Positions 1-64,000 of a stretch of 64,000 nucleotides of DNA are shown in pieces. Source of the stretch: Polytrichum commune (Eukaryota; Streptophyta; Polytrichopsida; Polytrichales; Polytrichaceae); NCBI GenBank assembly GCA_950295325.1, contig OX485805.1, positions 48,694,758-48,758,757 on the forward strand. The letters are read 5' to 3'. Each line of letters begins with the position of its first letter. Within the stretch, counting starts at the first letter, position 1. The notes beneath the pieces are model-generated. The model was not told the origin of the DNA and did not search any database. It worked only from the letters and a program-made list of their open reading frames with translations. The translations under genes and the position numbers were made by a program.

Positions 1-340
1 TTCTTCTCAGAAAGCCATTTCGTTTCCTCCCTTTTTGAATCCTTGAGGGCAGGGTAGGGGCGATACAAATCCTTCTTGTTTTGGTTCGTCTGCTCGGAGC
101 AGCCATTTCGTTTTCTCCTTTTTTGAATCCTTGGAGCAAGTTAGGGGCAAATAAATCCCTCTTGTTTTGTTTCTCTTCTCGGAGAGACATTCGTTTCTCC
201 CTTTTTTGAATCCTCGAGGGCAAGGCAGGCGCGAAATAAATCCCTATTGTTTTAGTGTCTCTTCTCGGAGAGCCTTTTCGTTCCTCCTTTTTTGATCCTT
301 GACGCAAGGTAGGGGCGAAGTCTCTATTGTGTTGGTGCTT
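1..340. repeat. Four-copy tandem repeat of about 85 bp upstream of the PITP-DUF547 gene
   Basis: Four imperfect head-to-tail copies start near 1, 90, 177 and 258. Each carries a CTTCTCGGAGAGCC-like segment, then a TTCGTTTCCTCC block, a TTTTTTGAATCCTTGAGG block, a GGTAGGGGCGA block and a TATTGTTTT block. Spacing is about 85 bp and copies diverge by small indels. The array lies about 2 kb upstream of the first coding exon, so it may be promoter or transcribed leader. No transposon structure is visible around it. Confidence 0.75.
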
Positions 341-2325
341 TCCTTGTTTCTTCGTTTGGGAATTCCGCCTCCGGTGTTAAGTTAAGGGAGAGTCGGACGG
401 TGACTGCTCTGTTTATCACGATCCTGGAATACGCTGCTGGCGTTACGAACGAGCGAGGCATGATTTTCGTTGTAATTATTGTGTGAACTGGAGCACTGCA
501 AGGAAGTGCGTGTTTAGTTCAGTGTTCACACGAGTTCAGTTAATGTTTTTAATAGAGGCCAGGTTTAGAATTAGGTTCAGTAATAGGCTTTCCGGCATCA
601 TTACTGAGATTTCCTGTTGCAACTGAAAAATGCGTACGCGCATTTGTGAGCTTGACACGGCTTTCAAGGGGAGGAGCACGTGTTTCGATGTGAAACGAAA
701 CGGAACCCGCTGTTTTCTGGTAGGTTTTGATGAAGCATCTGGACAAGCATTGGTGGCACGTGTCATTATTGACATGCATGACGGAGGTGTAAGAAGTGGC
801 TCGATTTAGTTTGCAATTGCCAGTCAGAAGAAAATAATAATAGAAATCGATACCTTGTTGCGATAGTCCACGTAGGTTTAATTTGAACAATGCAACTTGC
901 AACGATCGACCTTCCAGTAATGGTGTGGAGCCTGTTCGTCTGCGTTTGTCCAGGCGTTAGTTTAAGTTGGACGCACAGCATTACTAGGGATCCCAAGCTC
1001 CTCGCCCTGACTTCACTTATTTATTTTTCTTGCTGGTAATGAGGTGCAAGGGCCGTGAATCTCCCTCGGAATTTGGTCGAGAATTGTGATTTTGATGGAA
1101 AAAGGTTCACTCCAACTAGATCGGCTGGTTAGGACGCTCAATGTTGGTATAGAGGCGATGCTAAATCACCATTCTGAAATACAACGATTTCTTGTGTCTG
1201 TCTGTTGGATGCTTCGAGTACATTTGTCCAGTTTCATTCCCACAATCGACACAATTGTCCGACTTTCCAGTGGTCCACTATTTCCAGGAAGATCTTCTTA
1301 GCAATCATCCCCCCCCTGTTTGTTAAGTAGCTTTCATCTTTGGAGCATCCTGAAGTTCGTCCGTGGCTCCAAAGGCTTCAACTTAGGTGTTTATGATACG
1401 AAGCTGTAATTCGTAGAAATCAGAATAACAAATTTTCTGAGTTGCGTGTGACGCAGACTTTTTTCTGGAGATTTCAATTCAGTTCATTTTCCTGTGCTCT
1501 ATCTCGTGTCTTGGAGGTTAAGTACAGGGCAGACCGGTGACAGTGCACTACATCATTTGCCTGAATTATAGGCTGTCAAAGAGCTTCTTCATATTGTTGT
1601 TCTATGTTCAAGCTTCTGTCTCTCCTCACAAATTTGGAATGTAAACCTATTAAACCTCACGCAGCTTCCATTGATACTACATATTAGAACACTTCACTTC
1701 TCAAGTTTCCTTGAATCTTAGTGGTGACCATTACTCTTTCCTGGTCGTAATACTTGAACTCCAGTTGTTTTTTGACCTGGCAATACTGCATTGACAAACT
1801 GAAGTTTTAACCCTTTGTCCCAGTGGTCATATCAGAATACACAGCTTTTGTGTGAATGACTGCGAGGATCAGATTTTTCTTCTGGGAAATGCCAATGGAG
1901 AAAGCACATTTTTCTTTTTTGGTGTGCAAAATTTTAAGTATAAAAGGTTCATGGCATTTGAAGTACTACATGTGTTCATGGTTGCATTGAAGTATCGATT
2001 CTGACTTTTCTTTCTGTACTCACATTTGCAGATTGTTTGACAACCCACCTCATCAGTAGTTGCAATTCAAGTAATCTGCTAGCTATATGCTCATAAAAGT
2101 TCCCTCCGATCTGATTGACCATCAAATACGCTATTCAGAGTAGATCAAGAGGAACCGGCAGAATTTCAGTCTTTGATTATTTCTGAGGTTTATTCTATTA
2201 TGCAATTGGGCACTTGAGTGACACCTCATGAGGCTGATGCATATAACTGGCATTGAGAATATCCAGTACTTTGAAGACTTAGCTGTCTAAAGCTGAAAGA
2301 GAACGCAGCAAATTGGTAGGCCAAC
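341..2325 (+). other. Upstream and leader region of the PITP-DUF547 gene
   Basis: No convincing coding sequence was found; short open frames here lack recognisable domains and have no supporting splice context. The stretch most likely holds the promoter, 5' UTR and possibly a leader intron of the gene whose ATG is at 2326. No TATA box could be assigned with confidence. Confidence 0.4.
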
Positions 2326-5300
2326 ATGGTTCACATTACTGAGATGAGGGTGGTTCTCCCCTTGACAGGTATGTTCCCTTTCTAGTGCTGATATTATATT
2401 TTTGTGAATCAATTATTCTATTTGGCATGTCATGTGATGTATGCATGCTTCATCATTCTACAGTTACCTTAATTGATAGTGTATATGCATTTTAGCTAGT
2501 TATTCAATCGACATTTATTCCATCCTGAATTGTTGAGAGTCTAGGTCTATTTGTCAATAGTTTGGGAGCTGTTCCAAGCCTTAATTTTGGCAAGTTCTTC
2601 CTTGTGATATAATTTGTCACCAGGTGGCATGTTACAGTTAAATTTTTTTAGGGCGTTACATGGGCCCTGTATGCTGACATTTTAGCATTTAAAGCAAGAA
2701 CCAAATATGAGAAAGTGGAATATAATCTTGTCATCTTTGTTGACAAAGTACCCAAGTAAAGAAGATCTTCTTTGTGGCCTTGGTATAGTGGCTTGCTCAT
2801 TTAGCCTAGTTTGTGAAAATCCTTTAAGTTGAAGGTGTACAGCGCTTAAAAGTACATGTGACCTGTTGATGTATGACAGGCTAAAATGCAATAGCCTTTG
2901 TGATTGAGAAATACCTAACATCTGGGTATGAGCTCCAGAAGAGTTTAATGCTGACCATCATGTGAACATTGCACCGCTTCATTTCCACATGAAGATCAAA
3001 AATTGTCAAACTTTGTTTGTGACATTAATACGAGCCATGACATAGCATTGCAGGCTCTACATAAATGTGATACTGTACACCCTCAGGCCTTGATATATAT
3101 TTCAAAACAGGCAGGTATGTGCAGCAGTGGAGACTTATGGACTGTTGTGACTTTTGTGGTGGCAGTGGAAGAGTTCAAGAGGGCACAACGGTTTGCTAAT
3201 TTCAAGACTAATGAGTTGAACACCGTTGAAGGTCAAGGTGGGCAGGTTAGTAGATTTTATGTGCAATTTTTAATAGCCCATCCTTGGTTGGTTATAATCT
3301 ATCAAAGTCTTCAATTGGTCTCTGAATTTTTTTTGCACTGGATGTTGGCAGCTGCTGTCAACATCACCTTATGAACACGAGGTCTGGGGCGAGGGAGTCT
3401 ATACACACAGCCTTTATCGCCTAGGAGATCGGATTCCTGATTGGGTATGTAACCAAATTGCAGCCTATTGCAGTTCAGTAATCCTCGATGAGGTCTTTAT
3501 TGACCGCCCCATTGCTGTTCTCCTTGTTTGAAAGTAATAATCTTCAAGGCCATCTTGTGGAAGTAAGGTCCTTTGGAAAGTTGATGCTAGACATGAAGCA
3601 GGAAACTTGATGGGTCTCTTGCCTTTTTGGCATGATGCCTTGAAAGTATGTAAATAAGTAATGACTACTGTTAGAATCAGATTGGGTCAGCAACTTGAAT
3701 GGAATGCTGAAAACGTAATAATATTCCATGATTAAGTGCTTGTTTAAGTCGGAAGAAGGTAAAACTTACTGTCTGATCATGTTCGGTAATGCTGTAAGCA
3801 CATCTATAATGTTCCAGCTTCGAAACCTCTTCAGCTTGAGTATAGTAGGAGAATATTGATGTTTGTGGGATGCAGCATCTTCTGGTTAAACTTTGCTGCA
3901 ATGTTGGTTGGATTGTTAGCAAGGAAGAAATACTGTAGCTTGCACGTCAGTAGTGTATGAGGCTGCTGTTCTGGTGGTTGTGAAGATTACAGCAGTACAG
4001 ATATTCTGGAATTTAAGTTTCTGAATTCTAAATTTTCTGTTGTTGTTGCGGATGACAGGTGACGAAGCTGGTCCCATCCAATGCTTTAGTTATTGATGAA
4101 AAGACATGGATGGCTTTCCCATACATACGGACCACAATTTCTATTCCGTTTTTCAACAAGGTACACATTTAAATTATGACAATAGGTAGCAAGGTTTTTC
4201 AGTCGGATGATATCACTCTTTCCCCTGAAAGGTGCTCATCTGAACAATTGGGTTTTTGGGTTGGGGTTTCAGCTGAAGATAGAAATGCTCAGCATGCATG
4301 CAGATGATGATGGTTCAACGGAGAATATCCTCAATCTTAGTGAAGCTGAACTTGCCATTCGCAAAGTTGACATGGTTGACATTGCATTTGATGATGTGAG
4401 TGATCAAGTCATTTTTCCTGAACAATGATTTTTATTTTTTCAGAGTAATTACTGGGGTATATGACCCTGCACTATTAAATTGACAGTTTAGTGCTTGTAC
4501 AGGTTCCTAAGCGAGATTATAAGCTAGAACTTGATCCGAAGCTCTATAGCTCCAAGAAGACTGGGTAAGCTTTTGCAAAGCTCAATTTTTGGGAGAAGTT
4601 TTTGATAAAAGGATGGAGGGGGGAGGGTGGCCTGGGTTGTGACTGCAAAATATTTAAAAAATAAACCTCCTACACATAGAGCTGTTTTTGTACATCAACT
4701 TAAATTGTTTATGTCCTCAAGAGCAATCTTCTTGGAGGGGACTGATCTGTTATTTTGATCCACTGAATCAGGCGCGGACCTCTTGGAAAGGATTGGCGTG
4801 ATAATGTGGTGCCAAAGATGTGTGCTTACAAATTGGTTAAAGTGGAAGCCAAGTAGGTAACAGCTCCTGTCCGCCCCTTGTTCTCAAGGATGTGGTCTGC
4901 GGCTATTTTCATTCTTGCACTAGACATGCCCACATACGCCTTTCAGAGTTTTAAACAGAAGAGTTCACTCCAGGCTAGTCACTGAAAATTGCATGTTGGT
5001 AGATATTGTTGGAAGACCTCAGATAACCTGTAATTCTCATCAAATAACAATTTGTGGTCTTAGTCTGCTAGACTCTGGCTGCAAATGTTTGTATTGATGT
5101 GCTTAGATAGCTTTTAGAAACCTCACTTTGACATGTCTTTTTTAGAAGTTTTAATGATATGCTGTCTTAGTCTTTGTTGACTGGAGTATTTGTGTTTGCG
5201 GGTGTATATATGTTTTTGTGCTCTTGCAGTTATTGGGGGGTACAAAATCGTGCAGAGAAGCTCATGATGAATGGTATTCGCCAGGTATATTGACAATACC

Positions 5301-8300
5301 ATGACGGTTTAGTCTCAGTTTTCAATAGAAGGTTTTTGAGGTTTATAGTATTTGAAGCGCTGAGTGGAATCTACTGCACCTTTGATGATGCAGAATGGCT
5401 TGTCAGAGGACAGCACTGTGATCTACGCTGCTCAGTAGAACTGAAAGTCTAATGTTGACAATGTAAAACACTTGAAAACTTAAAACAACTTGAAAAGATA
5501 ATCTTCTATTTATTCCTCTCAGGTTCTGCAAAATGCATACCATCCTTGAAGTTCAATATCATCACAATATTTATGGTGGGATTTAGTTCTTCTAGATGTC
5601 CTTTTTTGGCAATTGATGCTACTTTATATGTGAACCTCTTGATATATATGTTCTCATGGTTGCAGATTGTTCTACTCACTCATCGCAATGCTTTCTGCTG
5701 GATAGATGAATGGTTTGACCTTTCCTTGGACGAGGTATGGAGTTTGCTATACTGCTACTTTTTAACAGAAAAAATTACTCTACCATACTAGTGAATTAGA
5801 GCAAAGTGCCAGACCAAATTCAGCTGGAACTTCAGGGCTTGTATTAATCTGGTCCTTGTACCTACTTATTAATCTGGCTGGATGTGCAGATATGTGCACG
5901 GGAAGCCCTTGGACGTCAGAGGTTGAAGGCAACTGTTAAGCAGCCACCTGTAATTGATCCAAGAACTGGCCAAGAGGTTGTACTAGATGCTGAAGAACCA
6001 TCTTCACAGGACACTGATAGTAGTGATGAAACCAGTGACATTGAAGCGGAATACTTCGAAGCTGAGGTAACTTACATTCATTAATGTGAATGTATGAAGT
6101 ATTTCACAGATCCTTCCACTCAACTTCTTGTTAAAGGCCACAGTATCAAAAGTTAGTAAAGAAATCTAAAGTGTGCATGCATGGTAACAAATATAACATG
6201 CAGACTGTACATGTTGTTTTAATGGCACGCACTTGGAACATCATGCTTGTTGGATTGCCTAAGAAGTTGTGTTTATGGGCTTTGATGTTGAATATTGATG
6301 TAGATGGAGTGGGGTAATCAAGATGGTGAGCAGTTTGGGACGAATCATTCATCAGGTATTCAGTTTAGCTCATTTGAAAGGGATGTAGAGAACTCAAAAG
6401 GCAATTTCCATTTATCATCTGCTGCTTAAATCATTGTATCTTGGGTATTGCTCTCATGTCTTGAGTAAGTTATTAGAATTTCCTCAAGATTCAAGTAAAC
6501 TGTGAATGTTCAATGTATGTTAACATTTACATCAGTATCCAAGAGAATTAGCATGCCATAAATATGTAAGACAGTTGATCAGAGAAATATTGTATGTTAA
6601 TTGTTCAGATTCTGAAGTTACACTGATTTCACAGCTCATTGGACTCCCTTTTTCTATGCCTTCCTATCTATGATCTGTACTTGCTGGGAATCGGATACTA
6701 CTGAAGACAGAAGTGCTTTAAGGGTCTAATTGCTCATCGAATCTTTCAGCTGGTTTAGTGATACTGTTTAGATCTATTGAGAAGCTCTTCTTACATAGCC
6801 TTTGCTGAGAAGTACCACCTTTGGCCACTCTGTTTGAATTGTATTTTAAAGTGTATTTCAATGTGAGAAAGATAAGACTCCTCCTATCCGCAGTATCCAG
6901 TGTTGCAATTGGTGAAGTTCGGGACACAGCAGTTTTGATGTCATTCAAGCAGAGAGGTTGATGAATACTGAAATGGCTGAAGCAGGGGATGGCTCATTGG
7001 TGATTCAACCTTCAGATGTTCCAGAGAGGTACAGCACAGTTGTCTACTTCTTTGCTTCATGAATCATGATTTTGTGTATATTCTGAGTACATCTTAAGGT
7101 TCTTTCTGCTTTTGAAAGGCTGCTTCATTTCTACAGAATAATTCAAAAAAATTGAACTGCAGGATTGAGTGGTTCACATTTTTTGTTCGCTGGCATAGCT
7201 AAGATTGCTTAGTAAATCTTTGAAAATGATTTTCTCATAAGCGACTTCACTAAATTGTACCCTTCGCAGTGGAAATATGTTGTTGCATAGGCTTTGGCAT
7301 TATATCCCATAATGAATGTCCTAGTGCTATCAGGTATATCTGATTCACTAATTTAAAGTATATGTTGAACACATTTAGCTCACAGACTCCTAGTGTTAGC
7401 TGGTATCTGATTATTAGAGTTCTTGAACTTCAGAACTGACTTCTTGATTGGATGGGTAGATGTGCAGTGTGTGCTACACGCGACAGTGCATGCTCTCCAC
7501 CAGCCGTGTTCTGCACAACTTGCCGTGAATTTTTCTGTCAAAAGTGCTTCTCTGAGGTAGGTCAGAGCATGTTCTCTTAAATTGCTAAGCAGTAGTTGTT
7601 TGCAACCCAGACAGAAATTGTAGAAAAGACTTGTGTGACTTATTAAGGACTTCACCCTTTGTTTGTTAGATGTAACAAGATATTGAGGTTGATCTCCATG
7701 TGACATACTCTGCACATTAGAAATTGGTGCTACATGCTAGACGTTCATTGAAGTTTTCTAGATGCCTATCTTCTACTTTGACAACCAGGTTGATATAAAG
7801 TTAGGATTTCTATACTGCAAGTTTCAGATACTCATGTTAAATATTGCTTGGTCACAAGTGCAGTTCCATGTTACACCTCGACTGAAGGCCCATAATACCC
7901 AACGACTTCTGAATAGCTTTGTGTCTCTTGATTCAAGGAGAACAGTCCAATCGGACAAGGAAGGCCCCAAAAAAGCCACAGGCCTCCCTCCAGTCCATCG
8001 AACTATTCACAAATCCATGAGCGATGCTTCTCATCTGAATCACTCCTTCAAAAATGGATATGAAACAAAACTCTCCAATAAGCAAGTAAGTTTTGGGGGA
8101 CTGGCAAAAGTGCTCAAATCTAATGCTTGATATATCCTGTACTCGAATCATCTAGCAGGTCATTTGTGATGATTATAATGTCCATTTAACCATGTGCAGT
8201 TCAGATTTTTGATGATTTTGTTTGATTCTTTTTGGTATTTTCAGGATGAGAGACTTTCTACCACAGGAAGTCCAGCTCGAGGTTTGGGAAGCCCTCTTAT

Positions 8301-11283
8301 TGAAAACAGGGGGATATCTCGAACATCATCTAAATTACGGTCAACAAAGAGTGGATTTGGTGCTCTAAATGTGTTTCAGAGTTCCGATGACATATTGATT
8401 CAGGTCTGCCATTCTATTATTGCTATTATTTTCCAAGTTGTGAAATTCTTAGGCAAGATTGGAATTGATTTTGTGACTTAAGGCGATTGGGCATGCCTAG
8501 TTATATGTGTGGGCTATTAGAGGAAGTATTGCTAAACTAAAAAAAAAAAAAAAAGAAGAAAAAACGAGTGAATGAGAAGTATGCTGGCATCTATTATTGG
8601 GAAGAGAACCACCTGGTCTACTACATTGTGATAGTAACCCATATTCAAAGGAGGCACTTCAACAAAATCATGAGAACCAAGACCTGACAGTGAGAAGAGT
8701 GGACCTTGTTGAAATTCAACCAAGTAACAACCATTTTATGTTACATACAGAACACTGTGCAAGGAGGTCTTCCGCCTCCAATGCTTATAACCTCAGAGTC
8801 GGACTTGAATGCTTTACAAGATCATCCAAATGAATTATCTGAAGAGCTGGTTCGTACAGTTGCCTCAATTCATCAACGAATAGCGGAGTCAGTTTCATCT
8901 AGTTCCTTGATACGCACTTCTTCTCAAGACCTGGGTGCCTCAAAGCGGAAGTTCCGTCGTCGATCCTCTCAGGTAATGATTTGGTGATCCTTGGAAATCA
9001 GATGATTTAAAAGCATTGGTAGTTTTTCTTGAGTGCATTTGATTTTGATATTTTCCTTTTAATAATAGAGTTGCTAAAGCATGTGATTTGATGTCTGATG
9101 ACTTGAGTACAAATTACAGGATCTTTTGACCACTGAGGTAGCAATGGAACATGAAGGAGAACCGGCAGCACTTGACCCATATGGTATGAAAGAAGATTAT
9201 GCTACATGGGATGTTGGGGTTTACGCCACTAGTTTGGAAGTGACAGTGCTGCCTACAGAGTCCAACCTCAAAGAATTCACTCCTTTGTACCAGCGTTTGC
9301 AGTAAGTACTCTGGCTAATACTCATACATTTGATAGTTTTTGAAAACACTGTAAATTTTAGGACATAATAAATTCTGGTCTATGGAGCAGTTGGTTTTAT
9401 TTCTACATACCCGTTTTTGTGTGATTCAGACATTTGCTAGAACTCTTGAAGCGTGTGGAGCCTAAAGAGATGAGTCATGAGCAGCGTACACCCTTTTGGA
9501 TAAACATCTACAACACACTTATGCTTCATGTAACATTCTGCCCATCCTTATTTGCCAATTTATTGCTATCTGTTGAGAGGCACATGAAGATCATTGTTGA
9601 AAATATGCACATCTATTTTGAACTTACATCATTTCCATACATCCAGAAATTGGTTGTATGCCATGGGTTTGTCTGACACAGGCTCTAGATTATTGGTGGT
9701 CAATTCTGCCTTCCTATAGTAGATTTATAATTCAAAGGCGTTCAATGGTGGTCAATTGACCATTGAAATTTATTGGCATTTACTCAGGCAAGCTTGATAT
9801 ATGGAGTACCAAGGAGTAACTACAAGAGGGTCAATCTTATGAATAAGGTACTGATCATTTGCAATTGACCCGAGCTTTAAAATCCTCTGTTGTTGCTTAA
9901 TACCTGTGACGTGTGTTTACTATTTTATGGCTGGAATTTTTAAATTGGTGACACCTTCAACTTTTTATGGTGGCAGGTGACATACATTGTTGGGAGACAC
10001 CAATACAGTCCATTGATAATTGAACACTCAATTTTGCGTTCCAATTCTTACCGACCAGCATTGGTAATTTCTCTGAAGACCCAAAGTTTTCTTCTTCCAT
10101 GAAGTTTTTCAAAATGAAATGGTTGGTTCTTCTCTGAAAATGATGAACATCTGTGGCATATTCAATTTTGAATGAAAGTAATCAACTTATAGAAACGTTA
10201 ATTATCTTATCATCTGTACCAATGAAGTGAATTAATACTTTCCACTTTAGGACAAAATTCTGTCTCCATTTTCTGTCCCTCTGTCTACATGCAGGTTTTT
10301 AAAGATCAATCTCACATGAATCTGATTTTATTTTGCCGTTGTGACGATGGTTGCTGCCAGGCGAGCCTTTTACCTATTCCAAGACACAAGAAGAACGATG
10401 AGACAACTGAGTCATCCCTTGAACAGGCAGAGCCCCTTGTTAGTTTTGCTCTTTGTTGTGGCAGCTGGTCCAGCCCTGTGGTAAGTGTTGGGGTAGTTAT
10501 TCTCCTCATGAACACTTCTTCCCCTAGTGCCGGTTCTTTGGACAAATTTACAAACTGATATTCTTGAGAGCCAGATTTAGCCCTTTTCACATGCATGCAT
10601 TAGTACTTTCTCTTCTGCAGGGCTTCAACAAGATATATTTTCTAGACTCAAGTGAAGACGTTCATCTAAGTGCTCAAATATACTAACTGGTTGTGTTGTA
10701 GCAATTTATCAAGTCATTGATCTCTTGGAAAAATGTTGTTGCTAAGTTGTCTTGATTTGGCTTTTAAATTTGAACCCAATTAAGATGTTTCTTTACTTTT
10801 GCAATTTACATCACATTTTTTGTGTGAATGGAAGTGTATAGTTTGTTTATCATACAACCATGTTAATTGCATGTGTAGGGCTCATTATATCAGAACATTA
10901 TTTCTAATTGTCTATCACTATGCACTTCCAATTTGCCAGTTTAACAAAATCCGTTGCTGATGATTTTGCAGTTGCGTGTCTATACGGTTGCTAATGTGCA
11001 AGCCGAATTAGAGATAGCATGCCGAGATTACTTGATGGCAGCGGTTGGTGTGAACAAGAGAAAACGGATACTTCTGCCAAAGATACTCCACTGGTATGCT
11101 CGCGACTTTTCACATGATGCCGAGTCTTTGATAGAGTGGATTGCTGGCAAGCTCCCAGTGGAGAAGCGGGCAGCGTTTGATGAGTGCTTGAAGAAGGGAC
11201 GTGGCAAGAGCACGCGGCATCGCATTTCGGTGCAATCTTATGACTGGAGTTTCCGTTATCTTTATGACCCAAAACTGCTATAA
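2326..11283 (+). CDS. Phosphatidylinositol transfer protein (class I PITP) fused to a cysteine knuckle and DUF547, 22 exons, about 879 aa
   Basis: Coding exons (all GT-AG, phases consistent): 2326-2368, 3166-3245, 3352-3444, 4059-4160, 4273-4395, 4503-4564, 4772-4852, 5230-5284, 5666-5734, 5890-6066, 6304-6355, 6953-7028, 7460-7556, 7864-8085, 8245-8403, 8751-8972, 9120-9301, 9430-9529, 9788-9847, 9977-10063, 10295-10480, 10972-11283. Residues 1 to about 250 match the START-like PITP fold: LPLTVEEFKRAQRF at the N-terminus, YTHSLYRL, TGRGPLGKDW, MCAYKLVKVE and FCWIDEWFDLSLDE. Residues 338-370 hold seven cysteines (C-x2-C-x6-C-x6-C-x2-C-x4-C-x2-C), possibly zinc-binding. A Ser/Arg-rich linker follows. 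DUF547 runs from about 633 (TPFWINIYNTLMLH) to the C-terminus (ILLPKILHWYARDF). PITPs move phosphatidylinositol between membranes; the DUF547 function is unknown. The small exon 6304-6355 is the least certain. Confidence 0.88.
7460..7556 (+). other. Cysteine-rich exon (possible zinc knuckle) within the PITP-DUF547 gene
   Basis: The exon reads RCAVCATRDSACSPPAVFC followed by TTCREFFCQKCFSE, giving paired CxxC motifs like a treble-clef or B-box-type zinc site. The splice phase joins in frame to both neighbours (phase 2 in, phase 0 out). It separates the lipid-transfer domain from the DUF547 half. I cannot assign it to a named zinc-finger family. Confidence 0.6.
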
Positions 11284-12384
11284 ATATGTTTATAACGCCC
11301 TTTCAGGCGCCATAGTTTGTTGACGTTTTCTGAGGTGTATCTGTCTTCCCCTCTCTTTTTAAAAGTTGCTATTTGCAGAGAATGAGTAAACATTTTACTC
11401 GATTTGGTTGTCCATGGCGAAGCTTGCCAATTTGAGAGTTGATTCTTATCCTAGATTAATGACATAGAGCGGAAAACTGGAGTTGGGGATGGTCAGATGA
11501 TGCACTTGCACTATTTTAATGTAAATACCTTCATGGTACGTTTTGAGCCTGTTCTTGAGCTGGTATTATTCTACTGAAATCCAATCATTTATGGATGTAA
11601 GATTCCGTTTGCAGCACACAGCTTAAACTTAGAGTGTGGTGCTGGTATTCTATTTCTGCAGTGTCTATCATGTGCTTTTGCAATTACTCCGTCAAATCGT
11701 CTGATGGTATGTCCTTCATAGTGAGTTATTTCTTTATCATAGTCATCACTATGTGGGGCCGGCTGCTCTGGTGCTCGTGTTTCTTTTGAAAGGATTGCGG
11801 TACCATCGGCTTCTAAATATGCTGATCATCTTTTCCAAATTTGACAGAAGCTATGGTGAACAGAGAATCAATCCATTGCCACGAAACGACAATGGGAAAT
11901 CACCACTGTAAGAAATCCAGAACATGCATGCAATTAGCAAAATCTCTGATCCTCAGACTTGTTTCTATTAGCAGAAAGCCAGATTCACCAAAGAACTGTA
12001 CGAATGGGTTTGAATTTTGAGATAGTGCACACACTTCCCTTAAATGGGTGATCCCATAGGAACTAAAGAGGGGGGATGTGAGATTATAATCAATGGAGAT
12101 AGGGGGTTGATAGTTTTCAAGTTTACATACTTAGAGAGCAATGTAGGTAAGGTTCTTGAAAGTGTTGTTGTTCCTTGAGGGTTTTGATTGCGGTTCTGGG
12201 GATGCCAAGATCAAATAGACGACCCACAATGGGGTGTGAATTGCACCATGAATGCCGGCCATGATGACAGCTGGGGATCGAGTAGATCGTATTTGGTGTG
12301 TATACGGGTTGCAGGCGAGAATCGGGAATACGAGGGGTATGGATTGAATGGGGTTATACATGTTGGTGACTGGCCTTGGATGCA
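11284..12384. other. 3' UTR and intergenic DNA after the PITP-DUF547 gene
   Basis: This AT-rich stretch includes the 3' UTR of the preceding gene. No conserved open frame was seen. The roughly 100-codon open frames at 12131-12460 on both strands overlap each other and lack a recognisable domain. Confidence 0.4.
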
Positions 12385-12701
12385 TAAGGTAGAGGGGCAC
12401 ATTCCCGCTCGGGTCCTTAAACCACTCACTAGACCTATCCAAACAAGAGGTACATTATAGCTTCGTACCTCAAATTTCTATGTAATCATGGTGTACATTT
12501 TTGGGGTGAGTGGTTTTGGGTACCCCTATGAGTTCTCCTTCCAAAATTCATAACTAATTCAATATTATTCCAAAATTAATTATTCCAATTGGTCCAATTT
12601 CCAATGTACTTTGCACATCTTCCAAGATTGATTCCCCCTTAATAACTCCCCAATGAACATGCCAATCTGAAATTCGAGCGGGAATGTGCCCCTCTACCTT
12701 A
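12385..12701. repeat. 317-bp foldback/MITE-like repeat with 27-bp perfect inverted ends
   Basis: The left arm 12385-12411 begins TAAGGTAGAGGGGCACATTC. The right arm 12675-12701 is its exact reverse complement. The interior is non-coding. The flanks show no clear target-site duplication, so the superfamily is open. Confidence 0.75.
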
Positions 12702-12899
12702 GTACGTCAAGTCGTAATCATTCATGACATTTGTAACATGGGAGGATACAAGCACTTGGGAGTGGCCAGGAGGGTAGGGTGTCTTCAAGGTGTTTGTTTT
12801 CATAGATGCCTGTGAAGTGTGGAGTGGTTGGGGGGATTGTGTGAGAGTAAGGTTTTAGCCAATGCATGGACAACTTAGTTATGCCTATGAGTACTTAGT

Positions 12900-14030
12900 T
12901 TGTGAATATGTTTATTTGTGCAACATCACACATATACCTACTCGTCAACCACATTAAAAGCCCATCCTCACAATACAACCACCATGATGACCCACATCAT
13001 AAACACAATAAAAACCTTGCCCCCCCAGCATCGCTATCTGAAAAGTTAGAGCACACACATGCATCTATGGTAACGACGAAGTTGATAAACTAGCCAAAAG
13101 AGGCGTAGAAGCACCACGCATTATTAACACTTCCTTTCACCTCCTTAGACATTGGACACCATATTGGCCATCTATCCCCCATACCTCTACTCAACATGAC
13201 ATCTTTGTCCGAAACCTTTAAAGTTATATAAAAAAAGAAAATAAAGGCACTCTCATCTCCCACTCAACCAACACATTACCCTATATAAACAAATGGCTCT
13301 CCAACAATGACCTCCACCTAAAATGGTCCAACCTTTTATGGGAGGCCCTTTGGACTACCGATGGACAAATCACGCAAGACCTTATATTCTGTTATGATAG
13401 ATACCTAGGCAACTATCACAAAAAAATACATACTCAAATAAGATATTTCTCTGCTTTACAACCTTTGCACATCCCACCAAAATAACACTTGCTTGCACCT
13501 ACTATCATGTTGTAAAAACAAACATATAAACAACCTATGGTCTAATACGGTACATGCACTATGGACCAAAGTGGTACATGCACTAGCCAACACTATCTTA
13601 GCACACCCTACAATGTGCTCCTTTTCCTTAATTAATGCTGGAAAAACTAGTAATTACACACCCAACAACACCATACCTTCATGGCTACTCTTGTGCTACC
13701 TACTGAGATGTAAATGCCCTGCTCATCTAAGACTAAACATATTATGCATCATAGGAACCCCACCTATAGTCAAACCCCCCTTCACTCTCAACCCAAACCT
13801 CAAAGTACAAATAATTGAATTCATTTATTGCAACGACAAATTCCTCATGGAAGCTTTAATAAGAAAATTAGACAAATATGACATCTTACACTCATCACTA
13901 CCCCAACAAGGCTGGGAAGTACTACCACCCATCATCATGACTACATGCATGAGAGGTATAATATACAACCCAACAATCAAACAACTCCAAAATCTACGAA
14001 TCCCAAACAACAACAAACTATTGGAATGAT
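12900..14030 (+). pseudogene. Decayed LINE fragment: RNase H end and C-terminal tail
   Basis: Near 13060-13110 one frame reads NDEVDKLAKRGVEAP, the typical motif near the end of a LINE RNase H domain; an upstream HTHAS stretch lies in another frame, so a frameshift separates them. Further on, in broken frames, come LLWEALWTTDGQITQDLIF and, at 13493-14029, a 178-codon open stretch with WSNTVHALWTKVVHALANTI. It resembles the same LINE family as the copy split across 34.4-60.7 kb, but this is a separate truncated copy. Stops and frame changes make it non-functional. Confidence 0.6.
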
Positions 14031-14245
14031 TCTCACAAATAGCCATAAGACACCCAACACACATCATGCTAAACAAAAGGAAGACTCGAAAGAAAGCAAG
14101 CCCCAATTCCATTAAACTAAAAATTTACTAACTCCAAAAACACTTATTTATGGTAAAATCTATGCTAGCCCAAGGTCGACCTCCCATAGCCATTCGGTTC
14201 TTGATAGGAGGTGGTGAATGGACATCGCATGTTAGGGCCACTTTA

Positions 14246-14330
14246 TATTAGGGCCCATTTCTAGGGCCCATTTCCAAACCCTAGGCATCAACCAATGAGA
14301 GTGCTTAGATTGCCCAAATGGGCCCTAATA
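14246..14330. repeat. Short inverted repeat around TATTAGGGCCCATTT
   Basis: TATTAGGGCCCATTT at 14246-14260 is matched by its reverse complement at 14316-14330. A third related GGGCCCATTT lies between the arms. It may be a small foldback element or part of a degraded transposon end. Confidence 0.5.
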
Positions 14331-14609
14331 TGGGCCCAAGGGCTTTATATTGAGAGTCGGCCCACTTCTCCTAAAGCTTGCGTGGCGGGTGACATGGCGG
14401 TGTTTTGGAGGGAAAAAAGTGGGCCGAAGGCAAAAAAATGGGTCGAGGGTTTGTGGAGACCCACTTCGCATCTACAACCCACTTCACCCAACTTCCGTCA
14501 TATAGTCATTTATAGTGTAACTAAACACAAACATTCCTTTTCCTTTTCTATTTTCTATTTTTAGAAAAATTGTTGGAACTTGGTCCAATGAACGAGGAGA
14601 ACTAACTGC

Positions 14610-14973
14610 TACACTAAATAGTTCTATTACTCTGGGCCACAATAATTTTCTAGAGCCTACACTATCTCTTTTTTATAATGAGAATCAATATGGGTCATAA
14701 TAATTTTCATCCCGCACTACATTTTTAGTAGAGAAATTAGTTTGGGCCATAGTAATTGTTTTCCTACAAAAGTTATGTGTGTGATAATTTTATTTTGTGT
14801 TACTTTTTCCCTACAACTAATATTCAATGTGTTGAATATCTTCGTGAAGACTTGGGGGAAGACCCGGGGTCTTGGACGCATGTTAATTGCACCTCGACTA
14901 TAAAATTAGTGTGGCCCATGCTAATTATTTCCACATTAATTTTCCACCCACCCCAAAAGGACTATTTAGTGTA
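14610..14973. repeat. MITE, family 1 copy A (ends TACACTAAATAGT)
   Basis: The left end TACACTAAATAGT (14610-14622) is the reverse complement of the right end ACTATTTAGTGTA (14961-14973). The interior is AT-rich with repeated GGGCCACAATAATTTT-type segments. A second copy lies at 27678-27975 with shared interior text such as TGATAATTTTATTTTGTGTTAC. Confidence 0.7.
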
Positions 14974-14984
14974 TTTGCAGATGA

Positions 14985-15170
14985 CCTGGTTGAGTTTGAG
15001 AAATAACTGGTTCAAATTCAAGACTTCAGGAAAATTACCAATCGATTTAGAGGAATTTTTAGAATATATCCTTTGTTTAATAAAGTTAAAACCGACAGAT
15101 GTCAACATGTAACCGACTGATATTGGAACACTAGGATCTTGACCGATTACGGCCAAAAATCTCTGACTTG
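14985..15170. repeat. Partial copy of a second dispersed MITE family (CCGGTT-rich)
   Basis: The segment shares GTTGAGTTTGAGAAATAAC and the AGGATCTTGACCGATTACGG / CCAAAAATCTC block with the element at 61277-61567. Only one end is recognisable, so it is truncated. It sits immediately after the family 1 MITE. Confidence 0.6.
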
Positions 15171-18156
15171 GTTTTCCTTTGGCACTTCAAAGTACACTCT
15201 AAACTCTGTAGTATCACACCTGCAGTAACCAAAGTGCACGTGATATTACAACCTTTTGTAGTGTTAACATGGATGCGTGATACTATAGAATTAGTGTAGC
15301 ATGTGACATTATGGAATAACACAGGGAGATGTGAGGACAATTTGAATTCGTTCTCCCGTCACCTACATTAGTCTAGTCCACTTCACTTGGCCTTCCTGGG
15401 CGATGTGGCAGACGCATACACCAACATTTAACAAGTGACATAAGAAGAAGAGGAATAAGAATAAGAAGGTGACACTCCACATGTTGACACATGGCGCACT
15501 GCGAGGGTGTGGGTTGACTTCATGGGTGGTTTGCATTAATGACAAATTTTGTGATATAAGGGAAAGAAATGTGACAATAAGGAGTGAGATTTGAACTACG
15601 AACATCCGTTCCCTAGGGTTTCGGCATATAAGAGAGTGGGTGACATTATGGGGGTTGATATTACGGAGTGTAGGGTGTACACTTCGAGCCTTATCGCAGA
15701 CACACTCCAGGTGTCTGCTTCCAACGACCCTCTTAAGCGAGATTGCTTCGAAGGTGGATTTGTCAGACTGACGCATCCATTCATGAAAGGCCGTATCATG
15801 TTTCCCGAACCGATGATGTCCGCCACCGGCAAAAGCATAATGTTACTCACGGAAAAGTTCAGCTCATGGATGCCACTTGTCTACCTTTAAGAATCTTGGA
15901 CGCGCGGCTGGAGATAGCTTCCTCAAGGAGCCTGCTGCCGTAGTAAATGTCATATTTCTGGAGAATCCGAGGCCATGTGAATTCGGTATAGGCCGATTCA
16001 GTGGTACACTTGGACTGTGTTCTGGAGGCGGAGAGGAGGAGACGATGATTTCCTATGACTGCTTGAGCCCTAATTGCCGTTGCTAACAAAGACTTGAGCA
16101 CATGGATGCAAGACTTTAGTGAGGAGCTCGTGGTTGTAATTTGCATCCTTAATGCGCGGAATTCGATGTCACCTGAATTAAGCGTGTGCAACTCAGTCGA
16201 ATGCAGCGGAGCTCGATTCTAGGACAGTTGATCGCATTGTCGAGGCTTAAGAGATGGATTCGATTCCTTTAACGAGCTTGCGGCCGTAGGTCACATCCCT
16301 CACAACGATTGAGCTCGTCGATCTAAATTTTCATGAAGAGGCTTGAGGCCGTGGATGACATCCTCAGTAAAACCTGCGGTCAGTTGAATTCGGCGTAGTG
16401 GAGCTAGCTGAATGAAGAGGAGTTCGATTGATGTTAACAGTGGAATGTATTCTTGAGGTGGCTTAGAGGAGGATCCAATGGCCGCCCGGGACCATGTTCA
16501 TGTAAGTGAGATCCATGTCTTACACGAGGGTTGGATTTGTGTATCTAAGGTGACAAGCTACTAAATTAGTACGTGCAAATGAGAAAGTTGTTATGCGAGT
16601 TATGCACATGTAAATTATCGTCACAACCGTTTGAAATTGGTATCCAGGTCAAGCAATCTGCTATTTTAGCAGCTGATCGAGGATCTTGGCGATGGACCGG
16701 TGCAGAATGGAGTCACGGAGGGCCATCAATGTGCGTATATCCTTGACATTGTCCACTACGACTCATAATTTGGAATTGGTGATTCTTGACTAAGGCATTT
16801 TATGTAAACGTATCCAACTTTAGTTTCTGACTGTTTATTGACGAATGGGTTTCATTTATTAAGCAGTTCTTGTACTCGACCTTTCAAACTCTAGGTGTTT
16901 ACTGTCAACTGAATGTTAATCACCTCGGAACCTGCGTATCAATTGAGAAACCTACCACTCGAGCTTGTTTGACACTAATTATGAAGCTCTCTGGGATGCA
17001 ATTGGTGCATATACAAGCTTCTGGCACCCTCGTGAACAACCTTGATCCTGGAGCCTGTGTCTGCGTCCAGCTTGTCATGTTTTGTTTCAGTTGGCTAGCA
17101 AGTTCTGCTTTGCAAACACGTTAGGGTTTGAGGGTCGATTCTTCAGCTATAGAGGTAGGAAGTACCCGGATCAACAATACATCGTACGGCTTTGATTTGG
17201 TTGGTCAAGAAGTTGCAGAGGGGAATCCGCACGATTTAATTTGAATTATGATGCAGGAGGACAAATATCAAACTTATATAGGGATCCTGAATTTTCTTCC
17301 CAATAATTGGCTTCTTTTGTTGATGACTCCGGATAGCACTCAGGGCAATCATATCTACCCTTGCACTATTAAATGCTTTGGTATGATTTCTGTTATATGA
17401 ATCACGTTGTAGGGTGTCTATTCTCCACTCCTAGAACTCGTGGAATGTCAACTGGTCTTGAGCAGATAGACATATCAGTGCCACTCTTATGTAGAGCAGG
17501 CGCTCAGAGCTTCTCAGTCTCTCAGAAGTACAACTGAGAAAGTTCTAGGGAACTTTTTGTGGAAGTGTCTTTTGAGCTCTACATTGTAGCTCAGGTTGTT
17601 GATTACTGACATAGGAATGTGGGAGAAGTTTCCCAGTAACAACTAAAATCCTTTCAGAAATGAGTAAACCGAATTCATATCCGATCCTCTCTCCTGTGAG
17701 CATCTTAATTCTACTTCAACAGTTTCTGATTTTTGGATCTTGCACAGGAACGAGCTACCTTGAGAAAAGAAGTTCAGTGATTTAACGGGGCTATGGTGGG
17801 TGTAGAATCTTATTGTTTATATTTGCTTACCATGTGGTGAAATAAATTTCTGTAATAGTTTAGGCGTTGCTCATGTGAGAGTTCAAAAGTGTCACAATGC
17901 ATGCACTGGTGTGTGTTTTGTGAACGTACAGTATCCACTAAGATGAATTTGGCTTTTTAAATTTGGGAGTTTTTTCATTATATGTTTAATCTAATCTCAT
18001 ATGTTTGTCTTGCTCATTATTTTGGTGTGTGCCCAAGATCTTCTGGCGGTTGGACTGTACATGGGCATTCAAGGTCCTTTACTGTGTTTAGGTTTGGAAC
18101 GAGGTTTTGGTACAGAGATCTGAGAATTTCGCATGTGGTTGTGTCACTTTTGTAGG
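15171..18156 (+). other. Region upstream of the ankyrin/PGG gene
   Basis: Overlapping open frames of up to 137 codons occur on both strands at 15363-16191 but none has a recognisable domain. A good donor-like site (CAT|GTAAGT) near 16501 follows a short ATG reading frame starting near 16473, and an acceptor-like TTTGTAG lies just before the ATG at 18157. A spliced 5' leader for the ankyrin gene is therefore possible, but the intermediate exon is not identified. Confidence 0.35.
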
Positions 18157-21100
18157 ATGTCTGAGACACCTGATGGACCTGGTGGATCCAGGTCATCTGC
18201 AGTTCCATTTGATCCCCAATTTTCAAAGGTACTTAGAGCGGCTTTGCGAGATTCCATCGAGGAGAGTCAATGGGCTAATGCTCTGGAAAGACGAGATTGC
18301 AAGAAGCTTATGTTGCTTTTGCACCAGAATCCTCTTCTGAAGCTAGTAACAGGTCGTGACGGTCGAACTGTGTTGCATGTGGCTGTCATCCAAGGATGTG
18401 TACAGCTAGTGACACAAATATTTGAGCAAGAAATTGTGAACCAGAACAGGGATGTTGACAGGAACAACCAGTTGGGAAAACTTGACAAAAGTAACAAAGA
18501 TGGGAGGAAAGTTAGCAGAAGTTCTACAAAGAAGCTCAGTGTAGAGGACTTAAAGAAGCTCCTCAAAGCAAGGGATGCAAGGTCCAAGGCGGATGCGTTT
18601 AACCTAGCAGAGATAGTTGGGAATAAAGAGGTCCTGCAAATTCTTGGATCTAAACCTAGTACGTTCAAAGGTGGGCCTGTGAGACATCAAAATTTAGAGA
18701 GATTACCTGTTGATGTGTCTGATAGCGAGTCATCAGAAGCTTCAGATGACAGTGAAAATGGTTCTGTTGATGGTCCCTCTATACTAGACTATGACCTACA
18801 ACCAATCAACTTTGACAGAGATGAGGCAATCAAGATCATTGATGAGGTGCTTGCAAGTGGATTATACACAAAACTGCAACAAAACTTTGAATGGGATGTG
18901 GACTTCAATTTTGAAGAAGACCGAAAGGAGTTGATCATCCATTGTGCATGTAAAAGTGCAAGTTTTGAGTTCATAGATTTCATTAGGAGCATCATTGAGA
19001 CAATGAATGAGACACCTGGTCTCCTTCAAAAAGTTTTCAATGTACAAGATGCCCAAGGTAGAACTCCAGTACATGTTGCTATTACTTTCTGCTGGTCCAT
19101 GCAGGGACTGAAAGAGTTTCTGGATTTGTTACCTGAGGAGTGCGTGAATGGGCTTGACGCTGCAGGAAGGACTCCACTGCATCGAGCTGTTGCAAATGGA
19201 ATGAACTTTGCTCAAAGCAAAATTGTGCAGGTTCTTGCAAATGACAGACGGACGAATCTGAATGCAGAGTGGCCTGGGGGTGAAGGAGCAACAGCCCTGC
19301 ATATGGCTGTGTTGCACAACCATGCTCAATCTGCCAGGTATCTGCTTGAGGCAAAGAGGGTTGATGGATTGAAGAGAGCAAATTTGGAGCAACGGATGGA
19401 CAGGCCGATCAAGGTGTATAAGAATAAGGCATACTCCCGCTGGACACCACTAGAATTGGCGGCTGTGATGGGGCGCACGACAGTGCTGGAGCAGCTCCTG
19501 CGGGCATCAGTGAAGGTATGGTTAACATAGACCATAAAGGAAACATGCTAAGGTCTGTGTGTCTAAAAGTAACACCAGCCTTCTGTTAACACCTATTTTT
19601 TATCCTTGAACTGTCAACAAGTGAGTGTGATTTACATTAAGGAAGCCAAAGTTAAAGCCACTAATCATAAGTGGCATTAAAGTACAAAATAGCACCAACT
19701 TGACAATTCATAGTGGCAGTGTAAGAAGGGTGTAAGAAGGGTTTAAGAAGACCATCAACTTTGACCAAGATTTGAGAATGGCTAATCTAGGATCTACCCG
19801 CTCAATGCAGCGGTGTAAGAAGAGTTCAGCAGAAGGTGAACAACGCCCTCATTCAATCCAAGACTCTCATGCGTTACAAGCCTGATTTTGTGGTTATTCT
19901 AACCTAACAAGTTGACATTAGTGGACCCCCTTTGTGGATAATAAAAGGCTCATTATCTAAAGAAACTTTGCAAATTTCTATGGACCTTATGTGAATTTAT
20001 GTTTTTTCGATTTCTTTCTTCTGTGGACTCTACGGTTTTGCAGATAATATGGGTATTTTGTGAAATTTCTGTATCCCGCCTGAAAGCGAAATTTTTTATG
20101 GACATGTTGCTTTTAGGTACACATATCTTAAGGACAGAAATGATCTATAAATCGTGATTTCCCTTACAAAATTATGCTTGTTGATTTTATTTGGCTTTGT
20201 GAAATGTATCCTCTATCTAAAGACCCAGGGGCTTTATAGTTCTCAAGTAATTGGATAGTTCCAACAGAATACTCCTGTCAAGCCCCTCTATTTATGGAGG
20301 ATTTAGATAATTATCATTTGTGTTGGTGTGCAGACGGGTCGCAAATGGATACATGATCAACGTTGTTTGCACCTAGCTGCGGCATCAGGAGATCCTCAAA
20401 GTGTTCTCTTCATGTTGAACAGTCGAAGAGGGAACCTTCATCACTTCAAAGGGGATTCAGAATTTGATGGACATTCACCTTTGCATTTTGCAGTTTACGC
20501 AAAATTGCCCCAGCACCCAACATCCAAGAATGTACCAACAAAGCTTATTGATCCAAACTTTGACCGGTTCCTATGTTTTCCAGATTATGCAAGTGTCTAT
20601 TGGTTGCAACGGGAATTTGCGATTCTAGACCGCGAGGGAGCATCAAAGAAAAGAGGCACAACTGATATTGGTTATGATGGTAAAAAAGCGTGCATCAATA
20701 TCTTGTTGCAAGCAGGTTTTGATATATGGTATACTCAGGAAATCTACAAACCTACATACAAGCGCAAGGCCCACTTTGAGGAGTATCTACTGCAAGAGGA
20801 ACCCCAAGTTAAACCAAACATCAGTTATCAAAATATTCCTGACCCTGGGCGAGAGGCATCGGATGAAGCACGACTTTGGTGGTACGATAGGGTTGCTAAA
20901 GAAACACTTGAGGCTAAAAACAGCTTCAATGCTGCCGGAAATGCAACTGCTGTTGTTGCAGCATTGGTTGCTACTGCTTCTTTTGTGGGTCCACTACAAC
21001 CTCCTCTTGGCTATGGTACTGACACATCGACTGTCTTGACACTCGACCGAATACAAGTCACAAAATTGTCAATCAGAATTTTTTTTATCAGTAATAGCTT

Positions 21101-21443
21101 GTCATTTTATTTGGCTCTTGCATCTATCATGCTAGCAATCATGCCATCTTTACCTATGCCTCATGAAGGTTTACGCGATGAACTTCACCGCAGTCGACGA
21201 ACTGTTGCATTGGCCATTAGTGTGTTGCTTTTGTCTATTCTAAGTATACTTGTTTCTTTTACATGTTCGTCTATTACTGGCATACCAGACGACTATTCTT
21301 GGGGATTGAAGTTCTACCCAGTCTTCATAGGTGGACTAGCTTGTATTCTAGTGATATTCTTGTTCTTCTTACGTTTGTTGAGACTTGTTTTCAGTACAAA
21401 TGGAAGGATCAAAGGCCTTTATCAGCTGTTTGGTAAGCTTTGA
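18157..21443 (+). CDS. Ankyrin-repeat protein with PGG domain and four membrane segments (ACD6/ITN1-like), two exons, 822 aa
   Basis: Coding exons are 18157-19515 and 20334-21443, joined in phase 0 (GTATGG donor, GTGCAG acceptor). The ATG at 18157 is chosen because it follows an acceptor-like TTTGTAG and gives MSETPDGPGG; an ATG in frame at 18133 is possible. The N-terminal half carries divergent ankyrin repeats (DGRTVLHVAVIQG, QGRTPVHVAITF, AAGRTPLHRAVANG, GATALHMAVLHNHAQSARYL, WTPLELAAVMGR) interrupted by a charged acidic linker. The exon 2 product adds RCLHLAAASGDPQSV and GHSPLHFAV, then the PGG domain (AKNSFNAAGNATAVVAALVA) and three more hydrophobic helices. Such proteins are plasma-membrane or ER-associated regulators of defence or salt/ROS signalling in angiosperms; the exact role here is unknown. 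Confidence 0.88.
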
Positions 21444-22484
21444 CTTATACCAGATTTTTGTTCCCATATCAAGTGCATTTATTATATCAGTTGGACACTT
21501 GCATCAGAACGTGTGATGCATTTTATGAAGTTGAGCTTTCCTTCACCAAACAGGAATTAACTCATCCAGGTTGCATGGTGCTGGATTTCTCTGGTGATTC
21601 AGAATCTTAATTTCTATGTAAGCAACAAATGCCACCTTGATACTCATGTTTTGTACTTGAGTGATCAAAAGGCTATTGCCGAACATGATATACACCACTT
21701 TTTACGTACAATATGATGCATACTTTCTAATAAATATATGGACAGTGTGTATAGCAAGGTCCTACTTAAGGGTCTACACTTTACAGCTCAAAGTTTCAGT
21801 TCTTCAGATGAACCTAGCATGTGTTACATCACAATTCATGTTGGATTGTAAGGTATGTGAAGCAAGTGAAGGCCAATAACAAATTGTTGGCGAAATTGGT
21901 GTCAAAATTGCATTTGGAGAACTTGAATTAACTTAGGAGCTTGGCCTTTTTATCATGGAGATCAGTTGTGCTAATTTCAGCTAGAAGACCTGGCACCATA
22001 CCATCAAAGCTTACCGAATGATTGCCATGTACTCTATATACTCATCACGGGTTCTGGTAGCAATAGTTGAATCTGGCCCCCTGATTTGGGAGAGATGATA
22101 GACCACATTGTAGACAATTTTGGTGAATTGGATCTACGGATGATGGACCTCAAATAGCTTCACCATATTTGCTTCACTATCAAGGTGGCAATTGCTTGCC
22201 AGGTGAATGTCCCAGTTGCACTGAACCTTGAATATTTTCAGAACCTGGAGTTAACTTCACAATAATACAATCCTTGGAGATGCTGAAAGCCTGGATAATT
22301 AAATTAAGCAGAAGAATAATTAGGTCTCTTGGAAATAAGGGTGTGCAATTGATACACATCTGCTTCAAACTGCAAGATATCTTTTCCTCTCACTAGAGGT
22401 GAACATGCATTGATCCATACACTGTTTCGACAAGAAACTCCGATCGTCTGGTCACAAAAAAGGCTGGTGGTTCAATATGTTTTA
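21444..22484. other. Intergenic DNA after the ankyrin/PGG gene
   Basis: AT-rich sequence containing the presumed 3' UTR. No open frame with a recognisable domain was found on either strand. Confidence 0.4.
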
Positions 22485-22833
22485 GGGCTAGTTCACATGG
22501 GGTCCTCAGTCCCAAGTCACTTTGAGGTCAATCCGTGCAATCTCAGCCGTTAGGAGCATGGAAGTTGGGACTTACCACTTCACACAGGGTCTCAAGTATG
22601 ATATGGATGCCTACATGGCCACACTTTTTGGAGGTGAGACTTGAAACTTGTGTTGAGAGTTGGGTCAAGCTTTTGATTTTTGCATAAAATAATCAAAATC
22701 CGATTTAAATGATTATTAACCATATTTTGAAGGTGTCTTGAAGCTCAAAAGTTGGGACTTTGCCTCCATGTTCGGACTTACTAGTATGAGTGGGACTTAG
22801 GACTTGGAACTTGGGACCCATGTGAACTTGCCC
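22485..22833. repeat. 349-bp MITE-like element (ends GGGCTAGTTCACATGGG)
   Basis: The left end GGGCTAGTTCACATGGGGTC (22485 on) is inverted at 22814-22833 as GACCCATGTGAACTTGCCC with one mismatch; a more diverged extension continues inward with CCAAGT(T/C)-type text on both sides. The interior is non-coding. No clear target duplication was found. Confidence 0.65.
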
Positions 22834-24331
22834 TTCGAAGTTGTGCAACCTAGGTCACCCATGTAGTACATTATACAGCAATAGGGCTCACAATCATGTG
22901 AAAGTAAAGTACATTTAAAAAAAAAATCTTTACTTTACTTTACTTTTCTTTTCTTTGCTTTTACAAGCTGCTAACAACCATGCAGTGTAGAAACCTAAAT
23001 CCTTTGGTTTTGCTTCACACCTAATTGCCAGAGTGCAAGTCCTTGGCATCTACATCCATGAAATGGAGAGTAAGGGCACACTTCTAGCTTTCCAACACTT
23101 CATGTTTTTGCAAATGATTTTGTTCTTGTTCAAATCAAAGTCAAATTTTAGTTCCAAATAAAGAGGTGGAGAATTCGCCTTTTCGAAATTCAAATTTTCT
23201 CTAGAACTACGTACACCATCCATTCTTGTTGTCCGGGTAAAGTAAGTTACTAACTGCAACATTTAGATGCTTGAGACTTGGAAGTGAGTTGTGCACACAT
23301 ATAAGAGAGCAACCTTCTTCAAGAGAGCTTCTCTTTTGCACTTGTGCAATCATAAGTTTGTGCTTGAGCCATGTGGGTAGGGATACTTCACTTTTGCAAT
23401 GACATGGATCCCTTTTGATTATTTCTTTTGACTGTATCTTTTTAGCATGGGATAGGAGTATTTGTGCTAACAAGTCAAGTTTCGATTCAGACCCAAGTGA
23501 CAAAATTGTATAATAACTTATATTTATGTGTTAGACTTTCTCATATGCAAGGTTGCACTGGAATTCAACACATACCAAACCCTATTCATATAACAAGGGG
23601 ACTCTTGAGCATGATAGAGCCGACATGCTTGAATTCACATCCGCAACAATGCCAATGTTGGTTTTTCTTTTCTTTTCTGAAAAAAATACCGATGGGGGAC
23701 TCTGTTGGGAACGTTATTGGGAACTTCGTCTTCTTGCGAAAGCCCCAGCTGTGCCGGAGAATTCCACTTTCACAGATCAATTCTTTCGGTTTAAGCTTTA
23801 CACCATTGAGCCACGCACAAACGGTCCTGAAGAGATTTTTGCTTTGGTTTTTTGACACGGAAGTCGATTTAGAGGTTGATTACGGAAGTTGGAGTGCCTG
23901 TCTGTTTCCGGTACTTAGGCAACAATTGCTTCGGTGTTGCAAATTAATGTCGGTGTAGATTGGTGGTTGTAACAGGGGATTTGGAGTCTCATTGTCTCTC
24001 AAGTCTCATTTGCTCCTTGTTTCCTCTCAGACTGGAATCATGTGGAATTTCGGCAGCCGTAAATTGACAGAATGTGAGTTCATAGGAGGCCTATTGCACC
24101 ATGTTCCCAGGAGTGATAATCAGTCTATAACCTCCGAAGTGCAAATGCCATGCCTTACATAGATTAGTTTTTCGTTCTTAGACTCTTAACCTTCGATTTC
24201 ACACAATAGAACTGCCATGTGAATATTTAGCGCGTTGTTAAGATTCTTGTCGCTGCTTTTACAGTCCTATCGAGAGGAGCACTGTGAATGACAGGAAGAG
24301 TGTAATGCTGTTACTTGAGAATCTTACCACG
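22834..24331. other. Intergenic DNA upstream of the CutC gene
   Basis: Several overlapping open frames of up to 164 codons occur at 23207-23958 in different frames and on both strands, which is typical of non-coding sequence. The segment from about 23690 to 24331 is less AT-rich and probably holds the promoter and 5' UTR of the CutC gene. Confidence 0.35.
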
Positions 24332-25099
24332 ATGGCGGAATTTTTATTTGAAGCGTGCGTTGATTCCCTCCACTCGGCTCTAGAGGCACAAAGAGGAGGC
24401 GCGGGACGTCTGGAGCTCTGCGCAGACCTGGTGCTTGGCGGGACAACACCGAGCTATGGCTTAATGAAGCAAGTGAAGGAGCAAGTGCAAGTACCGGTGC
24501 ACGTCCTCATACGGCCACGCGCTGGTCACTTCGTGTACTCCACCACCGAACTCGAGGTAATGCTGGAGGATATTGCGATGGTCGGCAGGCTAGGCCTACA
24601 GGGAGTTGCAATTGGCGCTCTTACGCCCCACAAGGAGATCGATGACAAAGTGATGCGGACTCTGTTGGATCGGTGCGAGCAGTTCAACTTATGTGTGACC
24701 TTTCATCGTGCTTTTGACCTAGTTTCCGAGCCAGTGCAGGCTTTGGAATATCTTGCAAACCTTGGAACAGTGTCTCGCATTCTGACATCCGGCCAACAAA
24801 CATCTGCAGTTGCGGGAATTGAATTATTGCGTGCACTAATAGCGAAAGCTGCTGGCCGCATCCGAATTTTGCCTGGTTGCGGTGTCACGGACCAGAATGC
24901 TGCCTACCTGGTAGAGCAGACAGGAGCGAGTGAGCTTCACGGAAGTCTGCGTACTGTGCTCGGAGGAAATTATTCAGTGTTGCCAGGGGATGAAGAGCAA
25001 GTAGTTTGGGCATGTGACGCCGTGAAGCTTCACAAAATCGTTTCATCTTGTAGTGCCGCTCTGCTTGAGCATCGGAGAAAGCACACACTTGAATTCTGA
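24332..25099 (+). CDS. CutC: CutC family copper-homeostasis protein, intronless, 255 aa
   Basis: The frame starting MAEFLFEACVDSLHSALEAQ matches the CutC (PF03932) N-terminus; an in-frame ATG at 24284 would add 16 residues not typical of the family. Conserved blocks are GRLELCADLVLGGTTPSYGL, VLIRPRAGHFVYS, GVAIGALTPHKEID, VTFHRAFDLV, ILTSGQQTSA, RIRILPGCGVTDQNA and ASELHGSLR. These are the TIM-barrel strands and the conserved arginine, histidine and cysteine positions of the family. Length agrees with bacterial and animal members (about 250 aa). CutC is a cytosolic protein associated with copper homeostasis, possibly Cu(I) binding; its reaction is not established. No intron is needed. Confidence 0.93.
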   Translation: MAEFLFEACVDSLHSALEAQRGGAGRLELCADLVLGGTTPSYGLMKQVKEQVQVPVHVLIRPRAGHFVYSTTELEVMLEDIAMVGRLGLQGVAIGALTPHKEIDDKVMRTLLDRCEQFNLCVTFHRAFDLVSEPVQALEYLANLGTVSRILTSGQQTSAVAGIELLRALIAKAAGRIRILPGCGVTDQNAAYLVEQTGASELHGSLRTVLGGNYSVLPGDEEQVVWACDAVKLHKIVSSCSAALLEHRRKHTLEF

Positions 25100-26262
25100 A
25101 TTTTCCATTTGGAATTGCATGCCTAGTACCTGTATAGTTTGAATCCACCACCTATAGAGTGTCCTCCGACCTCACGAGAGAACTCAATGTTGCTATATTG
25201 CAGTTGATCGAAAATTTCCTTTCTTCTCTACAGAAGCCATGCTTGTGACCGAAATCATCCAGAGAATGCACGCTTCATTGCGATCTCTGACCAGCTGTAA
25301 CAGAGGAACATCATCATCATCATCATCCAGGCCATGTTGCAACACATTTTGCACAACCTGTCTTTCTCCTGCGACTCTTTCAGAGCCTTGTTGTCTGCGA
25401 TTTGTTGCTCCCAGTTGTAAGGTCCTTTGAAATCCCATGACTCAATTAGAGTGGAGTTCAGAGGATGGTCGATCTCACATGATGAACTTATTTTGACACA
25501 TCTATGCAACTATTGCAGCCCGGGCTACCTATAAGAGGTAAGCATTTCATGGCCAACCTCCATATATAATAACTAATAACTGTATGACGTTCTGTATCCT
25601 CTCTAGTCAGAATTCATAAACACCATCAAGGTTGAACAAGGAGTGTAAACTAGTATAATAAGTTACTATCCAGTCGTTTTGACTAAGATTTCTTGCATGA
25701 AGCTTCTTCACACAAGGAAGGTTTTTGTGTATTACCTCGAGTACTTCTAATTGCTTGTTTGTGGCTAACATATTGACCTATCTGGTGGAACTGAGAAATT
25801 ACAATACTTTTTACACACATAATATCGGATTGTAACAGTCTGTAGATCATGAGTCATGTCTTGCGGTGGGCTTCAAGATCATGTTAGCTTATAACTGACG
25901 TAATCTTACATTAATAATAAATGTGCTCATTCCTTACCTGGCAGAAAATGCCTCTGTAGGTTCAGTATTACATCGATAAATTTCTGCACAGTTCTGAATG
26001 CTAGCTGGTCAACTCCAATGGCCATTTTATTTGAGATGAGACTACGAGTTATACCTGCTTTGAAAATACAAATATAGACTTCCAAATAATGACTTCCAAA
26101 TAATCCAGAGAGGTGGGAACTTAAAAATCTGACCATACATTACTGAATAGGAAGGATGTAAAAAGGCATGCCATAAACTCCTTGTATATACAATGTGATA
26201 AAGTAATGATTATTGTAGGAACGGGCTTATTGCTGGCCCTTTAACTACTCAGTTACAGGGGC
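25100..26262. other. Intergenic DNA between convergent CutC and germin-like genes
   Basis: Non-coding. It includes a short ATC trinucleotide run (about 25309-25327) and AT-rich sequence forming the 3' regions of both neighbours. No further gene is supported. Confidence 0.4.
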
Positions 26263-26907
26263 TCAAAAGGTCTTCTTAATCTGGTGCACAGTGGCTTTGC
26301 TAATGAAGAAAGCTTTTTCAAGCACAACATCTGGGATGTTGGATTCAAACAAAGCAGGTGCGACGAACTGTGTCAAAGGATTCTGAGAATTGAAGGAGAC
26401 AATGGCAGTTGACAGACCCTTGGAAGTGCTGAGTGCAAAATGCAGCAGACCTCTAGGGAACACAAACACGTCTCCTTTCGTGACATTTGTGGCAAACAGC
26501 GTGTCAGTACTGTCTACGAATCCCGCGTAAAATGATCCTTCCATCACATAGAACAGCTCGGTTGCATGGGGGTGAGTGTGGGGCGGGACCGACTCAAATG
26601 GTCCGACATCAATTCGAGCTATCGCCACGCCCAGGGTGTTCAAGCCTGGGTAGTTTATGCCCGCAAATCCAGGTATTACGGAGAATCCAAAGGGTGATGC
26701 GGAGATGTTGCCCGGCTTCTCAAACAAGCGGAGTGCAAAGTCATCTCCTGTCACATTGGCAGAGCTGATGCATGGCAGTCCATTGAGCTTCAATTGGCTG
26801 GTCAAGTCTGCAACACAGAAATCGTTGATAGGGTCGGCATCGGCTGCAATGGTCACTCCCACAAACAGAGACAAATATGCTACCATAACCCACATTTTTG
26901 TTGTCAT
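26263..26907 (-). CDS. Germin-like protein (cupin), secreted, 214 aa
   Basis: The ATG at 26907 gives MTTKMWVMVAYLSLFVGVT followed by an Ala-rich signal-peptide cleavage region (IAADADPINDFCVAD). Cupin motif 1 reads PPHTHPHATELFYVMEGSF, supplying two histidines and the glutamate that bind manganese; motif 2 reads GDVFVFPRGLLHFALS, with the last metal histidine. The two germin cysteines are present (FCVADL and GLPCISS). Intronless, as one would see for a short single-exon member; germin-like genes in many plants have one intron or none. Germin-like proteins act in the apoplast and some have superoxide dismutase or oxalate oxidase activity; which applies here cannot be read from the sequence. 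Confidence 0.93.
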   Translation of the reverse strand: MTTKMWVMVAYLSLFVGVTIAADADPINDFCVADLTSQLKLNGLPCISSANVTGDDFALRLFEKPGNISASPFGFSVIPGFAGINYPGLNTLGVAIARIDVGPFESVPPHTHPHATELFYVMEGSFYAGFVDSTDTLFATNVTKGDVFVFPRGLLHFALSTSKGLSTAIVSFNSQNPLTQFVAPALFESNIPDVVLEKAFFISKATVHQIKKTF

Positions 26908-27059
26908 TGCAGGAGCTTCAATCACCAATTGAGCACACACTCTGAGAGCATCTGGGGACCAACCTGGGGGCTAAGGGTGAATTAGAAGTGTAAGGTTGGG
27001 TACTTGAGGAAAGAGATTGAATTCCAAATGTGGCTTCACTCTGGTTTGGTCTGCAAGGC

Positions 27060-27067
27060 CTTTTATA
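27060..27067 (-). promoter_or_regulatory. TATA box of the germin-like gene
   Basis: On the minus strand the sequence reads GTTATAAAAGG about 155 bp upstream of the germin ATG, a spacing that leaves a plausible 5' UTR of about 120 nt. Confidence 0.65.
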
Positions 27068-27460
27068 ACGAGCTGCAGCTGTGCCTTGCAAAGAGGACTC
27101 AGGAAATGCTTTTGCTCTTTCCATTTTGACGCACAGTTGTAGCAACACAAAGGCCTCACAAAGGCCCACATCGGTTCCATCTCAGGCAGTGTTTTAGGTC
27201 CAGAATATGTGTAGCTCTTTATTCGCGGAAATGCTTACATCAACAAAGCTCTATTTTGGATGCCAAAGTATTTGATTCAGTTGTATAGTAACTCTGATCC
27301 CTTGTTTGTCAAGTCAAATAGGCCTGTGGGAGGAAGTTGCTGAGCAACCTGTATTCCGAATTAGTAGACATTGTCATCACATGGCCACAATTGACAGACA
27401 TGCAACATGATTGAGTAAGGTAGATATGCATCAATTTCACTTTTCTGCACTTTATATAAC

Positions 27461-27679
27461 TACACTGTTTTGTCTAATTAGTCTGATTTATCATTTGGAG
27501 TGATGTGTTGCTAAAACTTTTTACCGACATTTTTTTGTTACCAACTAAGTTATACCATATCCTTCAGTGTGCATACTAACTACTTATTTTATTTGGGTGA
27601 AAAATGATACTCTCAGTAAAAAGCTATAGCAACACATCACTCTAAATGATAAACCACACTAATTAGACAAAACAATGTA
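27461..27679. repeat. Foldback MITE, about 219 bp with arms of about 60 bp
   Basis: The arm starting TACACTGTTTTGTCTAATTA at 27461 is inverted with a few mismatches at about 27617-27679, ending TAATTAGACAAAACAATGTA. The single-stranded form would make one long hairpin. It abuts the next repeat. Confidence 0.8.
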
Positions 27680-27975
27680 CACTAAATAGTCCTAAATGTT
27701 GTGGGCCACATTAATTTTCAACCCAGGCTAAATTTCTGCTAGAAAATTAATGCAAGCCACATTAGATGCTTCCTAGAAAGTTAATGTGGGTGATTATTTT
27801 ATTTTGTGTTACTTTTGTCCTATAAACTAAGATTTAATGTGCCTGTTGGAAGTATTCATGAAGATCTAAGGTCTTGGACCCATGTTAATTTCACCTTAAC
27901 TTGAAAATTAGTGTGGCCTCTGCTAATTATTTCCACAGTAATTTCCCACACACACTCATAGGACTTTTAAGTGTA
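27678..27975. repeat. MITE, family 1 copy B (ends TACACTAAATAGT)
   Basis: The left end TACACTAAATAGT (27678-27690) matches the copy at 14610, and the right end reads ACTTTTAAGTGTA (27963-27975), a slightly decayed inverse. Interior text such as TTATTTTGTGTTAC, GGTCTTGGACCCATGTTAAT and GAAAATTAGTGTGGCC is shared with copy A. Confidence 0.7.
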
Positions 27976-28298
27976 CCTCTATGGCATTGGCACAAGTACT
28001 CTTTGCTCTCTGCCAATATGTGCAGGTTTGTCTGTTTGATAGATAGTTTGACTGCTTTTAATCCCTTGACAAGCCTCCTGAGCGATTGGACTTCCTGTTC
28101 ATGGTGTGTAATCTCTTTCTCAAGCTTCTTCATACTTGCCAAAGCTTTAGTGAACATATCTTTCCATAAACTTTCTGCTTTGCCCATGTTTAATTTTTCT
28201 TGCCTATCCAACAAGTCAGCTGGCGCAAGCTCTGCTGTGGTGATCATGGTCTCTACTGATGTTAGCAGGACTTCATTATTATTTCTACTTCCTAGCAT
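27927..28298 (-). pseudogene. Coiled-coil gene fragment of unknown origin
   Basis: A 123-codon minus-strand open frame contains a heptad-like stretch (LWKDMFTKALASMKKLEKEI, then HHEQEVQSLRRLVKGLKAVK). Its last codons run into the family 1 MITE, so any protein would end inside the repeat. No splice sites or family could be assigned. It may be a captured or relic exon. Confidence 0.3.
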
Positions 28299-28755
28299 CT
28301 GTACGAGCTCCCAAGCAGAGAATAGCTAAATGCAGAGAAATAATTTCCACAGACAAAAGTCCATGAACAATTTGCGCAAGGCATTTGTTACATTGTTTGG
28401 CAAAGACCTATATAGTTCTTGTTTACTAATTTAACACATAGGAGGTTGTTCAGGCCCCCTGACCCTATACTTTCAAGAGTGTTGATCAGTTTAAGAGCAG
28501 ACAAGGAGAAGGCGAATTGAATCAATAAGAAATTGATTCCAGCACAACATTTTCAACATACTGTGAGAAAATGTGATGTAAAAGTGCCAAGAATCGTTCT
28601 CTTTTTGTCATTCACTTTTAGCAGCCATTCCAGATCATAGAATTGTGAAAATGCAATAAATGCATAGGAAACCTATCATCGAGCTATCTCTACAGTGGTA
28701 TGACGACATCATTCATCATCAAGTGCTGCAAAAGCAACTCCATTGACACACTATA
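28299..28755. other. Intergenic DNA without recognisable features
   Basis: AT-rich, no convincing coding frame or repeat boundary before the mariner-like element at 28756. Confidence 0.35.
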
Positions 28756-29504
28756 CTGTTCTCCCTCTTTAGTATGACACGTTTGGGAAACACAAAAAAG
28801 GTTGTATTATTGAGGTGTCATCTGCTCACTAATATGACAAATGGCGTCATGTTGTCGTATTATTGAGGGAATACGAAAACATAAGTAATATGAGATTAAA
28901 AATATATACAACGAGTTTAAGCAATATAGATGGTATGAAATAATAATTTATAACTCCAAACAAATACAAATATTCTCAAGAACTCTTGAAATAGGAGTCC
29001 AAAGATCTATGGTGTTGCCTACCCAAGTAAGCAACTGTCATCTTATCTAAATTCCCTACTAACTTTTGAAAATTTAATAATTTCATTAACATCAAGATAT
29101 AAAGAGTTCTCTAATAAGAAACTAGACAACAATGATGCATGACATTTGGCATCAAGATATTGGTGATACTATATCACCCGTGTACAAGGCAACATACTAG
29201 GCAAGAGGTCACTCTAAACCCAACCATGTCCATTTTACACTAGTAACCCTAACTATCATTAAGTTCTAAATGATAAGTGAAGTTCCCAAGTAGTTTCCAA
29301 GTGAAAATGGATGTATTTTAGATGTACACAACATAGATGAAAAGAATTGTAGCATTAACTACCTCTTTAATATGACAAAACGGAGATTTGAAATGTCGCA
29401 TTATCAAGAGTCGTAGTCGTATAAAAGGAGTTTTGAAGTAAAAAGTTTGGTCTCGCAAAAATGTGTCGTGATATTGAGGGTGTCGTATAAACGAGGTTAG
29501 ACTG
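28756..29504. mobile_element. Tc1/mariner-like non-autonomous element, about 750 bp
   Basis: The left end (with flanking TA) reads TACTGTTCTCCCTC and continues to TATGACAC; the inverse of the right end reads TACAGTCTAACCTC and continues to TACGACAC. This resembles the CAGTNNAACCTCG...ACGACAC ends of Tc1/mariner-type elements, with TA dinucleotides at both borders (28754-28755 and 29505-29506). Several internal TAATATGACAA/TTGTCGTATTA segments look like subterminal repeats. No transposase frame is present. Confidence 0.55.
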
Positions 29505-29506
29505 TA

Positions 29507-30075
29507 CTTCAAAGACCAATGGACTGTAATCAAATCTGGAGTCCCCACAAGAGCTACAGGCTCTTAGATATAGACTGGAGCACCAACCAGAAAGGTTGCC
29601 AAGCACAACCTAGAGAGGAAGTGTGTGAGAAATATTATAAGCGGTTACAATTGGCACATGATCATTACATCAAACATTCCTGCATCTTCGGTACACATAG
29701 ATGGTTGTCGAGTAAAAGAGGTTACACATATAAAGCTGCTGATCCACTACAAGCTCAAAGTGCTTGAACATTTGCTTGATTCCTCTACAAGCAATCGAAT
29801 AATACAGCTCTGCATTGATAAATTTGCGCTGCAGTTCTAATTGATGCGACACAACTAGTGGCCTCCTGGCACGATTTGACCTGCAAAATATTTGAAAAGG
29901 TTAGCACATAGCTCATTGTTGCAATGACAGCAAGAGCAGGATAATGTCGATGATACTTATTCTGCAATCGCCATAGCTCCTCTGATCACAGTAGTCACAG
30001 AGCTATCAGGAAGTAATTGAAATAGTGACATTTGGCAGACATTGTGGTGAAAAATATCACAAGAAAACGGGAGTC
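29507..30075. other. Intergenic DNA downstream of the lipid-transfer protein gene
   Basis: Contains the presumed 3' UTR of the minus-strand lipid-transfer gene. No supported open frame was found. Confidence 0.35.
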
Positions 30076-30438
30076 CTACACACCATCACATTTTTGGCCC
30101 TTCTTGAAGTAACTGTTGAGCGCACATTTCTGAGGCAGACTGAGAGCTAGTGTCACGTTGAAGCCCTTCAGTTTGGAAGCCGCGCTCGTCAAGGTGTTGC
30201 AGAGGCACACGTTGCCGTGGGGTTGCAACAGGATGTTCTGCACTTGCTCGCAGCAGGTCTTTAGCGGGATTTTCCTTTGGCCCGTCACGTACACGTTGCA
30301 GTCCATCAGTGCGTCCGCTGCTATCTTGCAAGTAGGTGCAGGCTGTGTAACTGCCGCGCCAGCTGCATGCACCTCCGCCGCCATCGCCATGGCCATCACG
30401 ATCGTTAGAGCAACTAGAATCCAGCTCCTCGTCGCCAT
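30076..30438 (-). CDS. Non-specific lipid-transfer protein, secreted, 120 aa
   Basis: The ATG at 30438 starts MATRSWILVALTIVMAMAMA followed by AEVHAAG, a classic signal peptide. The mature part has the eight-cysteine motif C-xn-C-xn-CC-xn-CxC-xn-C-xn-C: TCKIAA, LMDCNVYV, LKTCCEQV, NVCLCNT, PQKCALN and GQKCDGV. The central C-x-C residue is leucine. These small alpha-helical proteins carry acyl lipids in the apoplast and help build cuticle and other surface barriers. The frame ends with TAG right after KCDGV; GTGTGT overlaps the end, so a short 3' intron cannot be excluded. A TATA box lies upstream. Confidence 0.92.
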   Translation of the reverse strand: MATRSWILVALTIVMAMAMAAEVHAAGAAVTQPAPTCKIAADALMDCNVYVTGQRKIPLKTCCEQVQNILLQPHGNVCLCNTLTSAASKLKGFNVTLALSLPQKCALNSYFKKGQKCDGV

Positions 30439-30557
30439 AGTCGCAGCCGAAATCACTTGAGATGCTGCAGCTGATCCTCTACTAGTACTCAAGCAAGATG
30501 TTCAACTTACATGTACTAAGCGGATGATCAAGTGCCCGTCTGGATGGAGCACTTGCA

Positions 30558-30565
30558 CTTATATA
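30558..30565 (-). promoter_or_regulatory. TATA box of the lipid-transfer protein gene
   Basis: The minus strand reads CATATATAAGTGC about 120 bp upstream of the ATG at 30438, a normal distance for a TATA element plus short 5' UTR. Confidence 0.65.
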
Positions 30566-30659
30566 TGACTATATCCGAGCACATGTCCTATTAATACAAC
30601 GTTGCTCTGCAGATAGCTGATGAGCAACGTGTCCATTGTGTTGCTCAAAGCTAGAGCTG

Positions 30660-30995
30660 GTGAGCACTTTCACAGGCGCCGCCCATGCTCCTCCAGGGCT
30701 TCCACCGTTCCTCATGCCTTCTGCTGTTTCCTTACAGCTTAGCTGCCACATAAATTTCTGTCAGGGAAAGGAATTTATCTCCTTATGCATCTGGCAAATG
30801 GAATCCAGCTCCTCATCGTCGTAGCACACTCACAGGCGCCGCACATGCTCCACCATTTCTCATGTGCCTTGTGCTGAATGACTTACAGCTTCACTGCCGC
30901 ATGGATTTCTGTCAGAAAACGGGATTTATAATCTTCCTAAGCAGCACATAAATATATGCCGCATGGATTTTTGTCAGTGAAAGGATTTCTCTTTG
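30660..30995. repeat. Duplicated promoter-proximal segments with a relic of the lipid-transfer gene start
   Basis: TTTCACAGGCGCCGCCCATG near 30668 recurs as ACTCACAGGCGCCGCACATG near 30826, and CATAAATTTCTGTCAGGGAA near 30750 recurs near 30901 and 30962 as GGATTT(C/T)(T/-)GTCAG variants. At 30797-30818 the text GGAATCCAGCTCCTCATCG is the near-complement of the first codons of the lipid-transfer gene, suggesting a broken duplicate of the gene 5' end. Confidence 0.5.
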
Positions 30996-33480
30996 TGCAG
31001 CACTCGATCACGATCACCTACAGAGGCAAACTCGCAAGCCATTCGCATGTGCCAGTGCCGAACTGACAGGATGACGAAGAATAATAAGTTACTTGGGAAG
31101 ACATATTCAATTCTCCTCGACTTGTCTGAGTCCAGCTTGCCACCTAGACTATTTATTGAAGCCACCTCATCCAGATCAAGGAAGGTTAAACGACACGTCA
31201 TTGGCTCTTCGTGTGAGTTGTCTTGGAGACCACACAGAAGTTTTTCAGTTGTTTTGGATTTAGGCAATGCACATAGCAAAATCATTCACACGAATGGTAT
31301 TCCCTATGGGCACATTACTCTAACTGAGACTTCCGAATTTATTGATCAAGTTGGATGCATGACATGGATTTCGAATTCAATGGGGTTGATGTATCTACTC
31401 TAACATTGCACATACATTGATTTTCTTAATTATTTTTAATCTTAAATTTTTCTACCTCATTTATTCAGAGCAGATGTAATAATTGTCTTTGCATCTTCAA
31501 TGACATAATGAGTTACAAAGACAATAATTACATTTGAAGATGCATTACAAAGACATTGCATGTTGGTTACCTTACACTTCATGCCTAAATTTTCCTTCAT
31601 AATCCAGAATTTGTTTTATCACTACTACATATGATGACTCTTCATTTGTTATCCATACATATATACAACTGATCATAATTCTATTTTCAACATTTATAAT
31701 TAACTAATCTACATGCTCACAAACAAGATTATAGTCTTTGTCTCAACTATAATCACACATTAAATACTAATACTCTATCCTTCTCAATTTTAACAATAGA
31801 CAAATAGCCTCTCTCTCTCTCTCTCTCTCTTCTAATGTTTCATTTGCCTTTCATAGGACTTAGTTCTTACTCAAGTGGCTCCTCTCCCAAGTAACCCTCG
31901 GCAACTCTTCATATTAAGGTAACTCCCTCTCAATCTCACTTCACAATGGTCTTGGTTTTTCACATCAATTGAGTTAGCTCACCACACACTCTCTATCCTA
32001 GTCACTAAAGAAAAATGATATATAGAGAGGATTAACTTCATTTGACATAAAATCTATAAAAGAATTTCAAACAAAGAAGGGTCCATTAATAGTAGACAAT
32101 CCCATTACAAGGTAGATAGGTATAAAATGCGGGCCATTCATTTTTTGTAAAAATTATATAGGGGCTAAAAATAAGGATTCTAGGATGTATGTTTAGTAGG
32201 ATCAATTTTGTATGCATGCCTCGTGAGGGATGGATGAATATGGCTCACCGTTTGCCCAAAAATGGATGAAATTATAAACCTAACCCTAGCTCTCTTCCTG
32301 ACTTCTCTCGGTGGCTTCTCATTTTTCGATGACTCCTCTACTCCGGCATCGTCATCTCCAATAGGTATGTCCACTTCCACCACCACAACTTCATTGCACC
32401 TTCACAATTTTGTCAACGTCCATGCACCTTCGCAGTTCTTTGTGAGATTGAAGTGTATATTGACCCTTAAGATCTAAAGTAAAACACAAAGATGCTTTTG
32501 ATTTCAATTAAATTTTAGTATAATTGCATCACTTCTTGTTACTTAGTCTAATTGTTATGTGGTTGCAAGGATTCGAGCTGTTGGGTTTAACTTACTCATT
32601 TGTTTGCAGGCTAGTGTTATCATTAATGTGGTATCCAACTATGCCATCCTGGAGGTAAGGGGATTAACTTTGATTTGTATCAAAAGATCATTAGAAAAAT
32701 GACAACATGACAAGCCGTAACAAGTTTAAGTATGATCACACAGATAGCAAATAAATTGATGTAGATTGCGTTATATCTACTGTAACCATGAGCTACAATT
32801 CTACAAATGAAGTGTACACTCTAGATAAGAATGATTTAGAGTAGTTGTTTAAGTTTGTGACAAAACGAACTATATAGGGTTCATGACCAAGCCCGGCTCA
32901 TCTTCAAGTGTTTCACACTATGTAAGTATTGTACACTATGTTTTTGGTCTTCACTAGTATGTAAATTGACTTCAAATGAAGGACTTTTATAGAGTGGGTG
33001 TTGTGTTTGTGAACACACACTCACTCTTGTTGTGTTTCCACCTTAAGTTTTTGCACTTAGTTTTGACAATGATATGTATTCTTTGTACAGTTTTGTTGCC
33101 ATGCTTTTTCCCATCACTTTTACATTGCATACACTTTTAAATCAATTTTTTTAATTAAGAGGAATGTAGACTACAAAAAATTACAATGATATGAACATTA
33201 AAAGTAATGGTAGGGTGCAAAAAATAAGGCCATTTTAGAAAATTAAGTAATTAGAGGGAGCTTTTAATTCGTGCCTTAGAGGTAAATAGCCCCTAAACAA
33301 ATATCCCTCCGCCGCACGTGGTGCACAAAAGTCCTATAGAGTGACCTACATGTGTCTCCTCTACATGGTAACAATTGAGAGTGTCCAACAACAACTTGAT
33401 TTCTGTTAAATTGATTTCTACATATGTTTCATCGGAAAGAAGTTCCAGTAATGAAGACTAATGACTAGGAGACTAAAAAG
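30996..33480. other. Intergenic AT-rich DNA with microsatellite
   Basis: A 136-codon plus-strand open frame at 30993-31403 has no recognisable domain and is not called as a gene. A CT dinucleotide run lies at about 31811-31830. The open frame at 32262-32477 is short and unsupported. Confidence 0.35.
31474..31533. repeat. Perfect 18-bp inverted repeat
   Basis: ATGTAATAATTGTCTTTG (31474-31491) is exactly inverted at 31516-31533, with a 24-base loop. It may be a hairpin terminator-like fold or a tiny foldback element. Confidence 0.65.
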
Positions 33481-33519
33481 AAGCATCGAGAGTGAAAAAA
33501 ATTGGAACAAAAAGTTGCT

Positions 33520-33780
33520 TGGTTACTTGAGTGAAAAGTTAACTTGTCACAAGGGTACTTGGTTACTAGGGTGCTTAACGATTTGGAGGAAAAATTAACT
33601 TGTCACATGGGTATAAAGTTACTTGGGTACTTAGCGATTTGGAGGAAAAGTTAACTTGTCACATGGGTACTTGGTTACTTGGCTACTTAAGCGGTTTGGA
33701 AGAAAAGTTAACTTGATATTTGGTTACTTAAGTTACTTACCTCCTTGAAGGAAAAATTAACTAGCTACTTGAGAAGAAGA
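33520..33780. repeat. Tandem minisatellite, unit about 57 bp
   Basis: Four or five copies of a unit containing GAAAAGTTAACTTGTCAC, GGGTACTTGGTTACTTGG and GATTTGGAG are spaced at about 33536, 33594, 33650 and 33707. The last copies are diverged. Confidence 0.75.
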
Positions 33781-33782
33781 AG

Positions 33783-34100
33783 AGACAACTGCGGCACATG
33801 AAGATGTTGTAACATTACAACATACAAGGAGGAGTTGACAAGATCTAGATCAATACTTAGAAGTAACACTTAAGCTTTAAAAGACAATTGTGGCACATGA
33901 AGATGTTGCAACAATACAACATACGAGGAGGAGCTAACAAGATCTAGATCAATACTTAGAGGTATCACTTGAGCTTAAAAAGACAACTGCAACACATGAA
34001 GATGCTGCAATGATACCTCATACGAGGAGGAGCTGACAAGATCTAGATCAATACTTAGAAGTAACACTTGAGCTTAAAGAGATAACTGTGTCACATGAAG
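33783..34100. repeat. Tandem minisatellite, unit about 99 bp, three full copies
   Basis: Units start at about 33783, 33882 and 33981 with GACAACTGCGGCACATGAAG-like text, followed by GATCTAGATCAATACTTAGA and AACACTTGAGCTT. A partial fourth copy begins near 34080. It directly follows the 57-bp array. Confidence 0.8.
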
Positions 34101-34428
34101 AAGTTTCACACAAGAAAAAAATTTACAAACAATCAAGTTGATAGATTAGAAGTAACACTTTGTTGAATGTGACTACTTGGAGAGATATCACCAAGAAAAG
34201 AGTACATTACAAAAGATGACAATTAAATTAATACTTAAAAGTCCATCGTGGTGAATACATGGACGAGGAGTTTTTAAAAGGATAACGAAGACGCTTACCA
34301 ATAGAACGAGGGAAGACATCCGAGAATCAAAAGTAGATAACAAGAAACGACAAGGAGATTAGGTATTTTAGCCATCTTAATTTGGATAACGCTCTAAATC
34401 ACTACGATACGGTCAATCATAGGAACAA
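34101..34428. other. Diverged sequence between the minisatellites and the LINE
   Basis: Non-coding, purine-rich on the plus strand. It may be more decayed copies of the upstream array or the far 5' end of the LINE. Confidence 0.3.
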
Positions 34429-35331
34429 GTGGAGGTAGTTGAGCTCTACAATGACTTCAACAAGGACATATTCCTATATGGACGTTCTATAGACAATGGA
34501 ACCACCCCCCTCCCCCATGTTATGAGGAGGATCAAACAGGGGCACACTTCACACCAATTTTCAACCTACAACTCATCCTCACCACCACCCTCATCTCAAG
34601 GCAAGGAGGCGATAACTACACATTCACTACCCATATTGATGACTTCTACACTAACAAACCAGATACACACTTCTTATGCAACACATACGCCTCTTTTGCA
34701 CACAACTCCGACCACTTCCCAATCCTACTATACACACTACCAAATCTTAGCATTCACAAAGCCCTAGGGCATAAATCCACACATCACACACCTTGACTAC
34801 TCGGCCCAGTCCCGGTTGCCACACTCCAAACTTTAAAAGCCAAATTCAATAAAATGACCTATAATGACACACGAACTCTCACCAACATACTCACATCCAC
34901 CAAAGCCCTACCCCCCATACATGTTCAAACATGCCCAACTATAGCTGTGCAATTAAACTCATTACCACCCTTAACAACTACATTATTGGACCCACATGCT
35001 TTGTAGAACCATCACAACCCCTCACTTCCTGCACCAAACTCCGAGGTGATTTTCTACCTAGGAAAATAATAATAAAAATAAAAATAAATAAATAAATCAC
35101 TTCCACATATACCACATCCTAAAGAAAGCCATTAGAACAAGCAAACTAGCACCTCTAGCAAACTGGCAACAACCCCGAAATCCTACAACTCTTCACACTA
35201 CCCAGGCATACCCCCCCCCCCAACCACCACCACACACATCACTTACAAATGTTTGGTTGGGAATCCTTGTTGATATAGCCAAAACCCAAGCCATTGCAAT
35301 CACAACTAAACAAACCCAAATCCACACCTAA
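34429..35331 (+). pseudogene. LINE retrotransposon, 5' segment of a split copy
   Basis: Broken plus-strand frames with proline/threonine-rich C-biased composition precede the RT segment that resumes at 42807. One frame reads TLTNILTSTKALPPIHVQTC; the last stretch reads AIRTSKLAPLANWQQ. The assignment rests mainly on continuity: the DNA left of the hAT-like MITE and CACTA insertions and right of them (42807) has the same base bias and orientation. Many stops and homopolymer indels show decay. Confidence 0.5.
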
Positions 35332-35339
35332 GAACATAC

Positions 35340-35730
35340 CACGGGGAGGTCACTCCATTGTCAAGTTGAAAACCACGTGCAAACAAAGTTTGCTACCCCT
35401 ATATTATATGCCATAGATAATTTTAAAAATTATGATATTTTTTCTCTATATACATATCCATTGATAATATATTTTTAGTCATCTCCATTTTTTCTAGTAA
35501 TTTTTTTAGTTCAATTCTGCGTCATTCTAGTTAGAAACGGTATGTTTTCTAGAAAAAACAAATTATCAAATTTGGTTATCAAATTTTACTATGTAATAGA
35601 TACCATGTATATGTACTCATAATTTTTTTTTGATAAAAGTTTGACCCATTTTGTTGATGCAACTTAGAAAAAGTAGATTTTTTTTGTTCGCACGTGGTTT
35701 TCAACTTGACAATGGAGTGACCTCCCCGTG
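35340..35730. mobile_element. hAT-like MITE, 391 bp, 8-bp target duplication
   Basis: The left end CACGGGGAGGTCACTCCATT (35340 on) is inverted exactly at the right end, with arms of about 41 bp ending in CCACGTGC. The element is flanked by GAACATAC at 35332-35339 and at 35731-35738, an 8-bp duplication as made by hAT transposases. The interior is AT-rich and non-coding. Confidence 0.9.
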
Positions 35731-36563
35731 GAACATACATATAACACTACAACAGATTGGGTATTTTGTGACTGCAATTTATGACTGCCTTAAGTCATAA
35801 AATCCCAAAATATGACTGATGAGGCTCCGGATGAGGATGACGCGCGCGGTGACTGGGTCTAGTCATTACCGACGAGTCGCTTCGGACATGAGTCATATGA
35901 ATATATACGGTTGTGGGGCCGTATAAAATGACAGATTCTACGATCCCCACAGCACGTGGGGCATACCTTGACTAGCCTTGGAGTCTGTGCCCTTTTTTGA
36001 CCTGCTCGAGCAGAAAAAATACCTATCCGACGTGGCATGTGATTCTATGTAGTCATATTTTTTGCTGACGTGTAATATGACTTGCATGTGTCATAATTTT
36101 GCCGACGTGGCAGGCCACGTGGAATGTGACTGCTAGTTTTTTGACTGCTTGTAGTCATGTTTTTTGGGGCGTTAGTAACATTTTCTGCGGGGATGACATT
36201 ATTATATGACATCCTATAGTTATATTCTTAGTAATATGTGATGCATAATGTGACATGATGGAGTGATATTCGCGTAGATGGAGAGTGCTATTGCGTAGTT
36301 CTTTGTGCGTTGTTGTAACTGTATTGAGTTATATTCGTATTACTTGTAATTCTGAATGTCAGTCACATTTCTGGGCACATTCCAAGCAATGACGACACAT
36401 TCAAGTCATGCGCTATATGACTGAGCCAAATAAGAAATTGAGCACACAAATTGAGCAGATAAATATAAATAACTTGAATGACATTATGTAGTCTATGTCT
36501 CCAAGCATATCTAAATGTGTTCATATATCCCACATTTTTTCTAAATGCGTAAACTACCGAATT

Positions 36564-39500
36564 CTAAGTGGCTTGTTGAGGTTCCGGCGGGATAGCCTTC
36601 AGTGCTTCCAATGGCCACTTGGTGATGGACTTCATTGCATCGCCCAAACGCAGTATCGGAGGATCATCGTCGTTGTTGCCCTCGTACAACAACACGGATT
36701 CTGCTTCCGGCTCGATTGGGGACACGCAAACTGATACGTTGCCCTCCTCAATGAGCCGCCCGTGGAGTGAGCCTCTTGCAAGGCTCACGATGATGCCTTG
36801 CGCCACTACATTCGCCTTGGCCTTGTTCTCCTCGTCCAAGTCAAACAATTTGACATTGGACCCCGTGGCCAACGGCAAGGATGCGTCCTCCACCAACGCA
36901 TTAGCCATCTCCGACAATACGGGAGTGACCTCCTCTGCCTGCGCCTACAAGAGAAAACGTAATTGTCAACAAACAAAAAAATCCGCGTGGAGTTACAACT
37001 GCTTCAATATTCAATATATGACCTCACAATAGGCTATGATTGCATAATATGACAGAATATACTCATAGAACGCACCATAGTCATCATATATGACAACAAT
37101 GACTAATATAATTACGACCTATGACTGACCATAGTCATATGACTGCACATAGTCATATTTCCTATGACTGAACATAGTCATATTTCCTATGACTGAACAT
37201 AGTCATATTTCCTATGACTGACCATAGTCATATGACTGGACAGAGTCATATTGTATGATTACAATAAGTAACATATTCGCCTAGGGTCCTCATGTTACTT
37301 CGTGGAGTGACATACATATGCGGACATTTGTTATCAGCATTTTCTCTGTCTGCGATTGGTGTGAGAACCAAATAGAAACAAAAAATATCCAAGAGCAGCT
37401 AACCTGTGTCGATGAACCTACCATATTCGCTAGTACGGACGCTAGATGGACCTCCTTGGTCATATATGCCAAACAATATTCAATGTCGGATTGCTTGCGG
37501 GCCAATGCTTCGAATGGCCCGCAGATTTTGCGGAGGAAGTCATCGTTGGAATTTAGGGGATCCCATTGCCGAAAGTTTAGGACATTTGAGGGGGAAACGC
37601 GCCATCGCCGTTGCATCACAATCGAATTGGAGACATCGTGTTGCGCCGTGGGTGGGGTCCGGAATCATACTAAATAGATTGCGGAGGTCTTTTATTGGGT
37701 TCTGGAGGGGGTAGGACCTTCCCTACAAAAAACTCCACTGAGCTGTCGTTCCCGCTGCAAGAAACGCAGCTACAACCTCTAGTACGGTCTGCTCTACGGG
37801 GGACCATATCCCGACATCAGAATTAGAGCACAACATCGACAAGAATTTGTCGCAGTCGGTTTTTATTTTTATTTTTACATTCATGTCCTTAGTGTGGTGG
37901 ATCACTAGATCCGGGCCCCACTCTCTCCTACCGTGCAGAGGTCTGATATCGCAAAAAATCCTACGACATTCAACACTATAATTTTCCTACGCCCGGAGTT
38001 CGACACTCTTATCGAGGGAACCTTCGCGGCTAACGGCTGGATCTTCGGAGCATTGGCAGCCTTCTCCTTCTTCTTTTGTGGACTGCCTCCTTTATGTGCC
38101 CGTTTCCCGCCCTCTTCGCCGCAGACTCTTCATGCTCCTCGTCCTCCTCCAATTCCACGGGTTGTTCCTAACTCGCTCCAGACGTCATAACCTGGAGCAC
38201 TACGACCCAGTAACACTCTAGCGTTAGATTATGATTCAGCCCTGTCATATATGACTGCTTGTGATAACCTCATGTCATGTTATATGACTGCCTATAGTCA
38301 TATTATGTGACATAGTCATATGACTGTCCAATGTTGAGGCCAAATCTAAGACATGAAACTTGCACGTAAGTATAACTACCCGACAAGTATGATGAGCATA
38401 TGGCAGGAAGGCCAACCTCTTTCTGTCGAGCCACTGCACGCCGGGTAGGCCGTGCATCGCGTTCCGCCAATAGCTTCTCCGCTTCGCCCTTCCTTTTCTT
38501 GGCTATGGGTTTCTTCTTTCGAATGTTGGGTTGGCTACCCATATCTGCTAGGGTGTTATGCAGGGGCTCCGATGCAGCAGTCGATCCAATATGTCCGGAT
38601 TCCGCCGACTTCCCAGTTGCCTACATGTTCTAATGATCCACATGAGGCGTGTATTAGTGAACGATCTTTCTACATGACATTCAACATTGTTGAAACAAAG
38701 GTGTTCCAAACATGTACTCGAAACGAGTACCAGAGGGTATACAGACGCAACCTTTTCGGCGGTTACTTGGATCACGTCGACTCCCACTTCCGCCGTGGTT
38801 GGCGGTTGCAAGGGCTCCGTCGTTCGCTTCTGCACCTCCTGCAGCAATTGCTTCACCATAACCTTCACATCCTCCAACTCCCCCTTCATGCTATCCTGGA
38901 AGTCGTGCAGCTCGCTCCGCGTAACTGCGAGGCTTCTATCTCCCACTCTTGCATTTGGGAGTGGCCCTCTGGACGACAACGACCGGCCCCGTCCTAATTT
39001 CCCGGGTGTCGCAAGCTCGGTTTCCACCTCCAGCTGCGTCGGGGGCCGCTCTAAATCTGCGGCCTGTGAAAGGAGCAACTGTGAATCCATGAAAAATGCG
39101 TAAACATACCAAAACCAACCAATATATGATTGTGAAGTTTAGTGTATTCATATGACTCAGAATATGACTAGGTGAAGTCATATGACTCATGATATGACTA
39201 TGTAAAGTCATATAATTCATTATCTGACTGTAGGTTGTCACATATTCATTCATGAATGTCTTGCATACAAAATTACTTACAAGTCTAGAGCGCACCTCCC
39301 CCTCGGACCTTTCGGAATAGAACAAGGTCTGCACGGTCAGACGTGCGGCTTTCATGCGCGTGGCCTCCGCAATTTTATCCGTCCAGGCAATTAACCGCTT
39401 GAAGTTGTCCACGTGCGCTTTCTTCACGTACGGCACGCCACGGCTGCTCTTAAAAACACACGCAAGCTCATTCGAAGTCATTTTCAAAACCGGCAATGAA

Positions 39501-39598
39501 ATTGCCGGGAAACTAGCAATTGTACGAAATACTTCCACTTGCATGCCATCAGGCAGATTAGCTATTTTTCTTATCAAATTGACTAGTACATTGTTCAT
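36564..39598 (-). pseudogene. Decayed TnpA-like gene of the CACTA element
   Basis: Plausible minus-strand exons, all phase 0, are 39598-39281 (MNNVLVNLIRKIANLPDGMQ at the start), 39063-38752 (coiled coil SELHDFQDSMKGELEDVKVM), 38620-38417 (basic, NLS-like RKKKPIAKKRKGEAEKLLAE), and the last exon 36944-36564. That last exon reads VVAQGIIVSLARGSLHGRLI then ILRLGDAMKSITKWPLEALK, the pattern of the plant En/Spm-type (PF03004-like) accessory transposase domain. Between 38190 and 37290 the frame is broken: an in-frame TAG precedes EQPVELEEDEEHEES and frames change several times. So the gene is probably inactive. Introns contain AGTCATAT repeats. Confidence 0.6.
37137..37250. repeat. Subterminal tandem array of CATAGTCATAT units in the CACTA element
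   Basis: Four to five copies of a roughly 26-bp unit combining CATAGTCATATTTCCTATGA and CTGAA follow each other. Related ATATGACT motifs occur at 35800-36260, 38240-38330, 39130-39240 and 42520-42780. Confidence 0.8.
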
Positions 39599-39875
39599 TT
39601 CGGCAGAAATGGAGGAAGTCGCGGGAACCACATTGTTCAATACGAACAGGAGTTAATAGACGGACATTACATCTCACAAAATTATGACTCCAACGAGTGG
39701 CAATGCTGAAACATGACTTAAACGAGTCACAATGTCTCCACATTTGTATGACTCCAAGGAGTCATAATCATATGAATGTAACTGGAGTGCGTCATAATGA
39801 CTCTAAACTATGACTACAAGGAGTCATAATATTTTGAACTTGACAATAACTTGAGGGAGTCACACTGCTTAAGAC

Positions 39876-40342
39876 ATGACTCACACATATATAAATATGT
39901 ACACACATTTTCATTCACACTCTCTCTCACACACACACATACACACACCTTTGTCAATGGATTTGGTGAAGATATTGGGTTACACACTCCAAGTTCCTAA
40001 CTTTTGTATAATCTCTTATACCCACATTAACAGTCTTATTCTTACACTCACACATATATTCTCACTCACATACACATTCTTACTTATATTCATATACATA
40101 TTCTCATTCACACTCTCTCACATACACATATATTTTCAACACACACACACACATTTTCAACACACACACACATCTTTATCAATGGTTTTGGTAAAGACAT
40201 TAGGTCACACACACACACATTTTCATTCATACAAATATACACATATACCTTTGTCAATGCATTTATGAAGACATTAGGTTACACATTCCAAACCCTAACA
40301 TTTGGAGTATTTCTCATATCCACACTAACACTCTTATCATTA

Positions 40343-40383
<41 letters not shown>

Positions 40384-40870
40384 TTTTATTCATACAAATA
40401 TACACACATACCTTTGTCAATGCATTTGGTGAAGACATTAGGTCACACATTCCAAACCCTAACATTTGAATTATTTCTCATGTCCACACTAACACTCTTA
40501 TCATTACACTCACATATATATTCACACACACACACACACACACACATTTTCATTCATACAAATATGCACATACCTTTGTCAATGCATTTGGTGAAGACTT
40601 TAGGTTACACATTCCAAACCCTAACCTTTGGATTATTTCTCAAATCCATACTAACACTCTTATCATTACACTCACACATATATTCACACACACACACACA
40701 CACACACACATTTCCATTCATAAAAATATATAAACATACCTTTGTCATTGGATTTTGTGAAGACATGGGGTTGCATACTCCAAGTTCCTCGCTTTTGATT
40801 TATCTATTATATCTATACTAGCACTCTCATACTCATACACACATTTATGGTAAACCCTAATATTGCAAAT
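39876..40870. repeat. CA-rich minisatellite with about 165-bp units inside the CACTA element
   Basis: The block TTTGTCAATGCATTTGGTGA plus AGACATTAGG recurs near 39950, 40170, 40251, 40412, 40575 and 40740, each followed by ACATTCCAAACCCTAACATT-type text and a run of CA dinucleotides. The open frames through this array are low-complexity and not genes. Confidence 0.85.
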
Positions 40871-40934
40871 ATTGGGTTCCACACTCTAAGTTCCTCACTT
40901 TTGGCTTGTCTCTCATATCCATACTTACACTTTC

Positions 40935-41540
40935 ATTCTCACACTCACAACTATATTCTCACTCCTACCCACATACACATTCTTACTCACATTCTTACAC
41001 TAACACACACATTGTCACATATTCTCACTCACACTCACAAATACATTCTCACTCCTACCCACATACACATTCTTACTCACATTCTTACACTAACACACAC
41101 ATTGTCACATATTCTCACTCACACTCACAAATACATTCTCATTCCTACCCACATACACATTCTTACTCACATTCTTACACTAACACACACATTGTCACAT
41201 ATTCTCACTCACACTCACAAATACATTCTCACTCCTACCCACATACACATTCTTACTCACATTCTTACACTAACACACACATTGTCACATATTCTCACTT
41301 ACACTCTCATACTCACACACATACATTGTCATTCACACTCTCAAACACATTCTCATTCATACTTTCATATACTCCCTCACACTCACACTCACACACACTC
41401 ACACACACTCACACTCACACTCACACACACTCACATTCACACACACACACACTCACACTCACACTCACACACACACACTCACACTCACACACACTCACAC
41501 TCACATATACATCCTCACTCTCACACTCAAACACTTATAT
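40935..41540. repeat. 90-bp tandem repeat passing into CA/CTCACA microsatellite
   Basis: Four nearly identical 90-bp units begin near 40942, 41032, 41122 and 41212, each with CTCCTACCCACATACACATT and ATTGTCACATATTCTCACTC. They pass into CACTCACA microsatellite to about 41540. Because 90 is divisible by three, all frames stay open, which explains the long open frames here. Confidence 0.9.
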
Positions 41541-41554
41541 AAAACCCTAAAACT

Positions 41555-42095
41555 ATTGATATATTGTGTGAACACAAATTTGCGAATTTTTTAGATTTTT
41601 TTGGAATTTTCGGACATTCGTTATAAAAAAATTTGGGAAGGGGGGATCAATATATTTTTTAAAGTGGCATCTCGGATCCGAGATGCTACTTTCAAAATGA
41701 TAATCGATCCCCCCTGCCCATAAGGTTTCATAACCAATTTTAAAAAATCCATAATTATTGAGCTAATGTGGGAGGACAAATTTTGTGGAATTGTTTTGAA
41801 CAAACTATGAAACTTTCCGGGCAAGGGAGATCATTTGTCCTTTTGAAAGGGGCATCTCGGATCCGAGATGCCACATTAAAAAAAAAAACATCTACCTCCC
41901 ATAAACATTTACAAACAATTCGAAGAAATTTCAAAAAAATCACACAATCCGAAACTATTGATATATTGTATGAACACAATTTTTGGAAATTTTTGCGAAT
42001 TGTTTATATTTTTTTGGAATTTTTGGGCATTAGTTATGAAACTTTCTGGGAAGGGGGAACAATATATTTTTTAAAGTGGCATCTCGGATCGCCAG
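41555..42095. repeat. Diverged repeats carrying a GGATCC-centred palindrome
   Basis: The text ATTGATATATTGTGTGAACA (41556) recurs at 41957, and GGCATCTCGGATCCGAGATGCC-type palindromes lie at 41667-41686 (20 bp) and 41851-41872 (22 bp), with a half copy at 42078. They form three imperfect units near the right end of the CACTA element. Confidence 0.7.
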
Positions 42096-42806
42096 TGGAA
42101 GTGTGCAGCTCGTCACTCGACTTAGAGTATTGCGACTCGGACAGTGATTGACTTCCCGTCCGAGCAAGAAGTTGTATAAATGAAACTTAGGTGGGTATAT
42201 ATTTAAGTTCAATTATATACATGTTCAATTAGTCTCTTGGCAATAGTCAATTTCAAATTTCCTCCCCAATTTTCCCCCTATATTTCCTAAAACATTAATC
42301 AATTATCAATTCAATAAATAAACATGGGCCATTCCCAATTTTCATTGCCGTTCATACTATAACACACAAAGTACTTAGTTTTGACCAAAATTTGTCATTA
42401 TTAAATAAATACTCCAAACCATAATACTAGATAATGAGTCATGGGGCAAAAACACAAGCGGCCTGTCTAGGGCAGCCTGAATTTTCAAGGGCTGCCCAAA
42501 AAAAGGAAAAAAATGGTCCTCGTCAGAATGTGACTGAAGAATATGACTCACAGAAAAATGTGACTGCCACATATGACTAGGCGTCCACCAGACACGTTCC
42601 CTGTCGTTCCCTATAAAAGCACCCGTCGTTCCCATACGCCGTATATAGTACATTTGCCGAATACGACAGTCAAATATGACTGCGAGTCATATTTTTGAAT
42701 TTCGTACCCCCCAAGGGTCGAGGCCTGGCAAAATGTGACTGCATGTAGTCACCAGTCATCCCCAGTCATATTTCCCTAGTCACAAAATACCCAATCTGTT
42801 GTAGTG

Positions 42807-44016
42807 TAAACAAATCTTCTCCATCACATCCCGTTGCGCTTAGAATGTCTCAAAACACTTAATGGCTCGATAATAAACAACCCACGGGAAATTACCGAAG
42901 AAATCTTCTCTATCCAAACTTTAGTAGGAAAGCCCCCTATGTTTGGACCCCTCAAATCACTCCAATCTATGTGCATGTATGGTACGCCAATACCCATGGT
43001 AAAGCCCACGTGGTTTCACTCTTCACAAACGAGGCCCGCCCAATGTACTAATATGAGACCAATACAACCAAGATATTTATAACACATATTTTAAACATCT
43101 ATTTCTAGGCAAGGTCATGGGCCCGAATAACATCTCCAATGAAAATCTAAAATCACTACTTAAACTTTCCACACCATGTTCAGCTACACACAAAAATGGT
43201 ATCAGATACCTGAAAACATAATAAAAAATCATGTTACACAAAAAGGGACCCCATGTTCCAACCAAACTATCGACCCATTGCACGAACCTGCACAATCTAA
43301 AAGCTTTATACTAGTACCCTCAGAGACCTCTAGTCATCCTTTGGTGAAACCCATAAGATACTTCACCAAATCAGCAAAGGATTTAGAGCCCAATGCAACA
43401 CCTCTCAGCAAATGCAAACTATATTGGCAACACTTGAAGACACATGGCTCACAAAGAAAGACATATACATCGAGTATATTGACTTTGGTAATGCATTTGG
43501 CTCCATTGACCATGTTTGGTTCCTCGTCATCATGCTTGATTTAGGTTCCCCAAGTGACGCAATAGAAATTATAAGAAATTTCTATACAGAAGCCACCATG
43601 TCATTTCACAGTGACGCATTCAGAAGCACCCACCCCATACACATTCATAGAGGTAGCATCCAAGGAGACACTTTGAGCCCAGAGCCACTCCTCTGATGGC
43701 TTGAATAAAACTCATACGGGTATCACTTCAACACCTAAACATCAAATGTCACACCACAACCTATGCATATTACATAGCCTTACTCATTGACGGCATGGAG
43801 AACATGCAACTCCAAATAGAAAAACTACACCTCTTTGTGTAATGGGCCAGCATGGACCTCAACCTATCTAAGTGTGCCGTCACTAGTGGCCCTAATAAAT
43901 CCCATCCCCCCCCCCCTCCACCAATATCTTCAAATCCTACTTATAAGCATTATGCATCATGTACAAAGGTAACCAATTCCCAATCCTATCACAAAATAAA
44001 CCATACACATATTTAG
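42807..44016 (+). pseudogene. LINE reverse transcriptase, middle segment of the split copy
   Basis: Continuing the LINE after the CACTA insertion, broken frames read RPAQCTN, then NYRPIA, then an open frame at 43412-43696 with TILATLEDTWLTKKDIYIEY, IDFGNAFGSIDHVW and IHRGSIQGDTLSPE. These are reverse transcriptase core blocks of a LINE. The catalytic YADD block is decayed (ALLIDGMEN follows). The segment ends PYTYL at the TTAG duplicated by the 16.3-kb element. Confidence 0.88.
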
Positions 44017-44045
44017 AACACTATATTCGGTAATTGGAGACTTTT
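44017..44045 (+). repeat. Left terminal inverted repeat of the 16.3-kb transposon
   Basis: Starts AACACTATATTCGG and continues TAATTGGAGACTTTT. It matches the reverse complement of 60274-60302 at 28 of 29 positions; similarity stops sharply beyond it. It is preceded by TTAG. Confidence 0.88.
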
Positions 44046-44419
44046 TGTTGATTATGAGACTATATAAGGATGCACATTTCAAAATTGGACCAGTAATGAT
44101 AACTAAAAATCCCATATGTATAATGGTATGCTACTATTATTATACATAAAGGCATGGAAGTGAACAAAAATGTGAGGCATACATGAAAATAGTTGCGTAT
44201 GAAATGACAACTTGTTATGAATGGAAGGGAAGGTGCGAAGAATGAATGGAAGTTGAATGAATTAATTGGGATTGAAATACAATTATAATGGAAATACCAT
44301 CAATGTCTTGAGTAACTTGGAATAGCATACTAGAAAGTAAGCACTTAAATATGTTCTACACCTAAGCATTTAGGGAGTCCGTCCCACTAGTACGCTTCTA
44401 GTCACACTAGTCCGACCCA

Positions 44420-45360
44420 CTATTTTTTTTTTGCGGCTAAGTCCTTTTTTTTGGCGGCCTCCATGGCTCTAAAAATCTCAGGCCCACGACTGTATCCTTG
44501 TGTGTTGCCTGGACAGGAATATGTGTCGTTCTTGCATGTTTCAGGACGCGCTCCCGAATTGTACGAGGTGGTATTATAAGTAGAATACGAGGGCGTTTGC
44601 GAAAGGGAACGTCTTGCGCTTCTCCGGAGGGCCAGACAACGATCGGACTCGGAAGATCCGGCCTTGAGGGCGTGCCTATCCAAGGAGGACATGGAGGAGG
44701 GCCGGGCACCACGCGAGTGGGTAGCCACCTGCGAAACAACGTCATAGGAAGATAAGAATAGGAATGGAGTGGGAAAAATAATGAGGGCGGTTTGGGATGG
44801 GCGCTCGTAAAGAGAACGGCACGCACACGGAAGACAAGGAAAACAAAAGCGGGAAAGGGGTTTAGGGTTGAGGAGGGCACCTTGGCTTTGGGGACGTCCA
44901 TGCGGGGAACGGTGGGAACGAGGGGGGCGTCGACGGGAGCATCCGGAGCCGATGGAACTATTGCACTGTTGGATGGCGGGGGGGAGTCGAGGCGTGGAGG
45001 AACGGAGTCGGCGGGGGAGGTGTGGCAACGGGGGCCTTCCATGCGGAGACGCCGGCTCGGCCCGCGACGAGCGACGGCGTTGTCCTTAGAGGGCGAGAGG
45101 TGCCCCAAACGAACGAGCGTCCGTTTCTCCTTGGAGAGGGGGGAGGGCAACGGGGCGTACGCGCGGGGGACAAGTGCTGGGGGCGGGCTGTTGACGACGC
45201 CGTCGTCGCGGGAGTAATCCACGGCCGAGGCCGCGTCGACCGCCGAGAAGTGGTAGAGGGATGGCATTTGGAAGTCCGTGACGTCGCGGGAAGGGGATGC
45301 CGGGGGCGAGAGGGGACGGGAAGGGCCATCGACTACAGGGGCGTCGCATATGGGGGCAGA
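44420..45360 (-). CDS. Proline/serine-rich module of the leftward transposon gene, two exons
   Basis: Minus-strand exons 45360-44881 and 44728-44420 join in phase 0 (GCCAAG|GTGCCC donor, TTTCGCAG acceptor). The first encodes a proline-rich, probably disordered stretch (first ATG at 45267, MPSLYHFSAVDAAS); the second ends EIFRAMEAAKKKDLAAKKK, a basic tail. A clean acceptor (CTTACCCATAG) precedes 45360, only 112 bp past the stop codon of the phosphatase-like exon. Either this is a separate small gene or, using a GTATAT donor at 45520, it replaces the last 15 residues of the large protein in phase 0. No family is recognised. Confidence 0.55.
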
Positions 45361-45472
45361 CTATGGGTAAGAACAAGAACAAGAACAACAAAAAACAAAA
45401 ACAGACATCCAAAAACATAGCAAGCATTAGATATGTGAACCACATGATAACAAGCAAAGACATGGAGGCATT

Positions 45473-46240
45473 TCAAATCAATTTATTGAGTTTGGCGAGC
45501 CTCATGATGCTCTTATATACATTATCGCGGGGGCTTAGCGCCGCATTGCCGAAGGGGTTGGACCTAACAAAAAATGGGATGCTACCGGCGTGGAGCACGA
45601 GCCTTCTAAGGTAGGGGGCTAGCCTATCGACCAAAAATGTGTCTTGCCTATCGCCGGTCCAAGTGTCCGGGAAGATGACGTTGCCCGGGGGGTTCAAGAC
45701 GCTCTTGGTGGGGCTGTCGTCGATGAGGAGGGTGTTCTCAGGAGTCGGCCACCACCCGTGGGGCGTCCCATGCAGACGGGGGACGCCTTGCCAGAGTCTT
45801 GAACGGAGGACCTTGAGGAACTGTTGTCCTCCGCCTCGACCGCCAAACTTGGGCACCGGTCGGCCTTTCTCGTCGAGCAGCTCATCGCAGTCCTCTTGGC
45901 CGAGGACGAGGCAAGGGCTCGGGAGATCACGGAATAAGAAGTGGACAATGGGCTCCGTGTTGTCCATGACCATGGAGCTCCACACAACGACGTGGGCGAA
46001 CTCAACCACCTCGCGAAGGAAGTCCCGCAGGCCGGGACGGGCGCAGACAGCCTTGCGGTTAATGAGGGTGTCGAGCTCGCCGTCGTAGTCCCTTTCGTCG
46101 GGGTGACGGAAGGGACGCGTGGGGACCCTTGGGATGTGTTGGGTGTGACACAACACCCCGTTGAGGTCAAAAACAAGGAACGGTTTGTTCCGGGTTCGAG
46201 GTCCACTGGTCGAGGGGTTGCGACCTATCTCCGGGGGGTC
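45473..46240 (-). other. FCP1/NIF-type phosphatase-like exon
   Basis: This 255-residue exon keeps the nucleophile aspartate and the distal DD pair of the haloacid dehalogenase CTD-phosphatase fold, but the acid/base aspartate two residues after the nucleophile is asparagine (DLN instead of DLD). FCP1-type enzymes remove phosphate from the RNA polymerase II C-terminal tail. The substitution suggests weak or altered catalysis, though plant DLNG-type members are known from general family knowledge. High GC relative to the flanking introns. Confidence 0.7.
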
Positions 46241-49200
46241 CTGTGATGAACAACGCGACTAGTTTAATTCTATGATCCAATAAAGAAATTGTTGCGTTGA
46301 AAATAAAGACGATGCATTATGGGAAAAGAGGAGGAAGTGAGGAGGGTGCAAGGAAAATGTTCAGAGGGGCACAATTGCGAACGACCGTTCGTGAATGAAG
46401 GCTGCGGGGCGGTGCGCATCATTTACGAACGCTCGTTCGTGAGCGCGGATGCATACATATATGAACGCTCGTTCGCGAAGGATGTCAAGACGGGGTCGCA
46501 CAGTTTTACGAACGAGCGTTCGTGAGTGAGGTGTGCATGCAAAGAATGCAAGGACGCGCAAGAGCACAGACAACACAAGACGCGAGAATATGCAATAAGT
46601 TGAGGGGATGCGAGCAGAGATCGTCTGCTCATATATTAATTCGGTGAATATGTACATTTGTCTCGCGTGATAATCTATCACAATTTCCTAAGGAAAAAAT
46701 GCAGTGTCCTACAAAATTGATCGGCCCAAGCGATCACGTAGAAAAATGCTCGCGCGGGCAACGTGATGTCGATGGAGTTGAAGCGCCAAGAACACAACGC
46801 GGGGGGTTAGTGATATTACGAACGCGCGTTCGTAAAACATTTGGCATTCTCAGAGATGAGTTACCTCTTTGATTAACGAACGCGCGTTCGTAATATCCAT
46901 TGGGGAAGCAGCCTCTGGATCCATGACCTCCGCTGGACGCTCCTCCTGAGACGACTGGGTCTGTTGGATGAGCTCCACGTCGTCGTCCCCGCCCAGGTCG
47001 AGTCTCTCCATGCGGACATCCTCCATGTGCGCGGACGGATGTCCTTCCTGATCAGGGCTCTCCACGACCATCCCACGCGGACCTGCCAAGTCATTGGGGC
47101 TCCCCTGCGTTTCCTCCACAATGACCATGTCAGTGTGTTGCGCAGTGTCATCGCCCCTTCTATCTAGAACCCTTGGGACGACGGTGAAAGAGGCCGTGTC
47201 GGTGTCTGTGGGCAGTCTTACCCTTGAAGGGGGAGGGGTGAGGACTGCCGGACCTGAAGATTCACGAACGCGCGTTCGTAAATCTTCGTCCTCCCTTAGG
47301 GCCGCCGTGATTGCATCGTGGGAGGTTGAGGCGGCCGCCGTCACTTCGGGGGGCAATGGACTTCCCGCCGGCGTTGGGTGTGGCGCTGTTTGGTGGGAAG
47401 GCCCTCCTTGGTACATGACTGGAGGTGGGGGCTGTGAGGGGTATCCTCCAGGGGGGAAGGGGTAAGGTTGCTGGACCGGCGCAGAGAGGCTCTGCATTTT
47501 TCTGAGCATCTCGAAGATGGCGTCGGTTTTGGCCGCTGAATCCCTCAGCTGCTCTTGCAGCCTGGCCAGATGCTTGGCGCTCTCCTCCTGTGCTGCAGCC
47601 ATCTCCTCCTTCATCTTCGCCTCCAGCTTGGCGTTGAGCTCAGCGACGGTGAGTGCCTCCTCCTTCACCCGCTTGTTCTTGTCGTAGTCCACGCCAAGCT
47701 CGGCCATGATGTCCATGTCCCCCTCGTCCTCGTCCGAGACCTCGATGATTGCTCCCGGCGGCAACTCCACGTATGGAGTCTTCTTCATCCTCCTCCTCGT
47801 GTTGCGGAAGAGGTCCAAAGATGGCCGCGAGCGTTGGTCGAGGATGTCCAGGGTTTCCATCTTCGGAACCACGGCGGGCCTTGGAGACTGTGACGTCGAG
47901 CATCCGCCTGGCGTTCCGAAAGGCTCCGCAAGAGATGTTCTCGCGGGGAGGACGTCCAGGGTTTTCCCCGCGGACGACCCGGTGTAACCACCCGGCGTCC
48001 CTTGAGGGTCGGGAAGATCCGTTGTTGGCGGCAAGATCCGAAGTGGGGGTACGTCGAAGGACTGCAGAATGGCATCCACGTTGGCGGAGGGGGTGGGCTC
48101 GTCGTCCTCAGAATCGTGGAATGGTATGCCCTCGTCGGTGAGCATACTGAAGTCCATCCTGGGGACAGAAATGTCCTTGAGGTCCATCGTCGACGCCTTC
48201 GCACGGTGGATCTTGAAGTCTTCTTTGTCGATAGCGTCAATGAATGTGTTGACTACGAGACCCATCATCTGTGAGAAGAGAGCAATAAGGTCAGAAAATA
48301 CGAACGCACGTTCGTAAACATCAAAGCGTAGCGTGCAACGAGTTTCAAGCATTACATTACAAAGGGGTTATGTTTACGAACGAGCGTTCGTAAACATGAA
48401 TGCGTCACGTGCAACGACTGTGAAACAATACATTGAGAAGTTGGTTAACTTTACGAACGAGCGTTCGTAAATAGAGTCTGGACAACTTACCATGGCCACA
48501 TACATGAATTTGGAGCCTCCACATACGTTGTATACCGTCTCTCCACTTATAACCAGACTCTGCAATACAGAGACGTAGAACTCCATCCTGAGTTCCATGG
48601 CGGGGAAGACGGTGTAGAGGGTCTCTTGCAGCAGATCCTTGGGAGGGGGATGCGGGATGCTGTAGATTTTCTTGAACGTGTTGTTTGCCTTGATAGGCGG
48701 TCGCCCATCCCTTAGCTCATTGTACGTCAAGAAAATCAGGCTGACCGCTCCCACCTGCTTGTTGCCCCTGGCCTCGTTGATGGCCACGATCCCCTCCGTC
48801 TTCGCTGGCACGTACGTGCTGTGGAAGATGCTGTACTCGAATTTGATCTTCTGCTCGTACAGCTCTGTGACCACACACAGCTTCTCTTGTTCGACTATCC
48901 ACAGCCAAACGTGTGGCTCCCTCATGGCCGGCGATTTGAACTCCATGAACTTGGCCATGAAAGGGTTGTAGAAGGGAATGTTCTTCCCCCCTTGCCTTGA
49001 CGCACCCGGGATCCCCCTGAAATCGATCAGGGCAAAAGGGCAACCCCGTCGATCCTCCCTCACCTCGGCCCTGCTGATGGTGCCGTCCCACTTGGAAAAT
49101 GTGACCCTCTCCATGCCGGAGGTGATCACGCAAAACCTTGCCACTCCTTCGAATGTGGCGTTCCTCTTCCTCTCCAAAAATTTTAAGTACAGCATTACCT

Positions 49201-51225
49201 CATGGGGATCCGTGTCGGTTTTCTTAGTCCTTTTGTTCCCTTTCAACTTCAAAACCGAGGCGTGCTCCTTGACCAGACTGCGCATGGAGGCTCCGTTGAT
49301 GTTGTAGTCGACCTTTAACATTTGCCATTGCGGCCAGATGATGTCGCCGTCGACTTCAAAGATTCTGTACTCTGGTACGAGTACGCTCAACTCTCTCATG
49401 GCTGCAGTCTTCAGCTTCCGGTGGTCACACCACTCCTTGATAGAGTACGTGCCGGGCTTGTGCTTTGGCCACTTCAAAAAGATCTTGGAATAGGGAAAGG
49501 TTCTTCCCACGGTGTTCCCAAGAACATGAATCGCACACCTCTTCAGCTCTAACTCCGTCAATCCCTGGAGGTGTCTAAAGAACTCCCTCAGTAGTGGGGG
49601 CGCTTCACCGGTTTTTTCCGTGCTGTACTTTTCCTCCGTGTCGGGGTTGACCAAATCGCCCGAGCTGTGTGCATCAAAAAACTGGGTCCACAAGTCCCAT
49701 GTGTCCCTGTTGCAGCAGATGAGCCTGAGCTCACCCTTCAGCTCAAGCACAGACTTTGTGGTGGTGGACTTCATATCGATGGAAGAGAACTTGTCTACCA
49801 TCGCGTCGCAAAATGCCTGCACAAAACAAGATGTCAGTGTTGCACATAATACGAACGCACGTTCGTAAATTGAGTCAGTAATTGATGTTTTCGTGAGTCC
49901 AACATTTTACGAACGTTCGTTCGTAAACTCACCTTCCATTGAGGAGACTGGTTCTTGGCGTTCTCCCTCTCCTTTGGTGGGCATCCATGTGCCACCCAGA
50001 CGTCTCTCGCAGCCACTATGTTAGCCGCCCACGAAGCCTCGAACGCCTTGATTTTGTTCCCCGAGTTCAGGAAGGTTGAAATCTTGCGCAGCTTGTCCCA
50101 ATCGTCTGACCAGACCAAGAACGCCTTCCAGTACCGCAAGTCAGCCTTCAGCTCGTGCTGGAAGTTGTCATCCTTGAGGATCTGTTGCGACGCCTCCAAG
50201 CTATGCTGACCATCTATAATCCAGAATTCTCCATTCTGGATTCGCGGCCAATCCATCTCTGTCGGTCGGGATGTCAGCCCCTTGGGCATGACGCAGACGG
50301 TCTGCCTATCCCACTTGACGTTGTTCATGAGGTTGTTGATCTGCCACTTCACCCCACCGCTCTCGCGAGACCTTACCACCCACTTGTTGGGGGACTTTTC
50401 GCACTTGAGGCAGTCCACGTTGAACGTGAAGTGGCGCCCCATGGGCCAACAATCCTTTGAGTAATTATTGAAATCTCGTAGGATCTTTGTTGCCTTCACT
50501 GCATCTGGATTCTCACCCTTCTTTAAAGGGGTTGGCATCAGGGGAGGAGACCTCACCTCAGCGCCCTCTGTTACCCCAGACTTCTCCATTTCGTCCCGGG
50601 ACCTCTTCGATGGCGTGGAATATCGGCTGGGACCCTCCGTCACCCTACTCGCGGAAGGCACCGGCCTGGGTGCACTTCTCGATCCTCCTGCCCCGGATGC
50701 GGATGGTTTTCGTGGGCTCTTCTTCTTCTTGTTGGCTTCGGCGACCGCGCTATTGTACTTGGAGATATTCAAGGAAAGCGCGGCCAACTTCTTTGCTGTC
50801 CAGTATGAGCTCAGGGCGTACTTCGTGAACAAGTCCTTGAGGAAGTGTTTGGCATCAGCGACTACGTTATTTTCTGCGTATGTGTAGGAGAAACTATGTC
50901 TCCTGTACTCTAATAGGAGGTTAATGTGATCCTTCTTATTTTTCATGTCTAAAATCACATAATCTCCTTGTGCCTCAATTGATTCTACTTCCCAAGTCTT
51001 CATCTGCACCCATTGCTCTGGCTGGTCCGGCGTCGTTTCCAGCTCGTAGGTGAAGCGAAGACAGAAAAGACCGTCTGATGTCTTCTCTGGCAGTGCCGTC
51101 CATTCCCCAATGAAGTCCTCCTTCGGGACATAATTATCGTTTCCGTTGGGGTCGGACACTGACTCTGGTAGCTGATCTATCTGCACTGCGAACATCTCAA
51201 TGGCGCTCCTGCTCGGTCTAGCCAT
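45473..51225 (-). CDS. Large leftward transposon protein: DGQH (ParB-like?) domain, novel middle, disordered coil, FCP1/NIF-like phosphatase domain; four exons, about 1,596 aa
   Basis: Exons 51225-49933, 49816-48491, 48268-46865 and 46240-45473 have consensus splice sites, all phase 0. Residues 334-350 read FWIIDGQHSLEASQQIL, resembling the phosphate-binding motif of ParB/DGQHR proteins (usual arginine replaced by serine); after it come FLNSGNKIKAFEASW and VWVAHGCPP. Residues 165-240 are basic and disordered, with NLS-like KKKKSPRKP. Residues 432-873 form a folded region I do not recognise. Residues 874-1341 are acidic and proline-rich with a coiled coil (LEAKMKEEMAAAQEESAKHL). Residues 1362-1596 match FCP1/NIF-type HAD phosphatases: FLVFDLNGVL (D1366; the second acidic residue is N1368), VVVWSSM and LLIDDSPTK (D1515-D1516). 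An acceptor (CTCTGCAG) directly precedes the ATG, so an upstream leader exon is likely. The exons could also be separate genes. Confidence 0.65.
46377..46833. repeat. Palindrome cluster in intron 3 of the leftward gene
   Basis: Sites at 46377-46392, 46425-46440, 46461-46476, 46508-46523 and 46818-46833; three are perfect ACGAACGNNCGTTCGT, one has A1 to G, one has CpG to TpG at position 2 plus a change at position 16. Confidence 0.9.
46876..46891. repeat. Palindrome inside exon 3 of the leftward gene
   Basis: A perfect ACGAACGCGCGTTCGT lies 11 bases before the exon 3 donor. It is translated as TNARS in the minus-strand frame, so the protein tolerates it. Confidence 0.85.
47264..47279. repeat. 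Second exonic palindrome in exon 3
   Basis: Perfect ACGAACGCGCGTTCGT read in another frame as part of LRTRVRESS. Its presence in a low-complexity coding region fits a spreading or selected DNA motif rather than a protein motif. Confidence 0.85.
48300..48468. repeat. Three palindromes in intron 2 of the leftward gene
   Basis: Perfect copies at 48300-48315, 48376-48391 and 48453-48468, spaced 76 and 77 bp. They fill most of the 222-bp intron (48490-48269). Confidence 0.9.
49851..49924. repeat. Two palindromes in intron 1 of the leftward gene
   Basis: Perfect copies at 49851-49866 and 49909-49924 in the 116-bp intron (49932-49817). The second starts 9 bases after the GTGAGT donor. Confidence 0.9.
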
Positions 51226-51258
51226 CTGCAGAGCACATAAACATTTAGTATTGTGTTT

Positions 51259-51820
51259 ACGAACGAGCGTTCATAATTGACAAGAAAATCATATATACTA
51301 ATCAATGAACGCTGGCTATGGGTACCCGTGAGGAGTTTTAATTATGTCTTCGCTGATTTCATTTACGAACGATCGTTCGTAAAGAATGTGGTTGCTAAGG
51401 TGTATTTGACACAAGTTTACGAACGTGCGTTCGTATTGTTTGTAAACAAGTCCACGAGTTGTCCAGTGTTATCTAATTTCCACGAGGGTTGTTCGAATTT
51501 CCATAAGCATCTTCTAAATAGGTGAATTAATACTTTAGTTCTTATTTACAAACGTGCGTTCATAAATTATGCTACTTGGGAATGCAGACAATTACCATGA
51601 AGGGTTTGGGATATTATTATAGTTTGTGATTACGAACGTTCGTTCGTATTTTTGTATGTTTCATTTGGATTTGAGGATTTTCTGATGTACAGGGTATAAA
51701 CGAATATACGAACGTGCGTTTGTAAAAATGGAGGGTGAGGTGCGTATTTACGAACGCACGTTCGTATATGTTTGTGGGGTAAGGCATGTATTCACGCCAC
51801 ATTTACGAACAAACGTTCGT
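51259..51820. repeat. Eight palindromes upstream of the leftward gene ATG
   Basis: Sites at 51259, 51365, 51419, 51548, 51632, 51708, 51750 and 51805. Four are perfect; the other four carry only CpG-to-TpG/CpA changes. They lie in the presumed leader intron just upstream of the acceptor at 51226. Confidence 0.88.
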
Positions 51821-52770
51821 AAATGTGGTCATCTGGGATTAGGAAATGGTATTTATTTATATACATATATCCGTACATATACGTATACATATATGTACAT
51901 ATGCGTATATATGTTGGTATGAATGTTGCGATCTGGCATTGTTCATGATCCTGCAACTCGTGATCAGATTGATGAAACACAAGTGAAAAATGGAATCAGA
52001 ACAAAATTGCGAGTCAGTGATTGATAGTTCAGAATGAAGAGGAAAGTGTTATTTCATACAAAACATGCCATACCTCATAATGCAAAAAACAAATCACAAG
52101 GAATTCATCAAACAACAATTTCAGATTGTGAAGGACTGATTTGTAAAGGAAACCTGTACTCACATTGAATTGTTGCACAGAAAACCTCCTGCCTCCTACT
52201 GAGAAATCCAGAAATCCTCACAAATGCACACCAAATTGTCTTTCAAAAGCGCTGAATTCGCTTTCAATTGCAATTTCACTTTGTCACACTCTCAAGCCTT
52301 CACAACTTATATGCAAATCTTACACAAACCCTGATGTACACAACTCACAACCTTCAGAAATCTCAAGCTTTCTGAAACTCTCAAGCTCTCAAGCTTTCCA
52401 AAACTCTCAAGCTCTCAAGCTTTCTGAAACTCTCAAGCTCTCAACCTTTCTAAAACTCTCCACTTCTCAATCTTTCTAAAACTCAAGCTCTCAAGCTTTC
52501 TAAAACTCTAAACCTCTCAAGCTTTCTATAACTCTCAACCTCTCAAGCTTTCTATAACTCTCAACCTCTCAACCTTTCCTACTCTCAAGCTTTCCTATTC
52601 TCAAGGTTCTGACAACACAACAAAACAACATTCACAATGAGGCTCTAAAATTGGCAAGGGCTTCGCCGCACCTAAGAGCTCCTCTCCCCCTCTGCTCCAA
52701 ATGACAAATGAGGAGGAGAGAGAGGGGCGCGGGGAGGTAGTCGGCGCCGCTAGGGTTTCCAAGCGGCAGC
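51821..52770 (-). promoter_or_regulatory. Probable leader region of the leftward transposon gene
   Basis: On the minus strand a donor (CAAT|GTGAGT, intron starting 52163) and an acceptor (GAGTTGCAG, exon starting 51950) suggest a spliced 5' UTR beginning between the G-rich array and 52164. The 52370-52600 part is a tandem array of roughly 20-bp TCTCAAGCTTTCTAAAACTC units. No protein is supported. Transcription start is not located. Confidence 0.4.
52370..52605. repeat. Short-unit tandem array (TCTCAAGCTTTC type)
   Basis: About ten imperfect copies of CTCTCAAGCTTTCTAAAA-like units occur in a row, some with ACCTCTCAACC variants. The array is palindrome-free with respect to the 16-bp motif. Confidence 0.8.
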
Positions 52771-52796
52771 CACGTGGCTAGTGGCCACTGGCTAGG

Positions 52797-53030
52797 GCTG
52801 GGATGGGGGATGGGGAGGGAATGGGGAGGGGATGGGATGGGGGGGATGGGATGGGGGGGATGGGATGGGGGGGATGGGATGGGGAGGGGAGGGGATGGGA
52901 TGAGGATGGGATGGGATGGGGGGGATGGGATGGGGAGGGGAGGGGATGGGATGAGGATGGGATGGGAGAGGGGGAGGGGGAGGGGATGGGGATGAGGGGA
53001 TACCATGGGGACATGGAGGGATGAGGGTTC
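52797..53030. repeat. G-rich minisatellite GGGATGGGATGGGG
   Basis: More than 200 bp of GGGAT/GGGG units with a longer-range period of about 63 bp in part (GGGAGGGGAGGGGATGGGAT repeated). The plus strand could form G-quadruplexes. Open frames through it are low-complexity. Confidence 0.85.
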
Positions 53031-53404
53031 AGGAAAAATGAAATAGGAGATGGGAGGAGCTTAGTTTAGGGACATAAATTTAACTTTCCGTATCCCCTTA
53101 GTACCTCGACATATGGATTCCTTGTAAACATATTTTAGAAAAGTATGTTCAGATAATTTGTATTTAATAATTCATGTCATTTAGTAGGTTTTCGATGAAG
53201 AATCCACCCCCAAGATGCAAATGTCGTTTTCATGAACGAGACATCTTTAAAGTTCTTCAATGGTTCCTCAAATACATATTACATATATAAATGACTCAAT
53301 TTGAATTGTGGAGAGGGGCTATCTGATTCTCCACAAGAGGTGGATGAAAATTCAATTTTCAATACGATGTTATTAATTTAATGAGGTGTTAGCTTGAACC
53401 ACCC

Positions 53405-53742
53405 TTAATATGATATTTAGTGTTAGATACTCTAAATACAAACGCATAGTACACTAAATATCAGTAACCCTATGAAAGTAACTACTATTCATTGTGAACT
53501 CAAACACTTAATTTCAACTATAATGCTAATATGTGGATGTCGCATGCACAAATTTTGTGTAAGGAAATTAATATGAAAAAAACAATTAACAATGATAAAA
53601 GCATAAAGGACATGGTAGTAGGAAATGTGGTGGCCCATTTAATATGTCCAACACTAATTATCAAAGAATTGAAATTTAGTGTTGACCATGATAGTGTAAC
53701 AACACTATATTATGCAATCAAACACTAAATATCATATTTAGT
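53405..53742. repeat. MITE-like insertion in the centre of the 16.3-kb transposon
   Basis: TTAATATGATATTTAGTGTT near 53406 is inverted near 53723-53742 as AACACTAAATATCATATTTA. The 340-bp interior is AT-rich and non-coding. Confidence 0.55.
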
Positions 53743-55331
53743 GTAGTGTATTTTAGCCATGTGGTCGCATGTTTTGCTAATAGTATCAATAATTGATAGT
53801 ATGACCTTCCCATAAATTAAGTTAGTGCGATATGGATTATTTAGGAGTCGATATTGTTTGTGTATATAATGCATTGAAGTAACGATCTAAACCCTAAGCC
53901 CGCAAACCACATAGACAACTTTCACAAACTCTATACCCTAACCCCAAACCCTAAACCCTAAACCCTACATCTTTTTATCTTACCAACCTTTCTTATATAT
54001 GGCCATGTTGTGGTCTATGCGCATCATGTCAAAATGGTCTACGAATGTTGGTTCGATTGGAACTTGCCTTATTTGGGTCATAGCAACTATAATAATCTAG
54101 ACTCATGCCAATAATTGTCATTTTGATATAAAACATTGGTTTAGGGGGTGAAGAGTGAATTTTGAAATGCTAGCCCTTTCACCTTAATAGTTTTGAGTGC
54201 AATTTGATCACAAAATACACACTTAGTCTTATTATAACATGAATGGTTTAAGACTTCAACTTAAATCAACAGTTTAAGCTATGGTCATACACATACTTCT
54301 TGTTGCAAATAATACAAATATATAATTGTAAGTGCATACTATTGTATGCACCATTCCAAATTAGTTATCCATTTCCATACCATGGTGGACCTAAAGTGAA
54401 TTTCCAATAGGACGTCAAGTCATTTAATTAGGTGTCAACTTGAACTAACGATCGAATACTAGTGCATTAAACTTTAATTTTCACCAATGATGAATTGCAA
54501 CAATGAGTCATATTAATATGGGGCGATGTTTGGTGAGCCTCCAGTTCCAAATGTCCTCAATCTACCTAGCACAAGCCACTATGGATTAAGCGATTTTTTA
54601 TTGGTATTCATGCACTTGGTGACCATATTACAAGCATTTTTTTTATGTGAATCATATGATACCTACAATTTTAGGGGATTCCACAATATGTTTTTAGCCA
54701 CTCTTACCTCATTGTGTGTGTGAATATATATATCACTTAGACCTTCATCAATTCACTTGGACTTCACACCTTAGTCGCAAATAATTTAATACTCAATGTT
54801 AACCCATCAACCCATATATATATATAATATAATAACCCATATATAAAATAGTAAAATATAAATTATACATATATATACATATATACATACATATATACAT
54901 ATATACATATATATATACATATATATACATATAAATATAGACATATAGACATATTTTCGTGCGACCTTAGTAACAACTAAGGTGTGCGACGGATTTATAG
55001 ATTTACAATATGTTGCATGCACGCAACACATGTTCCATACATAATGCTATTTATATATTGCGCATGGATGGAATGGCATATTATTAGGTCAAAGTAGGCG
55101 GCGGGAATCCGCTTTTTAAATAGCATCCAAGGGATTTTGAACCATCGGAGGAAAGGTACTTAAAACTCTTCCCCCCACAGAAGAGCTCTTTTCTGCGGCA
55201 CATCCAAGTATGCGCTCCACAGACCTGACTGGAACGCGCTCAAACCATTTTCTTGTGCGCCAACCCCACACCTCCCAGGTCCACTACAGACTGCACATAC
55301 CCGTATATACCGCCGCAAATACCGGACGTTT
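53743..55331. other. Central palindrome-free AT-rich region of the transposon
   Basis: No coding frame is supported. It contains a short CCCTAAA run (about 53940-53966) and an AT microsatellite (about 54815-54960). The absence of the 16-bp palindrome from 51.8 to 55.3 kb, although present on both sides, suggests this block was added later or serves another role. Confidence 0.45.
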
Positions 55332-56616
55332 ACGAACGCACGTTCGTAAACGTGAGTTGGTAGTACATGCACAAGAGGTACATAGAGATGATGTGAATTG
55401 TTTATGAACGTGCGTTCGTAAGTTGATCACAACCGTACTCGACATTGAGTTACTTATAGACAGAACTAGGCACGAAAATTGTGTCGATTATATACGAACG
55501 TACATTCGTATATCTGCCTTCAAGACCCAGATGCGCATGAGTTCCGTGTACCCGTTTTCTCCAACGGAACATCTGATGATGGGATGTAAATATCACCTGG
55601 GATTATTTTTCAAGAATCCATAAATATTCCTTAATTTATAAACTTTCGTGCATTGGCCACGTTAACAATATGGAAGTTAAATACGAACGCTCGTTCGTAT
55701 TTCTCACTACCATTTATGTCCACGAAGAATTATGTTTTCCAATTTTACGAACGCACGTTCGTAAATACCACCTGTCCACCGTCCACGCATCCACCAACAG
55801 ACTTGTTAACGCAAGCATGTGTGGAGGACTACACCATGTTTAGGATAGATACGAACGCTCGTTCGTATTTCGCATTACCATTTATGTCCACGGAGAATTA
55901 TGTTTTCCAATTTTACGAACGCACGTTCGTAAATACCACCTGTCCACCGTCCACGCATCCACCAACAGACCTGTTGACGCAAGCATGTGTAGAGGACTAC
56001 ACCGTGTTAATGATAGATACGAATGCTCGTTCGTATCTGCTCAATCACGATTTTAGTGATAGATGTCGATTGTCATTTTCCACTGGATATTGAATTTCAT
56101 GTATCCCTGTAACATGGCTATAGATATCTCTATTCGGACGTGTCCAATCATTTTTGCCTAACACTGTCACGGCTGTAACATACATATGATCGGTCGTATG
56201 CATCCGCCCCTATGTTTCGGCTGGAACTTACGAACGATCGTTCGTGTACATAAGCCCTTCATTTCGGCTGTAGCTAACGAACGATCGTTCGTAAACACTC
56301 GCCCATCAAATACACGCCCCTCAAATATGATGCTTACTGCATGTGAATAAAGTGGCAAGTATATTTTTGGTGCTCTTATAATATGTCCCATTTAGATTTT
56401 ATTGTATATTGGGTTGATGTTTTCGTCCTCGCGTTCGTGAATATATGTGCTTGTGTTGTCCCTTGGTGGTGGAAAACCCTTCCAATGTTTTATTTGCGAC
56501 TCCACCCAAAGCCCTTCATGGGTAATATATATCGGAATGGGGTTCCGTTGTGCAGGGACGTCTGAGTCCCGTGTAGGATTTGTATGTCATGGGGATGTTA
56601 TCGAACGCACGTTCGT
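55332..56616. repeat. Eleven palindromes upstream of the transposase gene
   Basis: Sites at 55332, 55404, 55494, 55683, 55747, 55851, 55915, 56019, 56230, 56277 and 56601; seven are perfect. Three of the other four differ by a single CpG transition, the last by A1 to T. None lies in the transposase exons after 56760. Confidence 0.9.
55683..56034. repeat. 168-bp tandem duplication, each unit with two palindromes
   Basis: Sequence from 55683 repeats from 55851, and the start of a third unit is at 56019. Each unit holds two palindromes 64 bp apart. Units differ by a few substitutions (for example CACGAAGAAT against CACGGAGAAT). Confidence 0.9.
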
Positions 56617-56759
56617 CTTCATATGTGAGGTCCCTCAACGGTGTGTCGAGTGTTGGTTGTGATTTTTCAGCCATATATGTAGGCATATCTCGTATCCGCT
56701 TTTGTATGCATTGCGGTTGTTGGTGTGTTGGTCATTTATTGGTGGTTTGTTTAGGTTGG

Positions 56760-59700
56760 ATGGCGATGCACGTTGGATATAGTTCATTGGAGTTGTCCAC
56801 AAAAGCTTCCTCTTCCGATGGTGACTGTAAACTATCTTCGGCATCGGCGGGTAGTCATGGCATGGCAAATGCCATGGGTGGGTTTGTGGATGCATCCTCC
56901 CACGAATCATTTGAAGCGCACGAACAATCTATACGTTCCGGGAATGACAATGATGACATTCCGTTATGTGCCGGTTTCGGTAGGGAGCAATGGGTGGGCC
57001 TTGATGTTGTTCTTTTCAACGATGTTGGTGTCCCGGTGGCAGATGGCATATGTAGAAACTCCGATCCCTGTGATTGTGTGGATGCCAACCCCCTTGGTCC
57101 CAATGATGTGGGTATGTGCATCTTGAATTCTTTGCTTCCGCTTGACGTCCCGGTGATATGGAGATTTTCCTTGCGTCGATGGCCTCTTTGTCGGGTTCTC
57201 CATGACGGAGTAAGCTTGTTGGACCATGAGTGGCGCCATAAGCAAACGCAATTAGCTTTGTTGGCCAAAATACGTCCTCGCAAAGGCCTACGCAGATATG
57301 ATTCTAACCGTGTGCCTCGTGGAGATAAAGAACATCGACGGGATCGCATATTGGGAGACGAATCTATCCGTCTTGTGTCCGCCAAGGACTGTTGCGAGAG
57401 GAAATGTTGCCAATTTTTCCCGCGGGAGAAAATTAAGTCCCTACATCAAGAGATGTGGCTTGCGGATTTTCGTATGAGATTGGCAAAGAAACTCGAGGTC
57501 CACAAAAATGTCCACATTGACACCCATGGGCATAAGGTGGTCACACTTGAGAATGTGGAAGTGTGTTGTACTGCGTGGTATACTATCCAGGCCGTGTCAA
57601 AGTCTGACTTTTATAGGTTTCAAAAGTATTCATCGTTGGGTCGCCGCTCTCGATTTCATGGCAATTCGGGCACAAAGAATCCTAGCGAGGCTACACTCCA
57701 AGCCTCCGCGACACTCTCCACCATCATAGTCCCATTGGCCGATGCAATGCCCCACAAGACGAGGACATTGTCGTCAGGGGAGAAAGTTGTACAAATGGTG
57801 TTGCCCACGAGTACAAAATGGAAGAACATATTAACGGACATCAATGAAGTGGGTCGCATAGCGGAATGTGGGCCCATTTCTTTGTCCAAGTTGAGTGTGA
57901 TTAAAAACCAACAGTTTGCCGAATACATTTTGAAGAAACCCGGGAACAAGTTCGCTAGGTGTACGACGTGTGAAAAATACAAAGGTCTTCGAGACGCCCA
58001 CCCCATAGGCACCGAATCCCACACTAGACACCAAGCAAAATATATTGAACATGTCAACAACCAAGAGGCTCACCGTCAAGATTACTACAAGAACCGTGCT
58101 CTATCCATAATGAGGCCTACAGAGGTTCTAACAATCATCCATGATAAAATGGACCACGCCAAGACCGCATGCCCTTGTTATGCACGCAAAATAAAGGCCA
58201 CGGATGGTCTCTTCAAGTTGCCCGTATCTGTCACAGGTTTGTATTGAATCACAAATAATCTGTATTCAAATTCTCTCAAATTTTACTGGGTGTGTTTGCC
58301 AAATGTCCAATTTCATACCTCCGTTTGGAGTTGTCGTTGTTATTGTTGTTGTTCAAGCATCGTTTATTTTTTTCCGCAGGGATGATTGCCCACGGCCATG
58401 GAGACATAAAGTATGCCCATTATGGGTTGGATTTTTACCCTGGCGATGCTAACCACACAGTGGGTTCATTTGCAAAACTCTTGCGCGATCTGGAGAAGCC
58501 GCCGTTACATTCATCACGTGCACTTTTTGATGGTTGTGGAACGACACCCCTTTACGAAGCAGTGCTTGCGGGGAAGGAGGTTTGTATGTCGTCATTGCCA
58601 GAACCACCGGGAGAACCTATTTGTGCAAAACCATTGCCTCCAACTCTTCACGTTCAACTTGATAATTGCGCGAAAGACAACAAATGTCGATATGTATTTT
58701 GTTATTGGTCATTGCTCGTGGCGAAAGGAATCTTCAAGGAGGTGTTTGTGTCGTTTTTGATGGTGGGACATACACACGACGACATTGATGCATCATTCGG
58801 ACGGTGGAGCATGAAGTTGCATGAAGAAGATTTTCCAACCATACCTCTTCTTATGAAATCGTATATGGATTTGGACCATATACCAGTAATTCCGCACATG
58901 ATTGAGGAAGTACCAGATTTCAAGGCCTTCATCAAGTTATACATGTTGAAGGGAGGGGACCGTTTGGTGGGGCATACCAAAGCACAACAATTCCGATTTT
59001 ATATAAGGGATGATGGTCTTCCAGCCATGCAATTCAAGCTTTTGTGCACATCTCCTAATTGGTGCCCGGATGATGGTATACTTGTATGGCGTCAAGACAA
59101 TGATTGCAAATGTTTGCTCCCGGATGGGGATCCAAAGCCTTGCAAACCCGACCCCATGAGGAATGGGCCGGAAATCATCAAAGGCATATCCGGATTCATT
59201 GAATATTGGAAAGAGTTGTGTGAGGAGGACATTACTAGACGTGTTAGAGATACTCATGAACCTTTGATTGCGTATTGGGATCGCATTCATTCCGCCCTAA
59301 TGACACTTGGTGGTGACACCCGTACAACTTTAACACAAGGATTTTGGCCACAAAGTCGTTTGACGTTTGTCGAGTCCGACACCATGGTTTTTAGCAATGG
59401 AGACATTCGTGAAGAGTTCGCAATGGACGAGCATTACGTTGGCCCTGCCCGCAATCGACCAGCACCATCGTTTCATGTAGGTGTTGATTGCCATGAAGGT
59501 TATTTGGTCCTTGTACGAGCAGGGGATGAGGAACATCCCAAGCCAATTTGGTTGGTGAAAGCATTGTCTTCATCCAATTTTGTTCGAACTAGCCCCAACT
59601 TCCGTCAGATTGAGGTGGAATATTGTCGTCCAAGTACTAAAGACCAGAACGTGCTACGCACTTATTTAGGTTGGGACACCAAAAAGAATTTTAAGTGGAC

Positions 59701-59899
59701 AGTGGACTCAGCGTACACACCGGTTTGGATAAACACGGATACTATACTTTGTGCTTGGAAGCCGCGCAAAAGGTCCAAAACAGAAACAATGACCATCCTC
59801 CAAAAACATATAGATTTTGCCAAAGACAACTTGGCACGTATTGCAGCGGCAAAAAATGACGCCGAGAATGGATATGAAGCGGAAGATGGAGATGTGTAA
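56760..59899 (+). CDS. DUF7869-type transposase-like protein, two exons, 998 aa
   Basis: Exons 56760-58236 and 58380-59899 join in phase 1 (ACAG|GTTTGT donor, TTCCGCAG acceptor), restoring LPVSVTG-MIAHGHGDIKYAHYG. The ATG at 56760 follows an acceptor-like TTTGTTTAG; the frame is open further upstream to 56580. Residues 1-240 are variable. A cysteine pair (RCTTCEKYKGLRD) precedes the catalytic core. Candidate RNase H-fold acidic residues are D462/D465 (IIHDKMDHAK), D587 (HVQLDNCAKDNK) and D627/D629 (GHTHDDIDASFGRWSMKL). These blocks match the DUF7869 family from general knowledge. The C-terminal part (LVKALSSSN, VEYCRPS) ends with a basic helix and acidic tail. It is likely the element's transposase, acting in the nucleus on the terminal repeats. 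No frameshift is seen, so the gene may be intact. Confidence 0.82.
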
Positions 59900-60273
59900 A
59901 CATAACATAGGTGGGAGTTAATGGCGAAAAACATGGGCGATTAGTAGATTTGGTTTTTAATAGACTTAGTGGACTTGTCACACTCCATTGTGGTATACGT
60001 TTGGGATGTGCCATCCAAATTCATAAGAGCCTTACTTATGGGATGCGCACCCCAAACTCTATAATGACATAAACCATTTGTTTTTTTTGGAGTGGATTGT
60101 TATTTTCCACATGGAGCTCACTTTTCATTTTAATTGAAATTATCTATTTTTAGTAATAAGAATATCTTTTACGTACGAATTTTTAAATCGTCATGTTCTT
60201 GATATTTCCAATATTCCGTATGCCCACAATATTGGCATCCCAAACTATGGGCATATTTTATTTTGAGACTTTC
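59900..60273. other. 3' UTR and right subterminal region of the transposon
   Basis: AT-rich and non-coding between the transposase stop and the right terminal repeat. It carries GGGATGTGCCATCC, GGGATGCGCACCCC and ATTGGCATCCC segments that may be subterminal repeats. Confidence 0.5.
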
Positions 60274-60302
60274 AAAAGTCTCCAATTAACGAATATAGTG
60301 TT
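60274..60302 (-). repeat. Right terminal inverted repeat of the 16.3-kb transposon
   Basis: Ends ACGAATATAGTGTT and is followed by TTAG. Just inside it, GAGACTTTCAAAAGTCTC forms a small hairpin. Confidence 0.88.
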
Positions 60303-60660
60303 TTAGGCATCCAAGTGATCCCCACCTTGAAATAGCATATTCCAAATAAATCACTACATCAAAAATTGAAATCTAGTGCAAAACAATATTACTATCCCCT
60401 GCCACAATTATACAAAAAATAAAATAAACAACATTGTTATATGCCCAAGAATTGCATACTCATTCTATGTTCCACTCTTTTCCAAGCTAGACATCACAAG
60501 ACTTGACAAAATCCTCATCTGCCTTACCAAAGGAGTGTGCAAAAACCCTAATAATTCACCAAATATCCTAACGAACTACCTCATATGGACAATCAAAAAG
60601 ATTTTCAAACGCATCCGAAAACCTAATCACAAGCGTGTGAAAATTCATCATCAGTCACAA
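60303..60660 (+). pseudogene. LINE reverse transcriptase, 3' segment of the split copy
   Basis: Directly after the TTAG duplication the sequence reads LGIQVIPTLK, then in a second frame CPRIAYSFYVPLFSKLDITR and LDKILICLTKGVCKNPNNSP, the region after the RT core in this LINE family. It thus completes the PYTYL at 44012. Frames are broken. The LINE is lost beyond about 60660. Confidence 0.85.
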
Positions 60661-60769
60661 GGCTCTTGCAAGGCTGCAATCAGGCTTGCATATTTCCCTC
60701 ATTTGTTATTTCCCCAGCTGTGTTTGATGAGCAGGCACATGGGTACAATGAACGAGGAGAACCGACCGC

Positions 60770-61200
60770 TAGAGTAGAGGCGCCCATAACCGATCACTTA
60801 TGAAAATATGCACCAGGTTTGGAGAAGTATAAGGCCATGCAAATGTCTCCCATGTAGGAAGATCAAAATTAAGAGACATGTATATATCTTTTTTTATAAT
60901 TTTATTCCTTAAATTGAAATTATTAAGAATTTTTTAAGCCAAAAGTTGGTCCAAATCAACATAGAGTCTATCATAACCACAGTCTCATTTAAACCTCTCA
61001 TTCCTCCTCAATTTAGCACTCAAAATCAAGACATATTTGTCATGACATTATTGATTTCGGTCTGTTCAAAACTCAATCCTTATCAAAATTTCTCCTCCAA
61101 ATTTTTATCTTCTTACACGGGAAAAATCTGCACCACCTTATACATCTCCCAATCTGTTGTAAAATCTCTAAAGCAAGCAGTTATGGGCGCCTCTACTCTA
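60770..61200. repeat. MITE-like element with 21-bp perfect inverted ends
   Basis: TAGAGTAGAGGCGCCCATAAC at 60770-60790 is exactly inverted at 61180-61200. The preceding text CAATGAACGAGGAGAAC also occurs at 14587-14603, so flanks are shared with another repeat. Confidence 0.75.
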
Positions 61201-61276
61201 CCGATCCACTTAGAGGACTACACAAAATATACTTCAATTTCATTAAGAAAAAAAAAACCGAAAGATCACGACCAGT

Positions 61277-61567
61277 GCCCGGGAAGATTTTGGGCATAGT
61301 CTGTCAAGATCCCACTAATTCTAAATCCAACCGGTTACATGTTGACATCTTCCGATCTTGCTTTATTCATTTGAGATATATTCTATAGATTCCTCTAAAA
61401 CGATCGGTAATTCTCCTGAAATCTCAAACTCCAACCGGTTGAGTTTGAGAAATAACCGGTTCATCTGCAACTAACCGCCGGTTCTTCCCGGACATAGATC
61501 ACGACGCATAACTGGTTGGCCTTGGTAACACAAGGATCTCAATCGATTATGCCCAAAAATCTCCCGG
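61277..61567. repeat. CCGGTT-rich MITE, full copy
   Basis: CCCGGGAAGATTTTGGGCAT at the left is inverted at the right as ATGCCCAAAAATCTCCCGG with a one-base length difference. Inside are inverted CAACCGGTT segments. A truncated relative starts at about 61650, and another is at 14985-15170. Confidence 0.7.
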
Positions 61568-61644
61568 AAACCATCAGAGGCTGTTAGTTGATGCTTCTCC
61601 CTCGAGTGTTGGGCCTGCTTGAAAGAAGGCAATCAAAGGCATCA

Positions 61645-61860
61645 GTGTCTGGGGAGATTTTGGGCAAACTTGGTCAAGATCCTAATGTTTCTGTGTTACA
61701 TGTTACGACCTTAAGCCGAAATATACCTCAAATGAATGGAGAGTCTCCATTCATTTGAGGTATATTCCATACATTCCTCTACCATGATTGGTAATTCTCC
61801 TGGAGTCTTGAACTTCATCAGTTATTTCTCAAGCACAATTGGTATATATATAGTATATTT
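61645..61860. repeat. Truncated copy of the CCGGTT-rich MITE
   Basis: Starts GGGGAGATTTTGGGCAAACT and continues with TGGTCAAGATCCTAA; includes TTCATTTGAGGTATATTC(C/T)AT shared with the full copy. It also contains a local inverted repeat around CTCCATTCATTTGAGGTATA. Confidence 0.6.
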
Positions 61861-63590
61861 CTTTGATGGAATCTTTCATTCGATTCAAAAAAAAAATTGA
61901 GAAAAAATTGCGCATGTTTAAGGCCCACTCATTTTATCCATGTGCACTTTTCATGGACTATTTCAGGTAGGTGCCTCTTGTGTCTGCAAGCACCTATGGC
62001 GCTATAATTGCACAAAAGTAGGTTTGCCCTTGACTTTATGATGATCAGGGCAAACCTACTCATCCTACATGCGCATCTACTTATGCACTTTTACATCCGC
62101 AATGCAAGAGTTGTTCTCCCGATTCATACCACACGAAAATTCTATAAAAATTATCATGAACTCATTTATAGAAGAAAAGCAATTTTTCTTACTGTAGACT
62201 TTGAGAGATGGGGTTGGATGTGGACAAGAACACATCGACAACCCTCCCAATGTATGATCCAAATACAATGTATTGTTGCATCTTCATAATCAACCATAAC
62301 ATCATTTCATACAAGCATGAAAATCAATAATGGTATTTAGGAACAAAAGACTTCAATTAGACAAATTATCTTTGTATTCGTAAGACAAAGCAGAGTTCTC
62401 CAAGTTCTACAAGAAAAAGAAGTCCAAAGTATAGGGGGAAGCATAAAGGTGAAACCCATCAAGAGCGCTCCCGATGTTTTCCCTACAACGGTTGGTTCGC
62501 AAAACTGCACAAAACCAACCTTGTACTTTTCATTTTGTGCCAGAGACATTTTCTGATTACTCTATCTTAAGTAACTCTAAAGTCTTTGGGTTTATTATTA
62601 CTCTTGGCATCTATTTGTGTGTGTGTTTTTTTTTTTTAGTCGATTACCTTTATCCATAAGGATTGTTACTTATCTTCATGGTTATAATACATGCATATAT
62701 CGAGAAAAGAGTCTCCCAAAATGCTATGGTTTTTATTGGACAAAAAGCAAGGCGGTTTTGAGAGCCATTCGCAATGCAAAAGTGTGGATCTATGAAGGGA
62801 TTCAAGAAGCTCAAGGTGAGTGACTTCAAAAATTAGTAGTATATTCTTAACATGTGCAATTTATTTTATTTTTGTTTCTACTATTTCTAAGCAAATTTGC
62901 TAAGCCAATCGTGCATACCACTAATCCAATTGCACTCCAACAATTAGGCTAAATCAGCCAAAGGGTTGGTTTAAGCACTCTCTACCTTAATCTTAAGCAA
63001 GCAAAAGGAAGCAATCGAGAACGAGAATGAATTAGTTAACAAACAAACATGCAGTAATAGCCAAATGGTGCCAAGCCATTTGTCCAGGGGTCATCCACAA
63101 CAGATCCACAGCAGTCTGTCTGCAAACAGATCAGATGTTCAATCCAGTCCAGCTGCACCCACGTATAGTAGGAATGCGGTTCCTCTTCATTGAGCTCAAC
63201 CCTGCATGCCTTTCCAAGAGGCAACAATTCGTGCAGATGATTCATGGTGCACTCCCTACCCTCACAAGCATTCAGTAATTAGAACCGGACACTTATTGAT
63301 ACTAGTTTGTGAGAAAACTATTGGAGACCTGTACAGGGCAAAGATACAAAAGGCAGAGTCGTCATTTGAATAATTAAATTGGTCTAATAATCGACGCAAA
63401 TAAGGAGCCTCGGAAAACTGTGTAGAAAACATGTGGAAGTCTGGTGGTCATCATTTTTCAAGAGATGCAACTAGCATGTGACAACTATAGGGTGAGAGAT
63501 ACCCAGAAGTAAGAGACAAGATAGCGGCAGTGAGGGAATGTCATATTTGATACTTTGCATGTTGTTACAGAAATCCTATGATACATTAAA
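61861..63590. other. Intergenic DNA and probable 3' UTR of the PPR gene
   Basis: No open frame with a recognisable domain. The minus-strand open frame at 63036-63245 is unsupported. Confidence 0.35.
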
Positions 63591-63854
63591 TCAAGCAGCT
63601 GCAGGGATGGTGGATCCTTTATCAGCCTCAACATCTAGTAGTTTGATCCTTTTTCTTCTCAAATGTTTCCTGTGCTTCAATTCTCTTGGCCGCACACCTA
63701 TTGATCCATGATCTGCACGTACATTATTTGCATTGCAGACTCTCATAACTGCATCATAGGCTGTGCAGGGTGGTTGCAACTTTAATTCCCGCATTTTCAC
63801 GTAATGGGAAGTGGCAAGTTCCCATTGCCCCTCATTTGCCAATGCCTCAATTAC
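63591..63854 (-). CDS. Pentatricopeptide-repeat protein, last exon (partial gene)
   Basis: The exon starts after an acceptor (TTGGCTCAG) at 63855 and runs 87 codons to a TGA/TAG-type stop at 63591. It reads VIEALANEGQWELATSHYVK, MRELKLQPPCTAYDAVMRVC and NANNV, one PPR repeat with the A/W spacing of the helix pair, followed by a basic tail (KHLRRKRIKLLD). PPR proteins bind organellar RNA for editing, splicing or stability. The rest of the gene lies beyond the right edge. Splice phase at the acceptor is 0 in the chosen frame. Confidence 0.7.
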   Translation of the reverse strand, partial: VIEALANEGQWELATSHYVKMRELKLQPPCTAYDAVMRVCNANNVRADHGSIGVRPRELKHRKHLRRKRIKLLDVEADKGSTIPAAA

Positions 63855-64000
63855 CTGAGCCAAGAACAGAAACAAAACATCACTTTGTTATCTCTTATCA
63901 ACCCAGCTTTTAATATGCGTTAAACAGTAGAGAGAAGTTGCCCTTGAATGTGCTCCTCCCTTCAACTTAAAGGGCACAAAGCTGAATCCATACAATATTT

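Follow-up and report, generated by a model that had tools for sequence, protein, structure and literature searches.

A DNA transposon with two divergent genes

The window analysed here (the whole stretch of 64,000 bases from the moss Polytrichum commune) contains one DNA transposon of 16,286 bp (positions 44017-60302), bounded by 29-nt inverted ends and a 4-bp duplication (TTAG), and all palindromic sites described below are located within it (Table 1). Two divergent genes are carried by the element: a rightward gene with a DUF7869 domain and a leftward gene of four exons and 1596 codons. Its inverted repeats, target duplication and multicopy state are those of a cut-and-paste DNA transposon, and the pattern of its end was found 480 times exactly in the genome (243 forward and 237 reverse; reversed control, 0). 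A nonautonomous relative shows the target duplication CATA/CATA, and a nonautonomous derivative of 9.5 kb has no ORF of more than 172 codons, yet carries 42 sites between its two ends. CACTA-type ends (CA..TG) were considered and dropped: in the copies with a matched end, the sequence that the ends have in common follows AA, except for one weak match with 6 mismatches, and the 4-bp duplication is external to it. No Rfam family was found on the element at the gathering score, no tRNA was found by a scan of the window and no relatives were confirmed in viral contigs.

Table 1 Features of the element and its palindromic sites (window coordinates)
Feature	Position	Strand	Basis
Left target site duplication TTAG, 4 bp	44013..44016	.	
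Left terminal inverted repeat AACACTATATTCGGTAATTGGAGACTTTT	44017..44045	+	
One-mismatch site in GC-rich putative coding ORF region	45109..45124	.	
Left gene exon 4, NIF/FCP1-type phosphatase domain, first motif DLN	45473..46240	-	Pfam PF03031, gene model
Left gene intron 3, five sites (46377, 46425, 46461, 46508, 46818)	46241..46864	-	
Left gene exon 3, two coding-sequence sites (46876, 47264)	46865..48268	-	
Left gene intron 2, three sites (48300, 48376, 48453)	48269..48490	-	
Left gene exon 2	48491..49816	-	gene model
Left gene intron 1, two sites (49851, 49909)	49817..49932	-	
Left gene exon 1, 431 codons, DGQHS motif at codons 338-342	49933..51225	-	
Eight-site array upstream of left gene	51259..51820	.	
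Site-free, CpG-depleted centre separating the two arrays	51831..55320	.	
Eleven-site array upstream of right gene, part of it within a tandem duplication of 168 bp	55332..56616	.	
Right gene exon 1, start uncertain; further in-frame ATGs 56589, 56595, 56706	56760..58236	+	
Right gene exon 2, DUF7869 domain, putative transposase	58380..59899	+	Pfam PF25273 E 5.4e-37
Right terminal inverted repeat	60274..60302	-	
Right target site duplication TTAG, 4 bp	60303..60306	.	

The NIF domain of left exon 4 was recognised by Pfam at 60.2 bits (gathering score 21.8; E 2.5e-16). NIF/FCP1 phosphatases have the catalytic motif DxDx(T/V), in place of which the left protein has DLN (DLNGV in the window element); of 5 copies inspected, 4 likewise read DLN and one is a fragment in which this stretch is missing. 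A PDB search with the NIF exon returned nothing at E 0.001. Left exons 1-3 gave no informative match in Pfam, NCBIfam, PHROGs or PDB, and no DNA-binding domain was recognised in the left protein by library models. Exon 1 had a PHROG match lacking functional annotation (E 0.0044), and its DGQHS motif resembles, by eye, the DGQHR signature. Structure models predicted from the single sequence, for the 431 aa of this exon and for its C-terminal 182 aa, were unusable (mean pLDDT 37.2 and 34.5). For the right gene, nothing informative beyond DUF7869 was obtained from the same four databases, as to a DDE-type catalytic domain, a PDB search with its protein gave nothing below E 0.41, and DUF7869 was not found in the open-access literature searched.

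The CpG observed/expected ratio is 0.71-0.95 in the element exons (0.84-0.88 in the site-free right gene), 0.52 and 0.49 in the flanks, 0.45 in the site-free centre and 0.35, 0.59, 0.87 and 0.58 in host-like exons. The raised CpG content of the element exons may be due to youth or coding constraint alone.

Palindromic sites in the window and in the genome

The sites are copies of a 16-bp palindrome, ACGAACGNNCGTTCGT, with the extended consensus TTTACGAACG-NN-CGTTCGTAAA. At up to two mismatches, 32 matches were found in the window, 21 of them exact and the other 11 altered at one or two positions, the first starting at 45109 and the last ending at 56616. This agrees exactly with the preliminary description, which had reported about 32 copies in this interval, in the same proportions, and none in the other 48 kb, where we likewise found 0. 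Its statement that such a density is not expected by chance is borne out by dinucleotide shuffles of the window, which contained a mean of 0.03 matches (maximum 1 in 100 shuffles). A position-weight scan added only weak candidates, the best of which, at 56423, scored 11.0, compared with at least 17.9 for the 32.

The gene model places 2, 3 and 5 sites in introns 1, 2 and 3 of the left gene, 8 upstream of its start and 11 upstream of the right gene, as the preliminary description had it (all three introns, and densely upstream of both genes); of the three sites that it had assigned to coding sequence, the model keeps the two in exon 3, whereas the third, at 45109, lies in a putative ORF only. 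Site 56601 is inside a long ORF but ahead of the likely start of the right gene. Beyond that start the right gene is without sites, and between the sites and the ends of the element there remain 1.09 kb on the left and 3.69 kb on the right. Some sites are included in tandem duplications (of 168, 76 and 47 bp). The two central bases are almost without G at position 1 (0/32) and C at position 2 (1/32). Among the 13 changes in the imperfect sites, 9 are CpG transitions, and thus methylation does reach the sites at times. No arm change in the 11 imperfect sites is compensated in the opposite arm, which fits protein-DNA contact better than a hairpin.

Genome-wide, the exact palindrome occurs 5602 times in 408 Mb, compared with 4 occurrences of the reversed pattern and 0 of a CpG-matched scrambled palindrome. 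The first 100 matches listed (in contig order, hence a non-random sample) form 6 clusters, all 6 with relatives of the element, one of them with fragments only. The preliminary description had asked whether such a count would mark only relatives of the element and had named equal frequency in unrelated DNA as evidence against its reading; the counts go the other way, and its "restricted to one transposon" stands for the window and becomes, for the genome, restriction to one transposon family.

To assess conservation, the region upstream of the left gene was compared among the 30 best of 97 scored copies, the window copy being one of them. Of 1410 cells at non-CpG motif positions, 0 deviated from the majority base, compared with 786 of 24,725 at other non-CpG positions; for CpG, the values were 37/1876 in the motif and 77/918 elsewhere, and 9 of 240 site instances were gapped. 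In intron 1, 28 of 28 site columns were identical in each of three more distant copies (73-78% for the rest), and the centre of the first site varied (AA/AG/AA/TT) among the copies compared. In intron 2, the site columns were no better kept than the rest in one of two comparisons (69% vs 69%). Alignment A1 omits one copy (region C) with a stop in exon 1. Within the family of the window element (F1), the sites hold their positions while the flanks are mostly dissimilar.

Related families with palindromes of their own

Four further palindromes were identified in related families, each with a reversed control of 0 for the searched core: (i) TTTCCTCT-CGNNCG-AGAGGAAA in F2a (core found 284 times genome-wide), (ii) CACTTTCACT-CGATCG-AGTGAAAGTG in F2b (237), (iii) CACTTCCACT-CGATCG-AGTGGAAGTG in F2c (101) and (iv) GGTTTGGGT-CGNNCG-ACCCAAACC in F3 (10,011). 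The five palindromes have a constant core, CG-NN-CG, and different arms, and they occupy corresponding places in the five families or subfamilies. Their lengths range from 16 to 28 bp (perfect up to 28 bp in F2b), and those of F2b and F2c are distinguished by a single symmetric base in each half site. That F2c would have a CGNNCG palindrome of its own was expected in advance, and 900 bp of it then proved to hold 6 copies, one with a mismatch.

Three places were expected for the sites: upstream of a left exon 1, immediately behind such an exon, and upstream of a right gene. The layout was assessed against them with gene lists for contigs C1-C4 that dropped the 52-53% right genes (F3) and several short or low-identity left matches. 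All listed sites of F2a (50/50) and F2b (50/50) were in expected places, compared with 55 of 20,000 random positions. For F2c, 10 of 50 listed sites were outside the expected places, 9 having no listed F2 gene near and 1 having one only within 20 kb. Moreover, four F2a elements contain single F2c-type palindromes at a distance of about 490-500 bp from F2a sites, and family exclusivity of the palindromes is not absolute.

Relatives of the left protein accompany the other four palindromes (35% identity in F3 and 30% in F2b), and left exon 1 of F2a and F2c is about 57-64% identical to that of F2b; the DUF7869 part of the F2 subfamilies is 81-98% identical to the query in full-length matches. The genome protein searches scored the best 97 of 1088, 85 of 1856, 106 of 1588, 94 of 1110 and 91 of 941 candidates, and therefore the copy numbers are lower bounds. 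Related families in one genome thus share a layout and have a different word each, which looks like lock-and-key self-marking and perhaps serves escape from host silencing.

Proposed role of the sites and comparison with known systems

Conserved arms in unconserved surroundings, together with family-specific palindromes in a shared layout, are as expected for sites that co-evolve with a protein of the element. They lend support, at the sequence level, to the suggestion of the preliminary description that these are dispersed binding sites for such a protein. We consider it probable that the sites are operators of a dimeric element protein that keeps the element active; binding, the identity of the binder and an anti-silencing or activating effect are what we infer. 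The most likely binder is the product of the leftward gene, which diverges fast, although the right protein could take this part instead. Each half site would consist of the constant inner CG and family-specific outer bases, with two nearly free bases between the halves. By occupying the arrays upstream of both genes and the left-gene introns, the protein would keep the control regions active, probably preventing or reversing local silencing (CpG methylation), so that the transposase gene would be expressed. In a diverging family, protein and sites would change together, and each family would answer mainly to its own protein.

A narrower possibility, to which we give perhaps a quarter of our credence, is that the sites bind a transcription activator encoded by the element, which serves autoregulation only and plays no part in silencing or methylation. 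The enhancer-like position of the arrays upstream of both genes and of the sites in the left-gene introns would suit it. However, intron 3 and exon 3 also hold sites, retaining 42 of them would bring little to a nonautonomous element if the protein were purely an activator (judging from the one such element), and CpG-rich sites in a CpG-poor genome, like the precedents of VANC and TnpA, point to a connection with methylation.

It is rather unlikely that the sites are internal transposase sites, recognised by the rightward DUF7869 protein and aiding assembly of the transposition complex. In the families read, the arrays adjoin a DUF7869 gene, and the 9.5-kb derivative retains its sites as if mobility needed them in cis; but the sites keep well away from both ends, cluster at promoters and in left-gene introns, and do not occur in the right gene once its likely start is passed. 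Furthermore, the F2 DUF7869 parts remain 81-98% identical while left exon 1 falls to about 57-64% and the palindrome changes.

We see little chance that the palindromes act through a host factor, or as DNA or RNA hairpins, and have no partner among the element proteins. Hairpins or cruciforms could arise from perfect palindromes, which reach 28 bp in F2b, but the arm changes in the window are uncompensated, a two-base centre makes a poor loop and Rfam gave no match at the gathering score; a single host factor would not explain a different palindrome in each family, uniform at its sites. A functionless passenger repeat, spread by tandem duplication and element copying, is hardly credible: some sites do lie in tandem duplications and copies share sites by descent, but conservation is far stronger in the arms than around them, F1 sites hold their places while most flanks differ, and five palindromes stand at corresponding places in five families or subfamilies.

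Among the systems nearest to the proposed operators is that of VANC, the DUF1985 protein of a Mutator-like element. No DUF1985 match was obtained in the window element, whose left exons 1-4 and right exons were covered at E up to 1, or in three relatives, covered in left exon 1 at E up to 10. In the available parts of two papers, VANC proteins are described as binding to short motifs, specific to the family and located in the noncoding parts of VANDAL elements, and as removing methylation (PMC5735166, PMC10398659). The same parts describe further points of likeness: the motif is repeated, partly in tandem, in noncoding parts of a DNA transposon, related families differ in it, and an element gene evolves along with it (PMC5735166, PMC10398659). 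A family-specific repeated noncoding motif is also what was found here, with the F2c exceptions. VANC motifs, however, have 8-9 bases and are not called palindromic in the available part of PMC5735166, whereas the moss palindromes have 16-28 bp and a constant CGNNCG core. The moss elements also differ in having sites inside introns and one exon, and in their genes (one with DUF7869, the other encoding the left protein with its NIF domain and DGQHS motif).

In maize En/Spm, TnpA is an element protein whose activation of the element correlates with demethylation (cited in the available part of PMC10398659). The inverted end here contains CACTA, as in En/Spm (CACTA) elements, but the ends begin AACACTA and the target duplication has 4 bp. 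TnpA binds repeated sites close to the Spm ends, whereas no site here is within 1 kb of an end. Action like VANDAL/VANC anti-silencing or like Spm TnpA, with no relationship to either detected, is by analogy the best reading. The Lanisha/CMCT group of DNA transposons offers a further comparison; Lanisha has reportedly been proposed by moss genome workers. CMCT elements mostly end in CA..TG with 2-5 bp duplications, as the available part of PMC12730594 describes them; set against this description only, the present element differs by its AA..TT ends and 4-bp duplication.

Palindromic sites and a DGQH motif in the candidate binder also resemble those of bacterial ParB-parS and DGQHR/DndB-type systems. 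The parS site is a 16-bp palindrome. The DGQQR/DGQHR-type motif has been assigned to the ParB/Srx fold (PMC4619093, available part). The left protein, however, has DGQHS (two F1 copies and F3) or NGQHT (F2b), in each case lacking the signature arginine, and gave no ParB/Srx or DGQHR-family profile match in Pfam, NCBIfam, PHROGs or PDB. We mention as a tentative extension, more doubtful than not, a large superfamily with a two-part address code, made up of an invariant CGNNCG core, perhaps sensing CpG methylation, and of switchable family-identity arms, which would be read by a ParB/DGQHR-like domain loading at the palindromes as ParB does at parS, so that the whole element would be unsilenced; families would arise by a joint arm switch, as with F2b and F2c.

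Arabidopsis VANDAL/VANC is the clearest case of transposon-encoded sequence-specific anti-silencing that we met in the literature, and no description of such a palindromic system was found among the open-access matches listed for moss/bryophyte transposons, VANC and internal transposase sites. The moss system is apparently independent, with unrelated genes, much longer symmetric sites and thousands of them. At least five site variants coexist in one genome, two differing by a single symmetric change per half site, and thereby a joint change in the specificity of a protein and of dozens of dispersed sites becomes testable; the element proteins would be candidates for sequence-specific epigenome tools. 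The F3 left gene has at least 9 matches at 100% (rounded) whose bit scores differ from that of the query itself by no more than 0.6; such near-identical copies suggest recent activity, and the system may be alive.

The palindrome and the element that carries it

Allowing up to two mismatches, ACGAACGNNCGTTCGT occurs 32 times in the window (21 times exactly) between 45109 and 56616, with 0.03 occurrences expected from shuffles; the recount thus reproduced the 21 exact and 11 changed copies reported for this span in the preliminary description. A weight matrix extended the consensus to TTTACGAACG-NN-CGTTCGTAAA, and scanning the window with it added only weak candidates (e.g. 56423 and 56182).

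The carrier is an element of 16,286 bp with TTAG outside both inverted ends. CATA flanks both ends of a relative on another chromosome-size contig, and the target duplication is therefore 4 bp. Its two genes are divergent. The four exons of the leftward (left) gene are joined at GT-AG splice sites into a single open frame of 1596 codons, and a NIF phosphatase domain was recognized in exon 4 (Pfam, E 2.5e-16). NIF/FCP1 phosphatases carry a DxD motif at the position of the first motif of this domain. Since DLN replaces it in the window copy and in the four inspected copies covering the motif (fetched regions B, D, E and F), a conserved pseudophosphatase is suggested. The DGQHS of exon 1 resembles, by eye, the DGQHR signature, and this region was not recognized in library searches (Pfam, NCBIfam, PHROGs, PDB). 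The rightward (right) gene, a putative transposase gene, has two exons and a DUF7869 domain (Pfam, E 5.4e-37). A GC-rich ORF, which contains the site at 45109 and gave no Pfam match, may represent an additional exon or a third gene.

Introns 1, 2 and 3 of the left gene hold two, three and five sites, respectively, and exon 3 holds two; eight sites lie upstream of the left gene, 11 upstream of the right gene and one at 45109. The 3.5-kb centre, the terminal 1 kb on each side and the right gene past its likely start hold none of the 32 sites, and for this reason the placement of the sites fits regulation better than recognition of the element ends.

Features of the element, its surroundings and its relatives (window positions, or positions on another contig, C1)
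Feature	Position	Remarks
Terminal inverted repeats	44017-44045 and 60274-60302	29 nt; bounds of element
GC-rich ORF	44437-45267 (-)	276 codons; downstream of exon 4
Left protein C-terminus, NIF/FCP1 domain	45473-46240	DLN
Centre of element, between arrays	51831-55320	CpG-depleted (0.45); CTCAAGCTTTCT, GGGAT, AT repeats
Inverted repeat just beyond element	60764-60875 / 61095-61206	112 nt; arms 76% complementary; spacing 219 nt
Repeat arrays	40206-41534	long CA, CTCACA and 90- to 180-bp tandem repeats; strong strand skew
Ankyrin-repeat gene	18133-21443	apparent host gene, by eye
CutC-like gene	24284-25099	apparent host gene, by eye
Cupin/germin-like gene	26263-26940	apparent host gene, by eye
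9.5-kb element (loci L009-L010)	C1:632000-651999	42 sites
F3 left gene	C1:621464-622810	
F2a elements with single F2c-type palindrome	C1:8966635, 37786912, 61453147, 66153293	
F2b palindrome		CACTTTCACT-CGATCG-AGTGAAAGTG; 4 copies upstream of right gene
F2a palindrome		TTTCCTCT-CGGCCG-AGAGGAAA; 3 copies upstream of right gene, one imperfect
F3 palindrome		GGTTTGGGT-CGNNCG-ACCCAAACC; 17 copies upstream of right gene
F2c palindrome		CACTTCCACT-CGATCG-AGTGGAAGTG; in the 900 bp upstream of one left gene

Genome-wide occurrence and conservation among copies

Throughout the 407.8-Mb assembly (64 contigs, the seven met being 42-78 Mb), the exact motif of this family (F1) occurs 5602 times, versus 4 for the reversed pattern and 0 for a CpG-matched scrambled palindrome, and an equal frequency in unrelated DNA is thus not borne out. 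Seven large contigs and AAACCCT repeats would suit a moss genome. The 100 places listed for it form six clusters, and tblastn of all six, once fetched, revealed left-gene relatives in each; among the matches listed, the motif therefore marks relatives of the element. The one cluster with fragments only corresponds to a nonautonomous derivative of 9.5 kb: both ends, flanked by a CATA duplication, and the arrays are retained, but no ORF exceeds 172 codons. Many of its sites show 34- and 93-bp spacing and the centre GG, whose first G is absent among the window's 32 sites.

Conservation was assessed in the best 30 of 97 left-gene copies scored among 1088 candidates (window copy included). Within 1000 bp upstream, non-CpG differences from the majority were found in 0/1410 motif cells versus 786/24,725 others, and CpG differences in 37/1876 versus 77/918 (Fisher 9e-20 and 1e-14, with related copies treated as independent); 9/240 site instances were gapped. 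The corresponding values for intron 1 were 1/349 versus 146/2456 and 15/463 versus 13/58, and coding exon 1 showed 569/34,470 non-CpG differences. Compared with three more distant copies, the intron 1 site columns were all identical (remainder 73-78%), and upstream identity was 85-88% at site columns and 55-59% elsewhere. Two copies were compared for intron 3 (96% and 88% at site columns, 79% and 80% in the remainder) and intron 2 (83% vs 65% in one, 69% vs 69% in the other), both lacking one intron-2 site. Within the intron 1 sites, variation affects the two centre bases at places where the arms are constant.

Different palindromes in related families

Further families were reached from a distant DUF7869 gene that lay in one of the fetched regions. 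The F1 motif (up to two mismatches) is absent from the inspected stretches upstream of the F2a, F2b and F3 right genes, where other palindromes, derived from one element per family, occur; CG-NN-CG is common to all palindromes found. Exact genome counts of the searched cores were 284 (F2a), 237 (F2b) and 10,011 (F3), with 0 for each reversed control. In F3, the 17 copies sit in 78-bp tandem repeats (centres AT, GT or CT), and the left-gene homologue (35% over 472 aa, E 8e-65) lies on the opposite strand and has sites upstream, plus two at its exon 1 end that would be placed in intron 1, given homology to the exon end in the window. At one F3 left gene, listed sites after exon 1 form three groups (-10 to 161, 1611-1683 and 2908-3281 bp from the match end), a pattern expected from three introns. 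Over 449 codons, many copies of the F3 left gene reach 99-100% identity, and F3 has therefore probably moved recently. The F2b homologue (30% over 199 aa, E 4e-22) has sites upstream, and another separates its exon 1 match from its exon 2 match.

Position was tested with 50 sites per family, taken as the first in contig order and not as a random sample. Sites preceding a left exon 1 by up to 2.5 kb, following one by up to 2.5 kb and preceding a right gene by up to 5 kb numbered 20, 9 and 21 in F2a and 26, 5 and 19 in F2b, i.e. 50/50 in expected places in both, compared with 55 of 20,000 positions drawn at random from the two largest contigs. For subfamily F2c, whose left proteins are about 64% identical to those of F2b, a new palindrome with a CGNNCG core was expected in advance and then found in the 900 bp upstream of one such gene, where its core is present five times exactly and once with a mismatch. 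No palindrome with that core was contained in 300 segments of 900 bp drawn at random from window positions 1-43 kb. It differs from the F2b palindrome by one base per half, symmetrically, and its core occurs 101 times in the genome (reversed control 0). Only 40/50 listed F2c sites lie in expected places, and four F2a elements each carry a single F2c-type palindrome at a distance of about 490-500 bp from F2a-type sites. Both observations speak against a family-exclusive reading, and mixing or relics therefore exist; the copies in F2a elements are suggested to represent relics or a code in transition.

Candidate binder and known systems

An element protein acting through dispersed element-specific sites against silencing is of a kind already known from VANDALs and, partly, Spm. 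The closest precedent for the effect that a site-bound element protein might have here is VANC, described in PMC5735166 and PMC10398659 as binding short family-specific motifs in noncoding VANDAL DNA and stripping methylation there. No description of a palindromic code with constant core and different arms, together with these genes, was found among the open-access papers listed in literature searches.

The sites are probably bound by a homodimeric DNA-binding protein, because they are symmetric with a nearly free two-base centre, their decay is one-sided without compensation and both halves differ in step between families. The left protein would be the better candidate binder, since left exon 1 identity is about 57-64% among F2 subfamilies with differing palindromes while their right DUF7869 region stays 81-98% identical to the query, a comparison of different kinds of protein region that is indicative only. 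F1 copies with left exon 1 84-88% identical have one common motif. Whereas the arrays, with their family specificity, conservation and layout, were observed directly, binding, the nature of the binder and an influence on silencing are inferred.

CpG observed/expected ratios would agree with lasting hypomethylation rather than prove it: the element's exons reach 0.71-0.95, against 0.45 for its site-free centre and 0.52 and 0.49 for the two flanks. The apparent host genes served as CpG controls only, and values for host-like exons in the window were between 0.35 and 0.87.
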